Assembly: GCA_032139905.1 (NCBI GenBank)
Contig: JAQJDB010000007.1
Span: 1 to 64,000 of the forward strand
Direction of reading: 5' to 3'
Length of the DNA stretch: 64,000 nt
DNA from: Nitrospira sp. MA-1
GTDB lineage: Bacteria; Nitrospirota; Nitrospiria; Nitrospirales; UBA8639
Shown: one piece after another, positions 1 through 64,000 of the stretch
Position numbering within the stretch: the first letter of the stretch is position 1
Layout of the letters: each line of letters opens with the position of its first letter
The notes under the pieces: generated by a model
The model's database searches: none
What the model was told of the DNA's origin: nothing
What the model saw: the letters and a program-made list of their open reading frames with translations, nothing else
Program-made: the position numbers and the translations under genes

Positions 1-65
1 CAGGCCAGGAGAATGAGTTCATGATCAAATGGCTGAAGGGTGATCATATTAAGATCAAAGTGTAA
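1..65 (+). CDS. nxrA: 3' end of probable nitrite oxidoreductase alpha subunit (partial)
   Basis: An open frame enters from the left edge and ends with TAA at 63-65. The last residues read KGDHIKIKV. Only about 20 codons are visible, too few to identify by themselves. The call rests on position: in Nitrospira, nxrA lies just upstream of nxrB in the same direction, and nxrB follows at 721. NxrA would be the molybdopterin-containing catalytic subunit that oxidizes nitrite to nitrate. The catalytic part lies outside the window. Confidence 0.6.
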   Translation, partial: GQENEFMIKWLKGDHIKIKV

Positions 66-72
66 GTGAATT

Positions 73-150
73 GGAGGCTGGGGGGTTTCTTCTTGATTGC
101 CGTCTAGAAAGAAACATTGCTAATACCTCCCCCCAGCCTCCGCCTTTTTC
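73..150 (+). terminator. Terminator-like hairpin after nxrA
   Basis: A 13-base arm at 73-85 (GGAGGCTGGGGGG) is perfectly complementary to 129-141, and a run of five T follows at 145-149. The 43-base loop can itself pair (TTTCTT near 86 with AAGAAA near 110). It starts 8 bases after the nxrA stop, so it could end or attenuate transcription before the response regulator and nxrB. The loop is longer than in a typical intrinsic terminator, so it may instead protect the mRNA 3' end. Confidence 0.6.
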
Positions 151-243
151 AAGGAAAAAGGAACGTATTGCGAAAAACGGTATTGTGAGGAGCACTGATG
201 AAGATAATCCGGTGCAAATATTTACGGCATAGACCAGGAACAT

Positions 244-630
244 GTGGTGACAAAACCCTATGTATTTGTGGTGGATGATGATGAGGTGGTTCGCGTAAAT
301 ATTGCGAAAAAACTTTCCCGATTAGATTGCACGGCACGCGCTTTTGAATCGGGAGAGGCCTTGATGGAATTTTTGAAAAATCATAGGGATGAACCGGATG
401 TAATCTTGGTTGATTATAAAATGGGCGGTATGGATGGAGTGGAAACATTACAAGCAGTGAGAAAGATGTTATCCACTCCCGCCGTGATATTTACGGCGTA
501 TGAAGGCCTGGTGGACTTGCAGGCTGTAAAGCAATTAGGGCACTGTAAAGTCCTGCTCAAAACGATAGATCTGAGCGTGCTTGGTTGTATCGTGAATGAA
601 GCAATGGCCGAAAGAAAAATGCGACGGTAA
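244..630 (+). CDS. Single-domain (CheY-like) response regulator between nxrA and nxrB
   Basis: This 128-residue protein is a receiver domain with no output domain. The acidic pocket is DDD at residues 11-13. The phospho-acceptor is Asp57 in ILVDYKMGGMDG, followed by the switch Thr in IFTAY and a Lys in LLKTIDL. The usual Lys-Pro pair is Lys-Thr here. The start is GTG 244 or GTG 247; AGGAA at 236-240 fits 247 better. It lies between nxrA and nxrB on the same strand. Stand-alone receivers act by protein contact or phosphotransfer, so a role in nitrite sensing or Nxr control is inference. No histidine kinase is visible nearby. Confidence 0.85.
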   Translation: MVTKPYVFVVDDDEVVRVNIAKKLSRLDCTARAFESGEALMEFLKNHRDEPDVILVDYKMGGMDGVETLQAVRKMLSTPAVIFTAYEGLVDLQAVKQLGHCKVLLKTIDLSVLGCIVNEAMAERKMRR

Positions 631-650
631 ATTGGGTTGAAGCCTGGTTT

Positions 651-672
651 TTGGCAACGTGACCGTTGGCAA
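651..672 (+). promoter_or_regulatory. Direct repeat TTGGCAA upstream of nxrB
   Basis: TTGGCAA occurs at 651-657 and again at 666-672, a 15-base period, 49 bases before the nxrB start. It could be a pair of regulator half-sites or overlap a promoter, but no convincing -35/-10 pair or sigma-54 element can be read here. The call is tentative. Confidence 0.25.
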
Positions 673-720
673 ATTCAGACTATTCATCCCCGAAATTTTC
701 ACTGAAACGGAGGACGACAA

Positions 721-2009
721 TGCCTGAAGTGTATAACTGGCAGTTAGGACGAAAGATGCTGTATCCGTATGAGGAGCGGCATCCGAAATGGCAGTTTGCG
801 TTTGTCTTTAACATCAACCGGTGTTTGGCATGTCAAACCTGCTCGATGGCGGACAAGTCGACGTGGCTGTTCAGCAAAGGGCAGGAATACATGTGGTGGA
901 ACAACGTGGAAACGAAGCCGTATGGGGGCTATCCACAATTTTACGACGTCAAGATTACGCAGCTCATCGAGCAAGTCAATCCGGGCGGCCAGGTGTGGAA
1001 CGTGCGGGTGGGCCGCAAGCACCATGCACCGTACGGAGTGTTTGAAGGGATGACGATCTTTGATGCGGGGGCCAAGATCGGGCAGGCGGCCATTGGCTAC
1101 ATCCCGACCGACCAGGAATGGCGGTTTGTGAATATTTATGAAGACACGGCGACCTCGATGCGGGCGATCGTGGAAGGAGTGGATAAGACGGGGTTCACGA
1201 AAGAAGAGCCGTGGAAAATGCAAGGCAGCAGCTTGCCGGAGCATGAAACGTATTTCTTCTATCTGCAACGCATCTGTAACCACTGTACGTATCCAGGCTG
1301 TCTGGCGGCGTGTCCGCGGAAGGCCATCTACAAGCGGCCGGAAGACGGGATTGTGTTGATCGACCAGAACCGGTGCCGGGGGTACAAGAAGTGTGTGGAA
1401 CAATGCCCGTTTAAGAAGCCGATGTACCGGGGCACGACGCGGGTAAGTGAGAAGTGTATTGCGTGCTATCCGCGGGTCGAGGGCAAAGACCCCCTCACGG
1501 GGGGCGAGCCGATGGAAACCCGATGTATGGCGGCGTGCGTGGGTAAGATCCGGTTGCAAGGGCTGGTGAAGGTGGGCGATGACGGGTTATGGGCGGAAGA
1601 TCGCTGGAATCCGTTGTACTATGCCATTCGGGTGGAACAAGTGGCGTTGCCGTTGTATCCGCAATGGGGCACGGAGCCCAATGGCTTCTACATTCCCCCA
1701 CGCCAAGCCCCACGGGGCTACATCCGGCAGATGTTCGGGCCGGGAGTGGATAATGCGATAGAGAAGTATCTGGTGCCGAGCCGGGAATTGTTGGCGGTGC
1801 TGCAGTTGTGGCGGGCGAGCCAACAGATCATCTTCCGGTATGACGTGATTCCGGGACCGAAAGTGTTCGAAACCCAAATCCATGGGCGGAAGTTTGAGAT
1901 GTACAACGACACGGTGTTGGGGTTCAACAAATCGGGCAAGGAAGCGGTGCGGCAGCAAGTGGAAGAGCCGATTTACATCCGCCCGGCGGAGCGGGTGAAC
2001 TGGCTGTAA
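721..2009 (+). CDS. nxrB: Nitrite oxidoreductase beta subunit NxrB
   Basis: This 429-residue electron-transfer subunit of nitrite oxidoreductase passes electrons from the Mo centre through Fe-S clusters. Cysteine groups typical of the NarH/NxrB family are visible in order: CLACQTC near residue 38, CNHCTYPGCLAACP near 186, CRGYKKCVEQCP near 220, and CIACYPR with a later CMAAC near 245-275. These bind three [4Fe-4S] and one [3Fe-4S] cluster in the family. No signal peptide is present; Nitrospira Nxr is known to face the periplasm, presumably exported with NxrA. ATG 721 is chosen because GGAGG lies 5-9 bases upstream; a longer in-frame start at 666 has no ribosome site. Codon use is more G/C-rich at third positions than in its neighbours. 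Confidence 0.96.
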
Positions 2010-2036
2010 GCGGAAGCCCAGAGGGGAGACCGAAGA

Positions 2037-2073
2037 GCAGGGGGCGACATCTGTCGCCCCCTGCTTTTTTTTT
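2037..2073 (+). terminator. Rho-independent terminator after nxrB
   Basis: A perfect 13-bp stem (2037-2049 with 2052-2064) closes a 2-base gap and is followed by nine T at 2065-2073, 28 bases after the nxrB stop. This is a textbook strong terminator that ends the nxr transcript. Confidence 0.93.
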
Positions 2074-2683
2074 ATTCAAAATTCTTCAAGCATTTTTACA
2101 ATACACTTTAGAACTGTAAATTCCGTATTACCTGAAAATGTTTTTTGATACCGTCCGGTCTTTACCTTTTTGCTCGACAAATGAGGCATGCATAGGATTA
2201 AGAAAAAACAGGGGTTCCTTATTCAGGAAAAAATCTACATATAGGGACAAGATTGTATCTCATGATAGGGAAAGGAGGTGAGTTCGGAGAACGCACGGGA
2301 TTCCACTGTATCCGCATTGTACGGCGTTGAAACATGTGCAAAGGATGAAATTGGATGAAAAATAAATGATGATTTTATTGGATTTTATTGTAACTATAGC
2401 TCATAAATTGTCTATGTTCAGAGCACCTCTCCTATTGGTGGAATTATAGAGTTTCATTGGAAGAGTGTTTGAAACCATTTTTTCCCGCTCATCAACCAAA
2501 CGATTCTATGGGTAGTTTGGAGAGGACACTCTTCTTTGAATCCCATAATGGCCTTGGCTTTTGAACTTTTCGACCCTTAGACCAGTCCGGTATAGTTAAT
2601 CTTTTGATAAAATTGGGTGAAAATTACAAGCTATGTTGTATTGATTCTTTTTGTCATGTCTGGCTGGATAAGGAGAGGTCCTA
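2074..2683. other. 610-bp non-coding region downstream of nxrB
   Basis: No convincing gene is seen. At 2272-2281 there is AAGGAGGTGA, the full complement of the usual 16S anti-Shine-Dalgarno, but no start codon follows at a usable distance. Short AT-rich repeats (GATTTTATTG twice near 2372-2391) are present. Promoters for the EgtB-like gene probably lie in the right part. Confidence 0.5.
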
Positions 2684-3910
2684 ATGATGCAATTGGCCAA
2701 ATTGAAAAGTGAATTAGACGATGCCCGGCTCTGCACGGATCGTCTCTTCTCCCTTGTGAGTGATGAAGCCATGTATGAGCGTCCAATCCCCGAGCGACAT
2801 CGTTTAATTTTTTACCTGGGCCATCTTGAGGCATTTGACTGGAATCAGATTGGTCGTTGGACATTGGGCATGCCGTCGTTTCATGAATCATTTGACCAGT
2901 TATTTGAAGCGGGAATTGATCCTTCCTTGGGAAATCTGCCCGCCGATCGACCATCGGATTGGCCGACAATAAATGAAGTGCACCGTTATAATGCACGTGC
3001 TCGTGAAGAAGTGGATCGTCTCTTGCCAACTGTTCCGGAATGTATAATCCATATGGCAGTGGAACATCGTCTGATGCATGCCGAGACGAATGCCTACTTA
3101 CTCCATCATTTGGATTTAAAGTACAAGCATGCGCCAGCGAATTCCTCCGGGGGCTTATCTTCTTCATTTTCAGAAGACATACCTAAAAATGAGATGATGG
3201 AAGTGCCAGAAGGCATGGCCACCCTCGGACGGGAGCCAGAAGAGGGGTTTGGCTGGGACAACGAATTCTTGCAACATGTCGTCCCTGTTCCTGCGTTTTT
3301 GATCAGCCGGCATAAAGTGACGAACCAACAATATCTGCGATTTGTTCAGGAAGGTGGCGAGCCGTCCGCATTTTGGGTCAAACGAGGGGATGCCTGGTAT
3401 GTGCGCACGATGTTCCAGGAAGTCCCATTACCGCCATTCTGGCCGGTGTATGTGACACATCGACAGGCGGAGGCTTACGCTAATTGGGCCGGCATGACCC
3501 TCCCGACCGAACCCCAATTTCATCGCGCCGCCTTTGGCACTCCGTCCGGTATTGAGCAATCCTTTCCCTGGGGTAATGCAGCGTCAATGTTTCAACATGG
3601 GAATGTTGATTTTCATGCTTGGGATCTGGCTCCTGTGAATGCCCATCCTCTTGGGGACAGTGCGTTTGGTTTGGCTCAGATGGTGGGAAATGGCTGGGAA
3701 TGGACATCGACCGTTTTCCATCCTTTTCATGGATTTTCACCCTTTCCCACGTATCCTGGTTATTCAGCCAGATTTTTTGATCAGGATCATTATGTGGTGA
3801 AAGGTGCCGGGCCTTTTACCTCCAGCCGACTCTTGCGCCGGTCGTTTCGAAATTGGTTTCGACAAAGTTACCCCTATGCGCATATCGGTTTCCGCTGTGT
3901 GCAGTCATAA
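2684..3910 (+). CDS. EgtB-like iron(II) sulfoxide synthase (DinB plus FGE-sulfatase domains)
   Basis: This 408-residue protein has the two-domain build of ergothioneine-type sulfoxide synthases. The N-terminal DinB-like helical bundle carries His47 (GHLEAFDW) and the iron-binding motif HRLMHAE at residues 128-134. From about residue 175 a formylglycine-generating-enzyme-like domain follows (SRHKVTNQQYLRF, WPVYVTHRQAEAYANW, QMVGNGWEW). EgtB joins a thiol to trimethylhistidine using O2. A methyltransferase EgtD is not adjacent, and SenA or OvoA relatives share the same build, so the exact substrate is open. GGAGAGG at 2671-2677 supports ATG 2684 or 2687. Confidence 0.8.
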   Translation: MMQLAKLKSELDDARLCTDRLFSLVSDEAMYERPIPERHRLIFYLGHLEAFDWNQIGRWTLGMPSFHESFDQLFEAGIDPSLGNLPADRPSDWPTINEVHRYNARAREEVDRLLPTVPECIIHMAVEHRLMHAETNAYLLHHLDLKYKHAPANSSGGLSSSFSEDIPKNEMMEVPEGMATLGREPEEGFGWDNEFLQHVVPVPAFLISRHKVTNQQYLRFVQEGGEPSAFWVKRGDAWYVRTMFQEVPLPPFWPVYVTHRQAEAYANWAGMTLPTEPQFHRAAFGTPSGIEQSFPWGNAASMFQHGNVDFHAWDLAPVNAHPLGDSAFGLAQMVGNGWEWTSTVFHPFHGFSPFPTYPGYSARFFDQDHYVVKGAGPFTSSRLLRRSFRNWFRQSYPYAHIGFRCVQS

Positions 3911-3965
3911 TGCTCATGGGTGACGCTGCTTCTTTTTCGTGTTGCATATTGGATGACACCTTTCA

Positions 3966-5522
3966 ATGCGAGTGATACTTAAAAGACGGGGGCATTGGGG
4001 GCTCCTCCTTTTTGCCTTGATTCTCTGGGGGAACCCAGCCTTTGCGACCGACCGGTTGGTGATTCTGCATTCGAGCGAGCATCACGGGGTTGCGCTTCCG
4101 CTTGAGCTAGCCGGAGAGACGGGAGTTGGAGGCCTGGCCAGGCGGGCCACAATTGTGGAAGAGGTTCGGCGGGAAGGCGTGCCGGTCTTGATGGTGGATT
4201 CGGGGGATATTCTTATTGGAACCGCTTTGTCTTCCTGGTTTCGCGGTGAACCGGATATACGAGCCATGAATCTGATCCGCTACGATGCGATGGTGGCTGG
4301 AAATCATGATTTTGATTATGGAATTGACCATCTTCGCACATTGGTTGAGTTAGCCGAATTCCCAATTTTATGCACGAACCTTCAGTCTAAGCGATCTGTC
4401 CTCCCTTGCCGGCGCTCAGTTGTCACCCGCTTGGGGAATGTGAGTGTTGGAATCGTCGGAATTGTGGGGAACAGTAATTTTCCTGATACCTTCAACCGGG
4501 ATGTCGCCAATACGTTATCATTGATGGATCCGATTGCCTCTCTTCAAACTGAAGCCCTGCGGTTACGGACAGAAGCCCATATTGACCTGGTCATTGCCCT
4601 CACACATCAAGATAGCAATGAAGATTTAAAAATTCTGGAGACCGTTGAGGGGGTGGATGTGCTCATCGGTGGACATACCGAAGGGTTTGACGGAATGTAT
4701 GCTCCTGGTTTGATGGAGCCGGTTGAATCCGTGACTCGTCCTCGATCGGTGTATGTGAAGACGCATCGGCAGGGCCGAACAGTCGGGCGATTAGATCTGA
4801 CGATTGAGGAAGGATCGGTGATCCAGGCGCGTTCACACAATATTCCAGTGACCGTGGAAGTTCCAGTCGAGCCGAATGTCCAACAACTTCTGAGCGAGTA
4901 TCGACAGCGGTTTGCCCGTCAAGCCACTCAGATATTGGGGGAGGCGTCTGTGCGGCTCCAGGGCGATCGGCCTGTTGTCCGGACCCAAGAAACCAATTTG
5001 GGAAATTTGTTGGCAGATCGTATGCGAAGGAAATTTGAGACGGATATCGCCTTAATAAATTCCGGACAAATTCGTCGAAGCCTGGAACCCGGTCCGGTAA
5101 CATTAGGCGATATGCTTTCGGTCCTGCCCTTTGACTCCGCCCTTGTGACCGTACATGTGACGGGAGCGATGCTTCGTCAGGTTTTAGAGCATAGTGTGAG
5201 TCAATGGCCGAATCATTCCGGTCGGTTCCTCCAGGTATCCGGTCTCCAGGTCACGTATCAAGGAAAGGCACCGGTTGGATCTCGTGTGAAGAGCATCATG
5301 GTTGGGGGTATGCCCTTAGATATGTCAAAAACCTATACTGTCGCGACGGACGCCTTTGTGGCTGAGGGCGGGGATGGCTATGACATGTTGACTCACCTCT
5401 CGGATCGAAGGGACCATCAAATCCCCTTGAGAGATCTGTTGTTGAAAGCCTTAGTTGATGGTCCGCTCTATGCGGAAGCAGATGATCGTATCGTATTCGT
5501 GAATAGCTTCCCGTCTCATTAA
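3966..5522 (+). CDS. Secreted bifunctional metallophosphatase / 5'-nucleotidase (UshA family)
   Basis: This 518-residue protein starts with a signal peptide (hydrophobic LLLFALILW, cleavage after NPAFA near residue 27). The metallophosphoesterase domain shows DSGDILIG, VAGNHDFDYG, ALTHQD and GGHTEG, and the C-terminal 5'-nucleotidase domain shows NSGQIRRSL and VLPFDSALVTV. Family members cleave phosphate from nucleotides or related phosphoesters in the periplasm. The first metal motif, usually TNDxHG, reads SSEHHG, so the Asp ligand is replaced by Glu. It sits 14 bases before an ECF transporter, which suggests that it frees the nucleoside or vitamin the transporter takes up (inference). Confidence 0.88.
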   Translation: MRVILKRRGHWGLLLFALILWGNPAFATDRLVILHSSEHHGVALPLELAGETGVGGLARRATIVEEVRREGVPVLMVDSGDILIGTALSSWFRGEPDIRAMNLIRYDAMVAGNHDFDYGIDHLRTLVELAEFPILCTNLQSKRSVLPCRRSVVTRLGNVSVGIVGIVGNSNFPDTFNRDVANTLSLMDPIASLQTEALRLRTEAHIDLVIALTHQDSNEDLKILETVEGVDVLIGGHTEGFDGMYAPGLMEPVESVTRPRSVYVKTHRQGRTVGRLDLTIEEGSVIQARSHNIPVTVEVPVEPNVQQLLSEYRQRFARQATQILGEASVRLQGDRPVVRTQETNLGNLLADRMRRKFETDIALINSGQIRRSLEPGPVTLGDMLSVLPFDSALVTVHVTGAMLRQVLEHSVSQWPNHSGRFLQVSGLQVTYQGKAPVGSRVKSIMVGGMPLDMSKTYTVATDAFVAEGGDGYDMLTHLSDRRDHQIPLRDLLLKALVDGPLYAEADDRIVFVNSFPSH

Positions 5523-5536
5523 CCTCTCATCACTGT

Positions 5537-7948
5537 ATGTCTCTTCCCCAAGCTGCTCGTGATTCACGACGATGGTGGGCTGATTTGGTAGCTGTCTGGC
5601 GGGATACCCGGCAGATTGTTCTAACGGCTCAGATTGCGGCAATTTATGCCGCAATTCTTATTCCCTTTAAAGCCGGCATTCCGATTGTTCCTGGTTTTGT
5701 GGAATTACGACCGGCTAATGCCATTCCTCTTGTGGCATCGCTGTTGTTTGGTCCCGCTGCGGCTTGGGGCGCAGGTATTGGCAATGTCATCGGAGATTGT
5801 TTCGGCACCTTGGGGCCGGCAAGTTTCTTTGGGTTTTTAGGCAATTTTATTTTCGGATATCTTCCGTATGTATTATGGGGGCATTTGGGGTGGTTCTCAT
5901 CCGGCCAGCCGCCTTTGGGGAAATCTTGGCGTCAGATGATGGAATATGGCGTGGTATGTATGATCGCTTCAGCCGCCTGTGCCGGAATGATTGCGTGGGG
6001 AGTGGAGTGGTTGGGGTTGTTACCCTTTGTTATCCTCGCTCCAGCGATCTTTTTTAATAATGTGGTGATGGGCATGTTTCTCGGTCCTCCATTATTGGGG
6101 TTTCTCTATCCGAGAGTGCAACGGTGGCGCTTGCGGTATGAAGATATTCGAGAATCAGGTGCTTCCCATATTAACCCTACCAAAAAGCTGGAGGCACCTA
6201 ATTCGGGGAGCGAGGGGACGAATGCCCATTTTCGCGACGTAATTGTGGACTGTCGTGGCTTTACATTCCAGTATGCGTCCGGTTCAGCACCTGTGCTCAG
6301 GAATGTGTCATTTTCTCTGGCTTCCGGTGAACTCGTTGTTCTGTTAGGCAGGAGTGGAAGTGGGAAGTCCACGATATGCTATGCCTGTAATGGTCTCATT
6401 CCTCATATGATCCCTGGGACACTTTCCGGAACGATGCGAGTGAAGGGCCGCGACACCGTGGATGATCCCGTGTGGAAACAGGCTGGGCGGGTTGGCTTGG
6501 TCTTTCAGGATTTTGATACGCAACTTGTGGCGACGACTGTTGAGGGGGAATTGCTCCACCCATTGGAATATCGTGACCCTCGACTTTTTGTGGACGAGGT
6601 CAGACGGCGGGTCGTTCGTGCCCTCAATCAAATCGGGTTGGCCGATTGTGCCCACCGTGATCCTATGACGATGTCCGGTGGCCAGAGGCAACGTCTGGTG
6701 ATGGCTTCTGTGCTGGTACAAGAACCGGCGCTGTTGGTCCTGGATGAACCCGGTTCAGACCTTGATCCGGCAGGCCGGTCACAACTACGTAATGTTTTAC
6801 GGAATCTTCAACAAGACGGAATTACTGTGCTCATGACCGAGCATAATGATGACTATCTTGCGCAAGCGGATCGAGTTCTGGTCTTGGATCAGGAGCACAT
6901 CGTTTGGGAAGGAAAGCCTGAGACCTTGTTGCGACAGCCTCAGTTGATGCGGGATTGTGGTCTTCGACCTTTCGTCCTGACAGAATGTTTTGAAGAATGG
7001 GGCCTGGAACACGTGCCTGTTTCCGTCGAGGAAGCATGGACCCGGGCTGATGAATTGAATCTTCGTCTGGCACCTCCGGCGGAGGTTCTTGATGATACAC
7101 TTCGGGTGGGGAAGCTGCCGGAGAGAGAATCAACGATGGCTTTGCCCTTGATTCAGGTTGACCACGTTTCTTTCCAGTATGAAGAGCAGACGGTCTTGGC
7201 TGACGTGTCATTTACCATCCAGCCAGGAGACTTTCTGGCATTGCTGGGTCAGAATGGATCAGGGAAAAGTACGCTTGCACGATTGCTCAATGGCCTCTTG
7301 ATGCCGACATGCGGCACCATTGTTGTGGACGGCATGAATACCCGCAGCACCTCGATGAATGAATTGGCCCAACGCGTCGGATTAGTTTTTCAAAATCCTG
7401 ATCATCAAATTTTTGCGGATACCGTCTGGGAAGAAGTTGCCTTCAGCGCGAAGAATATGGGTTGCTCAGAGGATGAGATTGCCGATCGGGTGAAAGAATC
7501 GTTGACTGCTGTGGGATTGCCTATTGAGGGAAGTCGGGACTTAGATCCGTTTTCCTTAAGAAAAGGGGAGCGACAGCGGATTGCGGTGGCGTCCGTGTTG
7601 GCTACGAGACCGGCTGTGTTGATTGTTGATGAACCCACGACAGGGCTTGATCCCCTTGAAACTGACCGGATGATGGCGATGATTCGGCGACTGAATCAAG
7701 AGGGGCATACGATTGTGATGATCACACATTCGATGGGGCTTGTTGCGGCTTATGCCCGGCGCTGTCTATTCATGTACAGCGGGAGGATTATTGCTGATGG
7801 AACGCCTCGAGAAGTTTTTGCTGATCCCGGGTTGATCCAGTCAGCATCATTAGAGATCCCGGCTATTTCCCGCTTTAGCCAACGATGGGGACAGACCTTA
7901 CTAACGGTGGAAGAAGTGAACGCCTCCTGGAGGCGAGGTTTTCCATGA
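5537..7948 (+). CDS. ECF transporter: fused S component and two ATPase domains
   Basis: This 803-residue fusion has an N-terminal membrane part (residues about 25-200) with several hydrophobic helices, typical of a substrate-binding S component (RPANAIPLVASLLFGPA, NVIGD). Two ABC ATPase domains follow. The first has GRSGSGKST, Q-loop FQDFD, signature MSGGQRQRL, Walker B LLVLDEPGSDLDP and His switch TEHND. The second starts near residue 535 with GQNGSGKST, FQNPDHQ, SLRKGERQR, VDEPTTGLDP and THSM. The S-component fold resembles small-molecule families such as QueT, but the substrate cannot be read. With EcfT at 8026 the set makes a complete energy-coupling-factor transporter. Confidence 0.85.
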   Translation: MSLPQAARDSRRWWADLVAVWRDTRQIVLTAQIAAIYAAILIPFKAGIPIVPGFVELRPANAIPLVASLLFGPAAAWGAGIGNVIGDCFGTLGPASFFGFLGNFIFGYLPYVLWGHLGWFSSGQPPLGKSWRQMMEYGVVCMIASAACAGMIAWGVEWLGLLPFVILAPAIFFNNVVMGMFLGPPLLGFLYPRVQRWRLRYEDIRESGASHINPTKKLEAPNSGSEGTNAHFRDVIVDCRGFTFQYASGSAPVLRNVSFSLASGELVVLLGRSGSGKSTICYACNGLIPHMIPGTLSGTMRVKGRDTVDDPVWKQAGRVGLVFQDFDTQLVATTVEGELLHPLEYRDPRLFVDEVRRRVVRALNQIGLADCAHRDPMTMSGGQRQRLVMASVLVQEPALLVLDEPGSDLDPAGRSQLRNVLRNLQQDGITVLMTEHNDDYLAQADRVLVLDQEHIVWEGKPETLLRQPQLMRDCGLRPFVLTECFEEWGLEHVPVSVEEAWTRADELNLRLAPPAEVLDDTLRVGKLPERESTMALPLIQVDHVSFQYEEQTVLADVSFTIQPGDFLALLGQNGSGKSTLARLLNGLLMPTCGTIVVDGMNTRSTSMNELAQRVGLVFQNPDHQIFADTVWEEVAFSAKNMGCSEDEIADRVKESLTAVGLPIEGSRDLDPFSLRKGERQRIAVASVLATRPAVLIVDEPTTGLDPLETDRMMAMIRRLNQEGHTIVMITHSMGLVAAYARRCLFMYSGRIIADGTPREVFADPGLIQSASLEIPAISRFSQRWGQTLLTVEEVNASWRRGFP

Positions 7949-8025
7949 GCATTGTTGCCGATACGAATCCGGTAATGGAAAACGTGTGTGGCATGTGTGA
8001 GATTCATAGAGTCTGGTAAATACCG

Positions 8026-8814
8026 ATGAACGTTTCCTTGTATCTACCCAGGAAATCGTGGATGCACCAGTTAGATGGTCGCACCAAAGTTCTGACGGTG
8101 CTTGGGGTGTTTGGATTAGCCCTGTGTTTTTCGGACCCGGTTTACTTGCTTGGAGTATTTGGAGGCGTGATGGGTGGGTTAACTATGTCTCAGGCAGGGG
8201 CGAATGTCAGGAAAATGTGGATGCTGACGGTTCTCCTGTTTGGCTATAGCGTGGCTCTCTGGCCATTCTTTGTCGATGGTGTGACCTCTGTTCCCGTCTT
8301 GCATGGCCTTGGAGTGACCTGGGAAGGTGTCAGGGTTGGTTTAGGAATGGGTCTCCGGCTGTTGATTATGCTCTGGGGTGGTATTTGGTTACTCTCGACA
8401 ACGACGGTGGAAGAGCTCGCGCACGCCTCTCAGCAATTGGGACTTCCTTCACGGGCAGGGTTTGTCTTCTCACTCGCGTTCCGGTGGGTGGGAATGTTCT
8501 TAGGAGCAGGCGTGGGTGTGGTTCAAGCGCAGCGATCACGCGGATTAGATGTGTCGACCGGCGGAATTCTACAACGCATTCGTAAATATGTTCCCCTGGT
8601 GATTCCCTTGATTGGGCATGCCCTTCGTCAAACGAATCTTCTGGCGATGTCGCTGGAGTCTAAAGGGTTTCATCCCTCAGCGACACGGCATTTTTACGCT
8701 ACCGGGAAATTGAGGGCCCGGGATTACACGGTCATGAGTGTGATGCTGATTCTTTTAGGAGTAAGCCTTTGGTTGCGATGGCAGGGCGTCGGTACTCTCG
8801 ATATGCAATTTTGA
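8026..8814 (+). CDS. ecfT: ECF transporter transmembrane component EcfT
   Basis: This 262-residue membrane protein is of the CbiQ/EcfT family and couples ATP hydrolysis to tilting of the S component. Hydrophobic segments lie near residues 25-60, 65-95, 105-130 and 150-170. The two cytoplasmic coupling motifs are recognizable as AQRSRG (near 170) and SLESKGF (near 210), corresponding to the family's Ala-Arg-Gly motifs. A last hydrophobic helix is at the C-terminus. It follows the fused S-A-A gene by 77 bases on the same strand. Confidence 0.88.
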   Translation: MNVSLYLPRKSWMHQLDGRTKVLTVLGVFGLALCFSDPVYLLGVFGGVMGGLTMSQAGANVRKMWMLTVLLFGYSVALWPFFVDGVTSVPVLHGLGVTWEGVRVGLGMGLRLLIMLWGGIWLLSTTTVEELAHASQQLGLPSRAGFVFSLAFRWVGMFLGAGVGVVQAQRSRGLDVSTGGILQRIRKYVPLVIPLIGHALRQTNLLAMSLESKGFHPSATRHFYATGKLRARDYTVMSVMLILLGVSLWLRWQGVGTLDMQF

Positions 8815-9029
8815 GAATTTGATGCCTGCATATTTTCGCTCAAATCTAAAGACAATCCCAAAAATCCTCTTTTCCATTGTGGGATGCCGAAAGCGTCGGT
8901 TGGATGATGTGGACAATGGAAAGATTGGCTCAGCTAGAAGCTTAAGGCCAATGGCTCTGGTTGCGAGTTCCGGTGAGGTACCTGAGAAGGAGAAATTGTG
9001 AAGCTGGTGTGAGTGTTGGTACGAAATAC
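8815..9029. other. Intergenic stretch between ecfT and bfd
   Basis: The ecfT and bfd genes converge here. No clear gene, terminator hairpin or promoter can be read. Confidence 0.4.
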
Positions 9030-9236
9030 CTAACTTATCATTGGGGTCTGTCGGCAGGAGGTCTCTTCTGTCGCGAGTGCGACAAATTTTGAAATCTTTT
9101 TGATGCAACGGCCACAGCACTGCCGTTTGTCATTGAGTTCGAGGGCGTCCGCAAGCTTTAAGGGACAAGTGATACCCGCTTGTCCAAGTTCACGAACATC
9201 GGATTCTCTGATACCTTTGCAGATGCAGATGAACAT
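9030..9236 (-). CDS. bfd: Bacterioferritin-associated ferredoxin-like [2Fe-2S] protein
   Basis: This 68-residue protein has the Bfd fold signature: Cys4 and Cys6 in MFICICKGI, then CCGRC near residues 41-45, giving the four ligands of a [2Fe-2S] cluster. Bfd donates electrons to bacterioferritin so that stored iron is released as Fe(II). The gene is monocistronic on the minus strand, with a Fur-box-like palindrome 32 bases upstream of its start, fitting induction under iron limitation. Confidence 0.9.
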   Translation of the reverse strand: MFICICKGIRESDVRELGQAGITCPLKLADALELNDKRQCCGRCIKKISKFVALATEETSCRQTPMIS

Positions 9237-9267
9237 AGAAAAACCGTTACTGAATGATTGCCCTTTC

Positions 9268-9286
9268 GAAAATGATAACCGTTATC
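9268..9286 (-). promoter_or_regulatory. Fur box upstream of bfd
   Basis: The 19-base site GAAAATGATAACCGTTATC matches the classical Fur consensus at 16 of 19 positions by direct comparison and is nearly palindromic. It lies 32 bases before the bfd start codon, where a bound repressor would cover the promoter. Confidence 0.82.
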
Positions 9287-9468
9287 AATATAAAAATATT
9301 TTACCCACCATCTGGGTCCATGTCAAGATCTTGATGTATGATATAAGCTGTTGATAAATAATATATTATTTCTCGTTCTGTGAAATTGCTTGATGTTAAT
9401 ATCTATCGTGCATTTTATTTTTCTGCCAAAAAAGGTGAATGATTTGTCTTGGCTATAGGAAATTTAAT

Positions 9469-9801
9469 ATGGAACTCGGCGGCTGTGTAATAGAAGGATC
9501 AGAAGGGATAGAAATTCGAATCTATGTCCAGCCACGAGCCTCAAAAACAGAAATAATTGGACTCCATGGGGAAGCCTTGAAAATTCGCCTTGCAGCTCCT
9601 CCGGTGGATGGTCAGGCCAATACAGAATTATGCCGGTTTTTGGCACAACAGCTTGGTGTTCCCCAGAAAGATGTCCAGCTGAAATCGGGAGTGAGTTCCA
9701 GGCAGAAACGAGTTTTTATTGCAGGGAAGACCCTGGCTGCTATAAGAGCAGTTCTGACGAAAAGCCCTTCCACGAAAAATCCTGAATATAGAGGTGGATA
9801 G
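9469..9801 (+). CDS. yggU: DUF167 / YggU family protein
   Basis: This small protein of about 110 residues is a member of the DUF167 family of unknown role. Diagnostic stretches are IRIYVQPRASKTEIIG, LKIRLAAPPVDGQANTEL and KSGVSSRQKRVFI. An alternative ATG at 9439 gives 120 residues; 9469 is preferred because AGGA at 9457-9460 is correctly spaced. It stands alone before the VWA gene. Confidence 0.85.
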   Translation: MELGGCVIEGSEGIEIRIYVQPRASKTEIIGLHGEALKIRLAAPPVDGQANTELCRFLAQQLGVPQKDVQLKSGVSSRQKRVFIAGKTLAAIRAVLTKSPSTKNPEYRGG

Positions 9802-9986
9802 AAATGGGTGTTGGGGGTATAAAGTTAAGAATCTATTAGATTATTGGATGAGTTTACATCCCTTGAAGTCACTTTTATAATGCCCAGCCGTAGCTCTGGT
9901 TTTAAAACTCGGTTGAAACTGCCGGGCAGGAATCCTTCTTCTTCTTGTAATCATTTATTTAATTCCCTCGGTTATTAATCAATTAC

Positions 9987-12900
9987 ATGTCTTCCTTGAC
10001 CCCAAAAGATGAACTTCATGAGCTATTAGTCGACCGACTTGATGCGACTACGGCTCAGGGTCTCGATGAACAACTGGTGGACCCTCGTCTTCGGGTGCCT
10101 ATTCTGGAATTACTCATTGAATTAAAAGAGATTTCGTCAAAAATACAGGGTGAAGCCGTATGGGCCCTGGGAGAGTTGAATCGAAAAGGATGCGTAGCCA
10201 GTGTCATTCCATGGCTGGATTTAGGGATTACCTTTGCACAAGCCTCCGGGGCTCTCGGTCTGCGTTACTTCAAAGAAAGTCCCATGATTCTCGGAATTCT
10301 GGAAGGGGAGTCGAATCGAGATGCATTGTTAGCCCATGTGCTGGAACTAGCCGATGGGTCAAATGAAGCCGCTCCACAATGTGCATACGAATGGTTCAAG
10401 GTGCTTCCCCAATTATGTGGGGAGATGGCCATTCCTGAGCTTCAGGAATGGGCCCGGCTAGGGATAGACCTGTCCGAATGGAATTATGTGTTAGGAAACG
10501 AGTTTTTCCGTGAATGTCCCTCCATAGCTAGAGCTGTTCCGTTGGAATCGGCCAGGTCCTGGATTGGGTTTGGCATGAAGCTCATGGTTCAAAACAGCCT
10601 TGGGAAGCCTGATTATATTGGAACCTTGGAGTTTTTTCGAACGAGTCCAAGTCTGTTTCTGGAGTTCAATGACGCGAACGTCAAGCAACGTGTCATTGAT
10701 CTAGGGACGAGGCTTGCGGATCATTCTCCTGAGCAGGCGATAGCTTTTTTGGCCAAGGCTACAGAAGTTTTGCCTGGGGTTTCGACGGTCGAGTGGAAGA
10801 TTCGAATATTAAAATTCGGCCTTCTTGTGGCGGATCGAGATCCCGAGGCGACTCTCGCATATTTTTCTCGCGTTTCCGAGGTGGTCGGCTTGGCTGGCAA
10901 AGAGGACGATACCGGTGTGTTTGACGCGTGGTTTGCTCAGGGGATGGAAGCCTTGGAATATAGTCTCGAGGCTGGAAGGGCCTTTTTTGGTTTGGAAACG
11001 CAACAGGCTTGTTCAGCAGTAGAGCAGGCGATGAGCGGTGTGTCGCTTCGTCAAGTCGCCCGATCCTTGAAAATGTTTGCAAGGGCGTTGTGTGGGGAGG
11101 ATGTGGCCATTGAGGGACTTCCCGAAACAGGAGGAGTTTCGGTCGGGACCAGTCACATGTCAGCGAGTCCTGTCTCCGAGAAAGCCCAGGTGAGCAGCGA
11201 TGGAAAAACCGTATATCTTCCCCTGGTCATGAGGCGATCGGAGAGCCGGGAAGGAAACCGGCGATGGTACACTGTCATGGTCGCTCATGAGGTTGGACAT
11301 GTGGAATTTGGAACCTATGCGCTCTCGACCCAAGTGTTGCAACGTGTGGCTACCGGGGTGCAGACCCGATACGAAAAGGAACGTCCCAGCCAGAAGAGAG
11401 GCGTTCACACATTGGGAAACCTTTTTCAACTCTACCCGCAACCGGAGATTATCCGGGATTTGTGGGAAATTGTGGAAGATGCTCGAATTGACTATTTGCT
11501 CCGTCATGAATATCCGGGGTTACAAGAGGATTTGACGTCATTGACCAAGGAGGCGATGGAGCTTCGCACGCTTTCCCATGGAATGACGGCCCGTGAGATT
11601 GTGCTGGACGCATTGTTGTTGCTCTATGCAGGGTTTACCAAGGAGGACTTCACTCGTCCTGGACTTCAAGAGGTAGTTGATGAAATCTGGCAGATTGCCC
11701 GAACGATTTTACACCCTACTGCGACGGTCGATGAATCGGTGGAACTTGCCGACCGGCTCTATCAGGAATTAGAACGCCGGATAGGAACTCTGGAGAAGGA
11801 CAATCAACAACCTGAACCCTTTTCCAACACCACCGAGGTCTCTGATTCAGGCGGACAGCCTGAAGCGGCTGAACACTTAGAAGAGGCGTATCGGCCTTTG
11901 AGTAACTGGGGGTATCGTGGCATTCTCAATCCGGACCATGTCAAAGGCGGGGAGGAAGAGGAGCAGGCGTCGAAAAGACAGACAGAAGGGCAACAGGACC
12001 AAACTACCCAGATTGGGGGAAATGGTGGGGAAAATTCACCCAGCCAATTTGAGCGTCGACATCCTCACCAACCCGATTCGTCGCAAGATCCCAAGAAACC
12101 AGTTTTTGGTGAATCGCCTATGCAGCAATGGTTTCAACCGACGCTTCGTCCGGGCGATGGACAACAGGGATCTCGCCTTCGGGAGGGAGAGTATCTCTAT
12201 CAAGAGTGGGATGGGACGGTACGAGACTATCGACCCCAATGGTGCCGTGTGATCGAACAGACTGGCCGTGAAGGGTCACCCGACTTTGTGGACGAAACGT
12301 TTCAAACGTATGGGCCAATTGTGCGACTCATTCGCCGGTATTTTGAAACGATTCGCCCGGAAGCCTTTCGTCGAATGGGACGCCAATCTCATGGGGAAGA
12401 CATTGATCTGGATGCCTTAGTGAATTGGATGGTGGATCGACGGCAAGGAAACGATTCGTCCGATCAGGTGTATGCCACCAGACAAAAACGTGATCGACAG
12501 GTTGCGGTGGCGTTTCTGGTGGATATGAGCGGATCAACCGGACGCCAGATCGGAACTCGAGCGCGTCCCGTTATCGATATTGAAAAAGAAGGCTTGCTCC
12601 TGCTCTCGGAAGCGTTGTCTGCGATTGGCGACCAATATGCGATGTACGGCTTTTCGGGGCAAACCCGGGAATCGGTGGACATTCAGGTCTTGAAAGATTT
12701 TGACCAACCGTCCGGGGGGCGTGTCGGTTTGAAGATCAGCGGAGTGACACCCAAACAACAAAACCGTGATGGCGCGGCGATCCGACATGCGACGCATCGC
12801 CTGAAACAGCAACCGGCGAAAGTGCGGCTTCTCATTCTGATCAGTGATGGGAAACCATTAGATGATGACTATGCGGATGAATACTCGTTGGAAGACACCA

Positions 12901-13079
12901 AAATGGCTCTTCGGGAAGCTCGTCTTCAAGGCGTCCATCCCTTCTGCATTACCATTGATCAAGCTCCAACCGAATATGTAAAACGGATGTATGGGGAAAT
13001 TGGGTATGTGGTCGTCGATGAAGTCGAATCACTTCCAATGAAGTTGCCGAAAATTTATCAACGGCTTACGGCCAAATGA
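9987..13079 (+). CDS. NorD/CbbO-like VWA-domain protein
   Basis: This 1030-residue cytoplasmic protein has an N-terminal helical region of about 400 residues, possibly HEAT-like. A middle block carries HEVGHVEFG near residue 433 and EDARIDYLL near 495, as in NorD/CbbO relatives. A low-complexity Glu/Gln-rich linker (about 600-710) follows. The C-terminal von Willebrand A domain has the MIDAS motif DMSGS near residue 848 and ISDGKPLDD near 952. NorD/CbbO proteins work with a MoxR-type AAA ATPase (NorQ/CbbQ) to activate or remodel metalloenzymes. No such ATPase lies beside it here, so the target is unknown. It is followed 17 bases later by a small unknown gene. Confidence 0.78.
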   Translation: MSSLTPKDELHELLVDRLDATTAQGLDEQLVDPRLRVPILELLIELKEISSKIQGEAVWALGELNRKGCVASVIPWLDLGITFAQASGALGLRYFKESPMILGILEGESNRDALLAHVLELADGSNEAAPQCAYEWFKVLPQLCGEMAIPELQEWARLGIDLSEWNYVLGNEFFRECPSIARAVPLESARSWIGFGMKLMVQNSLGKPDYIGTLEFFRTSPSLFLEFNDANVKQRVIDLGTRLADHSPEQAIAFLAKATEVLPGVSTVEWKIRILKFGLLVADRDPEATLAYFSRVSEVVGLAGKEDDTGVFDAWFAQGMEALEYSLEAGRAFFGLETQQACSAVEQAMSGVSLRQVARSLKMFARALCGEDVAIEGLPETGGVSVGTSHMSASPVSEKAQVSSDGKTVYLPLVMRRSESREGNRRWYTVMVAHEVGHVEFGTYALSTQVLQRVATGVQTRYEKERPSQKRGVHTLGNLFQLYPQPEIIRDLWEIVEDARIDYLLRHEYPGLQEDLTSLTKEAMELRTLSHGMTAREIVLDALLLLYAGFTKEDFTRPGLQEVVDEIWQIARTILHPTATVDESVELADRLYQELERRIGTLEKDNQQPEPFSNTTEVSDSGGQPEAAEHLEEAYRPLSNWGYRGILNPDHVKGGEEEEQASKRQTEGQQDQTTQIGGNGGENSPSQFERRHPHQPDSSQDPKKPVFGESPMQQWFQPTLRPGDGQQGSRLREGEYLYQEWDGTVRDYRPQWCRVIEQTGREGSPDFVDETFQTYGPIVRLIRRYFETIRPEAFRRMGRQSHGEDIDLDALVNWMVDRRQGNDSSDQVYATRQKRDRQVAVAFLVDMSGSTGRQIGTRARPVIDIEKEGLLLLSEALSAIGDQYAMYGFSGQTRESVDIQVLKDFDQPSGGRVGLKISGVTPKQQNRDGAAIRHATHRLKQQPAKVRLLILISDGKPLDDDYADEYSLEDTKMALREARLQGVHPFCITIDQAPTEYVKRMYGEIGYVVVDEVESLPMKLPKIYQRLTAK

Positions 13080-13096
13080 GCTGATATGGGAGATAC

Positions 13097-13507
13097 ATGA
13101 CCAGTTTACCTTCACACCCTGATGTGCCACCGTGGCTGTATAAGTTGTTTACCGGGCATCAATATCCCTATGTTCGCCGGCAGGCGAAGTTTGACCGGAA
13201 AGACCGGCAGGAGGACGGAGAACGGTTTGAGCCGACTCAGGATGACATCCGTGAAAAATTCTGGGAAATTTTCCCTCGCTGTACGACAAAAATGCTTCAA
13301 GAGGTCAAGGTCGGCATGATTGTCGCCTTCAAAGAATTAGGAGGGTATGAGGCGGGAGCCTATCAGGAGTTCATTGACAATCCGGACGAGTTCTTGAGCC
13401 GTGAATACGGGAAGAAAAAAATCAAAGTGAATTTTTATGACGGGGATAATTTTGTGTGTACGATCAACTTTAAAGTCGCAGGGTGGACGAGCCATGAAGA
13501 TGATTAA
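13097..13507 (+). CDS. Hypothetical protein downstream of the VWA gene
   Basis: This 136-residue soluble protein is not recognized. It is rich in charged and aromatic residues (PPWLYKLFTGHQYPYVRRQ near the N-terminus, KVNFYDGDNFVCTINFKVAG near the C-terminus), with no signal peptide or membrane segment. It begins 17 bases after the NorD-like gene, so it is probably co-transcribed and may assist it. It ends 42 bases before the mdh start. Confidence 0.7.
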   Translation: MTSLPSHPDVPPWLYKLFTGHQYPYVRRQAKFDRKDRQEDGERFEPTQDDIREKFWEIFPRCTTKMLQEVKVGMIVAFKELGGYEAGAYQEFIDNPDEFLSREYGKKKIKVNFYDGDNFVCTINFKVAGWTSHEDD

Positions 13508-13549
13508 ACCCGCATGGCTGGCGACCCCTTCAAAGGGATGGGTGGTTTC

Positions 13550-14497
13550 ATGAGCCGTATAAAAGTAACTGTGGTGGGTGCAGGAAATGTTGGAGGGTCC
13601 ATCGCACAACGGTTGGCAGAAAAAAATTGGTACGACATTGTGTTGGTCGATATCGTCGAAGGACTGCCGCAGGGCAAAGCCTTGGATTTGCTCGAAGCCG
13701 GCCCAATCTGTGCCTACGATTCCGCCCTGACGGGAGCGAATCACTATGAGGCGAGCAAAGATTCTGACATTGTGGTGATCACGTCAGGCGTGCCCCGCCG
13801 GCCGGGGATGAGCCGGGACGAATTATTGGAAACGAATACTAACATAGTGTCGGGGGTGGTCCGTGAGACGGCCAAACGTTCTCCCAATGCCATTCTCATT
13901 ATTGTCTCCAACCCTCTTGATGTGATGACACACGTTGCGCATCGTGTGAGTGGGTTTCCCAGAAACCGGGTCATTGGGATGGCGGGCGTGTTGGATTCCG
14001 CACGGTTCCGGTCCTTTATTGCGGAGGCCTTGCAGGTCTCGGTCGAAAATATTCACGCAATGGTTCTGGGGGGACATGGCGATTCGATGGTGCCCTTGAA
14101 TCGATATACCACGGTGGCAGGGCGGCCAGTGACCGAATGGTTGTCGCCGGAGGCATTAGAGGCCCTGATTAAACGGACTCGCGAGGGAGGAATCGAAATC
14201 GTTAATCTGCTTAAAACCGGTAGTGCCTATTATGCCCCGGCTGCCTCGGTCGTGGAAATGGTTGAGGCGATCTCTAAGGATCAAAAGAAAATCCTTCCCT
14301 GTGCGGCCTTATGCGCCGGGGAATATGGTTTTCACGATCTCTTTCTGGGAGTGCCGGTGAAATTAGGGGCCGGCGGGGCGGAACAGATTATTGAATATGC
14401 GCTCACCCCACAGGAACAGGCGGCTCTGGCGGTCTCAGCCAAGGCTGTTGGGGAATTGTGTGGACAGGTAGATCTCATGATGAAAAAGACCACCTGA
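13550..14497 (+). CDS. mdh: Malate dehydrogenase (LDH-like type)
   Basis: This 315-residue NAD-dependent dehydrogenase interconverts malate and oxaloacetate. Visible are the Rossmann motif [10 protein letters not shown], the conserved [14 protein letters not shown] loop (the Arg pair is typical of malate rather than lactate specificity), [25 protein letters not shown] and the catalytic His in [13 protein letters not shown] 13550 matches the family's N-terminus; an upstream in-frame start at 13514 would add 12 unusual residues. In Nitrospira it serves the oxidative and reductive TCA cycles. Confidence 0.95.
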
Positions 14498-14769
14498 TGT
14501 GCCTATGGCATGTCTCGAACCTGCCCATTTTTTCCTTCACTAAATAGGCGTGCTTTCTGATCGTCTTGTTACCTTGACGACTTTAGCGACCCGTTCGTAT
14601 AGTGAGTCGTGCTCGTGCTCTTGACCCACCTTGACGCCTAATTTCCCTTGGGAATATGGAAGGAAATTTGGTTTTTCGAGGAAGGGATTTGTAAAAAATA
14701 CCGAAATCCAAATAATGAAAATCATGGATATATGCATATGGGCCCAAACCATTGATCAAGGGGGCTTCG
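14498..14769. other. Intergenic region between mdh and the NuoF-like gene
   Basis: About 270 bases without a gene. No strong hairpin is seen; the AT-rich stretch 14690-14740 probably holds the promoter of the NuoF-like gene. Confidence 0.4.
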
Positions 14770-16065
14770 GTGGATAACGTATTTGCACCACGGGTATTGC
14801 GGGAGTTAAAGGGTGAACCAGGTGAAATTGCATCGTACCGCCAGGAGGGGGGATATGATGCTTGGGTTCAGTGTGTCACGAAGAACGATCCGCAGACCAT
14901 TATCGCACAATTAAAAGAGGCCCATCTTCGGGGACGGGGGGGCGCTGGATTTCCTACCGGACTGAAATGGGACAAGGTGGTCAATCATCGGGTTAAAGAG
15001 CGATACTTTGTCTGTAATGCCGGGGAACATGAACCGGGAACATTCAAAGATCGATATCTGATTCGACATCATCCTCACCAACTTCTTGAAGGATGCCTGA
15101 TTGCGGCGTTTACCGTTGGAGCGAAGGCGGCTTATATCTATTTAAATCATGAATTCTCTGAAGAACGAGCTATCTTTGAGCGAGCCAAGGAACAGGCCAC
15201 AGCTCAGGGGTTATTGGGAAAGAATTTTCTTGGCACAGGTCTCAACCTGGATATTGAAATTTTTGATGGGTATGGCAGTTACGTGGCGGGTGAAGAAACC
15301 GCGATGTTGGAATCGATGCAGGGTCGTCCGGCGCAGCCCAAACAAAAACCACCGTTTTATCCCACGGAGTTTGGACTGCATGGCAAGCCGACCTTAGTCA
15401 ATAATGTTGAAACGCTCTCGAATATTCCCCAACTCTTACGAAATGGACCAGAATGGTTTCGTCAGGTAGGCACCAGTACCACTCCGGGAACGATGTTGTT
15501 TTCGCTCAGTGGAGCCGTGAATCGACCCGGTGTGTATGAACTGCCGTTGGGAACGTCCATCAGACATTTGATTGAAGTGTGTGGGCAGGGCGTGCCGAAC
15601 GGACATGGTGTCAAAGCCGTATTCCCCGGTGGGCCATCCTTTTCCATGGTGGGGGCGGATCAATTGGAATTATCCATGGATTTCGATTCGCTGAAGAAAG
15701 CCGGCACGGGATTAGGGTCTGCCGGCGTCATCGTGGTTGATGATGCGACGTGTATGGTGGAGCAAACGCTTAAGTTTTCAGGATTTTTTGAACGGGAAAG
15801 TTGCGGGCAATGTCCACCATGCCGGATTGGTACCCAAGAATTGGCTATCCTGATGAGAAAGATAGAAGATGGCTCAGGAGAAGAGCGCGATCTGGCCAAA
15901 CTTTTGCAGATTTGTGGCTTTGTCAAAGGCACCGGGTTTTGTACACTGGTCACGGGAGCTGCGGTATTGGTACAAAATAGCCTACGCCTGTTTCGTCAAG
16001 AATTTGAAGACCATATTCGCCTGGGGCGATGTCCGTTCAGGGCTGTTCCAGTTGGTGCTGAGTAA
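14770..16065 (+). CDS. NuoF-like NADH-binding FMN/[4Fe-4S] flavoprotein
   Basis: This protein of about 431 residues resembles subunit F of complex I and the related HoxF and formate dehydrogenase subunits. Motifs: NADH/FMN loop GRGGAGFPTGLKW, CNAGEHEPGTFKDR (an Asp of the usual CNADE motif is Gly), GSYVAGEETAMLESMQGRP, and [4Fe-4S] ligands SCGQCPPCRIGT plus a distal Cys in GTGFCTLVTG. GTG 14770 is chosen because AAGGGGG (14758-14764) sits just upstream; TTG 14752 is an alternative. NuoE and NuoG are not adjacent. A ferredoxin gene follows 12 bases later, so the pair probably shuttles electrons between NAD(H) and that ferredoxin (inference). Confidence 0.87.
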   Translation: MDNVFAPRVLRELKGEPGEIASYRQEGGYDAWVQCVTKNDPQTIIAQLKEAHLRGRGGAGFPTGLKWDKVVNHRVKERYFVCNAGEHEPGTFKDRYLIRHHPHQLLEGCLIAAFTVGAKAAYIYLNHEFSEERAIFERAKEQATAQGLLGKNFLGTGLNLDIEIFDGYGSYVAGEETAMLESMQGRPAQPKQKPPFYPTEFGLHGKPTLVNNVETLSNIPQLLRNGPEWFRQVGTSTTPGTMLFSLSGAVNRPGVYELPLGTSIRHLIEVCGQGVPNGHGVKAVFPGGPSFSMVGADQLELSMDFDSLKKAGTGLGSAGVIVVDDATCMVEQTLKFSGFFERESCGQCPPCRIGTQELAILMRKIEDGSGEERDLAKLLQICGFVKGTGFCTLVTGAAVLVQNSLRLFRQEFEDHIRLGRCPFRAVPVGAE

Positions 16066-16077
16066 GGAGGAGACGGT

Positions 16078-16404
16078 ATGCCTCGCGTCACATTTCTTCA
16101 TCCCGAAGGTAAGTCTGGCGAAGTTCCTGCAGGCCTTTCCCTTTTAGAAGTCGCGGAGAAACTCGGATTCCCCTTAAATCATGATTGCGGCGGCAACGCC
16201 TCCTGCACGACTTGCCGGGTGGATGTGATTGCTGGCGAGGAAAATCTTTCCGATATCGATTTTGATGAACAGGATTTGCTCGATCGGGAAGCGCTGACTG
16301 AGCCTTACCATCGGTTAGGGTGTCAGGCTCGAGTGTCAGGAGATGTGATTGTTCAAGTCCCCGAAGAAAAATTTGGTGAGGCCGAGGTTGAACGATCCGC
16401 GTAG
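16078..16404 (+). CDS. [2Fe-2S] ferredoxin
   Basis: This 108-residue ferredoxin has cluster ligands in CGGNASCTTC (C-x5-C-x2-C) and a fourth Cys in RLGCQARV, the pattern of adrenodoxin/Fdx-type proteins. AAGGAGG ends 5 bases before ATG 16078. It follows the NuoF-like gene directly and is presumably its redox partner. Confidence 0.92.
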   Translation: MPRVTFLHPEGKSGEVPAGLSLLEVAEKLGFPLNHDCGGNASCTTCRVDVIAGEENLSDIDFDEQDLLDREALTEPYHRLGCQARVSGDVIVQVPEEKFGEAEVERSA

Positions 16405-16491
16405 ATTTGCCATTTTCTCATGAGAAGGTAAGAGGTGAGGGTATCCACCTCATAGCCGTATTTTTGAGGAAACTCCTCGCAAAAAGAAATA

Positions 16492-16971
16492 ATGCTGAGA
16501 CCGACTGCCATGCCGACCATATCCTCAATCACCAGAACCTATAGGTTTTGTGCTGCACATCGCTTGCATACCGATCAATTGCCGGACGATATCAACCAAA
16601 AGATCTTTGGGAAATGCAATAACTTGAACGGACATGGGCATAATTATACGGTTCTCGTGACGGTGACCGGTGAATTAGATTCACGCACGGGATTGATCAC
16701 AAACGTGGACGCTTTGGATCAACTCGTGAAAGACAAGATTGTCGATCGTTTTGATCATCAACATCTCAATTTTGATCCCGCCTTTGCGCAAGTCACGACA
16801 ACTGGTGAGAATTTAGCGCGTTTGGTTTGGGATTTGCTGGTTGATCAGATTCCTTCCGGCCAATTGGCGAAAATTGGGGTAATTGAAACCAGAGATAACT
16901 TCTTTGAATATATGGGCACTCCCGGAGTGTCCAGCGATTCTTCCATCAGAAACGGGATAAAGGAGAACTGA
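16492..16971 (+). CDS. 6-pyruvoyl-tetrahydropterin synthase family protein (PTPS/QueD)
   Basis: This protein of about 159 residues has zinc His ligands in FCAAHRL and NGHGHNY, the catalytic Cys in [18 protein letters not shown], and the substrate Glu in GVIETRDN. The stretch [14 protein letters not shown] followed by [13 protein letters not shown] is closer to the animal-type PTPS of tetrahydrobiopterin synthesis than to typical QueD as I remember them. The product could be 6-pyruvoyl-tetrahydropterin or 6-carboxy-tetrahydropterin. It overlaps folE by one base (TGATG), so translation is coupled. ATG 16510 is an alternative start. Confidence 0.87.
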
Positions 16972-17624
16972 TGCCGACCAAGCCGAAGCGGTCCTCATCC
17001 ATCAAGCCACGGGCTCTCGTCCGGGATAACAACGAGGCGGTGGGTATGCCCAATCTCGCGAACCTGGAAACCATCGTGAAGCAACTTTTGGAAAATCTTG
17101 GTGAAGATCCCCATCGAAACGGGTTAATCAATACGCCCAAACGTGTGGCCAATTCCCTGGCCTTTCTCACCAAAGGCTACCAACAAGATATCGATGAATT
17201 GCTGAATGGGGCACTATTTCCTATTGAGTATGATGAAATGGTCATTGTGCGCGATATCGATTTTTTTAGCCTCTGTGAGCATCATCTTTTGCCGTTTTTT
17301 GGGAAATGTCATATCGGGTATATTCCCAATAAACATGTGGTGGGGCTCAGCAAAATTCCCAGGATCGTCGATGCCTTTAGTCGTCGGTTGCAGGTTCAAG
17401 AACGCTTGACGGTTCAGATTGCCCACACCCTTCACACGAAGCTCAAGCCGCGTGGGGTGGCTGTTGTCATGGAAGCCCGTCATCTCTGCATGAGTATGCG
17501 TGGGGTAGAAAGACAGAATACCGTGGCGGTCACCAGCGAAATGCTTGGCGTCTTTCGGAAACAGGAACAAACCCGCAACGAATTCCTTAAGCTCATCCGC
17601 CAGCGCGGATGCGAGGGCGATTAA
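16971..17624 (+). CDS. folE: GTP cyclohydrolase I
   Basis: This 217-residue enzyme converts GTP to 7,8-dihydroneopterin triphosphate, the first step of folate and biopterin synthesis. Zinc and catalytic residues are visible in [20 protein letters not shown], in [19 protein letters not shown], and in HLCMSMRGV. An N-terminal extension of about 35 basic residues precedes the core. Its start overlaps the PTPS stop codon, placing the two enzymes in consecutive steps of one pterin pathway. Confidence 0.95.
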
Positions 17625-18038
17625 CGGTTCCTCTATTTCATGTTTGTCGTTCAGACGCGGCGGGTGTCTGCTCTTTTCTAGAGATTTGATTTTTTTCCCG
17701 GAATGAGGTTAAATCCGACATTCTTGAATTTTTATATGTATCCCCACGGAAGGGCATGTCGCGCAGGAGGCGCCGGTCTCATCCTTGTTTTTTCTTTCTG
17801 GTGCTGTGTTTGATGGTCCGGGGGAATGACAGGTGCAAGAGTCCCATCTCAAGATGAGAGAGGACATGAATGAATCTTACATGTGAGTTTTCCACATAGA
17901 GAGCATTTTCCTGTGACCTCTCTTTGAGAGTACTTAGTTTTCCTTCCTGTGATCCCTGTCTTTTCTCTCTTTCTCTAGTCTTCACCCAACTAACCTGGAT
18001 CGGATATTATTCTCATCTGCTTGGCGTTTTAGCAATAC
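17625..18038. other. Intergenic region between folE and the hydrolase gene
   Basis: About 410 bases between convergent genes. A 68-codon minus-strand frame (17779-17985) is open but shows no family features and has an odd composition; I do not call it a gene. No clear terminator is seen. Confidence 0.4.
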
Positions 18039-18836
18039 TTATAATCGGTGTGTCGTGAGGAAGCTCCGAAGAGCGTCATTGAATGCCTCAGGTTGTTCGA
18101 AGTTGGAGAGGTGGCCGGCCTCAGGGATGGTGACCTGAGTTGAGCCAGCTATCCGTTCGGCTATGTAATGAGACTCTGCGATCGGGGTGGCGACATCATT
18201 TTCGCCCACAATGACTAAAGTCGGGCAGGTGATTGTGGATAAAAGATCCGTTGAATCAAGTCTGGCGGCCATAGCCACTAAATCGACAACGATTCCTGCT
18301 GTTGATGTTTGAAGAATCATCTGTCGAACCCGCTCCACAATTTCAGGATGATGCTGAATGGTGGAAGGGGCCAGAAGTTTAGGAAGCATGAGGTCGGCAA
18401 TGGCCGCTGCTCCATCGCCAAAAGCCACTTCAGCCATCGATTGGCGTCCAGCTTTCCCTTCTTCGCTATCCGCTTGAGCTCTCGTATCAGCTAAGACCAT
18501 GGCTTTCACACGATTCGCATAATGTCGATAGATTGAAAAGAGGGTATACCCGCCCATCGACAAGCCCACAAACACAGCGTGAGCAATCCCGAGATGATCG
18601 AGCAGGTGGATGACGCCCTTGGCATAATGGTCCAACGTATCATTCCATAACACGATATCGGATTCTCCATGTCCTGCAAGGTCGATGGTGATCACTCGAT
18701 AGGTATCCTTCAGGGCATCGACCTGAGGTTGCCACATGGTTTTGGAAAGTGGAAAGGCATGGATGAAGACGAGAGGCGTGCCCTTCCCTTGATCGGAATA
18801 ACCGACTGTGACACCATCAATGACAGCCTTCACCAT
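18039..18836 (-). CDS. Alpha/beta hydrolase
   Basis: This 265-residue alpha/beta-hydrolase-fold protein has an oxyanion-hole region VFIHAFPLSKTMW, nucleophile Ser in GLSMGGY (near residue 94), acid in VGENDVATP and His in EAGHLSNFEQP. It resembles 3-oxoadipate enol-lactonase or related esterases, but no catabolic neighbours support a specific substrate. It has no signal peptide. It is single on the minus strand, divergent from rarA. Confidence 0.85.
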   Translation of the reverse strand: MVKAVIDGVTVGYSDQGKGTPLVFIHAFPLSKTMWQPQVDALKDTYRVITIDLAGHGESDIVLWNDTLDHYAKGVIHLLDHLGIAHAVFVGLSMGGYTLFSIYRHYANRVKAMVLADTRAQADSEEGKAGRQSMAEVAFGDGAAAIADLMLPKLLAPSTIQHHPEIVERVRQMILQTSTAGIVVDLVAMAARLDSTDLLSTITCPTLVIVGENDVATPIAESHYIAERIAGSTQVTIPEAGHLSNFEQPEAFNDALRSFLTTHRL

Positions 18837-18913
18837 TCCCTCCTTTTTCTTCTAATGTAGCCCCATCGATTCTTCTCGAGAGATTCAACTAAAGTGCAAT
18901 AAACCGGTTTCAT

Positions 18914-18943
18914 TTGCGGGTGCATGACCCGTGGTTATAGCAT
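18914..18943 (+). promoter_or_regulatory. Possible promoter of rarA
   Basis: TTGCGG at 18914-18919 and TAGCAT at 18938-18943 are separated by 18 bases. The -10 hexamer is identical to that of three better promoters in this window. It lies 66 bases before the rarA start. Confidence 0.4.
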
Positions 18944-19009
18944 ACTCAGAATAAAGAGGTAATTACGAAAACGTTTCCCAGAAGGACCTTGGGGAGCAAG
19001 TGAATTTTC

Positions 19010-20344
19010 ATGGAATTATTTGAGTCACAGTCCCAGAAAGATCTTTTTCCTGTTCAGGAGTCTTCCGATAACCGTCATGCTCCATTAGCAGAGAGGATGC
19101 GGCCAAAGGATTTTGAGGAGTTTGTGGGGCAGGAAGATGTTCTGGCCGAAAATCAGCCGTTGCGTGTGGCCATTGAACATGATCGTGTGCCCTCACTTAT
19201 TCTGTGGGGGCCGCCGGGGACGGGGAAGACGACGTTAGCGAGTTTAATCGCCCAAAAAACCCAGGCGACATTCGTGCCATTTTCAGCGGTCCTGAGCGGA
19301 GTCCCGGAGTTACGCGGATTGCTGAAGACGGCTCAACAACGCCGAAAGGTGTCAGGGCAGCGAACACTTCTTTTTGTGGATGAAATTCATCGATTCAATA
19401 AAGCGCAGCAAGATGCCTTCCTTCCCTATGTTGAACGGGGAGATATCATCCTCATTGGAGCCACCACGCAGAATCCTTCTTTTGAAGTGATTGCCCCGTT
19501 GTTGTCGCGGTCCATGGTGGTGGTGCTTCAGTCCTTAAACGAGGAGGCGTTGAGACATATCTTGAATCGTGCCCTTTCAGATGCGAAACGAGGGCTTGGT
19601 TCTTCACGCGTCACCCTGACTCCCGACGCTCAGCAACTATTGATTGGATATGGCAATGGCGATGCGCGTTCGATGTTAACGGGGCTGGAGTTCGTCGTTG
19701 GCCAATATGCGAAGTCAGGCAAACCTACCACCATCGACCAACTGCAAGTCGAGCAAGCCCTGAAGCAGAAGGCTCTACGATACGATCGGGATGGGGAAGA
19801 ACATTACAATCTGATTTCGGCCTTTATCAAAAGCATGCGGGACTCCGACCCGGATGGGGCGTTGTATTGGCTGGCGCGGATGCTGGAAGGGGGGGAAGAT
19901 CCCAAGTTTATTGCCAGGCGCATGATGATTTTTGCGTCAGAAGATATCGGGATGGCAGACCCGCAGGGTTTGCTGATCGCCTCGGCTGTTTTTCATGCGG
20001 TTGAGGTCATCGGTTTACCTGAAGCACAAATCAATTTGGCTCATGGGGTCACCTATTTAGCTATCGCACCAAAAAGTAATGCATCGTATGCAGGGCTTTT
20101 GGCGGCGAGGAAAGATGCCAAGGAAAAAGGTAATCTGCCCGTCCCGCTGCATTTACGTAATGCGGTGACTTCGTTAATGAAGGATTTGGATTATGGGAAA
20201 AACTATCGTTATGCCCATGATGATCCAAGCGGCGCCAAAGGCCAAACACATCTTCCTAAAGAATTAGAAGGCCGGAAGTATTATCGGTCCAGGGGTTCCG
20301 CCTCTGCTGGTAATGTCGACGAAGAAGATCTTAACTCGCCCTGA
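19010..20344 (+). CDS. rarA: Replication-associated recombination protein A (RarA/MgsA)
   Basis: This 444-residue AAA+ ATPase acts at stalled replication forks. Features: RMRPKDFEEFVGQ near the N-terminus, Walker A GPPGTGKTT (from residue 66), LFVDEIHRFNKAQQD (Walker B), sensor I GATTQNPSFE, and the MgsA C-terminal domain (RMLEGGEDPKFIARRM, SEDIGMADP, PLHLRN). Full length for the family. A decayed copy of its last 65 or so codons lies about 400 bases downstream. Confidence 0.95.
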   Translation: MELFESQSQKDLFPVQESSDNRHAPLAERMRPKDFEEFVGQEDVLAENQPLRVAIEHDRVPSLILWGPPGTGKTTLASLIAQKTQATFVPFSAVLSGVPELRGLLKTAQQRRKVSGQRTLLFVDEIHRFNKAQQDAFLPYVERGDIILIGATTQNPSFEVIAPLLSRSMVVVLQSLNEEALRHILNRALSDAKRGLGSSRVTLTPDAQQLLIGYGNGDARSMLTGLEFVVGQYAKSGKPTTIDQLQVEQALKQKALRYDRDGEEHYNLISAFIKSMRDSDPDGALYWLARMLEGGEDPKFIARRMMIFASEDIGMADPQGLLIASAVFHAVEVIGLPEAQINLAHGVTYLAIAPKSNASYAGLLAARKDAKEKGNLPVPLHLRNAVTSLMKDLDYGKNYRYAHDDPSGAKGQTHLPKELEGRKYYRSRGSASAGNVDEEDLNSP

Positions 20345-20369
20345 TAATAATAGGGTTCTGAATTAAAGA

Positions 20370-20553
20370 GCCGGGTTTCGCCCCGGCAGCCGAGGTCCTT
20401 TTGTTTCGGCAAAAGGACCCAAAACCATGGTGGCCGTGGTGTGGCCCTTCGGGTTCCTTCACGGTTCGCCGACTCCGGCGGCGCGCAAACTCGCTGCGCT
20501 CAAACAGTGCGCGCCTTTTTCCCGGAGTCGCCTGCACTGCTCGGCCACACCAC
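20370..20553. repeat. Cluster of hairpins and a nested palindromic element
   Basis: Two perfect hairpins, 20370-20387 (GCCGGG arms) and 20395-20418 (9-bp arms around TTTCGG), are followed by a nested palindrome. Arms 20436-20446/20543-20553, 20470-20478/20522-20530 and 20480-20486/20509-20515 are each perfectly complementary and fold into one another. The GC-rich composition differs from flanking genes. This has the build of a dispersed palindromic repeat or MITE-like element; whether it recurs elsewhere in the genome cannot be seen in this window. Confidence 0.65.
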
Positions 20554-20750
20554 AAGGCCAGAGAAGACTGCGGAAGCAATGAGTCCTTTATTGATGGCGG
20601 ACCAACTCGCGGAGCCTGTCCTGATCCTTGCCGAAGGGCTCAGACAACGCCCGCTGATTAATGAGCGGGCCCACCCACAGGGCCGATCGGTAGGCGTCGG
20701 TTCGCATGGGAAAATAGCTTGTCTTGTGGATGTGATACTTTTCTTAGGAA

Positions 20751-20972
20751 ACTACGAGAAAAGATGGTGAAGAAAAAGACAATCTGCCGGTTCCAATACA
20801 TTTGCGTAATGCGGTCACTTCGCTGATGAAGGATTTAAACTATGGGAAAGACTACCGGTAGCCCATGATGATCCCAAGGGGTGCCAAAGCCCAAACTCAT
20901 CTTTCCAAAGAATTAGAAGGTCACCGGTTTTATCGCCTTACAGATTCTTCTTCTCCTGCTGATGACGAATAA
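20751..20972 (+). pseudogene. Remnant of a second rarA (C-terminal part)
   Basis: Read in frame from 20751 it gives [20 protein letters not shown] and on to YGKDYR, closely matching the end of the rarA protein. A one-base deletion then creates TAG near 20860, and a compensating one-base insertion restores similarity to HLSKELEGHRFYRL. It ends with its own TAA at 20970-20972 and its own terminal residues (SSSPADDE), so it is not a recent duplicate but the tail of a diverged paralog. The 5' part is gone, replaced by the palindromic stretch. Confidence 0.85.
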
Positions 20973-21020
20973 GACCTCCATGCCCCTTGGTGATCTAGCC
21001 GTTCCGTGTGCATCTTGTTG

Positions 21021-22046
21021 TTATATTTCGTTTGGCAGGGACGGTTCGGGCTTCATAATCTCACGCAGTATCTTGTACTCAAATTGACCGCTAGAGTCTT
21101 TTCCTATGAGCTGTGCAAGGGAGGCTTTGCCTTTTCGATCAACAAAGAACAGGCCGAGCCGCTCCAAGTAGGTATCGTCATAGTTCGGCGGAACAAGTGG
21201 GAGTAACTCCACCCCAATTGCGGTGAATTTCCAAACGATAACTTGGACTTCCTTAGCAATATCGCCTCGTTCAATTACCAATATTCGTTCGCCTAAGAAA
21301 AAATATTCCTTATCAATGGATTCTTCGCGGAAGACGCGTAGCGAGAGGTTTGATGGATACATGACGTCCAGTTCCGCCAACCGAAATAGGAGACCAGGAA
21401 CGATATTACGGTCCGCTTCGAGCCATGCCATATCACGGGCGTCAACGAATGCGGTGGCATTCCAGGTAATTGCGAGTTTACCGACGCGTTCGAGAAGTTC
21501 AGCTTCTGGGCGCGTCATGTTCCTGACGAAATCTAGAGTTCGCAAGGAATATGTCCCGGGTCTACGGATTTCCCCAGCAAGAATGCGACCCCACAGGTCC
21601 TGCATCTGTTCGGAAGAGATATCTTGAGCGTATTTGAAGAATCGCGTCACCCAATCGTCGTCAGGTGATTCAGGTGCCACAGATTCGTCGTTTGCCAACT
21701 CAAGAGCAGTCTTTGAAGTAATGCTTTCAATGTTCGATTGTTCTTTGCGCGCTTGGTAATCCAGTCGAAATCCGGAGCGGTGTTCCATGGTCTTTGCTTC
21801 AAGAACGAGTGTTTGATCTTCTGGCTTTTGCCAAATTTCGATCTCGCCATCCTTGTAAGTAACAGGTAGTTGATGTTGTTTGGCAACATCATTTAGTGCG
21901 TCGGAAATGACTCGGATTTCATGAGCTTTGGCCTCAGCATTCTTCCGCATTAAGTACGACGCCGTGACCGCACCGGCACCATTTGAGATGACTTCGATGA
22001 GTCGCGTAAGTGGTTTACTGAGGCCAGCTAGGTCTTTGATTTCCAT
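21021..22046 (-). CDS. DUF2806 domain protein
   Basis: This 341-residue protein has a C-terminal half typical of DUF2806 (SSEQMQDLWGRILAGEIRRPG, YSLRTLDFVRNMTRPEAELL). The N-terminus (residues 1-60) holds a short hydrophobic stretch (SNGAGAVTASYLM) and then charged, probably coiled-coil sequence. Function is unknown. It sits between the rarA remnant and the ABC-F gene in a stretch that looks like an accessory insertion; nothing ties it to a pathway. Confidence 0.75.
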   Translation of the reverse strand: MEIKDLAGLSKPLTRLIEVISNGAGAVTASYLMRKNAEAKAHEIRVISDALNDVAKQHQLPVTYKDGEIEIWQKPEDQTLVLEAKTMEHRSGFRLDYQARKEQSNIESITSKTALELANDESVAPESPDDDWVTRFFKYAQDISSEQMQDLWGRILAGEIRRPGTYSLRTLDFVRNMTRPEAELLERVGKLAITWNATAFVDARDMAWLEADRNIVPGLLFRLAELDVMYPSNLSLRVFREESIDKEYFFLGERILVIERGDIAKEVQVIVWKFTAIGVELLPLVPPNYDDTYLERLGLFFVDRKGKASLAQLIGKDSSGQFEYKILREIMKPEPSLPNEI

Positions 22047-22245
22047 ACCATTCCAAAAATGTGGTGCCCTACGTAACTAGAAATAGACGGCCTATAGGTC
22101 GTAAAACTTCACAACTTAAATATAACCCTTATGAAATTTCTGAAATTTTGTCAATCATGTATGAACATTTCAGAAAAGAAAGTAAAGATGCCAGGCTCCT
22201 TAATGACCGTTATTTTTTGGAAGACACAGCAAGATGTCCTGGAAA

Positions 22246-24108
22246 TTACGAGATTTGGGATTGTTGTTTTTCGAGTTGGGCGCTGAGGTCGCCCCATTTG
22301 TGGGTGAGACGATCGAGGTCATGGCCCCATTGTTCGCGTTCGTGGTGGAGGGAATTCCATCGGGAGTAGTCTTGGTAGGTGGCCGGGTCAGCGAGTTCCA
22401 CATCCCGGGCTTTGATTTGTTCTTCGAGCTGGGCAATGTCTTTTTCCACGGTAGTGACTTGTTTTTCCAAACGGGCGATGCTTTTTGAGAGGTCTCGTCG
22501 AGACGGACCGTCAGGAGGTGCGACGGTTGTTCTGGCTGTCCCATTGGTGGAATGCTCGGTCGTGGGTTTTTCCTTTTGAGGTTTTTCTTTTTTCTTGGAT
22601 TTTTTCTTGTCGTCTGTGGCTTCCGGCGGAACCTGGTCTTCAAGTTCTTTGGCCCGTTTCCAGCAGTAATATTCATAGTCGCCAATGTAATCGCGGGCTT
22701 GTCCATCGTCTATTTCTACGACGCGTGTAGCCACACGCATGAGGAATGTGGGGTCATGCGAGATAAACACCATGGTCCCCGGAAATTGCAGCAGGGCGTC
22801 CGTCAGCATATCCACGGATGTGGGATCCAAATGGTTGGTCGGCTCATCTAAGAGCAAGGTATTGGCCGGTTCGACGAGCATACGGGCTAAGGCGACCCGG
22901 TTGCGTTCCCCGCCGCTCAAGGCTTTGATGGGTTTTTTCTGATCATCTCCTGAGAATAAAAATGCGCCGGCTAAACCCCGTAAGAAGTTTCGCTCAGTCA
23001 TGGGCGCGGCTTCTTCCAGTGAATCCAATATGGAATGTTCTGATTTCAGAATCTCGGCCTGGTGCTGGGCAAAGTAGTGGAGGGTGACTCCGTGCCCCAA
23101 GGTTCTGGACCCTTTGTCGAATTCTAAAACTCCAGCCAGGATTTTGAGGAGCGTAGATTTTCCAGCCCCGTTTTCTCCGACTAAGGCCACGCGTTGTCCT
23201 CGCTCAACCGAAAAATCCAAGCCATCATAAATGATCTTCTCGTCATAGCGTTTCCCGATACCCCGTAGCTCGAACACGTCTTTTCCACTAGCCGGGGGAT
23301 CCGGGAATTTAAATCGCAACCGTTTCGTGTCCCGCTGCAATTCAATGCGTTTCACTTTTTCAAGTTGTTTGATGCGGGATTGCACCTGGCTGGCTTTGTT
23401 GGCCTGGTACCGGAACCGGTCGACGAAGTTTTGGACGCGTGAAATTTCTTTAGATTGTCGATTGGCAGCTGCCTCTTCCTGGGCGTCTCGCTCTGCCCGA
23501 AGCTTTTGGAAGCGCGTGTAATTGCCGCGGTATTCCTGCAGAGTATGGTTCCGGACTTCCCAGATATGGGTGACCATGTTGTCTAAAAAGCCGGTATCAT
23601 GGCTGATGATTAACAGCGTGAAATTCGAAGTGAGTAGGAATGATTCCAGCCAACGCTGTGTTGGTTTGTCGAGGTGGTTGGTCGGCTCGTCCAGCATGAG
23701 GACGTCGGGAGCTGACAGCAATAAGTGGGCGAGGGCCACCCGCATGCGATAGCCACCGGAGAGGGTATCAATTTTTCGTTCCCAATCCGACTCCTGAAAT
23801 CCTAAGCCGGCAAGAATCCGCTTGGCTTCGTGATCGGGGAATTGGTTCCGATGTGTGGCATCGAGAATGGTGTTTCCCGGCAGGGACTCCAGTTCCTGTG
23901 GCAGATAGCCAAGTCGAAGAAAAGGACGTTGTCGGATTTTTCCGCTTTCGAATTCCTCCTCAGTGAGGATCATGCGCATCAGTGAGGTTTTGCCTGACCC
24001 ATTCGGACCAACAAGTCCCACGCGGGTGTTGGGTTTGAGGTGTGCCGAGGCCTTAATAAACAGGGGCTTTGTGGGGTGGCTCTTGGAAATTTGTTCGATA
24101 TGCAACAT
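22246..24108 (-). CDS. ABC-F family ATPase
   Basis: This 620-residue soluble protein has two ATP-binding cassettes and no membrane domain. The first has GPNGSGKTSL, LSGGYRMRVALA and LMLDEPTNHLD; the second has GENGAGKSTL, LSGGERNRVALA and LLLDEPTNHLD. A charged inter-domain linker (residues about 205-285) and a Lys/Glu-rich C-terminal coiled coil (about 500-620) match the Uup/YheS-type group. ABC-F proteins bind the ribosomal E site and relieve stalls. The subfamily cannot be set by eye. Confidence 0.92.
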   Translation of the reverse strand: MLHIEQISKSHPTKPLFIKASAHLKPNTRVGLVGPNGSGKTSLMRMILTEEEFESGKIRQRPFLRLGYLPQELESLPGNTILDATHRNQFPDHEAKRILAGLGFQESDWERKIDTLSGGYRMRVALAHLLLSAPDVLMLDEPTNHLDKPTQRWLESFLLTSNFTLLIISHDTGFLDNMVTHIWEVRNHTLQEYRGNYTRFQKLRAERDAQEEAAANRQSKEISRVQNFVDRFRYQANKASQVQSRIKQLEKVKRIELQRDTKRLRFKFPDPPASGKDVFELRGIGKRYDEKIIYDGLDFSVERGQRVALVGENGAGKSTLLKILAGVLEFDKGSRTLGHGVTLHYFAQHQAEILKSEHSILDSLEEAAPMTERNFLRGLAGAFLFSGDDQKKPIKALSGGERNRVALARMLVEPANTLLLDEPTNHLDPTSVDMLTDALLQFPGTMVFISHDPTFLMRVATRVVEIDDGQARDYIGDYEYYCWKRAKELEDQVPPEATDDKKKSKKKEKPQKEKPTTEHSTNGTARTTVAPPDGPSRRDLSKSIARLEKQVTTVEKDIAQLEEQIKARDVELADPATYQDYSRWNSLHHEREQWGHDLDRLTHKWGDLSAQLEKQQSQIS

Positions 24109-24193
24109 GCGGAAGCACCATCCAATATGTGAGATGAAAACGGAGTTAAAACCCCTTTGTCATGGTCAAAAAGACGGAAAGGAGGGATGAAAT

Positions 24194-24269
24194 TGGTGGA
24201 GCTGGCCGGGATTGAACCGGCGACCTCGTGAATGCCATTCACGCGCGCTCCCAACTGCGCTACAGCCCC
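24194..24269 (-). tRNA. tRNA-Ala (anticodon GGC)
   Basis: The minus strand folds into a full cloverleaf: acceptor arm GGGGCTG paired with its 3' partner (one G-T pair), D arm with AGTTGGGAG, anticodon stem CGTGA/TCACG around loop ATGGCAT (anticodon GGC), T arm with GGTTCGATCC, discriminator A and an encoded CCA at 24194-24196. Confidence 0.96.
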
Positions 24270-24281
24270 ACACCGAAAATG

Positions 24282-24310
24282 ATGCTATCACGCGACTCAG
24301 GTTCGGTCAA
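24282..24310 (-). promoter_or_regulatory. Promoter of tRNA-Ala
   Basis: On the minus strand TTGACC (24305-24310) and TAGCAT (24282-24287) are exactly 17 bases apart, and the tRNA begins 12 bases after the -10 element. Spacing and position fit a housekeeping sigma factor promoter. Confidence 0.8.
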
Positions 24311-24454
24311 GAAAACACAGATGAAAGAAAGACCTGGCTTCCTCGTTGACAAATTATGCGGTGAGACCTACGATTCACCCTTGAAGCTCTGGCTGACCCG
24401 CTGGCCGAGTTTTTTTTTGTCCCGTGCTCCTGTCCTGTGCGTGTGGAGGAAACT

Positions 24455-25768
24455 ATGGCCGCGTTGGTTGTTGTCGGCTCCCAATGGGGAGATGAAGGAA
24501 AAGGAAAAATTGTGGATCTTCTGGCCAAGGATGCGGATGTCATTGTCCGCTATCAGGGAGGTTCCAATGCCGGCCATACGGTCATTACCAATAAAGGCAC
24601 CTTTATATTTCATTTGATTCCTTCGGGTATTCTGTATCGAGGGAAGGTGTGCGCGTTGGGGAATGGGGTCGCCATTGATCCGGCCGGGTTGATCGAGGAG
24701 TTGGATCGTTTGATCGCTAAGGGGATTCCGGTTGGAAAACGATTTCTGATTAGTAATCGGGCCCATGTCATCATGCCATACCATAAAGCCATTGATAAGG
24801 CAGCAGAACAGGCGAAAGGGGCCAGGCGAATCGGGACGACAGGCCGAGGCATTGGGCCGGCGTATGTCGATAAAATGGCGCGAGTCGGCATTCGCATGGG
24901 AGATTTGTTAAATCCCGATGTGTTGCAACAAAAGATTAAGGAAAACCTGGTGGAAATCAATGCGTTCTTAGAGCGCATTTACAATGTGGATGGGTTCACC
25001 GTTGAGAAAATTTTCAAAGATTACCAGGCCTACGGTGAGCGGCTTCGTCCTCATATTACGGATGTGGCATTGGTCCTGGATCGAGCATTTGAACGGGAGA
25101 AACGGGTCTTGTTTGAAGGGGCACAAGGAACCCATTTAGATGTCGATTTTGGGACCTATCCTTATGTGACCTCTTCGAGCTCCTGCTCGGGTGGTGCCTG
25201 TACCGGAAGTGGGGTCGGCCCCACGACGATTAAAGGAGTCCTGGGTGTGACGAAGGCCTATACCACCAGAGTCGGTGGAGGTCCGTTTCCGACAGAATTG
25301 ACGGATGAAATGGGTCAGCAACTCATGCAGCGTGGGAATGAATACGGGTCGACCACGGGTCGGGCACGCCGGTGTGGCTGGTTAGATATGGTGTTATTGC
25401 GATATGCCGTTCGAATCAACGGACTCACCTCATTGGCGATCACGAAGTTGGATGTGCTGGATGGCTGCAAAGAATTGAAAATTTGTACGGGATATCGATA
25501 TCAGGGAAAGCTCCACAAGGAAATGCCAGGTGATTTGGAAGTATTGGCTGGCTGTGAACCGGTGTATGAACGATGGAAGGGCTGGACAACGGAAACGTCT
25601 GGATTGAAGACCTATCGAGGTCTTCCACCTGCAGCTAAACGGTACTTGGCCAGAATTGAGGAATTAACCGGATGTCGAATAGATATGATTTCGACCGGTT
25701 CCAAGCGTGAAGATACAATTATTGTGAGAAATCCCTTGGTTCGATCACGCAAGGGCTCATCACTTTAA
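24455..25768 (+). CDS. purA: Adenylosuccinate synthetase
   Basis: This 437-residue GTP-dependent enzyme joins IMP and aspartate in AMP synthesis. The N-terminal GSQWGDEGKGKIVD holds the catalytic Asp and P-loop-like glycine motif; further on come YQGGSNAGHTV, IGTTGRGIGPAY, EGAQGTHLDVDFGTYPYVTSS in two parts, and TTGRARRCGWLD. ATG 24455 follows GGAGGA with 4 bases between; the longer GTG start at 24437 is unlikely. Confidence 0.96.
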   Translation: MAALVVVGSQWGDEGKGKIVDLLAKDADVIVRYQGGSNAGHTVITNKGTFIFHLIPSGILYRGKVCALGNGVAIDPAGLIEELDRLIAKGIPVGKRFLISNRAHVIMPYHKAIDKAAEQAKGARRIGTTGRGIGPAYVDKMARVGIRMGDLLNPDVLQQKIKENLVEINAFLERIYNVDGFTVEKIFKDYQAYGERLRPHITDVALVLDRAFEREKRVLFEGAQGTHLDVDFGTYPYVTSSSSCSGGACTGSGVGPTTIKGVLGVTKAYTTRVGGGPFPTELTDEMGQQLMQRGNEYGSTTGRARRCGWLDMVLLRYAVRINGLTSLAITKLDVLDGCKELKICTGYRYQGKLHKEMPGDLEVLAGCEPVYERWKGWTTETSGLKTYRGLPPAAKRYLARIEELTGCRIDMISTGSKREDTIIVRNPLVRSRKGSSL

Positions 25769-25798
25769 GGGTCCTTTGTATTTTTCTCTACAGTAAGT

Positions 25799-25827
25799 TT
25801 GACAACACCGGAATCCATTGTTAGCAT
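25799..25827 (+). promoter_or_regulatory. Promoter of tRNA-Lys
   Basis: TTGACA at 25799-25804 and TAGCAT at 25822-25827 are 17 bases apart; the tRNA begins 11 bases later. This arrangement is very close to that of the tRNA-Ala promoter. Confidence 0.85.
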
Positions 25828-25838
25828 CGCGACCCGGT

Positions 25839-25914
25839 GAGCCGCTAGCTCAGTTGGTAGAGCATCGCCCTTTTAAGGCGAGGGTCGTGCGTTCGAGCCG
25901 CACGCGGCTCACCA
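25839..25914 (+). tRNA. tRNA-Lys (anticodon TTT), integration target
   Basis: Complete cloverleaf: acceptor GAGCCGC/GCGGCTC, D arm CTCAGTTGGTAGAG, anticodon loop CTTTTAA (anticodon TTT), T arm with GTTCGAGCC, discriminator A and encoded CCA at 25912-25914. Its 3' half from 25867 is the left attachment core of the element that follows; the displaced original 3' half is at 34449. Confidence 0.97.
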
Positions 25915-27011
25915 TAAGTATCAAGAGGTTGTGCATCCTCTTCTTCCCCTGCCGTTCGGTCAGTCACGGTTTTAGTCACGGTTCCATCTGAAATTTGCCC
26001 CTGAAACGCCGTCAGACCTTCCACCGCGCTCCAGAGGTGAGTCGGGCTAAGATGGGCATAGCGTGACAACATAGCTGGAGACTTCCAGCCTCCCAAAGCC
26101 ATCAAGGTTCGGTCATTGGCACCTTGCATAGCCAAACGACTCGCAAAGCTATGCCGAAGATCATGAAACCTGAATGGAGCCAATCCTGAGGCAATTACGG
26201 CTTTCTCAAAGGCTCTCCTGAGGTAACGGGCATCCAGAGGAAAGATTCGATCCTGAAGGGCATCTTTGGATGATTCCTGCATAGGGGAAAGTAACCCCTG
26301 GACGGTGGAATTCATGGGAACCCGCCGAGGATCACCCGTCTTCGTTTCCCGTATCGTCAGGATGCCTGCATTCCAATCTAGGTCAGCCCACGTCAACCGG
26401 AGTAATTCGCCCTGCCTGCATCCTGTGTTCAACGCCACAAGTACAATGGGGCGATATTTTTCTGGAAGGTGTTTAAACAAGGATTCCTCCTGTTCAGCGG
26501 TCAGGTAACGAATAAGCACATTATTGACTTTGGGCGGCTTTACGCTGCTTGCGGGGTTTTCTTTTAAGAGGCCCAATCGTCGGGCATCATTCAAGGCGGC
26601 TTTCACAACCCCGAAGAACCGGAGAACGGTTCCAGGCTGGTAGCCATCTTCGGCTAACATCGTTAGCACTTTTTCAATATGACGTGGACCGATTTTGTTA
26701 ATATCCAGGTCTCCCAGCTCCGCAATCCAGCGGTCGATCCGTGACTTATCATCCCCTTTCCGCTTTCGGCGAGCGTCAATCCTGGCGATATAGTCATTCG
26801 CCACCTCACGGAAGAGAATAGTTTTAGGCTTCTCGAAGTATCGCCCGGAAAGTTGTTCACTTTTCAGTCGGCCATACAGGGCCTTTGCCTCACTTTTCGT
26901 CGAACAGCGAATACGCCGCTCCCTTCCACTCAGCCACATCCGTACAAACCACCGTCCACTTTTTGGTGGATACTCCAAAATTCCACGATCTTTCCCGTCT
27001 TTTCGTGCCAT
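25845..27011 (-). CDS. int: Tyrosine-type site-specific integrase
   Basis: This 388-residue phage-type integrase has an N-terminal arm-binding domain (residues 1-65), a SAM-like core-binding domain (about 70-165) and a catalytic domain. The active-site set is visible: Arg in LNTGCRQGELLRL, Lys in ETKTGDPRR, HDLRHSFASR (His-x-x-Arg), and Tyr in MLSRYAHLSP after GGWKS. The last 24 codons run antisense into tRNA-Lys. The final residues come from host sequence left of the att core, so they would differ in the excised circle. Confidence 0.95.
   Translation of the reverse strand: MARKDGKDRGILEYPPKSGRWFVRMWLSGRERRIRCSTKSEAKALYGRLKSEQLSGRYFEKPKTILFREVANDYIARIDARRKRKGDDKSRIDRWIAELGDLDINKIGPRHIEKVLTMLAEDGYQPGTVLRFFGVVKAALNDARRLGLLKENPASSVKPPKVNNVLIRYLTAEQEESLFKHLPEKYRPIVLVALNTGCRQGELLRLTWADLDWNAGILTIRETKTGDPRRVPMNSTVQGLLSPMQESSKDALQDRIFPLDARYLRRAFEKAVIASGLAPFRFHDLRHSFASRLAMQGANDRTLMALGGWKSPAMLSRYAHLSPTHLWSAVEGLTAFQGQISDGTVTKTVTDRTAGEEEDAQPLDTYGEPRAARTHDPRLKRAMLYQLS
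25867..25932 (+). repeat. attL core (direct repeat with attR)
   Basis: Identical to 34449-34514 except for one base (G at 25918, A at 34500): 51 matching bases, one mismatch, then 14 matching bases. It begins in the anticodon arm of tRNA-Lys and runs 18 bases past the CCA end, so the tRNA stays functional after integration. Confidence 0.95.
25962..25983 (+). repeat. Left arm-type repeats of the element
   Basis: AGTCACGGTT occurs at 25962-25971 and 25974-25983, a 12-base period, inside the 3' part of int and about 30 bases from the attL core. The same 10-mer is repeated near attR. They are therefore likely integrase arm-binding sites. Confidence 0.6.
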
Positions 27012-27014
27012 CTG

Positions 27015-27797
27015 TCACTCCTTTTGTTTGGGTGTCTTGTGGCGGCGTGTGTTCTTTTGCCCCTGGCTTTTGTTTTTTTGCCCCTTCGGTTGAGGTAATT
27101 CCTGACCAGCCTTTTCCGCGGCTCGTTTGTTACGCATGTACGCGACACTGTGGCAGTCCCGTCCACAATAGACCGCATTTTTTCTCAATCTGAGAAAGAT
27201 TCGATGACAATGAGGACACCGATTCACTGCCGAGGCATAGTCACTCATAAGTTGGGCGAGAAGGTAGAGGGCTTCTTCTTCTGGTTCTGAAAAATTCATT
27301 CCTACACTGTGATGGCGTTCAATCCCTACTCCCGGAATCGCTTTCTGTTGCATTAAATCCAGTTCCCATAAATCATCCCGCTTCACAAAATGGTACTGGA
27401 CACGTAAAGGATCAAGGGAGACTGCGCCTTCGTCGACCCAAGTATTTAAAATTTCGAGGAGTCTTTTTTGTGTTTTCTCCACTTCGTGAAGGGGAGGGAT
27501 AGGATCTTTTGATAGCACCATATCGACTGCATATCGAAAACCTACTTGGCCCTGCAAGAGAGCCCGCCGAGAGTCGTACAAGACCGCTAAAGCAGCAAAT
27601 TCTTCACGGACCTTTAAGCGTTCACCTTCGCTTTCCTCTTGAAGGTCTTTTTGAGCAGTTTGAACCAACCAATCCAGTGTGCTCCAAGAATCTCCATAAT
27701 GTATGCGGCTTTCAAGAATGCGACGCCATTCGGTAAATCCATTTAAAAACACCCGAGGAGAGCCGTCACTTTCTTTTTGTTTGGGATGTTGGGTCAT
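27015..27797 (-). CDS. CGNR-like zinc-finger protein
   Basis: This 260-residue protein ends in a probable zinc ribbon (RCPHCHRIF ... YCGRDCHSVAYMRNKRA, near residues 193-230) followed by a very basic Lys/Gln tail. The arrangement, helical N-terminal domain plus C-terminal zinc finger, matches ABATE/CGNR-type regulators. It lies 3 bases upstream of int on the same strand, so the two probably form one transcript. A role in controlling the element is inference. Confidence 0.68.
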   Translation of the reverse strand: MTQHPKQKESDGSPRVFLNGFTEWRRILESRIHYGDSWSTLDWLVQTAQKDLQEESEGERLKVREEFAALAVLYDSRRALLQGQVGFRYAVDMVLSKDPIPPLHEVEKTQKRLLEILNTWVDEGAVSLDPLRVQYHFVKRDDLWELDLMQQKAIPGVGIERHHSVGMNFSEPEEEALYLLAQLMSDYASAVNRCPHCHRIFLRLRKNAVYCGRDCHSVAYMRNKRAAEKAGQELPQPKGQKNKSQGQKNTRRHKTPKQKE

Positions 27798-27819
27798 AGC
27801 GGAATTTCAATAAGATGTA

Positions 27820-27837
27820 CTCAACAACTTAGTTGAG
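27820..27837. promoter_or_regulatory. Inverted repeat in the divergent control region
   Basis: CTCAAC-N6-GTTGAG, a perfect 6-bp inverted repeat, lies between the zinc-finger gene (minus) and the AlpA-like gene (plus). Its position suits an operator that controls both directions. Confidence 0.45.
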
Positions 27838-27917
27838 CTATTGAAGACTTTACTCATTTATATGATAATAGTCAACATTAGTGATGAAGAGTTATATCCA
27901 CACAGGAGGATTTTACG

Positions 27918-28112
27918 ATGGGCGAAAATCTTTTAACAGTGAAGCAAGCGGCCTCCATCCTGGGCCTTCAAGAAAGTACGGTTCGAAAATGGGTTTTAAG
28001 TCGACGTGTGGGCGTTGTGCGCTTGGGTCGGAGTGTTCGCCTCCGCCGTGATGAGGTGGAGACCATGATTGAGCGTAATTATATTAGTCCCGTTGTTGTC
28101 CAAAAGGGCTAG
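27918..28112 (+). CDS. AlpA/excisionase-family DNA-binding protein
   Basis: This 64-residue protein is a MerR-like helix-turn-helix of the excisionase type: LTVKQAASILGLQESTVRKW followed by a wing (GVVRLGRSVRLRRDEVETMI). Such proteins act as recombination directionality factors or as activators of the integrase in satellites. AGGAGG at 27904-27909 supports ATG 27918. It is the first gene of the rightward transcript. Confidence 0.87.
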   Translation: MGENLLTVKQAASILGLQESTVRKWVLSRRVGVVRLGRSVRLRRDEVETMIERNYISPVVVQKG

Positions 28113-28133
28113 GGAATTTCGGAGCGACCAATA

Positions 28134-28553
28134 ATGGCGTGGCCAATTCTGAAATGGGTTCTCACTAACCTGAGTGTGGGTGGAAACGCCAAATTGGTGG
28201 CTATCCTTTTGGCCAATTTTGCCAATGATAAAGGAATCGCCTGGCCGTCGGTGGCAACCCTGGCACTAATAACGGGCCTCAGTAGACGCCAAATTCAGCG
28301 AATTTTGCCGCAGATTGAAAAAGCCGGACTAGTGAAGATTTCATCAGGAGGAGGACGAAAACAAACGCACCGATACCAATTCACCTATGTGGAAAACAGT
28401 GACAATTTGTCATCCTTTCCCCACCGAAACGGTGACAATTTGTCCCAAAAGGGTGACGACATGTCACCCGATCCTCTTATAACCAAAAAGAAGAAGAGTA
28501 ACGTTTCACTGAATGGCATGAAGAGTAAGAGAGGACATAAGGTGGCATTATGA
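28134..28553 (+). CDS. Helix-turn-helix replication-type protein
   Basis: This 139-residue protein has an N-terminal winged-helix domain (LVAILLANFANDKGIAWPSV ... TGLSRRQIQRILPQIEKAG) of the HTH_36 type found in phage replication initiators, and a basic, Ser/Asn-rich tail. It overlaps the primase-helicase start by 4 bases (ATGA), so the two are coupled; it may recognize the element's origin and load the helicase. Confidence 0.8.
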   Translation: MAWPILKWVLTNLSVGGNAKLVAILLANFANDKGIAWPSVATLALITGLSRRQIQRILPQIEKAGLVKISSGGGRKQTHRYQFTYVENSDNLSSFPHRNGDNLSQKGDDMSPDPLITKKKKSNVSLNGMKSKRGHKVAL

Positions 28554-30277
28554 AAACCTTTGCGGATTTTGCCATTGAGACAAATGGGCGAGTCGGCAAT
28601 ATTAAAACGATATGCCCACAATGTTCGCCGGGGCGAACCCATCACAAAGATCCCTGTTTGAGTGTGAACACGGAGGAAGGAGTGTGGCTTTGTCATCATT
28701 GTGCGTGGAAGGGTGGTTTAAATGGCTCATCAGGTGACTTTGGTATGAGTCGGAAGAAGAAAGCCTATAGACGACCAATCTATCACCCGACCCACCACAA
28801 TCAGGAAAAATTGGTGTCATGGTTCCAAGCACGTGGCATTTCTCAGAATGTGGTTATACGCCACAAGATCACCTTGGGTAGGAAGTTTTTCCCTGGCTTA
28901 AATCAAGAAGTTGAGAGTATCCAATTTCCCTACTTCCGCAATGGTGAAATCATTAATGTGAAATACCGGGCATTGGACACGAAAAACTTTTTACAAGAGG
29001 CTGGGGCAGAAAAAATCCTGTATGGCCTGGATGATATTCAAGGAGTTGATTGGGCGGTAATTGTCGAAGGTGAGCTAGATAAATTGGCCTGTGAAGTTGC
29101 GGGTGTTCCCAATGTCTTGAGTGTCCCTGATGGGGCACCACCCGAACACTCCAAACCGTCTGATACGAAATTTGAATACCTAGTGAACTGTGAAGCGGAA
29201 TTGAGTCGATTACCAAAGATCATCAATGCCGTAGATGCTGATGGACCAGGCAAGACACTAGAAATGGAACTCGTCCGTCGATTGGGACCAGAGCGGTGCT
29301 ATCGGGTGCAATGGCCGGATGGGTGCAAGGATGCCAATGATACGCTTTTAAAGAGAGGGGCAGAGCATGTAAGAAGGTGTATTGACCAAGCGACCCCTTG
29401 GCCGATTGATGGCATCGTGGAGCCTAAAGACCTGATCGACGAGATCTTTCAACTTCATGAAGAAGGCTGGAAAGGCGGTTTGACTACCGGATGGAACAGT
29501 GTGGACCAGTATTATACCGTCAAACCCGGTCAACTCACGATTGTTACGGGCATCCCTGGCCACGGCAAGTCAGAATTTTTAGACGCAATGGCCGTCAATA
29601 TGGCTGATCAGCATGGATGGGTCATTGGGGTATGCAGCCCAGAGAATTGGCCCCTTCAGGACCATAGTGCCAAGCTGTTGGAAAAGTATAACGGCAAACC
29701 ATTTGGGCAGGGCCCCACTCCGCGAATGGATCATCAGGACCTTGTGGACGGTATACAATGGTTGCAAGAGCATTTCATCTTTTTCAGTCCACCAGAAGAC
29801 GCCATGACCATAGAGAAGATTTTAGAGCTTGCCCGACAAGCCGTCGCTCGGTACGGGATTCACGGATTAATCATTGATCCCTGGAATGAACTGGATCATT
29901 CTCGGCCTGCTAATTTGACAGAGGTGGAATATATCTCAAGATGCCTGACGAAGGTACGGCGATTCGCTCGAAACCATGGGGTGCATGTCTGGTTTGTGGC
30001 CCATCCCATGAAACTGAAGAAGAAAGAGGATGATACCTATCCTGTTCCCACGCCTTATGACATAAGCGGAGCGGCTCATTGGCGGAATAAGGCAGATAAC
30101 TGCCTTACCGTATGGCGGAACCTTGAAGAGCCGGACCAGGGGGTAGAACTCCACGTCCAAAAAATTCGGTTCCGGCAGGTTGGGAAAATCGGGGTCGTTG
30201 ATTTGGCATGGAACCCCATTAATGGGCGTTATGGTGGGGTGAAAGGGGGATTCCAAGGTGCTCAAATTGATCCCTGA
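28550..30277 (+). CDS. Primase-helicase (zinc finger, TOPRIM, RecA-type helicase)
   Basis: This 575-residue protein is built like phage T7 gp4 or Twinkle. It has an N-terminal zinc finger (CPQC near residue 22, CHHC near 48), a TOPRIM-like region (WAVIVEGELDKLACEVAG near 165-183, then NAVDADGPG), and a RecA-type ATPase with Walker A GIPGHGKSE near 335 and Walker B GLIIDPWNELDH near 438. It would prime and unwind DNA to replicate the excised element. Some canonical primase residues are hard to verify by eye. The gene is coupled to the HTH gene. Confidence 0.87.
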   Translation: MKTFADFAIETNGRVGNIKTICPQCSPGRTHHKDPCLSVNTEEGVWLCHHCAWKGGLNGSSGDFGMSRKKKAYRRPIYHPTHHNQEKLVSWFQARGISQNVVIRHKITLGRKFFPGLNQEVESIQFPYFRNGEIINVKYRALDTKNFLQEAGAEKILYGLDDIQGVDWAVIVEGELDKLACEVAGVPNVLSVPDGAPPEHSKPSDTKFEYLVNCEAELSRLPKIINAVDADGPGKTLEMELVRRLGPERCYRVQWPDGCKDANDTLLKRGAEHVRRCIDQATPWPIDGIVEPKDLIDEIFQLHEEGWKGGLTTGWNSVDQYYTVKPGQLTIVTGIPGHGKSEFLDAMAVNMADQHGWVIGVCSPENWPLQDHSAKLLEKYNGKPFGQGPTPRMDHQDLVDGIQWLQEHFIFFSPPEDAMTIEKILELARQAVARYGIHGLIIDPWNELDHSRPANLTEVEYISRCLTKVRRFARNHGVHVWFVAHPMKLKKKEDDTYPVPTPYDISGAAHWRNKADNCLTVWRNLEEPDQGVELHVQKIRFRQVGKIGVVDLAWNPINGRYGGVKGGFQGAQIDP

Positions 30278-30338
30278 CAAGGCACCGGTAACCTTTCAAC
30301 TCATCAGCCCAATCATTTCCTCTATACTCCACACATGA

Positions 30339-30413
30339 TTTGAAATCCTCTGGTTCCATCGCAGTGGTGACTCTTAGGGTTGAATGAATCCGGACGAAAT
30401 TATAGTGCATCAA
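30339..30413 (-). pseudogene. Transposase remnant (C-terminal fragment)
   Basis: The minus strand encodes MHYNFVRIHSTLRVTTAMEP, typical of the C-terminal end of IS1-type DDE transposases (HYNF-RIH-TLRVTPAME). Nothing upstream continues the protein, since a stop lies about 20 bases before it. It marks the joint between the replication module and the AT-rich cargo. Confidence 0.7.
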
Positions 30414-30483
30414 AATTATCGACTTAATTCAACAGAATTGGTACGGTTGAAAATTATTGGTTTTGATGAAAGGTGTGGAGTTT

Positions 30484-31347
30484 ATGTTTCAATTAGAAGA
30501 AGCCACCGAACAGGATCTAAAGCGCCTTCTTGAGTTATTTCCTGTAGCGGTTTTAAAGAGCAAATGGCCTAGTATTTCTGGAACGAAAGAGGAAATTTGC
30601 TTTGCCGTGGCTGGACAGCGAGATTTTGAAGAAATTAAGGATTTTTTGGTTACGAATTTCAGTTGTTGCCGACAGCATGTTTATGTTTTTTCCCACAGTA
30701 TCCCATTAATATCTCTTCCATCTATTAACATTCCTGACGGTGTGAATATTTTTGAATCAAAACAGGAGAAATCTCTAAGCCTGGCTTATATCACAAAGCT
30801 TACATTTTCCGTTGTACTTAGGGACCCACTTGAAGAGGCAACACTAGAATTTCTATGGCCCGTACGCCTCGACTTCACTGAGAGGCACCTAATCGTTAAA
30901 TTTGTTATATTAGAAAAAAATATCGGATCATATTTTGATGGGCGACAATACTATATGGATCGTCGAAGTACAGAGGAAAAGGTGATTTTACAAAACTTGG
31001 AAGAAACAATAGTTGGGATACAGTCCACTGATTTACATAAAGGGGTAAAAAAATTATGGGAAGAAGGTTTTATGGATTCCCCGAAGGCTCGATTTAAAAA
31101 ACCCATCTCAACTGCCTATGAGGCTATGGATGAAGAACTGGGAATAAAAGAGCACAATCCCGAAGTTTATGAAGTCCTTTCAGACTCCATTTTGCTTAAT
31201 ACCTTATTCGTAATACCATCTACTCAAAGCCTTAGCATTAGTACCTTTTCAATGGAACCTTCTAAAGGTTGCATTAACTTTCCCCGTTATTCTGAAAAAG
31301 TGGGTGACACCGATTATGTGGTTAACGAAATTCTTAGACATAACTAG
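30484..31347 (+). CDS. Unknown cargo protein 1 of the element
   Basis: This protein of about 287 residues is not recognized. It is soluble, with no signal peptide or membrane helix and many Phe/Ile/Leu beta-type stretches (HLIVKFVILEKNIG) between acidic segments. Codons are AT-rich compared with the replication genes. AAAGG at 30469-30473 favours ATG 30484; starts at 30457 (TTG) and 30466 are possible. It overlaps the next gene, so the three genes up to 31934 form one translation-coupled unit. Confidence 0.72.
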   Translation: MFQLEEATEQDLKRLLELFPVAVLKSKWPSISGTKEEICFAVAGQRDFEEIKDFLVTNFSCCRQHVYVFSHSIPLISLPSINIPDGVNIFESKQEKSLSLAYITKLTFSVVLRDPLEEATLEFLWPVRLDFTERHLIVKFVILEKNIGSYFDGRQYYMDRRSTEEKVILQNLEETIVGIQSTDLHKGVKKLWEEGFMDSPKARFKKPISTAYEAMDEELGIKEHNPEVYEVLSDSILLNTLFVIPSTQSLSISTFSMEPSKGCINFPRYSEKVGDTDYVVNEILRHN

Positions 31348-31705
31348 CCGACTTTTCCCATCCGATCCATTAGCTGATCTTGGCGAGGTAGTTTCCCGTT
31401 TAAATCCGGATAAGATATACATTGAAAATGTTCGCGCAATACTGGGAACTTCTCATAACAAAGCAGTAAGAATTTGCGAAACTGCTGTTCAGCAAGGACT
31501 TTTTAATCGCGGCATTGAGGTGTTATGCCCAGATGGCTCTGTAGCTACTTCTGTAAGAATAGAAGAGGAGTTGCCCCCTGAAGTAAATTGCTGGATAGAA
31601 GTAGATGGGCAATTTGAAGAAAAAACTATTCCTACAAGTAGTCTCGATAAAGTTACCTTCTACCAATTGAGTAGTAATGCCCCCTCCGCCCTCATACACG
31701 GATAG
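31316..31705 (+). CDS. Unknown cargo protein 2 (possible winged helix)
   Basis: This protein of about 129 residues is not recognized. The middle part (RLNPDKIYIENVRAILGTSH then KAVRICETAVQQGLF) reads like a winged-helix domain, followed by a beta-rich segment (IEVLCPDGSVATSVRIEEE) and an acidic tail. The start is ATG 31316 or GTG 31304; either way it overlaps cargo gene 1 by 32-44 bases and cargo gene 3 by 29 bases. Confidence 0.68.
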   Translation: MWLTKFLDITSRLFPSDPLADLGEVVSRLNPDKIYIENVRAILGTSHNKAVRICETAVQQGLFNRGIEVLCPDGSVATSVRIEEELPPEVNCWIEVDGQFEEKTIPTSSLDKVTFYQLSSNAPSALIHG

Positions 31706-31934
31706 ACAATTAAAAACCGTAATCATTCTAAAAAGGCTAAGAATGATTTCGGTTTTCTTTTACACCCTACTCTTTGTATTTTTGGGAATCCTTGGTCTTT
31801 TTCTATTTTTCGTTTTTACAGAAGCAGATTGGCAAACTAAAACTATATTAGGTGTTTTGGATGGAATAGTTGGTTGGGCACTAAAACCCCTCACCCAGTA
31901 TCTTTTCAATGATCAAGACATTTCAAAGGTCTGA
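31677..31934 (+). CDS. Unknown cargo protein 3 (small membrane protein)
   Basis: This 85-residue protein has a hydrophobic helix at about residues 21-45 (MISVFFYTLLFVFLGILGLF) and a second weaker one near 55-72, with a positively charged N-terminus. It is the last gene of the overlapping triplet. A small membrane protein paired with cytoplasmic partners is a common build of abortive-infection or toxin modules, but there is no direct evidence of function. Confidence 0.65.
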   Translation: MPPPPSYTDRQLKTVIILKRLRMISVFFYTLLFVFLGILGLFLFFVFTEADWQTKTILGVLDGIVGWALKPLTQYLFNDQDISKV

Positions 31935-32490
31935 TCAAATTTCAAACATTACAAGTGCCCCTAATTCCCTTTTAGGGGAACTCTCACAGAGTATAGGTCC
32001 ATATTTCCATTCAAGGTTATTGGATGGTTGGATGCCAACATGATGGCAAGCAAAAATTGGCGGGATAACGAAGAGAGCCTAATGATGGGTGCCTGCCTCA
32101 CATTTCGCCATGAAATCCCTTTCATTCCAGGGCCTTGTCAATATCAAATGTTTCAAAAGCACCCATTGAACATGCAGTCTTTCGTGTGGTAAATATAAAA
32201 CCTTGGGCAATTATACTTAAATTATATATTTCGTCCAGCGATCCACGCAACCGTCCCACCTTTTTGAGTTGCTAATTAAGCCAAAAAGCTTACAGTAATA
32301 GGGCCTTCTTTGGCGGCGAAGGAGGGGCAAGCCTGTCTTTCTTACTTACTCTTTAAACGGGACCTTTACCATGGACATTCGCCGAAGCTTCTACTTACCT
32401 TCTGTCCACAGGCTTTGGGGACCTACTGCCGACTCTGGCTCATGAAAATTTCCTGGACGGGACCAAATACATATTGTGGCTTAGTAGGGG
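31935..32490. other. Non-coding gap within the element cargo
   Basis: About 555 bases without a convincing gene. A perfect 7-bp hairpin (CCCCTAA/TTAGGGG near 31957-31979) follows the triplet and could end its transcript, although no T-run follows. Confidence 0.4.
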
Positions 32491-34053
32491 ATGGTTCTTT
32501 TGAGAAATAATATGAACCTTAACAGGTATTGTTGGATTCTTCCGAGCAAAGGCCCTCATGTGACTGCTTTCTGGCTCTTGCTTGTCTTTTGCTTCCTTTT
32601 TTCTTCATCCAGCCTTGGTGGTGAGACACCAATAGAACTAGAACGTGAATTAGCGAGTATTTCCCTTGGGATGTCGATTCAGGAAGTAGAAAAATATTAC
32701 GAGATGTCCGAGGGAGACCCTTGGTTTATCAATATCCTAACGAAAGGGCAGAAAGAAGCAGCTTTTGATCAAACCTACATCCGCAAGGCCAAGGAAAAGA
32801 CTTACTCCCTAAAAGGAGCGCTACCACCTCATGTCAAAAATTTGCGAGCTGTTTTTTTGAAAGGGCAGTTATATCTAATAACTCTAGATATGGAAAAAGA
32901 ATTTCTTGAAAGTGTGGATTGGCCAACCTTTATAAAACCGTATGTGGAAAAATATGGCCCCTCTGCTGAATCTTCTAATCAGGGAAACACCTCTAGAGAA
33001 GAATGGAAGGACGGAAAAACCTATTTAGAACTTACCCAAATAGCACAATCACCAACTGTGGATTGGTCTTACCGTATTTCTCTGATCGATATTTCATTAG
33101 ATAATCAAGCTAACGAGATATGGAATTTTGTAGCAATTAGTTTTGATGCTGAAAAAGGAAATATAGAGGCTCAACGTGCTCTGGGATTAGCCTACTATTT
33201 TGGTGAGGGAACAACACCGGATCACGCGCAAGCTGCTCATTGGTGGTTGAAAGGCGCGTCTCAAGGCGATGCAAAGTCGCAATTTGCACTCGGCCTGTTG
33301 TACTCGAAGGGAAAAGGAGTCAAAAAGGATCCTGCAAAAGCCGTGTACTGGTATGAAAAGGCTGCTCAACAAGGGTTTTCAGGAGGACAAGTCAATCTTG
33401 GGTATTCCTATATGGAAGGTGAGGGAGTTGAAAAGGATTACAAAAAAGGCCTTCATTGGAATTTACTCGCTGCAAATCAAGGAAGTGCCGCAGCTCAAAG
33501 TAATCTTGGTGAAATTTATCGCGACGGGTTAGGGGTGGTGCAGGACTATGTTCAGGCGCATATGTGGTTTAATCTTGCCGCCGCACAAAGCCTAGAAGAG
33601 GCCATTAAAAATAGAGATGAGCTTTCTAAGAAAATGGCCTCGGAGCAAATCGCGGCGGCGCAGAAACTTGCTCTTGAATGGAAGCCTCCCAAAACTCCGA
33701 AGGATCGAAAATGGAATTTTGCCCGAGACATTGATGGGGACGGTCACTTTACAATTGATGATGTGACCGGTTGGGTCGGTTGGTTGTTTTATTATCCTGG
33801 TGACCGCGTAATACAATGGCTTCTTTCTAATGAAAAAGTAGACACAGCCCATTTTTTCAAGATTACCCCACAGGACTATGGCGGGGGACTCTCTTTCCTA
33901 TTTTCCCTTGTTGGGTGGGGGCTCGGTTCCATTGCTTTTTTCATGGTTTTGGGGGTTATTGCGAAAATCTTGGATAGAACGGACGAATTTTCACGAAGTG
34001 TGGCCCAATATGTTAAGGGCAAATGGGAAACCATTAAGCAGAAAAAGAATTAA
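32491..34053 (+). CDS. Sel1-repeat protein with EF-hand-like motif and membrane anchor
   Basis: This 520-residue protein has an N-terminal hydrophobic segment (FWLLLVFCFLFSSSSLGG, residues about 28-45) that may be a signal. An unclassified domain (50-205) is followed by at least four Sel1-like repeats (AQRALGLAYYFGEG, SQFALGLLYSKGKG, GQVNLGYSYMEGEG, AQSNLGEIYRDGLG; residues about 228-365). A calcium-loop-like motif DIDGDGHFTIDD lies near 411 and a C-terminal membrane helix at about 470-492. Sel1 repeats are protein-interaction scaffolds. It is cargo of the element; its role is unknown. Confidence 0.82.
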   Translation: MVLLRNNMNLNRYCWILPSKGPHVTAFWLLLVFCFLFSSSSLGGETPIELERELASISLGMSIQEVEKYYEMSEGDPWFINILTKGQKEAAFDQTYIRKAKEKTYSLKGALPPHVKNLRAVFLKGQLYLITLDMEKEFLESVDWPTFIKPYVEKYGPSAESSNQGNTSREEWKDGKTYLELTQIAQSPTVDWSYRISLIDISLDNQANEIWNFVAISFDAEKGNIEAQRALGLAYYFGEGTTPDHAQAAHWWLKGASQGDAKSQFALGLLYSKGKGVKKDPAKAVYWYEKAAQQGFSGGQVNLGYSYMEGEGVEKDYKKGLHWNLLAANQGSAAAQSNLGEIYRDGLGVVQDYVQAHMWFNLAAAQSLEEAIKNRDELSKKMASEQIAAAQKLALEWKPPKTPKDRKWNFARDIDGDGHFTIDDVTGWVGWLFYYPGDRVIQWLLSNEKVDTAHFFKITPQDYGGGLSFLFSLVGWGLGSIAFFMVLGVIAKILDRTDEFSRSVAQYVKGKWETIKQKKN

Positions 34054-34286
34054 TAAACTCCAGATGAAAAATTTTAACTAGACTTTCACTGCCCAACCGA
34101 AGAATCAGGCATGAGCCCAAGAAAGATATATATCCCCGTCGTGAGCGGCTTGCATAGGCATCTAATCACGAGGGCCTTTTTGGGGGTCTGTTGTGAGAGG
34201 GGTGGTTCCATCGCCCAAGTAGGCCGGGTAGGGGCTAAGCCCATTGGGGGTGGGGGTGTTTATGGTGAAGTTTTGACGAGAAGTTT

Positions 34287-34331
34287 AGTCACGGTTCTAG
34301 TCACGGTTCGGTCACGGTTTTGGTCACGATC
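34287..34331 (+). repeat. Right arm-type repeats of the element
   Basis: Four copies in tandem with an 11-12 base period: AGTCACGGTT at 34287 and 34299, GGTCACGGTT at 34310, GGTCACGATC at 34322. They lie about 120 bases inside attR and share the exact 10-mer with the left arm, as expected for integrase arm sites. Confidence 0.65.
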
Positions 34332-34448
34332 CAGAATGTACCTCAATCTCAGTAGATCACACTCGAAGGCGGTAATTCGCCTTACCAGTTAAAGGAATTA
34401 TCACTCTTAGTCTTACTCAATCATTCTCTAGGGCAATCGTCCAAGTTT

Positions 34449-34514
34449 GCCCTTTTAAGGCGAGGGTCGTGCGTTCGAGCCGCACGCGGCTCACCATAAA
34501 TATCAAGAGGTTGT
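34449..34514 (+). repeat. attR core: displaced 3' half of tRNA-Lys
   Basis: 66 bases matching attL (25867-25932) with one mismatch, starting in the tRNA anticodon arm and including the CCA end. No 5' half precedes it, so it is not a working tRNA. Confidence 0.95.
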
Positions 34515-35035
34515 CCCTCTTGTTTATTTCCTTCCTGTGAAAGAAACAGGGTTTGTTTTCACGCTTCCCTTCATAGTTTTTACCCAGAGGGTGTTAGACC
34601 TGGCATGAAATCCTTCGCGGGGTTGCGTTTGGGTGACCTCCTGTTGGGCTCATCTCAAAGAATTTTGGCTTTCTCCTCTTGGTTAGCTTTTCTACCCCCC
34701 TGAACTTAATAATATTTTGAGACGAATAAGCTCACTTCCTAAGTGTCATACATACAATTGGTAAACGAATACCATTTGTGCTCGATTTGGGCCTAGGGAA
34801 GATTGAGGGATTTGGCGGAGGAGAAGACACGGCCTTTCATATGGCGTATATGTGGCCGATTTTTTATCATACAGGATTGAAGTTATAGGACGTAACATCA
34901 CAACTTTCCAGCAGTTAGAGGAGGTGGTGAAGACATGATCAATTTCAAGTCTTCCTGCGGGTTACCTATTCTTGGGGGATCGCTCCCTTCACATGTTTAT
35001 TTTGTTGTATGCCAGGCTCCATGAGATGAAATACC
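34515..35035. other. Non-coding region right of attR
   Basis: About 520 bases. A 29-codon frame at 34935 has a good ribosome site (GAGGAGG) but no recognizable content. The promoter of the membrane protein at 35036 probably lies here. Confidence 0.4.
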
Positions 35036-35740
35036 ATGACAAAAGTCTTATATAGTATTGGGTATGCCACGCCCATTGTCACTGTTCTTGGGCTTTTTAT
35101 GTGCTATCTAATGGCCCCAGAATTTTATTTGACCCACATCCTGGAAGAAGTTCAACGTGAACAAGGCGCAGTGGAGATTGTGACATTTTGGTCCGCAATG
35201 ATGGGCGGGAGCTTGTTGCTGTGGTCTAGCTGGAAATTCTGGAAAAACGGAAACTGGCCGGCGGCCGGTGTGATTGGAGCAGTTTCCGCCGCCACGCTTC
35301 TTTTTGCCGGAGAAGAAATTGGTTGGGGACAGATCTATTTTGGGTGGGACACCCCCCTCTGGTGGAGTACACGTTTTGGTGGATCAACAGACCTCCATAG
35401 CAGCCGGTTTCCTGCTCACACAGTGGCAGCCATATTTCTGTTCGTGATATTTATTCTTTTACCGCTTGTCTGGAAATTTCAACTGCCTCTTCGGTTGCCG
35501 GCAAATTTAAAACCGGCCATCCCGGAAGGGCCGGTGATTTTCGCCATTGTGTTTGCCACCCTCTATCGGGAACTCAAGGGTTTCTACTTCTGGCTAACGC
35601 CGCTGGGCTACCGAGATCGTTTTTATGAAGAATTTTTGTGGGGTCTGAATGAACACAAAGAAATGTTGATCGCCATCGCCATGCTTCTGTATGCCCTCTA
35701 CCGTCTGCCTCATCTAAAACAAATTCGTTCTCCGTCGTGA
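35036..35740 (+). CDS. Polytopic membrane protein of unknown function
   Basis: This 234-residue protein has about six hydrophobic segments (near 10-28, 50-65, 80-95, 128-148, 166-180, 208-224). A conserved-looking acidic motif AGEEIGWGQIYFGWDTP follows the third, then an Asp-Leu-His (DLHS) after it. This EE-x-x-WGQ pattern is known to me from a widespread family of uncharacterized bacterial membrane proteins; no role is established. It is a single gene just outside the element. Confidence 0.75.
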   Translation: MTKVLYSIGYATPIVTVLGLFMCYLMAPEFYLTHILEEVQREQGAVEIVTFWSAMMGGSLLLWSSWKFWKNGNWPAAGVIGAVSAATLLFAGEEIGWGQIYFGWDTPLWWSTRFGGSTDLHSSRFPAHTVAAIFLFVIFILLPLVWKFQLPLRLPANLKPAIPEGPVIFAIVFATLYRELKGFYFWLTPLGYRDRFYEEFLWGLNEHKEMLIAIAMLLYALYRLPHLKQIRSPS

Positions 35741-35925
35741 GCCATTCCACCTCGATCTTTGGTTCTGATCTTCTCACTTTCTCCGCACATAAACAGCTTT
35801 TCTGGCTCCCATCAGTTCAGGGGAGAATGGTGTAGATATAATTCTATGATTTTCCATTGCGCGTCACGTAATACTGACGGTGAGGAGCTATGAACAGCAG
35901 AACTTCAGGGTGAGATGTCTCGTAC

Positions 35926-37494
35926 TTAGTGATGTTGCGTTAATCGAGCCAGGTTGGCGTTGGTTTGGGACAACACCATGGCGAAGGTTGCGAAATCCGT
36001 GTCGGTCAATGGATGCCCCGTAGAACCTCGATCCACCAGGATGACCCCGATAGGCCTGTTTGGCGCATACAAGGTTCCGGCGAATCCGGGTGGGTCCCCC
36101 CAGTATTTCAAAAAGTCAGTCGGCATTCCTCCGGATTCCCCTTCTTTGATCAATGAAGAATATTGAATAGGGTGAAACCTATGGAGCAATCGGTCCCAGA
36201 AGGTTCCATGGGAAAGAGGGCAATGAAACGTGTGCTGGATGGTTTCTGCATGTGGACCATAGCCGATTTTGGCCTGGAGCGTATCTTTTCCTGGTACTAC
36301 CAATGCGAGCCAGACCCGTTCAAATCCATATGATGCATAGAGCGTTCTGGTGACAAAGGTAAGCAGCGAGGAGGGCTCCGATATTTTCATGGCCTGAATG
36401 GTGAAATCGAGCAATGGCCTATCGGATGCCGGAGATGGAGGGAGGGAAGATGAGGCTTCCTGAGCTGGTTGCATGGTTTCTTCGGAAAGAATCCCTTCTG
36501 AGTGTAGAACCTGATGAATTGTTTGGGTGAGCCGATGTAGGTGTTGGTTGTGAAGAATTGTGCCATCGGCATCAGATGCGGGAAGAAAATGCTGTCGATC
36601 GATGTTGATGGCCGAAGCAATTTCTGATGCTTGACTAAAAGCTTGGGACACGGTGTGTTCCAATTGGATCATGGAGAGGCCGAATGGGGGCAAAAACTGT
36701 TCAATCAGGCTTTGGAGTACATCTCCCTGCGTGGCAGCCAATGGGTTCAGGAGGCAATAACTCAGTTCATTCGCGGCTCGGACGATACTTTCCATGATCC
36801 GTTGATCTGCTTCTGGACGGGATTTAGGCCAGACAGGCTTTTTCTCCAATAGTTGAACCAAACTCTCCGGCAGATTCCAATGCTTGGCCATAGCGGCAGC
36901 GATGACATGCAGCGGTCGTCCCAAAAGAGTCAGTTCGGCTTTGGAGACCTTGGCTGGATCTTCCCGGCGAATGGCTTCTAGTTGTTCGCCTACGTCCGGT
37001 CGACAGAGGGTGAGGATGAGGTCTCCCAGTGAGTAGAGCATGGCATTGGTAAATAACGAGCCCGCCTCCCCGTAATTGATGGCTTTTCCCAGTTCCTGGG
37101 CCTGAGTTCCGGCGACGAGAGCCCGCGCTAGGAGGTGTTTCAGGTTGACGGTGTTGGCTCCGAAGGTGTCGGCCTGTTCAATTAATTGGGCAGAGACCAC
37201 CATGGCGCGAATGACGTCAAATCCAATAAGGGCCACCGCATAGGTTGGGGTTTTGACTGGTGTGCGGGTATGATAGACAGGGCTATTTGCGATTTTGATG
37301 ACATTGGCCATCATGGCTTGATCGCGCATGATAATTTCTCCAATGTCGCTGGCACTCGAGCGTTTATCCTGCGTAAGATTGAGAACTTGGATGCAACTTT
37401 CCCGGAGGATAGGCAGGGTTTCCGGGGCTTCGGCGAGCAGACTCTCCAGAAAGGAAGCCGGTGTTGTGTGCCCGGTAGAGGTAGCGAGATTCAT
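35926..37494 (-). CDS. HDOD-domain signalling protein with C-terminal GAF-like region
   Basis: This 522-residue protein begins with an HDOD domain (LPILRESCIQVLNLTQDKRS, MANVIKIANSPVYH, YAVALIGFDVIRAM, AKHWNLPESLVQLLEKKP; residues about 20-280), a relative of HD phosphohydrolases that usually lacks catalysis and acts in regulation. Residues about 365-520 look like a GAF-type sensor (LTFVTRTLYASYGFERVWLA, IGVILVDRG). It stands alone, divergent from the SWIM-protein gene. Its signal and target are unknown. Confidence 0.85.
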   Translation of the reverse strand: MNLATSTGHTTPASFLESLLAEAPETLPILRESCIQVLNLTQDKRSSASDIGEIIMRDQAMMANVIKIANSPVYHTRTPVKTPTYAVALIGFDVIRAMVVSAQLIEQADTFGANTVNLKHLLARALVAGTQAQELGKAINYGEAGSLFTNAMLYSLGDLILTLCRPDVGEQLEAIRREDPAKVSKAELTLLGRPLHVIAAAMAKHWNLPESLVQLLEKKPVWPKSRPEADQRIMESIVRAANELSYCLLNPLAATQGDVLQSLIEQFLPPFGLSMIQLEHTVSQAFSQASEIASAINIDRQHFLPASDADGTILHNQHLHRLTQTIHQVLHSEGILSEETMQPAQEASSSLPPSPASDRPLLDFTIQAMKISEPSSLLTFVTRTLYASYGFERVWLALVVPGKDTLQAKIGYGPHAETIQHTFHCPLSHGTFWDRLLHRFHPIQYSSLIKEGESGGMPTDFLKYWGDPPGFAGTLYAPNRPIGVILVDRGSTGHPLTDTDFATFAMVLSQTNANLARLTQHH

Positions 37495-37683
37495 GATAGC
37501 ATCTCCGCCAGGGTTGAGTGCCAGGTGGTAATTCCTGGGCCAGGTGGTTTTAGATCAAGGAAATTAAGCTGGGTAGTTGGCTCTAAAGGTTGATTCTCGG
37601 TTATATTTTCCGAAATATTAAACCCTCTTCTTTCTCGGAGGCGTGAGGTCGGTCTCCTTTCTTTTGAATTGGATGGTATCTGC

Positions 37684-38448
37684 ATGAGAAATAGAATTTC
37701 CTGCTCCGCTCAAGAGCTGAGCCAATTAGATGCGGACATGCTTCAATCGGTGGTTGGGGGAACGGTCTTCGAAGAAGGCCATCAATATTTTTCTGCCCAA
37801 CGAGTCAAGATCCTTGATGCGGACCAGACCCAAATCACGGCTGAGGTTAATGGCGTCTATGGCGTGTATACGCAAATCATAAAATTACGTGCGGGGACTT
37901 TGTCGACCAGGTGTTCCTGTCCATCGAACGAGCAACCTTTTTGTCGTCATTGTGTCGCGGTATTACTGCATCAATTCCATAACGGATCATCTCTTAAGCC
38001 GGGACCGAAGGAAGATCCCAAGGACCAGGCTCCTCCTCCTTCCGATCCGCGGATACGGCCAGCAGGACCCTATACTGATGAATCCGAGGGTGCGGGTGAT
38101 CTGAATTTTTGGGAAGCGATTTTGTTTATTGATTGGGTTCAGAAAGCCGCAGGGCTTCTGGGTAAGGAGGCCACCTTGCCCCCAGTGCCTGGTTCCTTGG
38201 GAGGTGTTGCTCGAGAATGGGTGGGTATTTTTGAACGCCTCAATTCACAATGCATGGAAGGCGAGGAAGATCGGATTGATGCCTTGAGGAGCCTGCAATC
38301 AGCCCAAGCCATGATTAATAGCCTCACGAAGGAGCTGGAAGCGTTAAAAAGGGAATCCGAGGTGGCTCAACAGCATTGCAGAGTGTTAGAGAAAAAGGTC
38401 CAACAATTGCAAGAATCATTGGCGGAGAACTCTGGGGCATCCAGTTAG
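37684..38448 (+). CDS. SWIM zinc-finger protein
   Basis: This protein of about 254 residues has a SWIM motif, CSCPSNEQPFCRHCVAVLLH (C-x-C ... C-x-H-C form), after the typical lead-in VNGVYGVYTQIIKLRAGTL. The C-terminal 60 residues form a predicted coiled coil (SLTKELEALKRESEVAQQH then KKVQQLQESLAE). SWIM domains bind nucleic acid or protein and often accompany SNF2 helicases, none of which is adjacent. ATG 37684 is chosen; a TTG at 37669 is less likely. Confidence 0.83.
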   Translation: MRNRISCSAQELSQLDADMLQSVVGGTVFEEGHQYFSAQRVKILDADQTQITAEVNGVYGVYTQIIKLRAGTLSTRCSCPSNEQPFCRHCVAVLLHQFHNGSSLKPGPKEDPKDQAPPPSDPRIRPAGPYTDESEGAGDLNFWEAILFIDWVQKAAGLLGKEATLPPVPGSLGGVAREWVGIFERLNSQCMEGEEDRIDALRSLQSAQAMINSLTKELEALKRESEVAQQHCRVLEKKVQQLQESLAENSGASS

Positions 38449-38599
38449 GCAGGGCGTGCAGCAGGCTTGGCGGGTAATTTGCCTTTCAGGGCGGGTCATG
38501 GCTCAGTGAAATGGAACCCCCTTTTTTGAATCTTTTTATATGAGAGGCGAGCCGTCGGATTTTTTACGAAAAGCTAAGGTAATGTCGTCCGTTAATCAT

Positions 38600-39529
38600 T
38601 CATGCTCGAATCTTTCTAGGCTCTTCCATCCGTTCAATTAATTCAGGTGTTTGTTCCACCATTTCAAGTACATTGTCGGCAATTTGTTTCAGCGCGTTGG
38701 TTGCTGGAGAAGAGGGAGCCAGTTCTACAACAGGAAGATATTTCAGGATGGATTGCTGAACCTGAATATCCTCTGGAATCTTGCCTAAGATTGACAGATC
38801 GGTTCCGACGTATTGCTTTAGTAGGTGTTGTAAATGCAGGGTATTGATCCTGGATTTGGGTGTCATTCGGTTTAAGATGAGGGCCGGTTGAAACCGTTTT
38901 AGAGCCTCTTGAGCAGTCGCCACACCTGATTCGCTCGTTTTTCCAACGGCTTCCAGTACTGCTGCGATGCTATGAAAGTCTTTGTCCAAAAGGCTTTCTG
39001 CCACTGGGTCGCGGGCTGAAAAGGCCGTAAGAACCTTTCGAATGGCAGCAAGTTTAATGAATCGATACAGATCTAAAACCGAGGTTGGGTCAGGGGTTGC
39101 TACGGCCAGGAAAAAGTCTGCGAGGAGAAAAAAATCCAGTGCGTGGTAACTGGTCCCCGCGCCGACGTCAACGAGAATGATGTCTGCCTCAAGTTTGTGT
39201 AAGTGCCGGATGAGGCGTTTTTTTTTGGCATGTTGCAAATTCGCGGTAATGAGGGTTTCCCCCGTTCCAGGAATGAGCTTCAGGGAGGAGGGGCCGGGAA
39301 TAGGGTGGGCGGTCTCATTTAAGTTTTTGAGCGTGTTTGTCAAAAAATCTGAGAGGGTGGATGGAGGATGGAACATTCCAAACAAGATGTGGAGGTTAGC
39401 CCCACCAATGTCCATGTCGACCAGCGTGACGCGAAGTCCTTTTTTGGCAAGGAGGAGTCCAAGATTGCTGACGACCATGCTTTTCCCAACTCCGCCCTTA
39501 CCGGAAGCCACAGAAACTATGCAAGGCAT
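38600..39529 (-). CDS. MinD/ParA-family ATPase
   Basis: This 309-residue deviant Walker ATPase has SGKGGVGKSMVVSNLG at the N-terminus with the signature Lys, VDMDIGGANLH, and VDVGAGTSYHALDFFLLAD. Length and build fit the FlhG/MinD-like group that positions cell structures. No flagellar or partition partner (flhF, parB, minC) is adjacent, so its cargo cannot be named. It is convergent with the SWIM-protein gene. Confidence 0.87.
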   Translation of the reverse strand: MPCIVSVASGKGGVGKSMVVSNLGLLLAKKGLRVTLVDMDIGGANLHILFGMFHPPSTLSDFLTNTLKNLNETAHPIPGPSSLKLIPGTGETLITANLQHAKKKRLIRHLHKLEADIILVDVGAGTSYHALDFFLLADFFLAVATPDPTSVLDLYRFIKLAAIRKVLTAFSARDPVAESLLDKDFHSIAAVLEAVGKTSESGVATAQEALKRFQPALILNRMTPKSRINTLHLQHLLKQYVGTDLSILGKIPEDIQVQQSILKYLPVVELAPSSPATNALKQIADNVLEMVEQTPELIERMEEPRKIRA

Positions 39530-39636
39530 CGGGTGAACTCCTCTCTCGTTGATATCATCAGGAAGTAAGTATCACCTTACTCAGAAAATAGCCTATCACA
39601 GGGTCCTTCTTATGCCCATGGTGAAGGAATGCTCGT

Positions 39637-39786
39637 ATGGATGGCCTTTTGAGAGATTTTGACATACCGGGACGTCGCGATGAATCTGGTGAGCTCTTGC
39701 CTTTAAAAATGGAAAATGCTAGGTTGATTGCGAGTAGAGTGGGCGTGAGCCCACTTTTTTTTGGTCTTGGCTTGTGGCCGCTGTAG
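39637..39786 (+). CDS. Possible 49-residue leader protein before rimP
   Basis: An open frame of 49 codons begins at ATG 39637 after GAAGGA (39622-39627) and ends at TAG 39784-39786, nine bases before the rimP start. A terminator-like hairpin lies inside it. The good ribosome site and tight spacing suggest a real leader, but the residues (start MDGLLRDFDIPG) are not recognized and chance cannot be excluded. Confidence 0.35.
   Translation: MDGLLRDFDIPGRRDESGELLPLKMENARLIASRVGVSPLFFGLGLWPL
39738..39762 (+). terminator. Attenuator-like hairpin in front of rimP
   Basis: AGTGGGC-GTGA-GCCCACT followed by eight T (39755-39762) forms a complete intrinsic terminator 34 bases before rimP. Because no full gene ends just before it on this strand, it may attenuate the rimP-nusA-infB operon. 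Confidence 0.7.
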
Positions 39787-39795
39787 CGAGGATTT

Positions 39796-40278
39796 GTGGT
39801 GGCCTTCACGGCTGACAATCTTGAGCAAGTTATTCGTCAAGTGGGCGAACCGATCGCTCGAGCTCTAGGAGTGGATATCTTTGAGGTTCAGTGCACCGGG
39901 AGACCCGCCAACCTTTTGGTTCGACTGACAATTGATAAAAAGGGGGGAGTTGGAATTGAAGATTGTGAACAATTCCATCAGTCCCTGCGTCGAACCTGGG
40001 AGGTTCTTCACCCAGAGCAGGCCGCGTATCGGTTTGAAGTTTCTTCGCCTGGGCTAGATCGACCGCTCCGAGATCCAAAAGATTATGAACGAGTAGTGGG
40101 CGAACGACTTCGAGTCACTCTGAAAAGCTCGATCAAAAAACAATCAGTTGTTTTGGGGCAATTGATAACCGTCACCGATATGGGGATTCATTTAATGGAT
40201 GACCAGACCAAGAATCCCCAAGAAGTAGTCGTGGCGTGGGATGATATTGCCAAAGCGAGATTAGAGGTTTCGTTTTAA
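39796..40278 (+). CDS. rimP: Ribosome maturation factor RimP
   Basis: This 160-residue protein assists 30S subunit assembly. Family stretches are GVDIFEVQCTGRPANLLVRL, GVGIEDCEQFHQSL, YRFEVSSPGLDRPLRDPKDY and the C-terminal IAKARLEVSF. The start is GTG 39796 or 39799 after GCGAGGA. It leads the classical rimP-nusA-infB order. Confidence 0.93.
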   Translation: MVAFTADNLEQVIRQVGEPIARALGVDIFEVQCTGRPANLLVRLTIDKKGGVGIEDCEQFHQSLRRTWEVLHPEQAAYRFEVSSPGLDRPLRDPKDYERVVGERLRVTLKSSIKKQSVVLGQLITVTDMGIHLMDDQTKNPQEVVVAWDDIAKARLEVSF

Positions 40279-40350
40279 CGTTTTATTGGAAGCGCGCACC
40301 AATCGCCCAAGTCCGTTTGAACCGCTCATCGTGCCTTGCGAGGAATACAA

Positions 40351-41556
40351 ATGAAAAGTGAACTCATGTTGGTCATTGATCAAATCGGTCGGGAGAAAGG
40401 GATTGATAAGGCAAAAGTCATTTTGGCCTTAGAATCCGCGCTTCTCACGGCCGCAAAAAAACGATTTGGGCATGGTGAAAATATTCAAGTCGATATTGAT
40501 ACGGAAACCGGCGAAATTTCTATTGTAAAGAAAAAGACGATTGCGGAGAACGTGCTGGATTCCAAAACAGAGATTTCATTGGAAGATGCCAGGAAAATTG
40601 ATGATGAAGCTGAAATGGGAGACGAAATCGGCTCACTCATTGAGTTGGAAGAATTTGGGCGAATAGCCGCACAGGCTGCGAAACAGGTCATTTGTCAAAA
40701 AGTTCGAGAGGCTGAATGGGAGTCGATTGAACGGGAATATTCCAAAAAAGAAGGGGAATTAGTTCATGGGGTCATTTTGGGCCAGGAACGGCGAAATTAT
40801 CTGGTGGACATTGGAAAAACAGAGGCCCTTCTCCCGATTCAGGAGCAAATCCCGCGTGAAGCTCACCGCCGGGGTGATCGAGTGCGGGCGTTGTTGCTAG
40901 AAGTTCGACGAACCCCCAAGGATGTGCAAGTGATCCTCTCCCGGGCGCATCCTCAATTCGTGGTAAAATTGTTTGGTTTGGAGGTGCCTGAGATATCTGA
41001 GAAAATTGTTGAAATTAAAGGCGTGGTGCGTGAGCCGGGCGACCGGACGAAAATTTCAGTGGCGTCACGGGATAAGGCGGTTGATCCGGTTGGCGCGTGT
41101 GTGGGCGTCAAAGGTTCACGTGTCCAGGCCATTGTTCGGGAGCTGCATGGTGAGAAAATAGATATTATCCCCTGGACAAATGATCCACGCGTGTTTATCG
41201 GGGAAGCCTTGAACCCTGCTTCCATTGAAAAAGTCGGGATTGACGAACAAAAGAAATCGGCGTTGGTGGTGGTGGCTGATTCTCAGCTCTCTTTGGCAAT
41301 TGGGAAGAACGGGCAAAACGTGCGCCTAGCAGCAAAATTGACAGGTTGGAAAATTGATATCATTAGCTCCACCGAATACGAAAAACAAAAGCTTGAACGC
41401 GACTTGGAAATTAAGGCTGCCTTGGCTGAAGAGGCTTCACAGATTACAGAAGAGCCGGCGGGAAATGCCAAGGAGCCTGAAGTAGCCTCACAAGATGAGA
41501 ACATGGATAATCCCGCGGTGGTACCAACAGAGTCTGGGCAGAGTTCGGGATCGTAA
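40351..41556 (+). CDS. nusA: Transcription termination/antitermination factor NusA
   Basis: This 401-residue protein has an N-terminal RNA-polymerase-binding domain (KSELMLVIDQIGREKGIDK), an S1 domain (about 130-200, VHGVILGQERRNYLVDIG), and two KH domains (VGACVGVKGSRVQAIVREL; LAIGKNGQNVRLAAKLTGW). The C-terminus is a short acidic tail without the AR repeats of the E. coli protein. ATG 40351 follows GAGGAA. Confidence 0.95.
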   Translation: MKSELMLVIDQIGREKGIDKAKVILALESALLTAAKKRFGHGENIQVDIDTETGEISIVKKKTIAENVLDSKTEISLEDARKIDDEAEMGDEIGSLIELEEFGRIAAQAAKQVICQKVREAEWESIEREYSKKEGELVHGVILGQERRNYLVDIGKTEALLPIQEQIPREAHRRGDRVRALLLEVRRTPKDVQVILSRAHPQFVVKLFGLEVPEISEKIVEIKGVVREPGDRTKISVASRDKAVDPVGACVGVKGSRVQAIVRELHGEKIDIIPWTNDPRVFIGEALNPASIEKVGIDEQKKSALVVVADSQLSLAIGKNGQNVRLAAKLTGWKIDIISSTEYEKQKLERDLEIKAALAEEASQITEEPAGNAKEPEVASQDENMDNPAVVPTESGQSSGS

Positions 41557-41584
41557 GGATACGGCTTCACAGTAAAGGACGTGC

Positions 41585-44194
41585 ATGAGAGTTCATGAGA
41601 TAGCCAAAAAAATTGGGATGGAAAGCCGTTTGCTTATTCCTGAATTAGTGCGACTTGGCATTCAGGTTAGTTCCCATAGCAATACAGTGGATGACAATAT
41701 GGCCAAATGGGCGATGAATATTATCCTTGGTAAAACTCCTGAAACAACCCCGAAGCCAGGGGAATCGTCTGTTTCAGGGCATGCCGGTGTGAAAAGCTCT
41801 GAGGGGGGGCGCCTACTGAAAAAAGATTCGTCGACTTCCGGGAGGGCTCGGTCCGAAGCAGTGGCCGAAAGTCCCAAAAAATCCGAAAAAAAACACATCC
41901 TGATTAAAAAGAAAAAAACAGAAGAAGAAATCCTGGAAGAGATGAGGGAATCGTCTCCGGTCGGGGAAGCTGAGGCAGAAGAGCCACTGGTCATCCATGG
42001 TGAGTCAGAGGCTCCCTTGGATACGGCTCCCGTTTTAACTCAGACTCCAGGCGAATTGGCTGTTGAGCCTCCTCAAGATGCCCACGCCTTATTGCCCGCT
42101 GAGTCGGCAGAGCTTCCTGGTGGTGTAGGGATTCCACCTGTTCCTGGGGTTGAAAGCGGCGCAATTCCTCCCTCTGATAAAACCAGTGAAAAAGAGAGAA
42201 AAAGCGAAGGGAAACCCGATAAAAAGAGTGCCGTTCCATCTCGAGAGGTTCCGGTAGAAGAAAAAGGCAAAAAAATTAAAAAAGTTGCGCGTGTAAAAGA
42301 TGAAGATGTTTTTGCCGCACGCTTTGAAGATGCCGCGGTCTGGCAAGATCTTCGACCGTTGCCAACTTTGCGACGTGAGGAACGTACCCGTCAGGTTCAA
42401 CAACCTTCGGTGGGCGAAGTTACAAAACCCAGGAAAAAAGTTATGAAGGTCACTGCTGGGATATCCGTGAAAGATTTTGCCGAAGTGATCGGTCAAAAAC
42501 CCACGGAAATAATTCGGAAATTGTTGGATTTAAATATTGCAAAAACCCTTAATCAACCCATGGATTTAGAAGCTGGAGTGCTCATTGCGGAAGGTTATGG
42601 CCTCGCAGTGGAAGCCGTGGCTGCGAAGGGAGGGGAAGCCCTCCTGGAAGAGGTGATTGATGGTGGAGAACAAGGAAATCTAGAACCTCGAGCGCCTGTG
42701 GTGACGGTTATGGGACATGTCGACCATGGGAAAACCTCCTTGTTGGATGCGATTCGGAAGACCCAGGTAACCGACCGGGAAGCGGGAGGGATTACTCAGC
42801 ACATTGGTGCGTCCTTCGTGAAAGCCGGTGAACGAGGCGTGACGTTCTTAGATACCCCAGGCCATGAGGCCTTTACGGCGATGCGGTCCCGTGGGGCTCA
42901 GGTCACTGATATTGTGGTCTTGGTCGTGGCCGCAGACGATGGGCCGATGCCTCAGACAATTGAAGCCATTAATCATGCGCAAGCGGCCAATGTGCCGATT
43001 ATCGTGGCCGTGAATAAAATGGATAAGCCGGGGGCTAATCCGGATCGGGTCAAGCAAAGTTTAGCCGAACACGGCCTGCAACCTGAAGCATGGGGAGGTC
43101 AAACAATTTTTGTTGAAGTATCAGCAAAGCAAAACCAGGGGTTAGACCAATTGCTTGACATGTTGTTACTTCAGGCAGAAATTATGGAATTGAAAGGCGA
43201 TTCCACCTGTTCCGCTCGAGGGGTCGTATTGGAAGCGAAGTTGGATAAGGGGCGTGGACCGGTTGCCACGGTGTTGATTCAGGCCGGAACCTTACGAATC
43301 GGAGAATCGTTTGTTGTCGGGTCAGTGAGCGGCCGGGTGAGAGGGTTAACATCGGATAAAGGTGAGCGTCTGAAGGAAGCCGGGCCATCGATACCGGTAG
43401 AAGTCATTGGCTTATTGGGGGTTCCTGAGGCCGGTGATCAACTGGTCGTGGTGAAGGATGAACGGGCTGCGAGGGAAATTGCCCAGGCCCGGCACCAAAA
43501 GCAAAAAGATGTCGGCCTATCATCGACGTCCAGAAGAACTCTCGAAGAGCTTTATGCAGAATCAAAAGATGGGGAGATCAAGGAGTTGCCGCTACTGATC
43601 AAGGCGGATGTGCAAGGATCCGTGGGGGCATTGGGCGATGCACTTCTGAAGATTTCTACCGACGCGGTAAAGCTTAAGCTCATTCATAGTGGAGTGGGAG
43701 GCATCAACGAAACCGATGTGTTGTTAGCGGCTGCTTCAAAAGCGATTATCATTGGATTTCATGTTCGTCCGGATTCAAAGGCGGCTGCTATTGCTGAACG
43801 TGAGGGTGTGGAAATTCGGTTGTACACCATCATCTATAATATTCTTGATGATATCCGTTCGGCTGCAGAAGGTCTTCTGGCTCCAACGATCAGGGAACGG
43901 GTGATGGGGCATGCGGAGGTTCGGCAGCTATTCTCTGTTCCGAAAATGGGTACCATTGCCGGTTGTTACGTGAATGATGGGTCGATATCCCGTTCAAACA
44001 CCAAGGTAAGAGTTGTTCGTGACCAGGTGATGGTCTATGAAGGAAAAATTGGATCGTTACGGCGGTTCAAGGATGATGCACGGGAAGTTCAGCAAGGCTA
44101 TGAATGCGGAATTGGAGTTGAGAATTTCAATGATTTAAAAATCGGCGATGTGTTAGAGGCCTACGTCTTGGAAGAGGAGGCCACAAAATTATAA
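41585..44194 (+). CDS. infB: Translation initiation factor IF-2
   Basis: This 869-residue GTPase delivers initiator tRNA to the 30S subunit. The N-terminal IF2-N helical motif ([20 protein letters not shown]) is followed by a long charged, variable linker (about 55-280) and a second IF2-N domain near 290-340. The G domain begins with [12 protein letters not shown] from residue 377 and continues with DTPGHEAF and NKMDKPGAN. The fMet-tRNA-binding C-terminus ends in [10 protein letters not shown]. It lies 28 bases after nusA. Confidence 0.96.
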
Positions 44195-44219
44195 TCCAGA
44201 ATGGATAAGGGGATCCTGA

Positions 44220-44507
44220 ATGGGGATGATCGTGGGGTTGTGCACGCTCGAACTCCATATCCCTGATGTCCAATCCCTGAAAGGTAAGCGTCAGGTTCTC
44301 TCAAGCTTGATTACCCGATTGCGAAATCGGTTTAATATTTCCGTTGCTGAAATTGAGGAACAAGACATTTGGCAAAAAGCCATTTTGGGAGTGGCGTGTG
44401 TAGCGAATGACACGGGAAGGGTCAATCAAGTCTTAGACCAGGTCCTCAACTTTATACGATCTAACCCCTCCATCGAGCTTTTACGATCTCAAATTGAAGT
44501 CTTGTAA
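44220..44507 (+). CDS. DUF503 family protein
   Basis: This 95-residue protein matches the DUF503/YlxP family: GLCTLELHIPDVQSLKGKRQ and RNRFNISVAEIEEQDIWQKA. The family is nearly always found between infB and rbfA, and its function is not established beyond links to ribosome assembly. The start is ATG 44220 or 44226. Confidence 0.9.
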   Translation: MGMIVGLCTLELHIPDVQSLKGKRQVLSSLITRLRNRFNISVAEIEEQDIWQKAILGVACVANDTGRVNQVLDQVLNFIRSNPSIELLRSQIEVL

Positions 44508-44531
44508 GCTCTCATATAAATTTTTCACGTC

Positions 44532-44951
44532 ATGGCAAAAACAAATAGCAGTCGGGCGACGAGAGTTGCCGATCAGATCCGGATGGAAGTGGCAGAGATT
44601 CTTTCCAGAAAAACTAAAGATCCACGTATCCAATTTGTGACCGTGACAGGTGTGAAGATGACGGCGGATCTCAAAATCGCACGGATATATGTGACCGCTT
44701 TGGATCAAGCCCATTTTGACCAGGTTACAGGGCCGGGTCTTAAAAGCGCTGTGGGGTTTGTTCGCACGGAATTGGGCCGGCGCTTAAATCTGCGTTATAC
44801 ACCGGAATTGGTTTTTTATCGTGATACGAGTGCTGAGTATGGGAACAGAATTGAAAAGTTGCTGGATTCTCTTCATGAGGAATCTGATGAAGCCGGTAAA
44901 GCTGAGGCTTCCTCCTTTCTCCATGACAAGAGCGAAAGTATAGACGGGTAA
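44532..44951 (+). CDS. rbfA: Ribosome-binding factor A
   Basis: This 139-residue KH-fold protein matures the 30S subunit. Family stretches are ATRVADQIRMEVAEILSRKT, DPRIQFVTVTGVKMTADLK and LRYTPELVFYRDTS. It ends in an acidic tail and overlaps truB by one base (TAATG). Confidence 0.93.
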   Translation: MAKTNSSRATRVADQIRMEVAEILSRKTKDPRIQFVTVTGVKMTADLKIARIYVTALDQAHFDQVTGPGLKSAVGFVRTELGRRLNLRYTPELVFYRDTSAEYGNRIEKLLDSLHEESDEAGKAEASSFLHDKSESIDG

Positions 44952-45940
44952 TGGCACCAATGGCTTCGTGCATCGACCAGTCTAAAGGCTTGAAGGCACC
45001 GCAGGGAATGGCCTTACATGGCGTTCTGAATGTGAATAAGCCTGATGGATGGACATCGCATGATGTGGTGCAACGCCTCAGGTCGGGTTTGGGTATTCCA
45101 AAAGTCGGGCATGCGGGCACCTTGGATCCCCATGCGACGGGCGTCCTGCCGGTTTTAATTGGAAAGGGAACCAAAATTGCCCAGTATCTGTTGGGATGGG
45201 AAAAAGAGTATGGCGCCGTGCTTCAATTGGGCCAACGGACAGACACACAAGATGCTTGGGGTACGGTCTTAGAGGAATTCCCCATAGAATCTTTGACAGA
45301 GGATCGTATCCGGTCAGCCTTTGCGACGTTTCAAGGGTCTATCCAGCAAGTGCCACCAATGTACTCGGCTGTGAAAATCGGGGGGCAACCCTTGTATAAA
45401 AAAGCCAGGAAAGGTGAGACCGTTGACCGACCCGCTAAAACCGTGGTGATTCATGATTTAGAAATTCAAAGACTGAATATCCCTGAGGTCGCGTTTCGAG
45501 TGGTCTGTTCTAAGGGAACCTATGTTCGAACTCTCTGCGATGATATTGGAAACGTATTGCAGGTGGGTGGACATTTGAAATGGCTTCAGCGTCGACGGGT
45601 CGGACCTATTCATGTTGATCAGGCCCTTGAGGTAGAATCCTTGCTTGGGGGACTTGAATTTTCTCATCTGGATGGGGCATTTTTGAGTTTAGATCAGGCC
45701 TTAGAGGGGTTTCACGCTGTTGAGGTCGATAGCGATGATGCTCGAAAGGTGCTCCATGGGAATGCGATTTCCTGGGATCGTGTGGTTCACACGTTTGTGG
45801 AATCAGGAGTCTCACCCAAGGAGGGAAATATGGTGAGGGTGAAACAGAAAGATGGGCAATTGCTGGCGTTAGGGAGAGGCCCGGTTTTTCAGACAGGCAA
45901 GGGAGGTCCCGTATTAGCGATTGAAACGGTGTTTTCCTAG
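44951..45940 (+). CDS. truB: tRNA pseudouridine-55 synthase
   Basis: This 329-residue enzyme makes pseudouridine 55 in the tRNA T loop. The catalytic Asp59 lies in GHAGTLDPHATGVLPV; also visible are KPDGWTSHDVVQRL, YSAVKIGGQPLYKKARKGE and CSKGTYVRTLCDDIG. A C-terminal PUA-like segment follows residue 250. The true start could be nearer MALHGVLNVNKP (residue 20). Confidence 0.95.
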   Translation: MAPMASCIDQSKGLKAPQGMALHGVLNVNKPDGWTSHDVVQRLRSGLGIPKVGHAGTLDPHATGVLPVLIGKGTKIAQYLLGWEKEYGAVLQLGQRTDTQDAWGTVLEEFPIESLTEDRIRSAFATFQGSIQQVPPMYSAVKIGGQPLYKKARKGETVDRPAKTVVIHDLEIQRLNIPEVAFRVVCSKGTYVRTLCDDIGNVLQVGGHLKWLQRRRVGPIHVDQALEVESLLGGLEFSHLDGAFLSLDQALEGFHAVEVDSDDARKVLHGNAISWDRVVHTFVESGVSPKEGNMVRVKQKDGQLLALGRGPVFQTGKGGPVLAIETVFS

Positions 45941-46040
45941 TTTATGAAAATTTAGGTTCGATTAAGTGGGGATAAGACGACATCCGTAGAAAGATTTTCT
46001 TACTGAACTCATGTAACCCTGAGGAACTGGAGGAGGAGTT

Positions 46041-46310
46041 ATGGGCTTAACGAAAGAAGCAAAAACGGCGGCCATAGAATCGCATCGGATTCACGACAAG
46101 GACACGGGTTCGTCTGAAGTGCAGATTTCCGTGTTAACCAATAGAATTACGAGTCTGACTGAACATTTCAAGACACACAAAAAGGACCATCATTCCCGAA
46201 GGGGTCTTTTGCGAATGGTAAGCAAGCGAAGAAAGTTATTGGATTATTTGCGGCGTCGAGACGAGGGCAAATACCAAGCCGTGATCGCTGCACTTGGAAT
46301 ACGGAAATAA
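46041..46310 (+). CDS. rpsO: 30S ribosomal protein S15
   Basis: This 89-residue ribosomal protein is full length, with [19 protein letters not shown] and [20 protein letters not shown] typical of S15. GGAGGAG precedes the start. It is followed by pnp, the common rpsO-pnp pair. Confidence 0.97.
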
Positions 46311-46436
46311 GACAGAATGCAGGTTTTAGGGTGAGCAGAATCAATGAGATGGGTGATAGATGCCCGGTTCTCAATGCGAAGCGAAGCCTCACACTCCATA
46401 TCAATATATCCACTCAAGGATCAGAAAGGTTGAAAC

Positions 46437-48542
46437 ATGATTCATGTCGTTGAAATGGAAGTTGGTGGTCGCCCGCTTCGTTTGGAAACCGGTCGAATGG
46501 CCAAGCAGGCGGATGGTGCCGTATTGGCGACCTATGCCGATACGGTGGTGTTAGCAACGGCGGTAGCCTCAAAGACCTCGAAGCCTGACGCCGATTTCTT
46601 GCCTCTGACGGTAAATTATCAAGAAAAAGCCTACTCAGCCGGGAAAATACCAGGAGGATTTTTCAAACGGGAAGGGGCACCCAGTGAAAAAGAGGTGTTA
46701 ACCAGCCGACTCATTGACCGGCCGATTCGGCCATTGATGCCGGAAGGTTACTTTTTTGAAACCCAGATCATTGTGTCCGTGCTCTCTATTGATCAGACCA
46801 TGTCTTCGGACGTCATCGGTATTGTTGCCGCGTCGGCAGCAATGGCCATTTCAGACATTCCAGCCTCCGAACCTCTGGCAGGAGTGAGAATTGGACGAGT
46901 GAAGGGCCAATTCGTGGTTAATCCAGATAAGAAAGCACAGGAGGAAAGTGAGTTAAACCTCGTCGTGGCTGGAACCAAGGACGCCGTGATGATGGTCGAG
47001 GCTGGTGCGGATGGCCTTTCGGAAGACACGATGATTGACGCGATCGAACTGGCTCATCGTGAAATCAAGAATATCGTCGCCAAAATTGAAGAATTACGGG
47101 CAAAGGCGGGGAAAGTCAAACGGGTGTTGCAGGTCGAAGCCATTGACCCTGAAATTGAACAAGCCGTGCGAAAAATCGCAGCCGCTCCTATTGGTGAAGC
47201 GATGTATATCGCGGCCAAAGCGGATCGACAAGATCGATTCGCGCAAATTCTCCAGGAAGCCATTGAGGCAGTTGCCGGAGACGATGCCGATCGAAAAGCC
47301 AAGGTGAAAAAAGTATTTGCCAACTTGGAATATTCCGAAGTCCGGAGAATTATCCTGGAAACAAAGAAAAGAGCTGATGGCCGGGGTCTAGCCGACATTC
47401 GTCCGATATCCTCTGAGGCAGGGATTCTTCCTCGCACGCACGGTTCTGCGTTATTTACCAGGGGGGAAACACAGGCTTTGGCTGTGGTGACCTTGGGCAC
47501 TTCAGATGATGAGCAACGGATTGATGCCTTGGAAGGCGAGTATTTCCGCTCATTTATGTTGCATTATAATTTCCCGCCTTTCAGCGTAGGTGAGGCAAAA
47601 ATGCTTCGAGGGCCGGGACGGCGGGAAGTCGGGCATGGCAAGCTGGCCCAACGGGCCTTAGAGGCCGTCCTTCCTTCCAAAGAAGAATTCCCCTATACCA
47701 TTCGGCTTGTCTCGGATATTCTAGAATCAAACGGGTCCTCTTCCATGGCCACGATTTGTGGTGGGGCATTAGCCATGATGGATGCGGGAGTACCCATTAA
47801 GACGCCGGTGGCAGGAATTGCGATGGGGTTAATTTTGGAACAGGGTGGCGTCGCGATTCTTTCAGATATTTTGGGTATGGAAGATCATCTGGGCGATATG
47901 GATTTCAAAGTGGCAGGAACGCGAGAGGGAGTCACAGCCCTGCAGATGGATATTAAGATTGCCGGAATTACTCCCGACCTGATGCGGCAGGCGTTGGCGC
48001 AGGCTCGTGAAGGGCGATTGCACATTCTTGGGAAAATGGATGAATGCCTGACGGTACCTCGTACCGAGCTGGCGGCTTATGCACCCCGTATCACCACGAT
48101 CCAGATCAAGCAAGATAAAATCAGGGATGTCATTGGGCCTGGGGGCAAAATGATTCGTAGCATTATTGCAGACTGTGGAGTGAAGGTGAATGTGGATGAC
48201 TCTGGAGTGGTCACGATTGCCGCGGTAGACGGGGAGTCGGCGCAAAAGGCCATGGATATGGTGCAGCGGATTGTTGAAGAGGCGGAGATTGGGAAAATTT
48301 ACCTCGGGACGGTGCGAAAGATTGTAGATTTTGGGGCCTTTGTGGAAATTCTCCCTGGTATGGATGGGCTTGTGCACATTTCGCAATTGGCTCCTCACCG
48401 TGTGGCATCGGTCACGGACGAAATTTCTGAAGGCGAACAGATTCTTGTGAAAGTCCTGGAAATTGATCGCCAAGGGAAGATCCGTCTTAGTCGAAAAGAT
48501 GCCATGGCCGAACAGACGGACAAGGATCAGCTCACCTCATAA
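46437..48542 (+). CDS. pnp: Polyribonucleotide nucleotidyltransferase
   Basis: This 701-residue phosphorolytic 3'-5' exoribonuclease has two RNase PH domains (first about 1-140; second about 310-545 with TRGETQALAVVTLGT and GPGRREVGHGKLAQRAL), a helical linker, a KH domain (VIGPGGKMIRSIIADCG) and a C-terminal S1 domain (GTVRKIVDFGAFVEILPGMD). Standard length and order. Confidence 0.97.
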   Translation: MIHVVEMEVGGRPLRLETGRMAKQADGAVLATYADTVVLATAVASKTSKPDADFLPLTVNYQEKAYSAGKIPGGFFKREGAPSEKEVLTSRLIDRPIRPLMPEGYFFETQIIVSVLSIDQTMSSDVIGIVAASAAMAISDIPASEPLAGVRIGRVKGQFVVNPDKKAQEESELNLVVAGTKDAVMMVEAGADGLSEDTMIDAIELAHREIKNIVAKIEELRAKAGKVKRVLQVEAIDPEIEQAVRKIAAAPIGEAMYIAAKADRQDRFAQILQEAIEAVAGDDADRKAKVKKVFANLEYSEVRRIILETKKRADGRGLADIRPISSEAGILPRTHGSALFTRGETQALAVVTLGTSDDEQRIDALEGEYFRSFMLHYNFPPFSVGEAKMLRGPGRREVGHGKLAQRALEAVLPSKEEFPYTIRLVSDILESNGSSSMATICGGALAMMDAGVPIKTPVAGIAMGLILEQGGVAILSDILGMEDHLGDMDFKVAGTREGVTALQMDIKIAGITPDLMRQALAQAREGRLHILGKMDECLTVPRTELAAYAPRITTIQIKQDKIRDVIGPGGKMIRSIIADCGVKVNVDDSGVVTIAAVDGESAQKAMDMVQRIVEEAEIGKIYLGTVRKIVDFGAFVEILPGMDGLVHISQLAPHRVASVTDEISEGEQILVKVLEIDRQGKIRLSRKDAMAEQTDKDQLTS

Positions 48543-48562
48543 GCCGGTCCGAGTAACCAAGC

Positions 48563-49831
48563 GTGTATAAAAAAGTCATATTGGATAACGGAGTCCGTGT
48601 TGTCCTGGAGCGGATGTCGTCATTGAAATCCGTTGCCCTAGGGGTGTGGGCCACGGTTGGAAGTCGTGACGAAGGAAAAGGTGAAGGTGGCCTCTCTCAT
48701 TTTATTGAACATATGATGTTCAAGGGCACGCCGAAACGGACTGCCTCTCAGATTTCCAATGAGATTGATGCCTTGGGTGGTGAAATGAATGCCTTTACCA
48801 CCCATGAGGCTACGGCTTTTTACGTGAAGGTGTTGGATCAGCAAATGGGGCTGGCATTTGATCTCATCGCGGATTTGTTTCACCATTCAAGGTTTTCTGC
48901 CAAAGACATTGCAAAGGAAAAACAAATCGTCCTTGAGGAGATCCGTACCGTTCAGGATGATCCCGAGGACTATATTCATGAATTGCATGCCAAGGATATC
49001 TTTGGCTCCCATCCGTTGGGGCGTCCGATCTTGGGAGAGCCTGCGGTGATGAAGCGACTCGATCGCCAATTGCTCATGAAGTATCGACAACAGCACTACC
49101 GCCCGGAACATACGATCGTTGCAGTGGCCGGTAACTTTTCCTTTCCAGAAATCATTGATACCGTTAATAAATATTTTGGCCAATGGAAGAGGAGCAAGTT
49201 CGACAAGCATCCCTCAACCATCCAGGAAACGCCATGGCCTGATCAGCCGCAGGAACGGCAAAGTCTTCACGTGAAACCACTGGAGCAGGTTCATGTCTGT
49301 GTCGGATTTAAGGGGTTGCCGATAGGACATCCGGATCGATATGCCGGTCATGTCCTAAGCACAATTCTTGGCGGAGGAGTCAGTTCGCGATTATTTCAAG
49401 AAATCCGTGAAAAACGTGGGTTGGCCTATACCATATATTCTCATCTTTCAGGCTTTTTAGATGGCGGGACGCTTACCGTTTATGCCGCCACTCGTCCGAA
49501 TGAAGTTACAGCCGTCATTGACCGAATTTGTCAGGAAACCAAGAAGTTATGCCGTCGGGACGTGGTCAGTAAGGAATTGGAGCGAACCAAAACCCAATTA
49601 AAGGGCGGTTTGATGTTGGGATTGGAAGGAACCTACGGGCGGATGAATAAATTGGCAAAAGACGAAATGTATCAAGGGCGTCATGTCACCCTTCAGGAAA
49701 TGGTCAAGGCCATTGATCGGATAACCCCTGATCAAATTCGCCATTTAAGCCAGAAATTATTTGATCTACAACAATTTGTGGTTACGGCATTGGGACCTAT
49801 CCCGAAAAGGGGAATTCCGAGGTGGGGATGA
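48563..49831 (+). CDS. M16-family zinc peptidase
   Basis: This 422-residue peptidase of the pitrilysin/processing-peptidase type carries the inverted zinc motif HFIEH at residues 46-50, with the downstream Glu in the EEIRTVQDDPEDYIHE region. The second, non-catalytic half contains GGGVSSRLFQEIREKRGLAY. It starts with GTG 48563, 20 bases after pnp, an arrangement common in many bacteria. It has no signal peptide, so it is cytoplasmic. Confidence 0.93.
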   Translation: MYKKVILDNGVRVVLERMSSLKSVALGVWATVGSRDEGKGEGGLSHFIEHMMFKGTPKRTASQISNEIDALGGEMNAFTTHEATAFYVKVLDQQMGLAFDLIADLFHHSRFSAKDIAKEKQIVLEEIRTVQDDPEDYIHELHAKDIFGSHPLGRPILGEPAVMKRLDRQLLMKYRQQHYRPEHTIVAVAGNFSFPEIIDTVNKYFGQWKRSKFDKHPSTIQETPWPDQPQERQSLHVKPLEQVHVCVGFKGLPIGHPDRYAGHVLSTILGGGVSSRLFQEIREKRGLAYTIYSHLSGFLDGGTLTVYAATRPNEVTAVIDRICQETKKLCRRDVVSKELERTKTQLKGGLMLGLEGTYGRMNKLAKDEMYQGRHVTLQEMVKAIDRITPDQIRHLSQKLFDLQQFVVTALGPIPKRGIPRWG

Positions 49832-49855
49832 GTCCTAAGTCGCATCTTTTTCCGC

Positions 49856-49884
49856 TTGACAACCATGCCCTGGATGGGTAGCAT
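49856..49884 (+). promoter_or_regulatory. Promoter of the secreted-protein pair
   Basis: TTGACA (49856-49861), exactly 17 bases, then TAGCAT (49879-49884). The first gene starts at 50018, leaving a 5' leader of about 125 bases. It is the same consensus as the tRNA promoters in this window, suggesting strong expression. Confidence 0.8.
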
Positions 49885-50017
49885 GGGACCCTTTTAAAAC
49901 TCTGATTTACCCTTTAAGAACTAGGGGTATGGAAGCTGGGAAAAGTCGATTAGCAGATAAACAAAGGTCAAGTTGTTTTTTAATTTTTGTCATTCTAACA
50001 CTGTAAGGAGGGAGCAG

Positions 50018-50557
50018 ATGAAGAAGTCATCTCTACGTCATGAATTGGTAGCTCTCTGTGCCATGGGCCTGTTGGGTCTTGGATTAGCAAGCATTGGGTA
50101 TGCTGCTGGCCCAGGTCCTGATAAGTCGAAGGGCGACCCAAATGATGTCACCAGCCAGGGTGATCTTTCTTTTAAAGGGGAGGCAGTCACCAGTTTGAAG
50201 GGCCGGATGTATGCACAATGGGCAGACAACCCTGAGGGAGAAATTTTATTCGGGATACAGTATTGGAACGCATCTGGACCACAAGAAACAGCCGATCCTC
50301 CAGGCCGGGCTACTGATGATCGCAACGTGGCTCTTCCTGATCCATTGTATATCTGCTGCGCATGGGGTTATACGGGAGGCAATGAAAAAAACAATCCTTA
50401 TGGCGGTTGGTACAATCCCCAAACTACTGTTCGGTTGGCTGTGAAGGATAAAGCCTTAATGGACCAACTCACCAAGGCAGCTCAAGAGCTTGTGGCCATG
50501 GAAGTGCAATTAAGCGGTCGTACGATTACGGGATTTAAATTGTTAGAGGCAGAATAA
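50018..50557 (+). CDS. Secreted protein of unknown function (first of pair)
   Basis: This protein of about 179 residues has a signal peptide (basic KKSSLRHE, hydrophobic LCAMGLLGLGLASIG, cleavage after YAA). The mature part contains an unusual YICCAWGYTGG with two adjacent Cys. No family is recognized. AAGGAGGGA directly before ATG 50018 rules out the longer frame from 49973. It forms an operon with the next secreted gene, 59 bases on. Confidence 0.8.
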   Translation: MKKSSLRHELVALCAMGLLGLGLASIGYAAGPGPDKSKGDPNDVTSQGDLSFKGEAVTSLKGRMYAQWADNPEGEILFGIQYWNASGPQETADPPGRATDDRNVALPDPLYICCAWGYTGGNEKNNPYGGWYNPQTTVRLAVKDKALMDQLTKAAQELVAMEVQLSGRTITGFKLLEAE

Positions 50558-50616
50558 ATTTTTGTCAGATAAATCATGATTGAGAGTTAAAACTTTACTC
50601 GAGGAGGGAAGCCATT

Positions 50617-51297
50617 ATGAAAGGTGCTAAAAAGAAAGGGTTGGCCCTTGTTGGAGCCGTGGCGCTAGTTGGGGCAATGGCCTCAAGCGCAATGGCCATC
50701 GAAGCTTTTCAAGAGCGATTTGAGTGGGGTGATTTAAGTAAGCCCACAACCCTCCAGGGGCGGGTCGCTGTGGTCGATCCATACGATAAAGCGGTGTGGA
50801 TCAATGTGGCCGTGTTTGGTGGGAATGCGGAAAGCGGTTATTACTGGCAAAAGTATTATCCTGGCAAAAATCTCAAAGTGTACCCAGGCAGCGATGAAAT
50901 TTGGAAAACACTTGTAGCGGCCGGGAAAGATTCTTCAAGTCAGGCTGTGATGACAGACACGAAGCCATCAAATTATGGTTTGGTGGAAATTGTGGTTCAA
51001 GAAACCGAGCAAAACCACCGGGTTGTGTCTTCGGCCAAGTCCCTTCAGGAAGTAGCTGGGACTCCTGATAAGCCACGAAATATTTCTACTCTTCGTACCA
51101 CGCCGGTTTTGGATGCCATACGGGCTGATTCTTGGCCAGATCAACGCAAAATGCTCTATGATGTGTTGATTCCAGATGGTAAAGCCGTTGTTGGACTCAT
51201 TCCTTACTCCGATCAAGGGACCGGCCAGATTTACGATCCAGCCGTAGCTTCGTTTGAGAAGGTAGAAGTGCACAAGGAAATGGGTGGGAAGCATTAA
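50617..51297 (+). CDS. Secreted protein of unknown function (second of pair)
   Basis: This 226-residue protein has a clear signal peptide (MKGAKKKG, hydrophobic ALVGAVALVGAMASS, cleavage after AMA). The mature part is soluble, rich in Tyr and Trp (ESGYYWQKYYPGKNLKVYPG) and has no Cys. GAGGAGGG precedes the start. With its partner, promoter and strong terminator it looks like a well-expressed periplasmic or surface pair; the function is unknown. Confidence 0.8.
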   Translation: MKGAKKKGLALVGAVALVGAMASSAMAIEAFQERFEWGDLSKPTTLQGRVAVVDPYDKAVWINVAVFGGNAESGYYWQKYYPGKNLKVYPGSDEIWKTLVAAGKDSSSQAVMTDTKPSNYGLVEIVVQETEQNHRVVSSAKSLQEVAGTPDKPRNISTLRTTPVLDAIRADSWPDQRKMLYDVLIPDGKAVVGLIPYSDQGTGQIYDPAVASFEKVEVHKEMGGKH

Positions 51298-51344
51298 AAA
51301 AGACGATAACCTTTAGACAATTTTAGATTAAAGGTTTTGTAAAG

Positions 51345-51376
51345 GGGCCTGCGTACAACGCAGGCCCTTTTTTTTT
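51345..51376 (+). terminator. Rho-independent terminator after the secreted pair
   Basis: A perfect 10-bp stem, GGGCCTGCGT (51345-51354) with 51358-51367, a 3-base loop and nine T at 51368-51376. This is a strong terminator 47 bases after the stop codon, between the convergent secreted-pair and mutS genes. Confidence 0.93.
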
Positions 51377-51401
51377 GTGGTGTGGGGTACTTATCAAATT
51401 A

Positions 51402-54053
51402 TTAGGGATTGTGCTCATTCAATCGAGCCTTAAAATCAGCTAGTCGATTGAGGGCTTCAAGCGGAGTCATGGAAAAGAGATCCATCTGTTTGACTTCATC
51501 TAAGATAACATGGGGTTTTGGTGAGACCTGTTCGAAAGGAGGGGTATCCACCACTGACTCATCGGAGAGGGACACGTTGTTAGATGAGGAATCCTGTTCA
51601 AGTTGGGCTAGAATATTTCTTGCGCGGTCAAGAACAGGTTTTGGTATCCCTGCCAGTTTGGCGACTTGTATTCCGTAGCTTCGATCAGCCTTTCCCTGGA
51701 TGATTTTTCTGAGAAACAGGACATCTTGCCCTTTTTCCTGAACAAGCACCGTGTAGTTTTTGATCCCTTCTCTGATGGTCTCTAATTGGGTCATTTCATG
51801 GTAATGGGTGGCAAAAAGAGTCCGTGCTCCGAGATGTCCACGGTCCAGGATATATTCGGCCAGTGCCCAAGCGATACTCAGTCCATCATAGGTGCTGGTT
51901 CCCCTTCCTACTTCATCCAGCAACAAAAGGCTTCGGGAAGTCGCCGTGTCCAAAATTCTTGCTGTTTCACTCATTTCCACCATAAAGGTGCTTTGACCGG
52001 CACTGAGGTCGTCGGCTGCTCCTACTCTGGTAAAAATACGATCAACAATTCCTATTCGTGCAGACTCAGCAGGCACAAAGCTTCCCATCTGAGCCATAAG
52101 TACGATAAGGGCAACTTGCCGCAAGTATGTGCTCTTTCCAGCCATATTGGGACCGGTTATTAACAAGAGTCGGTTGGTGTCCAAGTCTAGCGTTGTATCG
52201 TTGGGAATAAATCCTTCACTTTGCCGGATGTGTTCAATGACCGGATGGCGACCGTCCGTGATCTGAATCGTTCCTCCTTCATGGACAGTAGGCTGGTGAT
52301 ACCGGTTAATGCTTGCCGCTTCTGCCAGCCCTGTCAAAACGTCCAGGGTAGCCAATTGTTCCGCCATTCCCTGAATTCTGGTGGTGGCAGATGCGACACG
52401 GAGACGGATCTGCCCAAATAATTGGTTTTCCAGGCTTTTCATTTTTTGGTCCGCACTGGAAAGCCGACCTTCGAGATCCTGCAGTTCACCCGTGGTAAAC
52501 CGTTCGGCGTTGACCAGGGTTTGTTTCCGGTGGTAATCCCCAGGGACTCGCGATAAATTCGCTTTTGTCACTTCAATGTAATAGCCAAAGACTTGATTGT
52601 ATTTCACCTTGAGAGAGTCGATGCCGGTTCTGGTGCGTTCTCGAGTTTCCATTTCGGTCAGTAAACGAGTTCCTTCTTTGGCCAGGACTCGTAATTCATC
52701 CAGTTCCCCATTCACCCCCGCTTGAATTATGCCTCCCTCCTTCACGGAAAGGGGCGGATTAGGAATGATGGTGTCGGCAATCCAGGAGGAGACATCCAGA
52801 AGGGGATCCCAGGCCTCATGGACATTCTTCAGCATGGGAGACTGGAAAGACGGTAAGAGTTGCTGAAGCACCACCAAATCCTCCAGAGAGCGATGGAGAT
52901 TGATAAGGTCCCGAGGATTGGCCACTTCCAGGACAATTCGGCTATTCAGTCGCTCCAGATCTTGCACCGTTTTCAGATGGTCACGAATCGACATGCGAAC
53001 CCCGAGATTCAGGACCAATTCCTTTACCGCTTCCTGGCGCAAGTGAATGGCCGGGACCTGGGTCAATGGACGGACGATCCACTGCCGCAAAAGCCTCGTC
53101 CCCATTGGTGTTTTGGTCTTGTCCAATGTGGTGAGCAAGGTAGGACTTTGGCGCTGTTCGGATACAGGCTTGAGAACTTCTAAATTACGCAGGGTGGCCT
53201 GATCCAATTGCATTTCATGTTCGAGGATTCGAATCAAGGGGCGTCGTATATGGCTATGTGCGAGTGTTGGCTGGGTTTCAGCCAGGTACTGTAAAAGGCC
53301 ACCGGCGGCCTGAAGGCCGGATCGGAGTCCATGGAGCTGGAGATCTTCAACCTGATTGACCTGAAATGTTCTGGTGAGGATCGTCCTGCAGGACTCAAGA
53401 TCAAAGCTCGTGGCATCACGAGGCACGATGCGGGCAATAGGCAGGGATTGGAATGCGGATGTCATTTCCTCTTGAAGTGGGGCAGGAAAGATGACTTCTT
53501 TGGGCTCAAGGCGGACGAGTTCATCGACGATCTCTTGCAGGGAATGCTTCATCAAGGATTCTGAAATCCAAAATTCCCCGGTTGAAAGGTCCATGGAGGC
53601 CAGTCCAAAGCGATTGCCTAGCGTGGTATTTCCCTGGTTGGATAACGGGGTGTAACACAGGGCGGACAAAAAATTGGCCTCTCGCGAAGGAAGGAGTTCA
53701 TGATCGTACAAGGTTCCAGGGGTATAGACCCGAACGACTTCACGACGAACGAGCCCTTTGGCAAGTTTGGGGTCTTCGACTTGTTCGCATAACGCCACTA
53801 TTTTCCCGGCTTTCAAGAGTTTTGCGATATATCCGGTTGAAGTGTGATAGGGGACTCCGCAAAGAGGGATGCCCTCCCCTTTGGCCTTGCCTCGTGCGGT
53901 TAACACGATGCCAAGGAGTTTCGAGGCTTCTTCGGCATCCTCAAAAAACATTTCATAAAAATCCCCAACACGGAAAAATACAATGGCATCAGAATGTTGA
54001 GCCTTCACATCCTGAAATTGGCGCATGAGGGGGGAGAGTTCTTGGTCTTTCAT
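51402..54053 (-). CDS. mutS: DNA mismatch repair protein MutS
   Basis: This 883-residue mismatch-recognition ATPase has the N-terminal mismatch-binding motif FFRVGDFYEMFFEDA (Phe-x-Glu as F-Y-E), the connector and lever domains, Walker A GPNMAGKSTYLRQ, Walker B LLLLDEVGRGTSTYDG and FATHYHEMTQL. The C-terminus is full length with a short clamp-binding-like tail (QMDLFSM). Confidence 0.97.
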   Translation of the reverse strand: MKDQELSPLMRQFQDVKAQHSDAIVFFRVGDFYEMFFEDAEEASKLLGIVLTARGKAKGEGIPLCGVPYHTSTGYIAKLLKAGKIVALCEQVEDPKLAKGLVRREVVRVYTPGTLYDHELLPSREANFLSALCYTPLSNQGNTTLGNRFGLASMDLSTGEFWISESLMKHSLQEIVDELVRLEPKEVIFPAPLQEEMTSAFQSLPIARIVPRDATSFDLESCRTILTRTFQVNQVEDLQLHGLRSGLQAAGGLLQYLAETQPTLAHSHIRRPLIRILEHEMQLDQATLRNLEVLKPVSEQRQSPTLLTTLDKTKTPMGTRLLRQWIVRPLTQVPAIHLRQEAVKELVLNLGVRMSIRDHLKTVQDLERLNSRIVLEVANPRDLINLHRSLEDLVVLQQLLPSFQSPMLKNVHEAWDPLLDVSSWIADTIIPNPPLSVKEGGIIQAGVNGELDELRVLAKEGTRLLTEMETRERTRTGIDSLKVKYNQVFGYYIEVTKANLSRVPGDYHRKQTLVNAERFTTGELQDLEGRLSSADQKMKSLENQLFGQIRLRVASATTRIQGMAEQLATLDVLTGLAEAASINRYHQPTVHEGGTIQITDGRHPVIEHIRQSEGFIPNDTTLDLDTNRLLLITGPNMAGKSTYLRQVALIVLMAQMGSFVPAESARIGIVDRIFTRVGAADDLSAGQSTFMVEMSETARILDTATSRSLLLLDEVGRGTSTYDGLSIAWALAEYILDRGHLGARTLFATHYHEMTQLETIREGIKNYTVLVQEKGQDVLFLRKIIQGKADRSYGIQVAKLAGIPKPVLDRARNILAQLEQDSSSNNVSLSDESVVDTPPFEQVSPKPHVILDEVKQMDLFSMTPLEALNRLADFKARLNEHNP

Positions 54054-54224
54054 CTGATGAGCCGTTTTAGTCTTTCTTATTGTTGGGTGTAAGGTGAATC
54101 GTTGAAAATGAGTACGCCGGCCATTTCAGTTATGGGTTAATGCCGGCCATTTTTTTTATGGTATTCGGACCGGATTCCCGCAAAACATTGGAGGTTCAGT
54201 TGTAGGCGGTATCGATAAGTTGAG

Positions 54225-54689
54225 TCAATGTGGCTTTGGCAAATTTTCTAGAAGGTTGGCCCCTATGCCGAAACTCCTGGGGCCACTTCCAGATACGGTG
54301 AATAGGCGGACGTCTTCCGCCTCTCCATATTCCAAGCAAATGGTTATGTGGTCGGCGGGTAATATCTGAGGGAACCGTTCAGCCCATTCAATGAGGACAA
54401 TGGTGTTCGGAGTAAAATATTCCTCTAACCCTAATGTAGAGATATCGGATGGCCCATCAAGACGATATAAATCCACATGAATAAGGGGAATAGCGCCTGA
54501 ATATTCCTGAATAAGGGTAAACGTGGGACTGCTGACTTGATCCATTGGAATTCCCAGACCCAGCGCAATTCCACACGTGAGAACGGTTTTTCCTGCTCCC
54601 AGGTCACCGGTAAGGGCCAGTACGTCTCCTCCGGTTAACAGTTTTCCTAACCGTTCGCCGAATTTTATGGTTTCCTGGGCGGATGTCAT
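54225..54689 (-). CDS. tsaE: tRNA threonylcarbamoyladenosine biosynthesis ATPase TsaE
   Basis: This 154-residue P-loop protein has GDLGAGKTVLTCGIA, SSPTFTLIQEYSG, LIHVDLYRLDGP and IVLIEWAERFPQILP, the standard TsaE set. It supports t6A37 formation with TsaB, TsaC and TsaD, none of which is in the window. It lies just downstream of nnrD on the same strand, a frequent pairing. Confidence 0.95.
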   Translation of the reverse strand: MTSAQETIKFGERLGKLLTGGDVLALTGDLGAGKTVLTCGIALGLGIPMDQVSSPTFTLIQEYSGAIPLIHVDLYRLDGPSDISTLGLEEYFTPNTIVLIEWAERFPQILPADHITICLEYGEAEDVRLFTVSGSGPRSFGIGANLLENLPKPH

Positions 54690-54758
54690 CCGTAGTCGAA
54701 GGGCATCGTTGCTTGAGGTCTGAGGCGTGGCGTGAGAGGGATTCAGGATCTTAAGCTC

Positions 54759-56315
54759 CTAGGAATGAGACAGAGTATGAGTCAAGGCATGAGGAATAGC
54801 GGTCAGCACATCCCCGGCGATCAGCCCTGGTTCACCGATGGTGGCGGCAGCCAGATCACCTGCCAACCCATGCAGGTAGACGCCAGCCCTGGCCGCATCC
54901 CAACCGCTTAAGCCCTGAGCTAATAAACCGGTAATGATTCCGGTCAGGACATCGCCCATTCCTGCGGAAGCCATTCCAGGATTGCCAGTTGGACAAATGG
55001 CCACCTCTCCCCGGGGTTCAGCGATGATGGTTCGAGCACCTTTCAGTACCAAGATTACCTGATGTTGCATGGCAAACTCTCTACTTACGCCGATGCGATC
55101 CTCATTAATTTGTTTTGGGGATGAGGCTCCAAGTAGCCTGGCCATCTCTCCGGGATGTGGGGTCAGGATAGGCGGTTGTTTCATGGATGAAAATATTTGG
55201 CAATGTTGCGCTAATCCATTGAGGGCATCGGCATCGAGAACGCAGGGTGCCTTCAGTTGAGGAAGGAGTTGAAGCAAGACCTCTGTTGTTTCAGGAGAAA
55301 TCCCCATACCAGGTCCGAAAGCCAGAGCTGATTTTGTCACTGCGAAAGCCAGAAGGGCTGGATAGGTCTCACTTCCCAATAGGTGTTGGGACGATTCCGG
55401 CATGGGCTCTGTCATCACTTCCAGAAGCTTTGACTCCAAGATGGGCGAAACGCTTTCAGGGGTGGCTACGGTCACCAGTCCGGTTCCCATACGAAGTGCC
55501 CCTAGGCCAGCCATAGCGGGAGCCCCCGTCTTTCCCTGGGAGCCACCAACAATCCCTGCATGTCCAAAGGTCCCTTTATGTGAGGACGGAGGGCGAAGAG
55601 GAATGAGGGGACGAACCATCCCCTGAGACAGAAGATGAATCTTGGGCTTCAGATCCGACACAAAGTCCTGGGGAATACCAATATCGATGACCTGGATGGT
55701 TCCAACTTTGTCGATGGCTGAACTCAAATACAGGCCGAGTTTCGGGCATCCGAAGGTCACGGTGAGATCGGCCTGAGCAGCGACTCCCAGTATGGACCCG
55801 GTATTGCTGTCCAATCCTGACGGAATATCGATGGCCACGGTAAAGCCTTGCGAGGCATTTATTGCTTCAATGGCAAAGGAATAGGGGGGGCGAACCAAAG
55901 AAGAGAGGCCCGTACCAAGGAGCGCATCGACAAGAATGTCGGCTTCTTGAGTGAGGGAATGCAGGGACTCCTCCGAGGGATTAACGGTAAACAGAGATGG
56001 TCTGATGATCTTGCTTAGCCGCCGATACATAACCTTCGCATCGGGACTGAGTTCCCGGAGCGGAGCCATCAAGACGACCTTCACCTTTGCCCCTTTTTTG
56101 GCCAGGAGCCTGGCCACAACAAGGCCATCTCCACCATTATTGCCCTTGCCACAAAGAATGACGGCCTTTTTGCCTTTAGGGGAACCCAAGGCTTCTGTAA
56201 GCTGGGTCATCGCACCGGCTCCCGCCCGCTCCATTAAGGTTATGCCGGGAACCTTGGCTTCTTGGATCGTTCGCCGATCAAGCGTTTGCATCTGTTCAGC
56301 GGTCACAACCCACAT
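54759..56315 (-). CDS. nnrD: Bifunctional NAD(P)H-hydrate epimerase / ADP-dependent dehydratase
   Basis: This 518-residue fusion repairs hydrated NAD(P)H. The N-terminal YjeF-N epimerase domain has MERAGAGAM and LCGKGNNGGDGLVVARLL; the C-terminal carbohydrate-kinase-like dehydratase domain (from about 225) has HKGTFGHAGIVGGSQGKTGA, LTPHPGEMARLLG and CPTGNPGMASAGMGDVLTGI. The fused form is the common bacterial one, also called nnr. Confidence 0.95.
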   Translation of the reverse strand: MWVVTAEQMQTLDRRTIQEAKVPGITLMERAGAGAMTQLTEALGSPKGKKAVILCGKGNNGGDGLVVARLLAKKGAKVKVVLMAPLRELSPDAKVMYRRLSKIIRPSLFTVNPSEESLHSLTQEADILVDALLGTGLSSLVRPPYSFAIEAINASQGFTVAIDIPSGLDSNTGSILGVAAQADLTVTFGCPKLGLYLSSAIDKVGTIQVIDIGIPQDFVSDLKPKIHLLSQGMVRPLIPLRPPSSHKGTFGHAGIVGGSQGKTGAPAMAGLGALRMGTGLVTVATPESVSPILESKLLEVMTEPMPESSQHLLGSETYPALLAFAVTKSALAFGPGMGISPETTEVLLQLLPQLKAPCVLDADALNGLAQHCQIFSSMKQPPILTPHPGEMARLLGASSPKQINEDRIGVSREFAMQHQVILVLKGARTIIAEPRGEVAICPTGNPGMASAGMGDVLTGIITGLLAQGLSGWDAARAGVYLHGLAGDLAAATIGEPGLIAGDVLTAIPHALTHTLSHS

Positions 56316-56490
56316 AGGCAGATCCCAGGAGCAAGGAGAAATGAATAGTTAAAGCATGAGTAAGAATAAGTCAGGCGTAGACGGGTCAGGATGATATTTG
56401 AGGTCTGCACGGTTTGTGAATTGACTGGTGCGTTTCTCCGGGTCATTCATAAAATCAAGTTGGGGAGATCCTGCTTTTTAATCGTAGACC

Positions 56491-57204
56491 TTAACCCAGG
56501 AGGTGTTTCATGTCGCGGACTGCTCGCTCAAGCCCAACAAATATGGCATGAGCAATAATGCTATGACCAATGTTGAACTCTTCAATTTCGGTAATGCTGG
56601 TCAGCCGCTTGATATTCCGGTAATTCAGTCCATGCCCTGCACTTACACGCAATCCTAGTTTCGACGCAAGTTTGGCGGTTTGCACCAATGCGTCAAGCTC
56701 AGCATCTTCCTCCTGCTGACGGCGGGTATTGGCGTACCGGCCGGTATGGAGTTCCACGCAATCTGCCTGGATTTTGTGGGCGGCACGAAGCTGATTGATA
56801 TCAGGATCAATGAACAGACTGACGGGAATGCCGCCTTCATGGAGTAATTGCACCATGGCTTGAATACGGTCACGATGCTGGATCACGTCCAACCCACCCT
56901 CTGTGGTAAGCTCCTGGCGCCTTTCAGGCACGAGTGTCACCAGATCGGGTTTAATGTTCAGGGCAATTTTGGCCACGGTCTCGTCTGCGGCCATTTCTAA
57001 GTTGAGATGCGTCTGCACGGTTTCACGCAAAATAGTCAGATCCCGATCCTGAATATGCCGCCGATCCTCCCGGAGATGCACCACAATGCCCTCGGCTCCT
57101 GCAAGGTGGACCAATGAAGCGGCAATAATGGGGTCCGGTTCATGTCCGCCACGAGCTTGGCGAAGGGTCGCCACATGGTCGATATTCACGCCGAGTCGTG
57201 CCAT
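56491..57204 (-). CDS. pdxJ: Pyridoxine 5'-phosphate synthase
   Basis: This 237-residue TIM-barrel enzyme makes pyridoxine 5'-phosphate. Signatures are [60 protein letters not shown] and [11 protein letters not shown]. It is first in the minus-strand run pdxJ-nnrD-tsaE. Confidence 0.97.
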
Positions 57205-57454
57205 AAAAGTCCTTTAAAGTCTGGGTGAATAAAGAGCCAAAGAGATCTCATTATGGCAAAAGGGAAAATCTTCCCGCAATAAATGGAAATTTTGTGGCGT
57301 GAGAGGGAATTGGATAAAATAACTGAAAATTCCCATTCTCTGAAATTGACTGGTCGTGTCCCCTCATCTAGAATAAAAACTCTATTAAATCGTACGATTA
57401 TCTATCCATTCCCTTCCAAAACCATCAAGGACGATTCGTCATTTTACACAAACA

Positions 57455-58642
57455 ATGGAACCTTTTTACCGAATTCAACGACTCCCAGGATACGTCTTCT
57501 CTCAGGTTCAAGAGTTAAAACTCCAAGCCCGGAAGCGGGGAGAAGACATCATTGATTTAGGAATGGGCAATCCCGACCAGCCCACACCCCGTCATATCGT
57601 GGACAAATTGATTGAGACCGCGCGACTCGGGCGGAATCATCGCTATTCGGCCTCGCGGGGTATTACAAAATTGCGCCATGCCATCTGCGATTGGTATCAA
57701 CGAAATTACGAGGTCAGTCTTGATCCCGAGACGGAAGCGATTGTGACCCTGGGGGTGAAAGAAGGGTTGGCGCATTTGGCCCTGGCCATGGTGGGACCGG
57801 GTGACGTGGTCCTGGCACCAACCCCCACGTACCCGATTCATATGTACAGTGTGATCATTGCGGGTGGGGAAGTCCGCGGGGTTGAACTCGGGCCGGATTC
57901 TGATTTTTTCGAAAACCTGAAAAAAGCCTTTAAACAGACGCAACCGGCTCCCCGAGCCTTGATCCTCAGTTTCCCTCATAACCCAACCACTCGCGTTGTT
58001 GACCTGGAATTTTTCAAAAAGGTGGTGGAGTTTGCCCTGGAACACCAAATCTGGGTCATTCATGATTTGGCCTATGCCGATATCGTGTTCGATGGTTACA
58101 AAGCCCCCAGCCTTCTACAAATTCCGGAGGCCAAACAAATTGGCGTGGAATTTTACTCACTCTCGAAGAGTTATAACATGCCCGGTTGGCGGGTAGGGTT
58201 TTGTGTCGGGAATCGTGAAGTGATTGGTGCGTTGACCAAAATCAAAAGTTACCTGGATTATGGCATGTTCCAGCCCATTCAAATTGCCAGTATTATTGCC
58301 TTGAATGGTCCCCAGGATTGCGTGAAAGAAATTGTGGGACGATATGAGCGACGGCGAAATGCTCTGGTCCGTGGACTCAACCGCATTGGTTGGCAAATCG
58401 ACTATCCTCGCGCCACCATGTTTGCCTGGGCAAAAATTCCACAACCCTACCTCGGAATGGGATCGTTGGAGTTTTCCAAGCTCTTGTTGCGAGATGCCAA
58501 AGTTGCGGTTTCCCCGGGAATAGGATTCGGCGAAGGCGGCGATGACTATGTCCGCTTTGCATTAGTCGAAAATGAGCACCGGATTTTCCAGGCGGTTCGA
58601 GGAATCCGTCAGGCTTTAAAATTTGACGGAGATTCAGAATGA
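57455..58642 (+). CDS. Class I/II PLP aminotransferase (AlaC-like)
   Basis: This 395-residue fold-type I aminotransferase has [44 protein letters not shown] and the PLP Lys in [16 protein letters not shown]. It resembles AlaC/YfdZ alanine transaminases and DapL-type enzymes; the cluster (hom, thrC, lysC) suggests amino acid synthesis but not which substrate. It overlaps hom by 4 bases (ATGA). Confidence 0.9.
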
Positions 58643-59949
58643 AAAAAGCCATCCAGGTTGGATTAATCGGGTTTGGTACCGTAGGAACCGGGGTCGTGAA
58701 GATTCTTCAGGAGAATGCCGGTCTGATTGCAAAACGTGTCGGAGTTCCGGTTTCCCTGGTGCGGATTGCGGACTTAGATGTGACAACCGATCGGGGAGTC
58801 TCTGTGGCTCAAGGGGTATTGACGACGGATGTTCGGGGCATTCTGGATGATCCTGCGATTGATATTGTCCTGGAATTAATTGGCGGACATGAACCGGCCA
58901 AACGGTTTATTCTTCAGGCGCTTGAACGGAAAAAGTCTGTGGTGACGGCGAATAAAGCGTTGTTAGCCGACCATGGTGAAGAAATCTTTGAGGCGGCATT
59001 TAAGGCAGGCGTTGATCTCGGGTTTGAAGCGAGTGTCGGCGGGGGCATTCCCATCATTCGATCGCTCACCGAAGGGTTGGCTGCAAACCGGATCTTGTCG
59101 ATTACGGGGATCATGAATGGTACGTCAAATTATATTTTGACGAGGATGACCCATGAGCGCCGTGATTTCGACGAAATTTTACAGGAAGCGAAACGGGAAG
59201 GGTATGCCGAAGCGGATCCATCCCTGGATGTTGATGGGGTGGATGCCGCTCACAAACTGGCTATCATGGTGAACCTTGCGTATGGAACTCCCGTGCCCAT
59301 GCGGTCCATATTCACCGAGGGCATTTCCCGTATTTCGACGGTGGATATCGAGTTTGCCCGTGAACTCGGGTTTACCATTAAATTGCTGGGAATCGCCAAA
59401 CTGCAAGAGCATGCCATTGAGGCACGAGTCCATCCCGCCCTGGTGCCGGCCGGATCTCCCATAGCACAGGTCAATGGCGTCTATAATGCCATTCATTTGA
59501 TTGGTGACGCCGTGGGAGACGTTGTGCTCTACGGCAAAGGGGCCGGATCCCTTCCAACAGCCAGCGCCGTGGTAGGGGACATTATCGATCTTGCACGCAA
59601 TCGCTTAGCCGGGGTTGCCGGACGGGTTCCTGTGACCTCATTCCAATGGGAATCGCGTGTGCCCATCCCTATTAAGCCGATGGACGACATTGAAAGCCGG
59701 TATTATTTGCGGTGCATGGTCAAGGATCAACCCGGGGTCCTGTCGGCCATATCAGGGATTCTCGGGCAGCGTGGGATCAGCATTTCGTCCGTCCTCCAAA
59801 AAGGGCGAAAGGAAGGACAAACGGTGCCGTTGGTCATCTTGACGCATCGTTCCATAGAGCGTGCCGTTCAGTCGGCATTACAGGAAATTAATGCACTTTC
59901 CATGGTTTCTGAGGCGACGACGTTACTTCGTATGGAGGGGGTGGAATAA
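58639..59949 (+). CDS. hom: Homoserine dehydrogenase
   Basis: This 436-residue enzyme reduces aspartate semialdehyde to homoserine. The NAD(P) motif is [13 protein letters not shown]. Catalytic-region stretches are [40 protein letters not shown] and [16 protein letters not shown]-terminal ACT domain (from about residue 355, [19 protein letters not shown]) suggests feedback control by an amino acid, commonly threonine. Confidence 0.96.
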
Positions 59950-59990
59950 GAGATGGGGGCACGTTGTTTCGTAAAAAGGGACAAGCCATT

Positions 59991-61052
59991 ATGATCCCCT
60001 GGCGTGGCATTATAGAGGAGTACCGGAAATTTCTCCCGGTAGGAGATCAGACGCCGATTGTGTCTCTTCAGGAGGGGAATACGCCACTGATCCCAGCAAA
60101 ACGCTTAGCCGCGAAAGTGTGTCCGGGAATGAATTTGTATCTGAAGATTGAAGGGGCGAATCCAACCGGGTCCTTCAAGGATCGGGGGATGACCATGGCG
60201 GTTTCTAAAGCCGTGGAAAACAAAGCCAGGGGACTCATGTGCGCTTCGACGGGCAATACTTCCGCCTCGGCAGCGGCCTATGGGGCGAAAGCGGGTTTGC
60301 CGGTGTATGTCGTCATTCCGGCAGGGAATATTGCATTGGGTAAGCTGACCCAGGCTCTCATGCATGGTGCCCAGGTCATTCAGATTGATGGGAACTTCGA
60401 TCAGGCTTTAACGATTGTGAAGGATTTGTGTCAGGAAACGGCGATTGAGTTAGTCAATTCAATTAACCCGTTTCGTTTGGAAGGCCAAAAAACGGGGGCC
60501 ATGGAAATCTGTGACCAGTTGGGATATGCCCCGGTCATTCATGCCCTCCCTGTGGGAAATGCAGGGAATATTACTGCGTACTGGCGAGGGTATCGGGAGT
60601 ACCAGGAAGCCGGACAAACACAAGGGTTGCCTCGTATGTTCGGGTTTCAGGCGGAAGGAGCGGCTCCCATGGTCAGAGGCCATGTGGTGGAGTCACCGAA
60701 AACTATTGCCTCAGCCATTCGGATTGGAAATCCTGCCAGTTGGAATTTTGCCCTGAAAGCGTTAGAGGAATCACAGGGACATCTGGATATGGTGACGGAC
60801 GAAGAAATTATTCGGGCTTATCAAATGGTGGCGAGTGAAGAAGGGGTCTTTTGCGAGCCCGCTTCGGCTGCCTCTCTTGCAGGAATTGACAAAATGAATC
60901 GAGCCGGGTTGTTGCCAAAAGAGGGAGTCATTGTGTGTACCTTAACCGGACATGGGTTAAAGGACCCGGATACGGCCATCTCAGTCTCGTATCGACCGGT
61001 CACCGTTCCTGCCACTCATGAGGCGGTCAGAGCGCAATTGACAAATACGTAA
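59991..61052 (+). CDS. thrC: Threonine synthase
   Basis: This 353-residue PLP enzyme converts O-phosphohomoserine to threonine. PLP Lys63 lies in NPTGSFKDRGMTMAV; CASTGNTSASAAAYGAKAG and the glycine phosphate loop LPVGNAGNITAYW follow. ATG 59991 fits the family; the TTG at 59964 adds nine unlikely residues. It needs homoserine phosphate, yet no ordinary homoserine kinase gene is present. Confidence 0.95.
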   Translation: MIPWRGIIEEYRKFLPVGDQTPIVSLQEGNTPLIPAKRLAAKVCPGMNLYLKIEGANPTGSFKDRGMTMAVSKAVENKARGLMCASTGNTSASAAAYGAKAGLPVYVVIPAGNIALGKLTQALMHGAQVIQIDGNFDQALTIVKDLCQETAIELVNSINPFRLEGQKTGAMEICDQLGYAPVIHALPVGNAGNITAYWRGYREYQEAGQTQGLPRMFGFQAEGAAPMVRGHVVESPKTIASAIRIGNPASWNFALKALEESQGHLDMVTDEEIIRAYQMVASEEGVFCEPASAASLAGIDKMNRAGLLPKEGVIVCTLTGHGLKDPDTAISVSYRPVTVPATHEAVRAQLTNT

Positions 61053-61125
61053 TCCTTCATGACCTCCTGAAAACCAAGATCGTTCATACAACTACTAACT
61101 CAATCAACATAGTGAGGCCAAGATC

Positions 61126-62361
61126 GTGCGAAAAACGATCGTGATTCACGTCGATGGTTTGACGGGACAGTCGTATCAGGAATTAGGAGACCAAACCGTC
61201 TTGCAATCAGCTCGGACACCGCATCTGGATGAATTGGCTGGGCATGGTGAACTAGGACGTTTAGGGGTTCCCCGGGAAACCCGTCCATTTTGTGGGGAAA
61301 TGGCACTCCTTGCCGTCTTAGGATACGATCCACACAAATGGTATACGGGTCCTGGTGCTTTTGAGGCTGGAGGATTAGAGGTTGTGCTGGATGCCCATGA
61401 TGTGGCCTATCTGTGTCATTTGGTGACTCTCCGTGGTCAGGAGGGATGGGGGGATGGGAAAAAACTTGGTCCGCAGCTATTCATGGCGGACCCCTTTGGC
61501 GGAGGAATCGGGACTGAGGATGCTCGTGAACTCATTGATGCCGTCAATGAACAATTGATATCTGAAAGTATTCAATTTTACATGGGTAGCCATCATCGCC
61601 ATCTTATGGTCTGGGTTGGTGCGAGCGGAAAAGTGGCCTGTCGCAGCCCATACGAGGCCTTGGGAGAGTCGATCGAGGCGTATCTGCCTGCTGGCGACGG
61701 ATCTCAAATTTTACGTGAACTGATGGCGGCCTCCAGAGCGATTCTATGCCATCATCCTGTGAATCAGGAGCGTCTGAATGCCGGGTTGAAGCCGGCGAAT
61801 TGTTTATGGTTGTGGGGGTCAGGAAAACCAGTGGAGTTGCCTCCTTTAAAAGAACGGTGGCCAGTCCACGGTATGGTTATTTCCCCGGATGGGCCGTACG
61901 TAGGCGTTGGAATGGCCGCTGGTCTTGAGACGGTCAGGGTTGAACATGGGGGAGGAGGAGACCTCGCCTGGTTGCAGGCCTTGGCCAACAGAACTTTGAC
62001 TGCGTTGGAAAATCACGACCTGGTCTGTTTGCATATTCCCTTTTATGAGTGGGCTTTCAAGGATGGGCAGGCAGTGTCACCGTCACAATTAGGTGAATAT
62101 CTTGGGCAAGTGGACGAGCAGGTGATCGGAGCCATCCATCAGTCTGATGGAAGCAAGGACTCACATCGGATCGTCGTCCTGGTGACCCCAAGTCCGCATG
62201 GGCACAATGATGGAGAGGCTCCTGTATCGCCATATCTGGTGTTTGAAGGGTCGGAGGGGAAATCCGAAATTCATGCGGTCCCATTGAATGAACGGGAAGT
62301 GGCCAACCGTCCCCTCCGTGATGCCACCAAATTGTTTGAGCGGTTTCTGGGGACTCACTAA
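61126..62361 (+). CDS. ApgM-family protein with degenerate mutase site
   Basis: This 411-residue protein has the ApgM (cofactor-independent phosphoglycerate mutase) frame: [48 protein letters not shown] and [18 protein letters not shown]. Key residues differ from those I recall for the family. The nucleophile motif GSDVAN reads CGEMAL (Gly57 in place of Ser), PDEAGH reads FYEWAF, and the metal motif PDHPTP reads PSPHGHND. Mutase activity is therefore doubtful. It lies between thrC and lysC; related proteins are reported to act as homoserine kinase in other bacteria, which would complete the pathway here. Confidence 0.8.
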
Positions 62362-62366
62362 ATCCT

Positions 62367-63602
62367 ATGGCACGGTATATTCAAAAATTCGGCGGGACGT
62401 CGGTGGGGAGTCTGGAACGAATCCAAAACGTCGCCCGGCTTATTGAGCGGACCTACCGGGAGGGGCATCAACTGGTGGTCGTGTTGTCTGCGATGAGCGG
62501 GGAAACGGATCGGCTCATGAAGCTGGCCAAGACGTTGAGCATCGACCCGGATGACCGGGAACTCGATGTCTTGCTGTCCTCCGGAGAGCGTGTCACGATA
62601 GCGCTGATGGCGATGACCCTCAAAAGTCTTGGGATGAAGGCGCAATCCTTTACCGGACGTCAGGTGGGTATTGTCACCGATAGCATGCATACCAAGGCCC
62701 GGGTTTCCCGGGTTGATACCGACCGGGTGCTGGGAGCCTTGCGTGACGGGATTATTCCCATCGTGGCCGGGTTTCAAGGGATCAACGCCGCCTCCGATGT
62801 GACGACGTTAGGACGCGGGGGATCTGATTTGACAGCCGTGGTGTTGGCGGCGGCGCTCAAGGCCGATACCTGCTTTATTTATACCGATGTGGATGGGGTG
62901 TACACGGCCGATCCGAATATTGTGCCCGGCGCGAGGCGGTTGGATAAAATCTCCTATGAAGAAATGTTAGAGTTAGCGAGTCTGGGGGCTAAAGTCTTAC
63001 AGTCTCGTTCGGTAGAGTTAGCGGCTAAATATCAGGTGCCGGTGGAAGTGCGATCCAGTTTTCAAGACGGGCCTGGAACCTGCGTGGTAAAAGAGGATGT
63101 CGATATGGAACAAGTTTTAGTCTCGGGGGTCACGGGCGATCGGAATCAAGCCAAGGTCACGGTGGTCGGGGTCCCGGATCACCCTGGAATTGCGGCCACC
63201 CTGTTCTGCTCCATTGCCGAGGCCGCCATCAATGTGGATATGATTATTCAAAATGTGAGTCAGGATTCCCTGACGGATATTTCCTTTACCGTGCCCAGAG
63301 CTGATCTGACGCGGGGAATGAGTCTTGTTAGAGATATCGCCAAATCAGTGGAAGCCCGGACGGTTGAGGTGAACGAATCCATTGCCAAAGTTTCGTTAGT
63401 GGGAGTGGGGATGCGTTCGCATTCCGGCGTCGCAGCCAGAATGTTTCAGACCCTCTCACGTGAAGGCATTAATATCATGATGATCAGTACCTCGGAAATT
63501 AAAATCTCTTGTGTGGTGGAAGAAAAATATATGGAGTTAGCAGTTCGGGCCTTGCACCAGGAGTTTGAATTGGAAGTACCTCTGGAGCGCAGAAAAGCCT
63601 AG
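62367..63602 (+). CDS. lysC: Aspartate kinase
   Basis: This 411-residue kinase phosphorylates aspartate, the first step to lysine, threonine and methionine. It has the N-terminal [28 protein letters not shown], the [19 protein letters not shown] loop and [15 protein letters not shown]. Two ACT domains at the C-terminus (from about 265; [17 protein letters not shown] and [19 protein letters not shown]) give allosteric feedback. It starts 5 bases after the ApgM-like gene. Confidence 0.96.
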
Positions 63603-63643
63603 CATGGGGATGTGTGTCGACACCGATGGGGCATACGCATGAT

Positions 63644-64000
63644 ATGAATTCTCAATTTCCCGTCATTGAAATCTACGATACGACCCTCCGGGATGGGGCT
63701 CAGGCCGAAGATGTCAGCTTTTCGGTGGAGGATAAGGTTCGTATCGCCCTTAAATTAGATGAGCTGGGGGTCCCGTTCATTGAAGGAGGGTGGCCGGGAG
63801 CCAACCCGAAGGACATTGAGTTTTTCCACGTCATGAAATCGACTCCATTGCAGCACGCCAAAATCGTGGCATTTGGTTCGACGCGAAAAGCCAAAAATAC
63901 GGCAAAGGCCGATCCGACGCTGGAAGCCCTTTTATCCGCTGAGACGGATATTGTGACCATCTTCGGGAAAAGTTGGACCCTGCATGTAACGGAGGCCTTG
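63644..64000 (+). CDS. cimA: (R)-citramalate synthase, 5' part (cut by window end)
   Basis: The open frame runs off the right edge after 119 codons. [20 protein letters not shown], the metal-binding start of the HMGL-like barrel, and [20 protein letters not shown] match citramalate synthase rather than isopropylmalate synthase. It condenses pyruvate and acetyl-CoA in the citramalate route to isoleucine. ATG 63626 is an alternative start. Confidence 0.88.

What the first reader, a model, noticed from the sequence alone, without database searches (positions are those of the whole stretch)
34287..34331. Matching arm-site repeats at both ends of the element
The 10-mer AGTCACGGTT is present twice near attL (25962, 25974) and twice exactly plus two variants near attR (34287, 34299, 34310, 34322), all with an 11-12 base period. 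Two sites on one side and four on the other resemble the asymmetric P and P' arms of lambda-type systems. The left sites also encode part of the integrase tail.
Basis: partly seen in the sequence, partly recalled or inferred. Interest (0 to 1): 0.55.

Follow-up and report, generated by a model that had tools for sequence, protein, structure and literature searches.

The report
Integrase docking repeats at element ends
Short repeated DNA words at both ends of a small mobile element in a Nitrospirales bacterium are very probably the docking sites for the element's own integrase; comparison with many relatives suggests that the enzyme's small front domain and these words change together, even between otherwise different integrases.

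Summary
An 8,582-bp element lies in a tRNA-Lys gene; five related genomes show the site empty. AGTCACGGTT stands twice 95 bp inside attL and four times (12-11-12 spacing, two copies degenerate) 162 bp before attR. The single 10-mer is at chance level in the genome, but the tandem occurs only at the two ends. The same layout recurs across Nitrospirota: a degenerate tandem pattern hits 28 of 295 genomes, its reversed control none, and 58 of 74 places lie in loci with a related integrase. In the integrase tail the words are conserved at synonymous sites, so the DNA itself is selected. The word tracks the integrase's first ~55 residues, a predicted arm-binding fold, rather than its catalytic domain or the excisionase. 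Best explanation: lambda-style arm-type sites bound by the integrase N-domain; binding is untested. The kind of system is known, and similar covariation on a small scale is in print for mycobacteriophages. The notable part is the apparent exchange of N-domain plus arm words between recombinases whose catalytic domains are only about 27% identical.

The parts
25867..34448 (.). integrated element, one unit of 8,582 bp from attL repeat start to attR repeat start
   Evidence: direct repeats; empty site in five same-genus genomes
25839..25914 (+). tRNA-Lys(ttt), target gene, restored at attL
   Evidence: ARAGORN
25867..25932 (.). attL core repeat (51 bp exact to 25917; 66 bp with one mismatch), begins at the anticodon stem-loop
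25962..25971 (+). left (P'-like) arm site 1, AGTCACGGTT
   Evidence: conserved in relatives
25974..25983 (+). left (P'-like) arm site 2, AGTCACGGTT
   Evidence: conserved in relatives
25845..27011 (-). tyrosine-recombinase integrase ORF (388 aa); its tail is written over the left arm sites and runs antisense through the tRNA gene
   Evidence: PF00589 E=2.9e-32; phrog_1
26823..27011 (-). integrase residues 1-63, predicted arm-binding domain (three strands and a helix)
   Evidence: AlphaFold2 models; covariation with the word
27015..27797 (-). 260-aa protein with Cys pairs in its C-terminal part, conserved next to int in most relatives; function unknown
   Evidence: no Pfam family at cut-off
27918..28112 (+). 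excisionase-family HTH protein (Xis candidate)
   Evidence: TIGR01764 48.3 bits against a cut-off of 28.8; HTH_17
28134..28553 (+). replication-initiation-like HTH_36 protein
28550..30277 (+). primase/DnaB-like helicase
32491..34053 (+). Sel1-repeat cargo protein
34287..34296 (+). right (P-like) arm site 1, AGTCACGGTT
34299..34308 (+). right arm site 2, AGTCACGGTT
34310..34319 (+). right arm site 3, GGTCACGGTT
34322..34331 (+). right arm site 4, GGTCACGATC (degenerate)
34449..34514 (.). attR core repeat (51 bp exact; 66 bp with one mismatch)

Best explanation
The repeats are arm-type integrase sites of a lambda-style (heterobivalent) tyrosine-recombinase element. In the excised circle, attP would read: four sites about 162 to 118 bp before the start of the crossover repeat, then the tRNA-Lys anticodon-loop core, then two sites about 95 to 117 bp after that start. 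The small N-terminal domain of the integrase binds the 10-bp words as neighbouring copies about one helical turn apart, while the core-binding and catalytic domains sit on the core. Bridging arms and core builds the integrative complex and, with the Xis-family protein, the excisive one. The left pair is written inside the 3' end of int, so it also fixes a T-V-T-K-T-V-T tail, which looks like a by-product. Shown: position, uniqueness, recurrence, DNA-level constraint, word and N-domain covariation, occupied and empty sites. Inferred: binding by the N-domain, joint occupancy of neighbouring sites, roles of the arms in integration and excision, part played by Xis.
For: Tandem only at the two ends in 4.76 Mb, control 0. 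Pattern RSTCMCRGTTTTRSTCMCRGTT in 28 of 295 Nitrospirota genomes, 74 places, reversed control 0; of the 74, 39 are left pairs at an integrase 3' end and 19 further places in such loci, 15 have no related integrase found in the fetched stretch, 1 was not fetched. Geometry: of 37 distinct elements with att repeats, 35 have a right-hand chain; left-pair distance clusters at 68-69, 91-95 and 115-116 bp, right-arm distance is 160-166 bp in 28 of 35, and the spacing is 12,11,12 in 17 of 35. Word agreement of the two ends: right-hand sites of GTCAC-left elements are 49 GTCAC and 0 CTCCC of 79; of CTCCC-left elements 33 CTCCC and 0 GTCAC of 49. Synonymous sites: TVTKTVT codons identical in 10 of 10 divergent GGTCAC integrases (mean codon identity 0.41 over 61 other invariant residues; 0 of 55 runs reach it) and 5 of 5 AGTCAC integrases (0 of 83 runs). 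In G198 and G083b the pair lies outside the int ORF. N-domain against catalytic domain: G102/G122 87% N, 27% C, same word; G084/G134 75% C, N-domain under 65%, different word; parsimony changes 3 on the N tree, 7 on the C tree; partial correlation with the 6-letter word 0.42 (0 of 2000 permutations) against -0.08. Predicted N-domain fold; the whole integrase is closest to lambda Int 1z1b in the PDB. Empty site in 5 of 20 same-genus genomes.
Against: No binding or recombination data. With the coarser 5-letter word the partial correlation for the N-domain is weak (0.10, 189 of 2000 permutations reach it). Permutations ignore phylogeny. Of 182 pairs with N>=70% and C<40%, 23 differ in 5-letter word. 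G305 (AGTCAC) has an N-domain nearest to CTCCC ones. GTCCC words occur in the right arms of both main classes (16 of 79 and 7 of 49). One relative of the int family (G145a) has no recognisable left pair, and G104 and G215 have no right-hand chain. The structural match of the isolated N-domain to known arm-binding domains is weak (3rmp Z 3.4, 3jtz Z 3.2, 1bb8 Z 3.1), and no Pfam model hits it.
Confidence: 0.93

Rival explanations
1. The tandem repeats are binding sites of the excisionase/RDF (which in other systems binds direct repeats one helical turn apart), not of the integrase.
For: A TIGR01764 excisionase-family protein is encoded in the element; RDF sites are described as direct repeats one turn apart for phage 186 Apl (abstract of PMC7498355 in the listing).
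Against: Xis-like proteins 90-100% identical go with different words (for example G087 and G101a, 100%, ACTCCC and GGTCAC). Nearest neighbour by Xis predicts the 6-letter word in 7 of 24, by N-domain in 20 of 24; partial correlation Xis given N 0.005, N given Xis 0.60.
Confidence: 0.04
2. The left pair is only a conserved peptide tail (TVTKTVT or TGSKTGS) of the integrase, and the right copies are a coincidental or remnant duplication.
For: Where the pair lies in the ORF it is always in the same frame.
Against: Codons are invariant far beyond protein constraint; the right copies hold the same words and 12-11-12 spacing away from int; in G198 and G083b the pair is outside the ORF.
Confidence: 0.01
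3. Replication iterons or operator sites for another element protein that happen to lie near both ends.
For: The element carries a replication-initiation-like gene and a primase-helicase; iterons are tandem direct repeats (recalled).
Against: By tblastn at E 1e-3, relatives of the two replication proteins were found in 2 other loci only (G007 and G017a) of those searched, while the words occur in dozens; the distance to the crossover is fixed whatever lies inside.
Confidence: 0.02

Closest known systems
Lambda integrase attP (P and P' arm-type sites)
   Same: Heterobivalent tyrosine recombinase with an N-terminal domain for arm sites on both sides of the core; nearest PDB fold is lambda Int 1z1b; arm and core bridging and use of Xis are described in passages of PMC4880445.
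   Different: Six sites (2+4) against five in lambda; sites are tight tandems in one orientation; the core is a tRNA anticodon loop; IHF sites were not looked for. That the lambda word also contains AGTCAC is recalled, not tested.
ICEMlSymR7A IntS attP
   Same: Integrase next to attL and five arm-type motifs in a 283-bp attP (passages of PMC11963761).
   Different: Different word (TGKTGGTATC) and number of sites; that element is conjugative.
Cluster K and J mycobacteriophage integration cassettes
   Same: Pairs of 10-11 bp putative arm sites flank a tRNA or tmRNA core; in cluster K1 differing arm consensus was linked to N-domain substitutions at residues 17 and 19 (passages of PMC3203893 and PMC3706429).
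   Different: There the integrases are close relatives with small word differences, and in cluster J no systematic difference was seen; here the word changes with the N-domain across very different catalytic domains and three to four words.
P4-like and genomic-island integrases (HPI, HAI7) and Tn916 Int arm-binding domains
   Same: Small strand-plus-helix DNA-binding domain; weak matches 3rmp, 3jtz, 3ju0, 1bb8.
   Different: No Pfam model matches this N-domain, so it looks like a divergent subfamily.

Membership tests
Arm-binding-domain tyrosine recombinase (complex YR) integrative element | Tyrosine-recombinase catalytic domain | tested here: met
   PF00589 112 bits against a cut-off of 27.1; R199, H283, R286 and Y318 invariant in alignment A1 (their catalytic roles are recalled)
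Arm-binding-domain tyrosine recombinase (complex YR) integrative element | N-terminal domain of three strands and one helix in front of the core-binding domain | tested here: met
   Predicted only: strands 11-13, 21-27, 30-36 and helix 39-55, mean pLDDT 75 and 74; PDB matches of the domain alone are weak
Arm-binding-domain tyrosine recombinase (complex YR) integrative element | Arm sites of one word on both sides of the core in attP | tested here: met
Arm-binding-domain tyrosine recombinase (complex YR) integrative element | Integrase N-domain binds the arm sites | not testable with these tools
   Covariation only
Arm-binding-domain tyrosine recombinase (complex YR) integrative element | Target-site repeat and empty site | tested here: met
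   51-bp exact repeats; purA-tRNA-Lys joined to the attR outer flank in L180, L182, L183, L184, L186
Lambda-type attP in the strict sense | IHF or similar bending sites between arms and core | not tested
   No search made
Lambda-type attP in the strict sense | Cognate excisionase encoded near int | tested here: met
   TIGR01764 above cut-off; an Xis-like hit in many relatives. Its function is not shown

The most novel reading that the evidence does not exclude
Across Nitrospirota, small integrative elements carry an exchangeable address cassette: an arm-binding domain that no Pfam model recognises, together with its tandem arm words, moves between recombinases whose catalytic domains are only about 27% identical. 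Nature has thus run domain swaps that expose a readable code (candidate residues 12-20, 33 and 36-38 for words AGTCAC, GGTCAC, ACTCCC and GGTCCC). Elements that kept arms and att repeats but lost int may be mobilised in trans by any integrase that reads their word.
Probability: 0.45. Interest if true: 0.7.

Novelty: new member of a known kind. Interest (0 to 1): 0.5.

Why it matters
Arm-site recognition is a poorly understood part of tyrosine integrases because arm-binding domains are so variable. Here one phylum offers dozens of integrases with three to four arm words, apparent swaps of the N-domain, and a DNA pattern that finds both element ends. That makes a recognition code testable with short duplexes, gives a way to map element ends and attP in uncultured bacteria, and could yield integrases with chosen arm specificity for genetic tools.

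Tried and rejected
Rejected: rarity of the single 10-mer as evidence (14 against 9 in the control). Rejected: excisionase sites, peptide-only constraint, iterons. A 5-letter word label gave only a weak partial signal for the N-domain; I keep the 6-letter result but report both. Searches that led nowhere: viral contigs with the tandem pattern gave one contig only (L119), and int relatives there were about 30% identical; plasmid and phage collections hold only matches under 60% identity, so I could not test the code outside Nitrospirota. Pfam gave nothing for the N-domain and nothing at cut-off for the 260-aa neighbour. Foldseek gave no match below E 0.001 for the isolated N-domain. Promoter scan of the right end: no promoter-like site. 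A clustering of the left-pair distance at 68-69, 91-95 and 115-116 bp is unexplained.

Rows dropped before counts: of 65 distinct integrase ORFs kept (duplicates G008, G073b, G085a and G089c removed there), 4 without an N-terminus were left out (61 left), 4 had no usable word, 2 had words outside the three 5-letter classes (55 left), and near-copies were removed to 36. The codon test used hand-chosen divergent members: 10 of 21 GGTCAC, 5 of 5 AGTCAC and 9 of 16 ACTCCC integrases. The Xis test used 24 of 41 after removal of near-copies. The word label is the second copy of the left pair. In one search, L035 was dropped as a second fetch of G008.

Papers: passages seen by term search in PMC8138268, PMC11963761, PMC2951348, PMC4880445, PMC3203893, PMC10865867 and PMC3706429; PMC7498355 only as an abstract in a listing. 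No paper on these Nitrospirota arm sites appeared in the listings; this is not proof that none exists.

Full report
What was claimed and what is there. The six repeats are present at the stated coordinates, all in one orientation, with spacings of 12 on the left and 12, 11, 12 on the right. The fourth right-hand copy has three mismatches. The single 10-mer is not rare: 14 copies in the 4.76-Mb genome against 9 for the reversed control. The tandem is: the exact form occurs twice, once at each element end, and a degenerate form gives three places in the same two arrays, control 0.

The element. A tRNA-Lys gene (25839-25914) holds a 51-bp exact repeat (66 bp with one mismatch) that recurs at 34449. 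The repeat begins at the anticodon stem-loop. In five of 20 same-genus genomes examined the purA-tRNA-Lys flank runs into the sequence found outside attR: L180 from G003 at 98.8% and 88%, and L182, L183, L184 and L186. So 8,582 bp were inserted. The element encodes a tyrosine integrase, a 260-aa protein of unknown family, an excisionase-family HTH protein, replication-type proteins and cargo. No capsid or conjugation gene was recognised among the eight ORFs scanned against Pfam and PHROGs.

Relatives. Integrase relatives occur in 79 of 146 related genomes at E<=1e-30; the close named relatives are MAGs labelled Nitrospirales, Nitrospiraceae, Nitrospira, Nitrospirota and one Nitrospinota. Of 52 integrase loci examined first, 42 have, beside the int 3' end, a pair of 10-mers with 12-bp period matching each other in at least 9 of 10 bases (in one, G131, the word is a weak variant). 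In all, 83 stretches were scanned, some overlapping. Without using int at all, the pattern RSTCMCRGTTTTRSTCMCRGTT hits 28 of 295 Nitrospirota genomes at 74 places, reversed control 0. Of the 74, 39 are left pairs at an integrase 3' end, 19 are further places in such loci (one of them, in G089d, with the word of the other class), 15 lie in stretches without a related integrase (some at contig ends, some integrase-less elements), and one was not fetched.

Geometry. Among 37 distinct elements with att repeats of 30 bp or more (38 rows, one fetched twice), 35 have a chain of right-hand sites. Left-pair distance from the repeat start clusters at 68-69, 91-95 and 115-116 bp; right-arm distance is 160-166 bp in 28 of 35; spacing is 12,11,12 in 17 of 35. 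The left word occurs as an exact 10-mer at the right end in 29 of 35. Right-hand sites in GTCAC-left elements are 49 GTCAC, 16 GTCCC and 0 CTCCC of 79; in CTCCC-left elements 33 CTCCC, 7 GTCCC and 0 GTCAC of 49. So the two ends keep the same class, with GTCCC as a shared intermediate.

DNA, not peptide. The left pair encodes TVTKTVT (or TGSKTGS) in the int tail. In ten divergent GGTCAC integrases all seven codons are identical, while the 61 other invariant residues show 41% mean codon identity and no run of seven reaches the tail (0 of 55). For AGTCAC the figures are 5 of 5 and 0 of 83; for ACTCCC tail identity is 0.84 with 0 of 41 runs reaching it. In G198 and G083b the pair lies outside the ORF.

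Who reads the word. I split each integrase into residues 1 to about 55 and the rest. G102 and G122 share 87% of the N-domain, 27% of the rest, and the same word. The integrase of G073e has a very different catalytic domain and yet the GGTCAC-type N-domain and GGTCAC arms. Conversely G084 and G134 are 75% identical in the catalytic part but under 65% in the N-domain and differ in word, and L039 and G003, which group near the window integrase by catalytic domain, have another N-domain type and ACTCCC words. Nearest neighbour predicts the 5-letter word in 32 of 36 by N-domain and 28 of 36 by catalytic domain; when neighbours alike in the other part are excluded, 27 of 36 against 17 of 36. Word changes on the tree: 3 (N) against 7 (C) for 5 letters, 9 against 12 for 6 letters. 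Partial correlation with the 6-letter word is 0.42 for N (0 of 2000 permutations) and -0.08 for C; with the 5-letter word 0.10 (189 of 2000) and 0.06 (209 of 2000). Permutation ignores phylogeny and the N tree has few columns, so I lean on the swap pairs more than on these numbers. Candidate reading residues that separate the word classes are 12-20, 33 (R in AGTCAC and RGTCCC, W in GGTCAC and ACTCCC) and 36-38.

Excisionase disfavoured. Xis-like proteins 90-100% identical go with different words, such as G087 and G101a (100%; ACTCCC and GGTCAC). Nearest neighbour by Xis predicts the 6-letter word in 7 of 24, by N-domain in 20 of 24; partial N given Xis 0.60 (0 of 2000), Xis given N 0.005.

Structure. 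The integrase model (mean pLDDT 75) has strands 11-13, 21-27 and 30-36 and helix 39-55 ahead of core-binding and catalytic domains; the best PDB match is lambda Int 1z1b, E 8.8e-15. The N-domain alone (pLDDT 74) matches arm-binding domains of P4-like, HPI and Tn916 integrases and plant AP2 domains, all weakly, Z about 3 to 5, among unrelated folds with similar Z.

Prior art and novelty. Arm-binding domains as a hallmark of mobile integrases are described in passages of PMC8138268. Linking arm consensus to N-domain substitutions was proposed for cluster K1 mycobacteriophages (PMC3203893) and no systematic link was seen in cluster J (PMC3706429). The window element is therefore a new member of a known kind. 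What I did not find in the listings is a phylum-wide set with exchange of N-domain plus arms between different recombinases.

Verdict. Binding itself, the number of integrase protomers, and which arm sites serve integration or excision remain inferred.

Noticed in passing
L172 (G112) 1178-5596; L173 (G096, read in reverse); L158 (G085c, read in reverse); L153 (G065a): Elements with att-like repeats and arm words near both ends but no recognisable intact integrase; G096 keeps a 3' int remnant. They may be decayed, or mobilised in trans by an integrase that reads the same word.
   Followed up: partly
window 25845-25983: The integrase ORF runs through the arm pair and antisense through the tRNA; the last residues would differ between integrated (388 aa) and circular (390 aa) forms.
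   Followed up: partly
window 27015-27797: 260-aa protein with Cys pairs in its C-terminal part, conserved beside int in most related elements, without a Pfam family at cut-off.
   Followed up: partly
related elements: Distance from the crossover repeat to the left pair falls in three clusters about 23 bp apart (68-69, 91-95, 115-116), near two site spacings.
   Followed up: no
window 31713-31756: Inverted repeat with 17-bp arms (94% complementary, 10-base loop) after the cargo ORFs, terminator-like.
   Followed up: no
window 25919-25932 and 34501-34514: TATCAAGAGGTTGT follows the tRNA at both attL and attR, and similar sequence follows the tRNA in empty sites of relatives, perhaps a trace of earlier integrations.
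   Followed up: no

Follow-up and report, generated by a model that had tools for sequence, protein, structure and literature searches.

The ApgM-like protein encoded in the threonine gene cluster of Nitrospira sp. MA-1 is probably a pseudoenzyme derived from the TIGR02535 'proposed homoserine kinase' family, with a cap that would serve a regulatory role, and the O-phosphohomoserine of this organism would be made by an order-wide kinase that is not yet recognised. We put the probability of this reading at roughly 0.6.

The window (i.e. the whole 64,000-nucleotide stretch of DNA that was analysed) closes with a run of genes on the forward strand in the order aminotransferase-hom-thrC-ApgM-like gene-lysC-citramalate synthase. 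The first of the cluster encodes a PLP-dependent aminotransferase (aat, named from its sequence; positions 57,455–58,642) and is followed by hom for homoserine dehydrogenase (58,639–59,949; NCBIfam PRK06349, 551.6 bits with a cut-off of 205) and thrC for threonine synthase (59,964–61,052; TIGR00260, 313.7 bits with a cut-off of 167). The ApgM-like gene (61,126–62,361) has a GTG start and encodes 411 aa. Only 5 bases past its end lies the start of lysC for aspartate kinase (62,367–63,602; TIGR00656, 451.1 bits with a cut-off of 402), and the last gene of the cluster, which resembles citramalate synthase by sequence (cimA, from 63,614), is cut by the window end at 64,000. The same order of genes was found again across the order Nitrospirales, indicating that the ApgM-like frame is a real gene and not a chance ORF.

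The ApgM-like protein scored above the gathering cut-off of PF10143 (PhosphMutase; 122 versus 21.5 bits) and below those of TIGR00306 (apgM; 244.9 versus 320 bits) and TIGR02535 (234.7 versus 446.3 bits); a third related NCBIfam model, PRK04200, was matched well below its cut-off. An AlphaFold2 model generated from an alignment of 32 relatives had a pLDDT of 88.7 and a pTM of 0.89, and the nearest PDB structures in a Foldseek search were the archaeal ApgM proteins 3kd8, 3idd and 2zkt (E about 1e-26). The protein consists of a conserved cap, inserted at residues 41–240 by approximate boundaries, and a degenerate core of the alkaline-phosphatase type.

TIGR02535 was put forward by TIGRFAM curators as a replacement for ThrB (PMC7311316) and was named 'ThrB2' from genome context in another study (PMC9026213). 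The earlier note was thus right that related proteins elsewhere had been proposed as homoserine kinases, and the idea is already published for the intact family. One member, BT2402, is required by Bacteroides thetaiotaomicron to grow when threonine is not supplied, but an E. coli thrB mutant could not be rescued with it, which leaves the chemistry of the protein unproven (PMC7311316). The zinc sites of BT2402 are kept (PMC9765024). The literature search returned no paper tying a TIGR02535-type homoserine kinase to Nitrospira. The window protein shares with this family its fold, its length, the neighbourhood of thrC and lysC seen in the phylum and the cap signature (i.e. RH, HPVN..R and N..W.WG), including His159 and Trp230; threonine-pathway neighbours and absence of thrB are likewise found here. 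The signature spans residues 158–231 (61,597–61,818, forward strand), with R158, H159, W163, H210, N213, R216, N225, W228, W230 and G231 varying little or not at all among relatives, whether degenerate or intact.

Unlike the cap, the catalytic apparatus is almost entirely gone. The earlier note had suggested that the nucleophile Ser and several metal ligands appear replaced in this homologue, which was confirmed by aligning 60 relatives and PDB 2zkt. The codons for Gly57-Glu58 (61,294–61,299, forward strand, as counted from the ORF start) occupy the place of the nucleophile Ser and the following Asp, the core Lys is a Val, and replacements also affect the DEAGH Asp and His, both members of the Asp-His pair and the C-terminal His; in this alignment Asp10 is the only catalytic or metal-binding residue kept. 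All ten sequences of the window's genus exhibited the Ser to Gly and Asp to Glu changes and replacement of the other catalytic and metal residues: the core Lys by a hydrophobic residue or Arg, the DEAGH Asp mostly by Glu and the His mostly by Gln (the alignment being loose at this motif), the Asp-His pair by Thr, Pro or Ser, and the C-terminal His mostly by Gly. In contrast, the Ser, the following Asp, the Lys and every metal-ligand position (i.e. DEAGH Asp and His, Asp-His pair and C-terminal His included) were invariant in 30 of 30 intact TIGR02535 proteins of the phylum. Loss was graded across the Nitrospirales and had gone furthest in the window's family. In family f2, the Ser has become Gly or Thr, the Lys has become Arg, and Asn takes the place of the Asp in the Asp-His pair; in family f3, the last His residues are lost and the Ser is mostly retained, as are both DEAGH residues (Asp and His). 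These replacements suggest that the window protein would be unable to carry out the Ser- and metal-dependent phosphoryl transfer of the superfamily. Against a pseudoenzyme, loss of residues is not proof of loss of activity.

Known homoserine kinases were sought in the window's genome (99.98% complete) by searches targeted at each family. The earlier note had described a cluster with aspartate kinase, homoserine dehydrogenase and threonine synthase and no GHMP-type homoserine kinase, and had suggested a genome-wide search for thrB; the description held, with no protein above the TIGR00191 cut-off anywhere in this genome (best score 44.7 versus 168.25 bits). Its two GHMP proteins are an HddA-like sugar kinase, which gave that best score, and IspE, which came next. 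No thrB above cut-off was found in any of 101 Nitrospirales genomes (66 plus 35 searched). The gap at homoserine kinase is therefore genuine and wider than thought. ThrB would share at most the pathway step with the ApgM-like protein, and its GHMP fold is unrelated. Across 217 genomes of the phylum, an intact TIGR02535 protein was found in 102, thrB in 34 and both in only 2, a near-mutual exclusion (Fisher p 3e-8, uncorrected for kinship). In GapMind, ThrB ranked as one of the most frequent steps of bacterial amino-acid synthesis to be missing with no explanation, lacking in 29 of 148 organisms, and TIGR02535 was present in only 15 of those 29 (PMC7311316).

Other kinase families yielded no convincing substitute. 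For ThrB_alt of the APH family, the best match in the window's genome was an AmgK-like protein; a putatively AmgK-like protein likewise led the APH matches in most of the 16 genomes searched, the others being only weak. The AmgK-like kinase gene is followed by one for a MurU-like nucleotidyltransferase (L004; G000:C7, about 235,403–237,250), a pair that suggests cell-wall sugar recycling. A shikimate-kinase-like homoserine kinase, DvMF_0971 of Desulfovibrio vulgaris, was identified from fitness data and from its ability to complement an E. coli thrB mutant (PMC5764234); it resembles the TIGR02535 case as a ThrB replacement and differs in belonging to the SKI family. The only SKI proteins of the window's genome are aroK and one that is gluconokinase-like by its sequence, which leaves no spare enzyme of this type, and most genomes without the ApgM-like gene carry one SKI protein each. 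Genome G012, in which neither thrB nor the ApgM-like gene is present, has a second strong SKI-family protein (G012:C37:4996-5469; 105 bits), a candidate for the homoserine kinase of G012 only. In family f4, a gene that separates lysC from the citramalate synthase gene (L081 9,173–10,159; L082 9,477–10,448) resembles formylglycine-generating enzyme by sequence and was rejected as the kinase. No kinase was found among the downstream genes of lineages without the ApgM-like gene, which include HU, MerR, Fpg and DUF1295 genes. A ThrC with altered substrate that needs no kinase was also considered and found no support: the NS-NP-R-GQK stretch, which we take to be part of the phosphate-binding site, was conserved in all lineages compared and is the same in those without the ApgM-like gene. 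Separately, almost all of 30 genomes were observed to encode a further threonine-synthase-like protein with about 36% identity to ThrC, its gene often lying just upstream of thrC in lineages with intact TIGR02535 (e.g. L091 5,807–7,054 and L210 8,959–10,200).

The distribution of the ApgM-like gene bears directly on the proposal in the earlier note that its product fills the missing kinase step. The gene was absent from 19 of 78 Nitrospirales genomes, most of those compared being metagenome-assembled, and these absences fell into three lineages only (i.e. genus g2, genus g4 and family f4). In 7 of 7 gene-less genomes inspected, the aat-hom-thrC-lysC-cimA cluster was intact and the ApgM-like gene was simply missing. 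In G033, a 99% complete genome with no thrB above cut-off, the gene persists only as a pseudogene, disrupted by a frame shift and multiple stop codons and still flanked by intact copies of thrC and lysC (L231, about 3,308–4,503; G033:C10, about 275,807–277,002); sequencing error is an unlikely source of so many lesions. As the gene-less, thrB-less lineages keep hom, thrC and lysC, and G033 has only the pseudogene, phosphohomoserine must be formed by another route in at least some Nitrospirales, and by parsimony this route may operate in all of them. Degenerate copies in the threonine operon also coexist with a true, above-cut-off thrB in G179 (L090 5,423–6,595) and G222 (L089 8,376–9,599), both from the class of the window's genome, as is expected if an old kinase decays once another takes over; in G172 an intact copy likewise coexists with a true thrB. 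These observations, together with the loss of residues that the proposed kinase family keeps, including the zinc sites of BT2402, speak against the proposal. Gene loss does not strictly exclude kinase activity in the window protein, since the losing lineages could each have gained another kinase.

If the protein were nevertheless the homoserine kinase of the organism, it would have a rebuilt active site, perhaps centred on Arg158, His159, His210, Asn213 and Arg216 together with the lineage-specific Lys113, and transferring phosphate directly with no phosphoserine step. We consider this unlikely. The operon place, the genome without a known homoserine kinase, the strongly conserved cap with a Lys113 invariant in Nitrospirales copies and the proposals made for intact relatives all suit such an enzyme, but every residue of the family chemistry save Asp10 is lost, conservation is lowest in the catalytic half, three thrB-less lineages and G033 maintain the pathway without a working gene, and degenerate copies elsewhere in the class sit beside thrB. 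A new function gained through newly fixed residues received little support, as only Lys113 looks specific to the Nitrospirales, and G172, an intact relative from the class, already has most of the other residues conserved in the order (Asn141, Gln143, Glu147 and Gln150).

Cap and core have evolved very differently. Mean pairwise identity over residues 92–240 was 57% among the degenerate Nitrospirales proteins versus 63% among intact relatives, and over the catalytic C-terminal half (residues 241–411) it was 30% versus 66%. At thrC identities of 70–75%, the whole protein was 43% identical among Nitrospirales and 63% identical among intact relatives, indicating much faster divergence than in intact lineages at equal thrC distance. 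This fast evolution and the repeated losses would be expected of a functionless, decaying relic that is heading for the fate seen in G033 and genus g2, a reading that we regard as quite improbable because the gene remains under purifying selection (dN/dS 0.12–0.18 for within-genus pairs at dS 0.5–0.9), weaker than that on neighbouring genes (0.03–0.09). The frame is also open in nearly all carriers, the fold is confidently predicted, cap conservation is near that of intact relatives, and the gene with its place between thrC and lysC is kept in most of the order, even in genomes of 1.7–1.8 Mb (G202 and G206). The lasting adjacency to thrC and lysC and a cap conserved while the core drifts freely would also fit one half of a two-component enzyme, with the substrate-binding cap lent to a partner such as LysC or ThrC; this is something of a long shot, as no partner was identified and the gene-less lineages retain thrC and lysC products about 70% identical to those of the window.

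The ancestry of the protein was examined in a maximum-likelihood tree, in which the Nitrospirales proteins grouped, with weak support (86/44), with class relatives such as G172, and archaeal ApgM lay on a long branch of 1.45, the tree being unrooted and its deep forks uncertain. His159 and Trp230 of the cap are shared with TIGR02535-type proteins and absent from 2zkt; together with the thrC-X-lysC synteny, these residues point to a TIGR02535-type ancestry. An active ApgM-type phosphoglycerate mutase (TIGR00306; 2zkt, 3idd and 3kd8) misplaced in a threonine operon is hardly credible, as the overall fold and PF10143 domain are shared but the score is below the family cut-off, the mutase Ser and metal sites are lost, the archaeal proteins are distant in the tree and the cap carries residues of the TIGR02535 type.

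Under the pseudoenzyme reading, a TIGR02535 protein of the Nitrospirota would have lost its catalytic function while keeping its fold and the ligand-side cap. The window protein would then not be the homoserine kinase of Nitrospira sp. MA-1, or not the indispensable one, and ThrC would receive O-phosphohomoserine from a kinase common to the order. The cap would most likely bind a pathway metabolite (i.e. homoserine or phosphohomoserine) or a partner (i.e. ThrC or LysC), sensing or contact of this kind being favoured because selection maintains both the cap and the operon place; a regulatory role of this sort would be helpful and dispensable. Against this reading, the fact that gene and position are so strongly conserved in most Nitrospirales fits an important function, and the other kinase was not located by the targeted family searches or by inspection near the cluster. 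The more specific version, in which the order-wide kinase belongs to a new family and an older TIGR02535-type kinase has become a pseudoenzyme that senses metabolites and tunes the aspartate pathway, is tentative, a little short of an even bet.

For annotation, the consequence is that automatic pipelines would label the protein as either a phosphoglycerate mutase or a homoserine kinase; the residue pattern and the losses of the gene speak against either label. The lineages without a functional gene (g2, g4, f4 and G033) narrow the hunt for the kinase, which should sit in their small genomes and be present order-wide. Nitrospira and related bacteria rank among the major oxidisers of nitrite and ammonia and presumably need no external supply of amino acids, yet homoserine kinases of known type were missing from 101 genomes of their order. 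The Nitrospirales probably make threonine with a homoserine kinase outside the known families.
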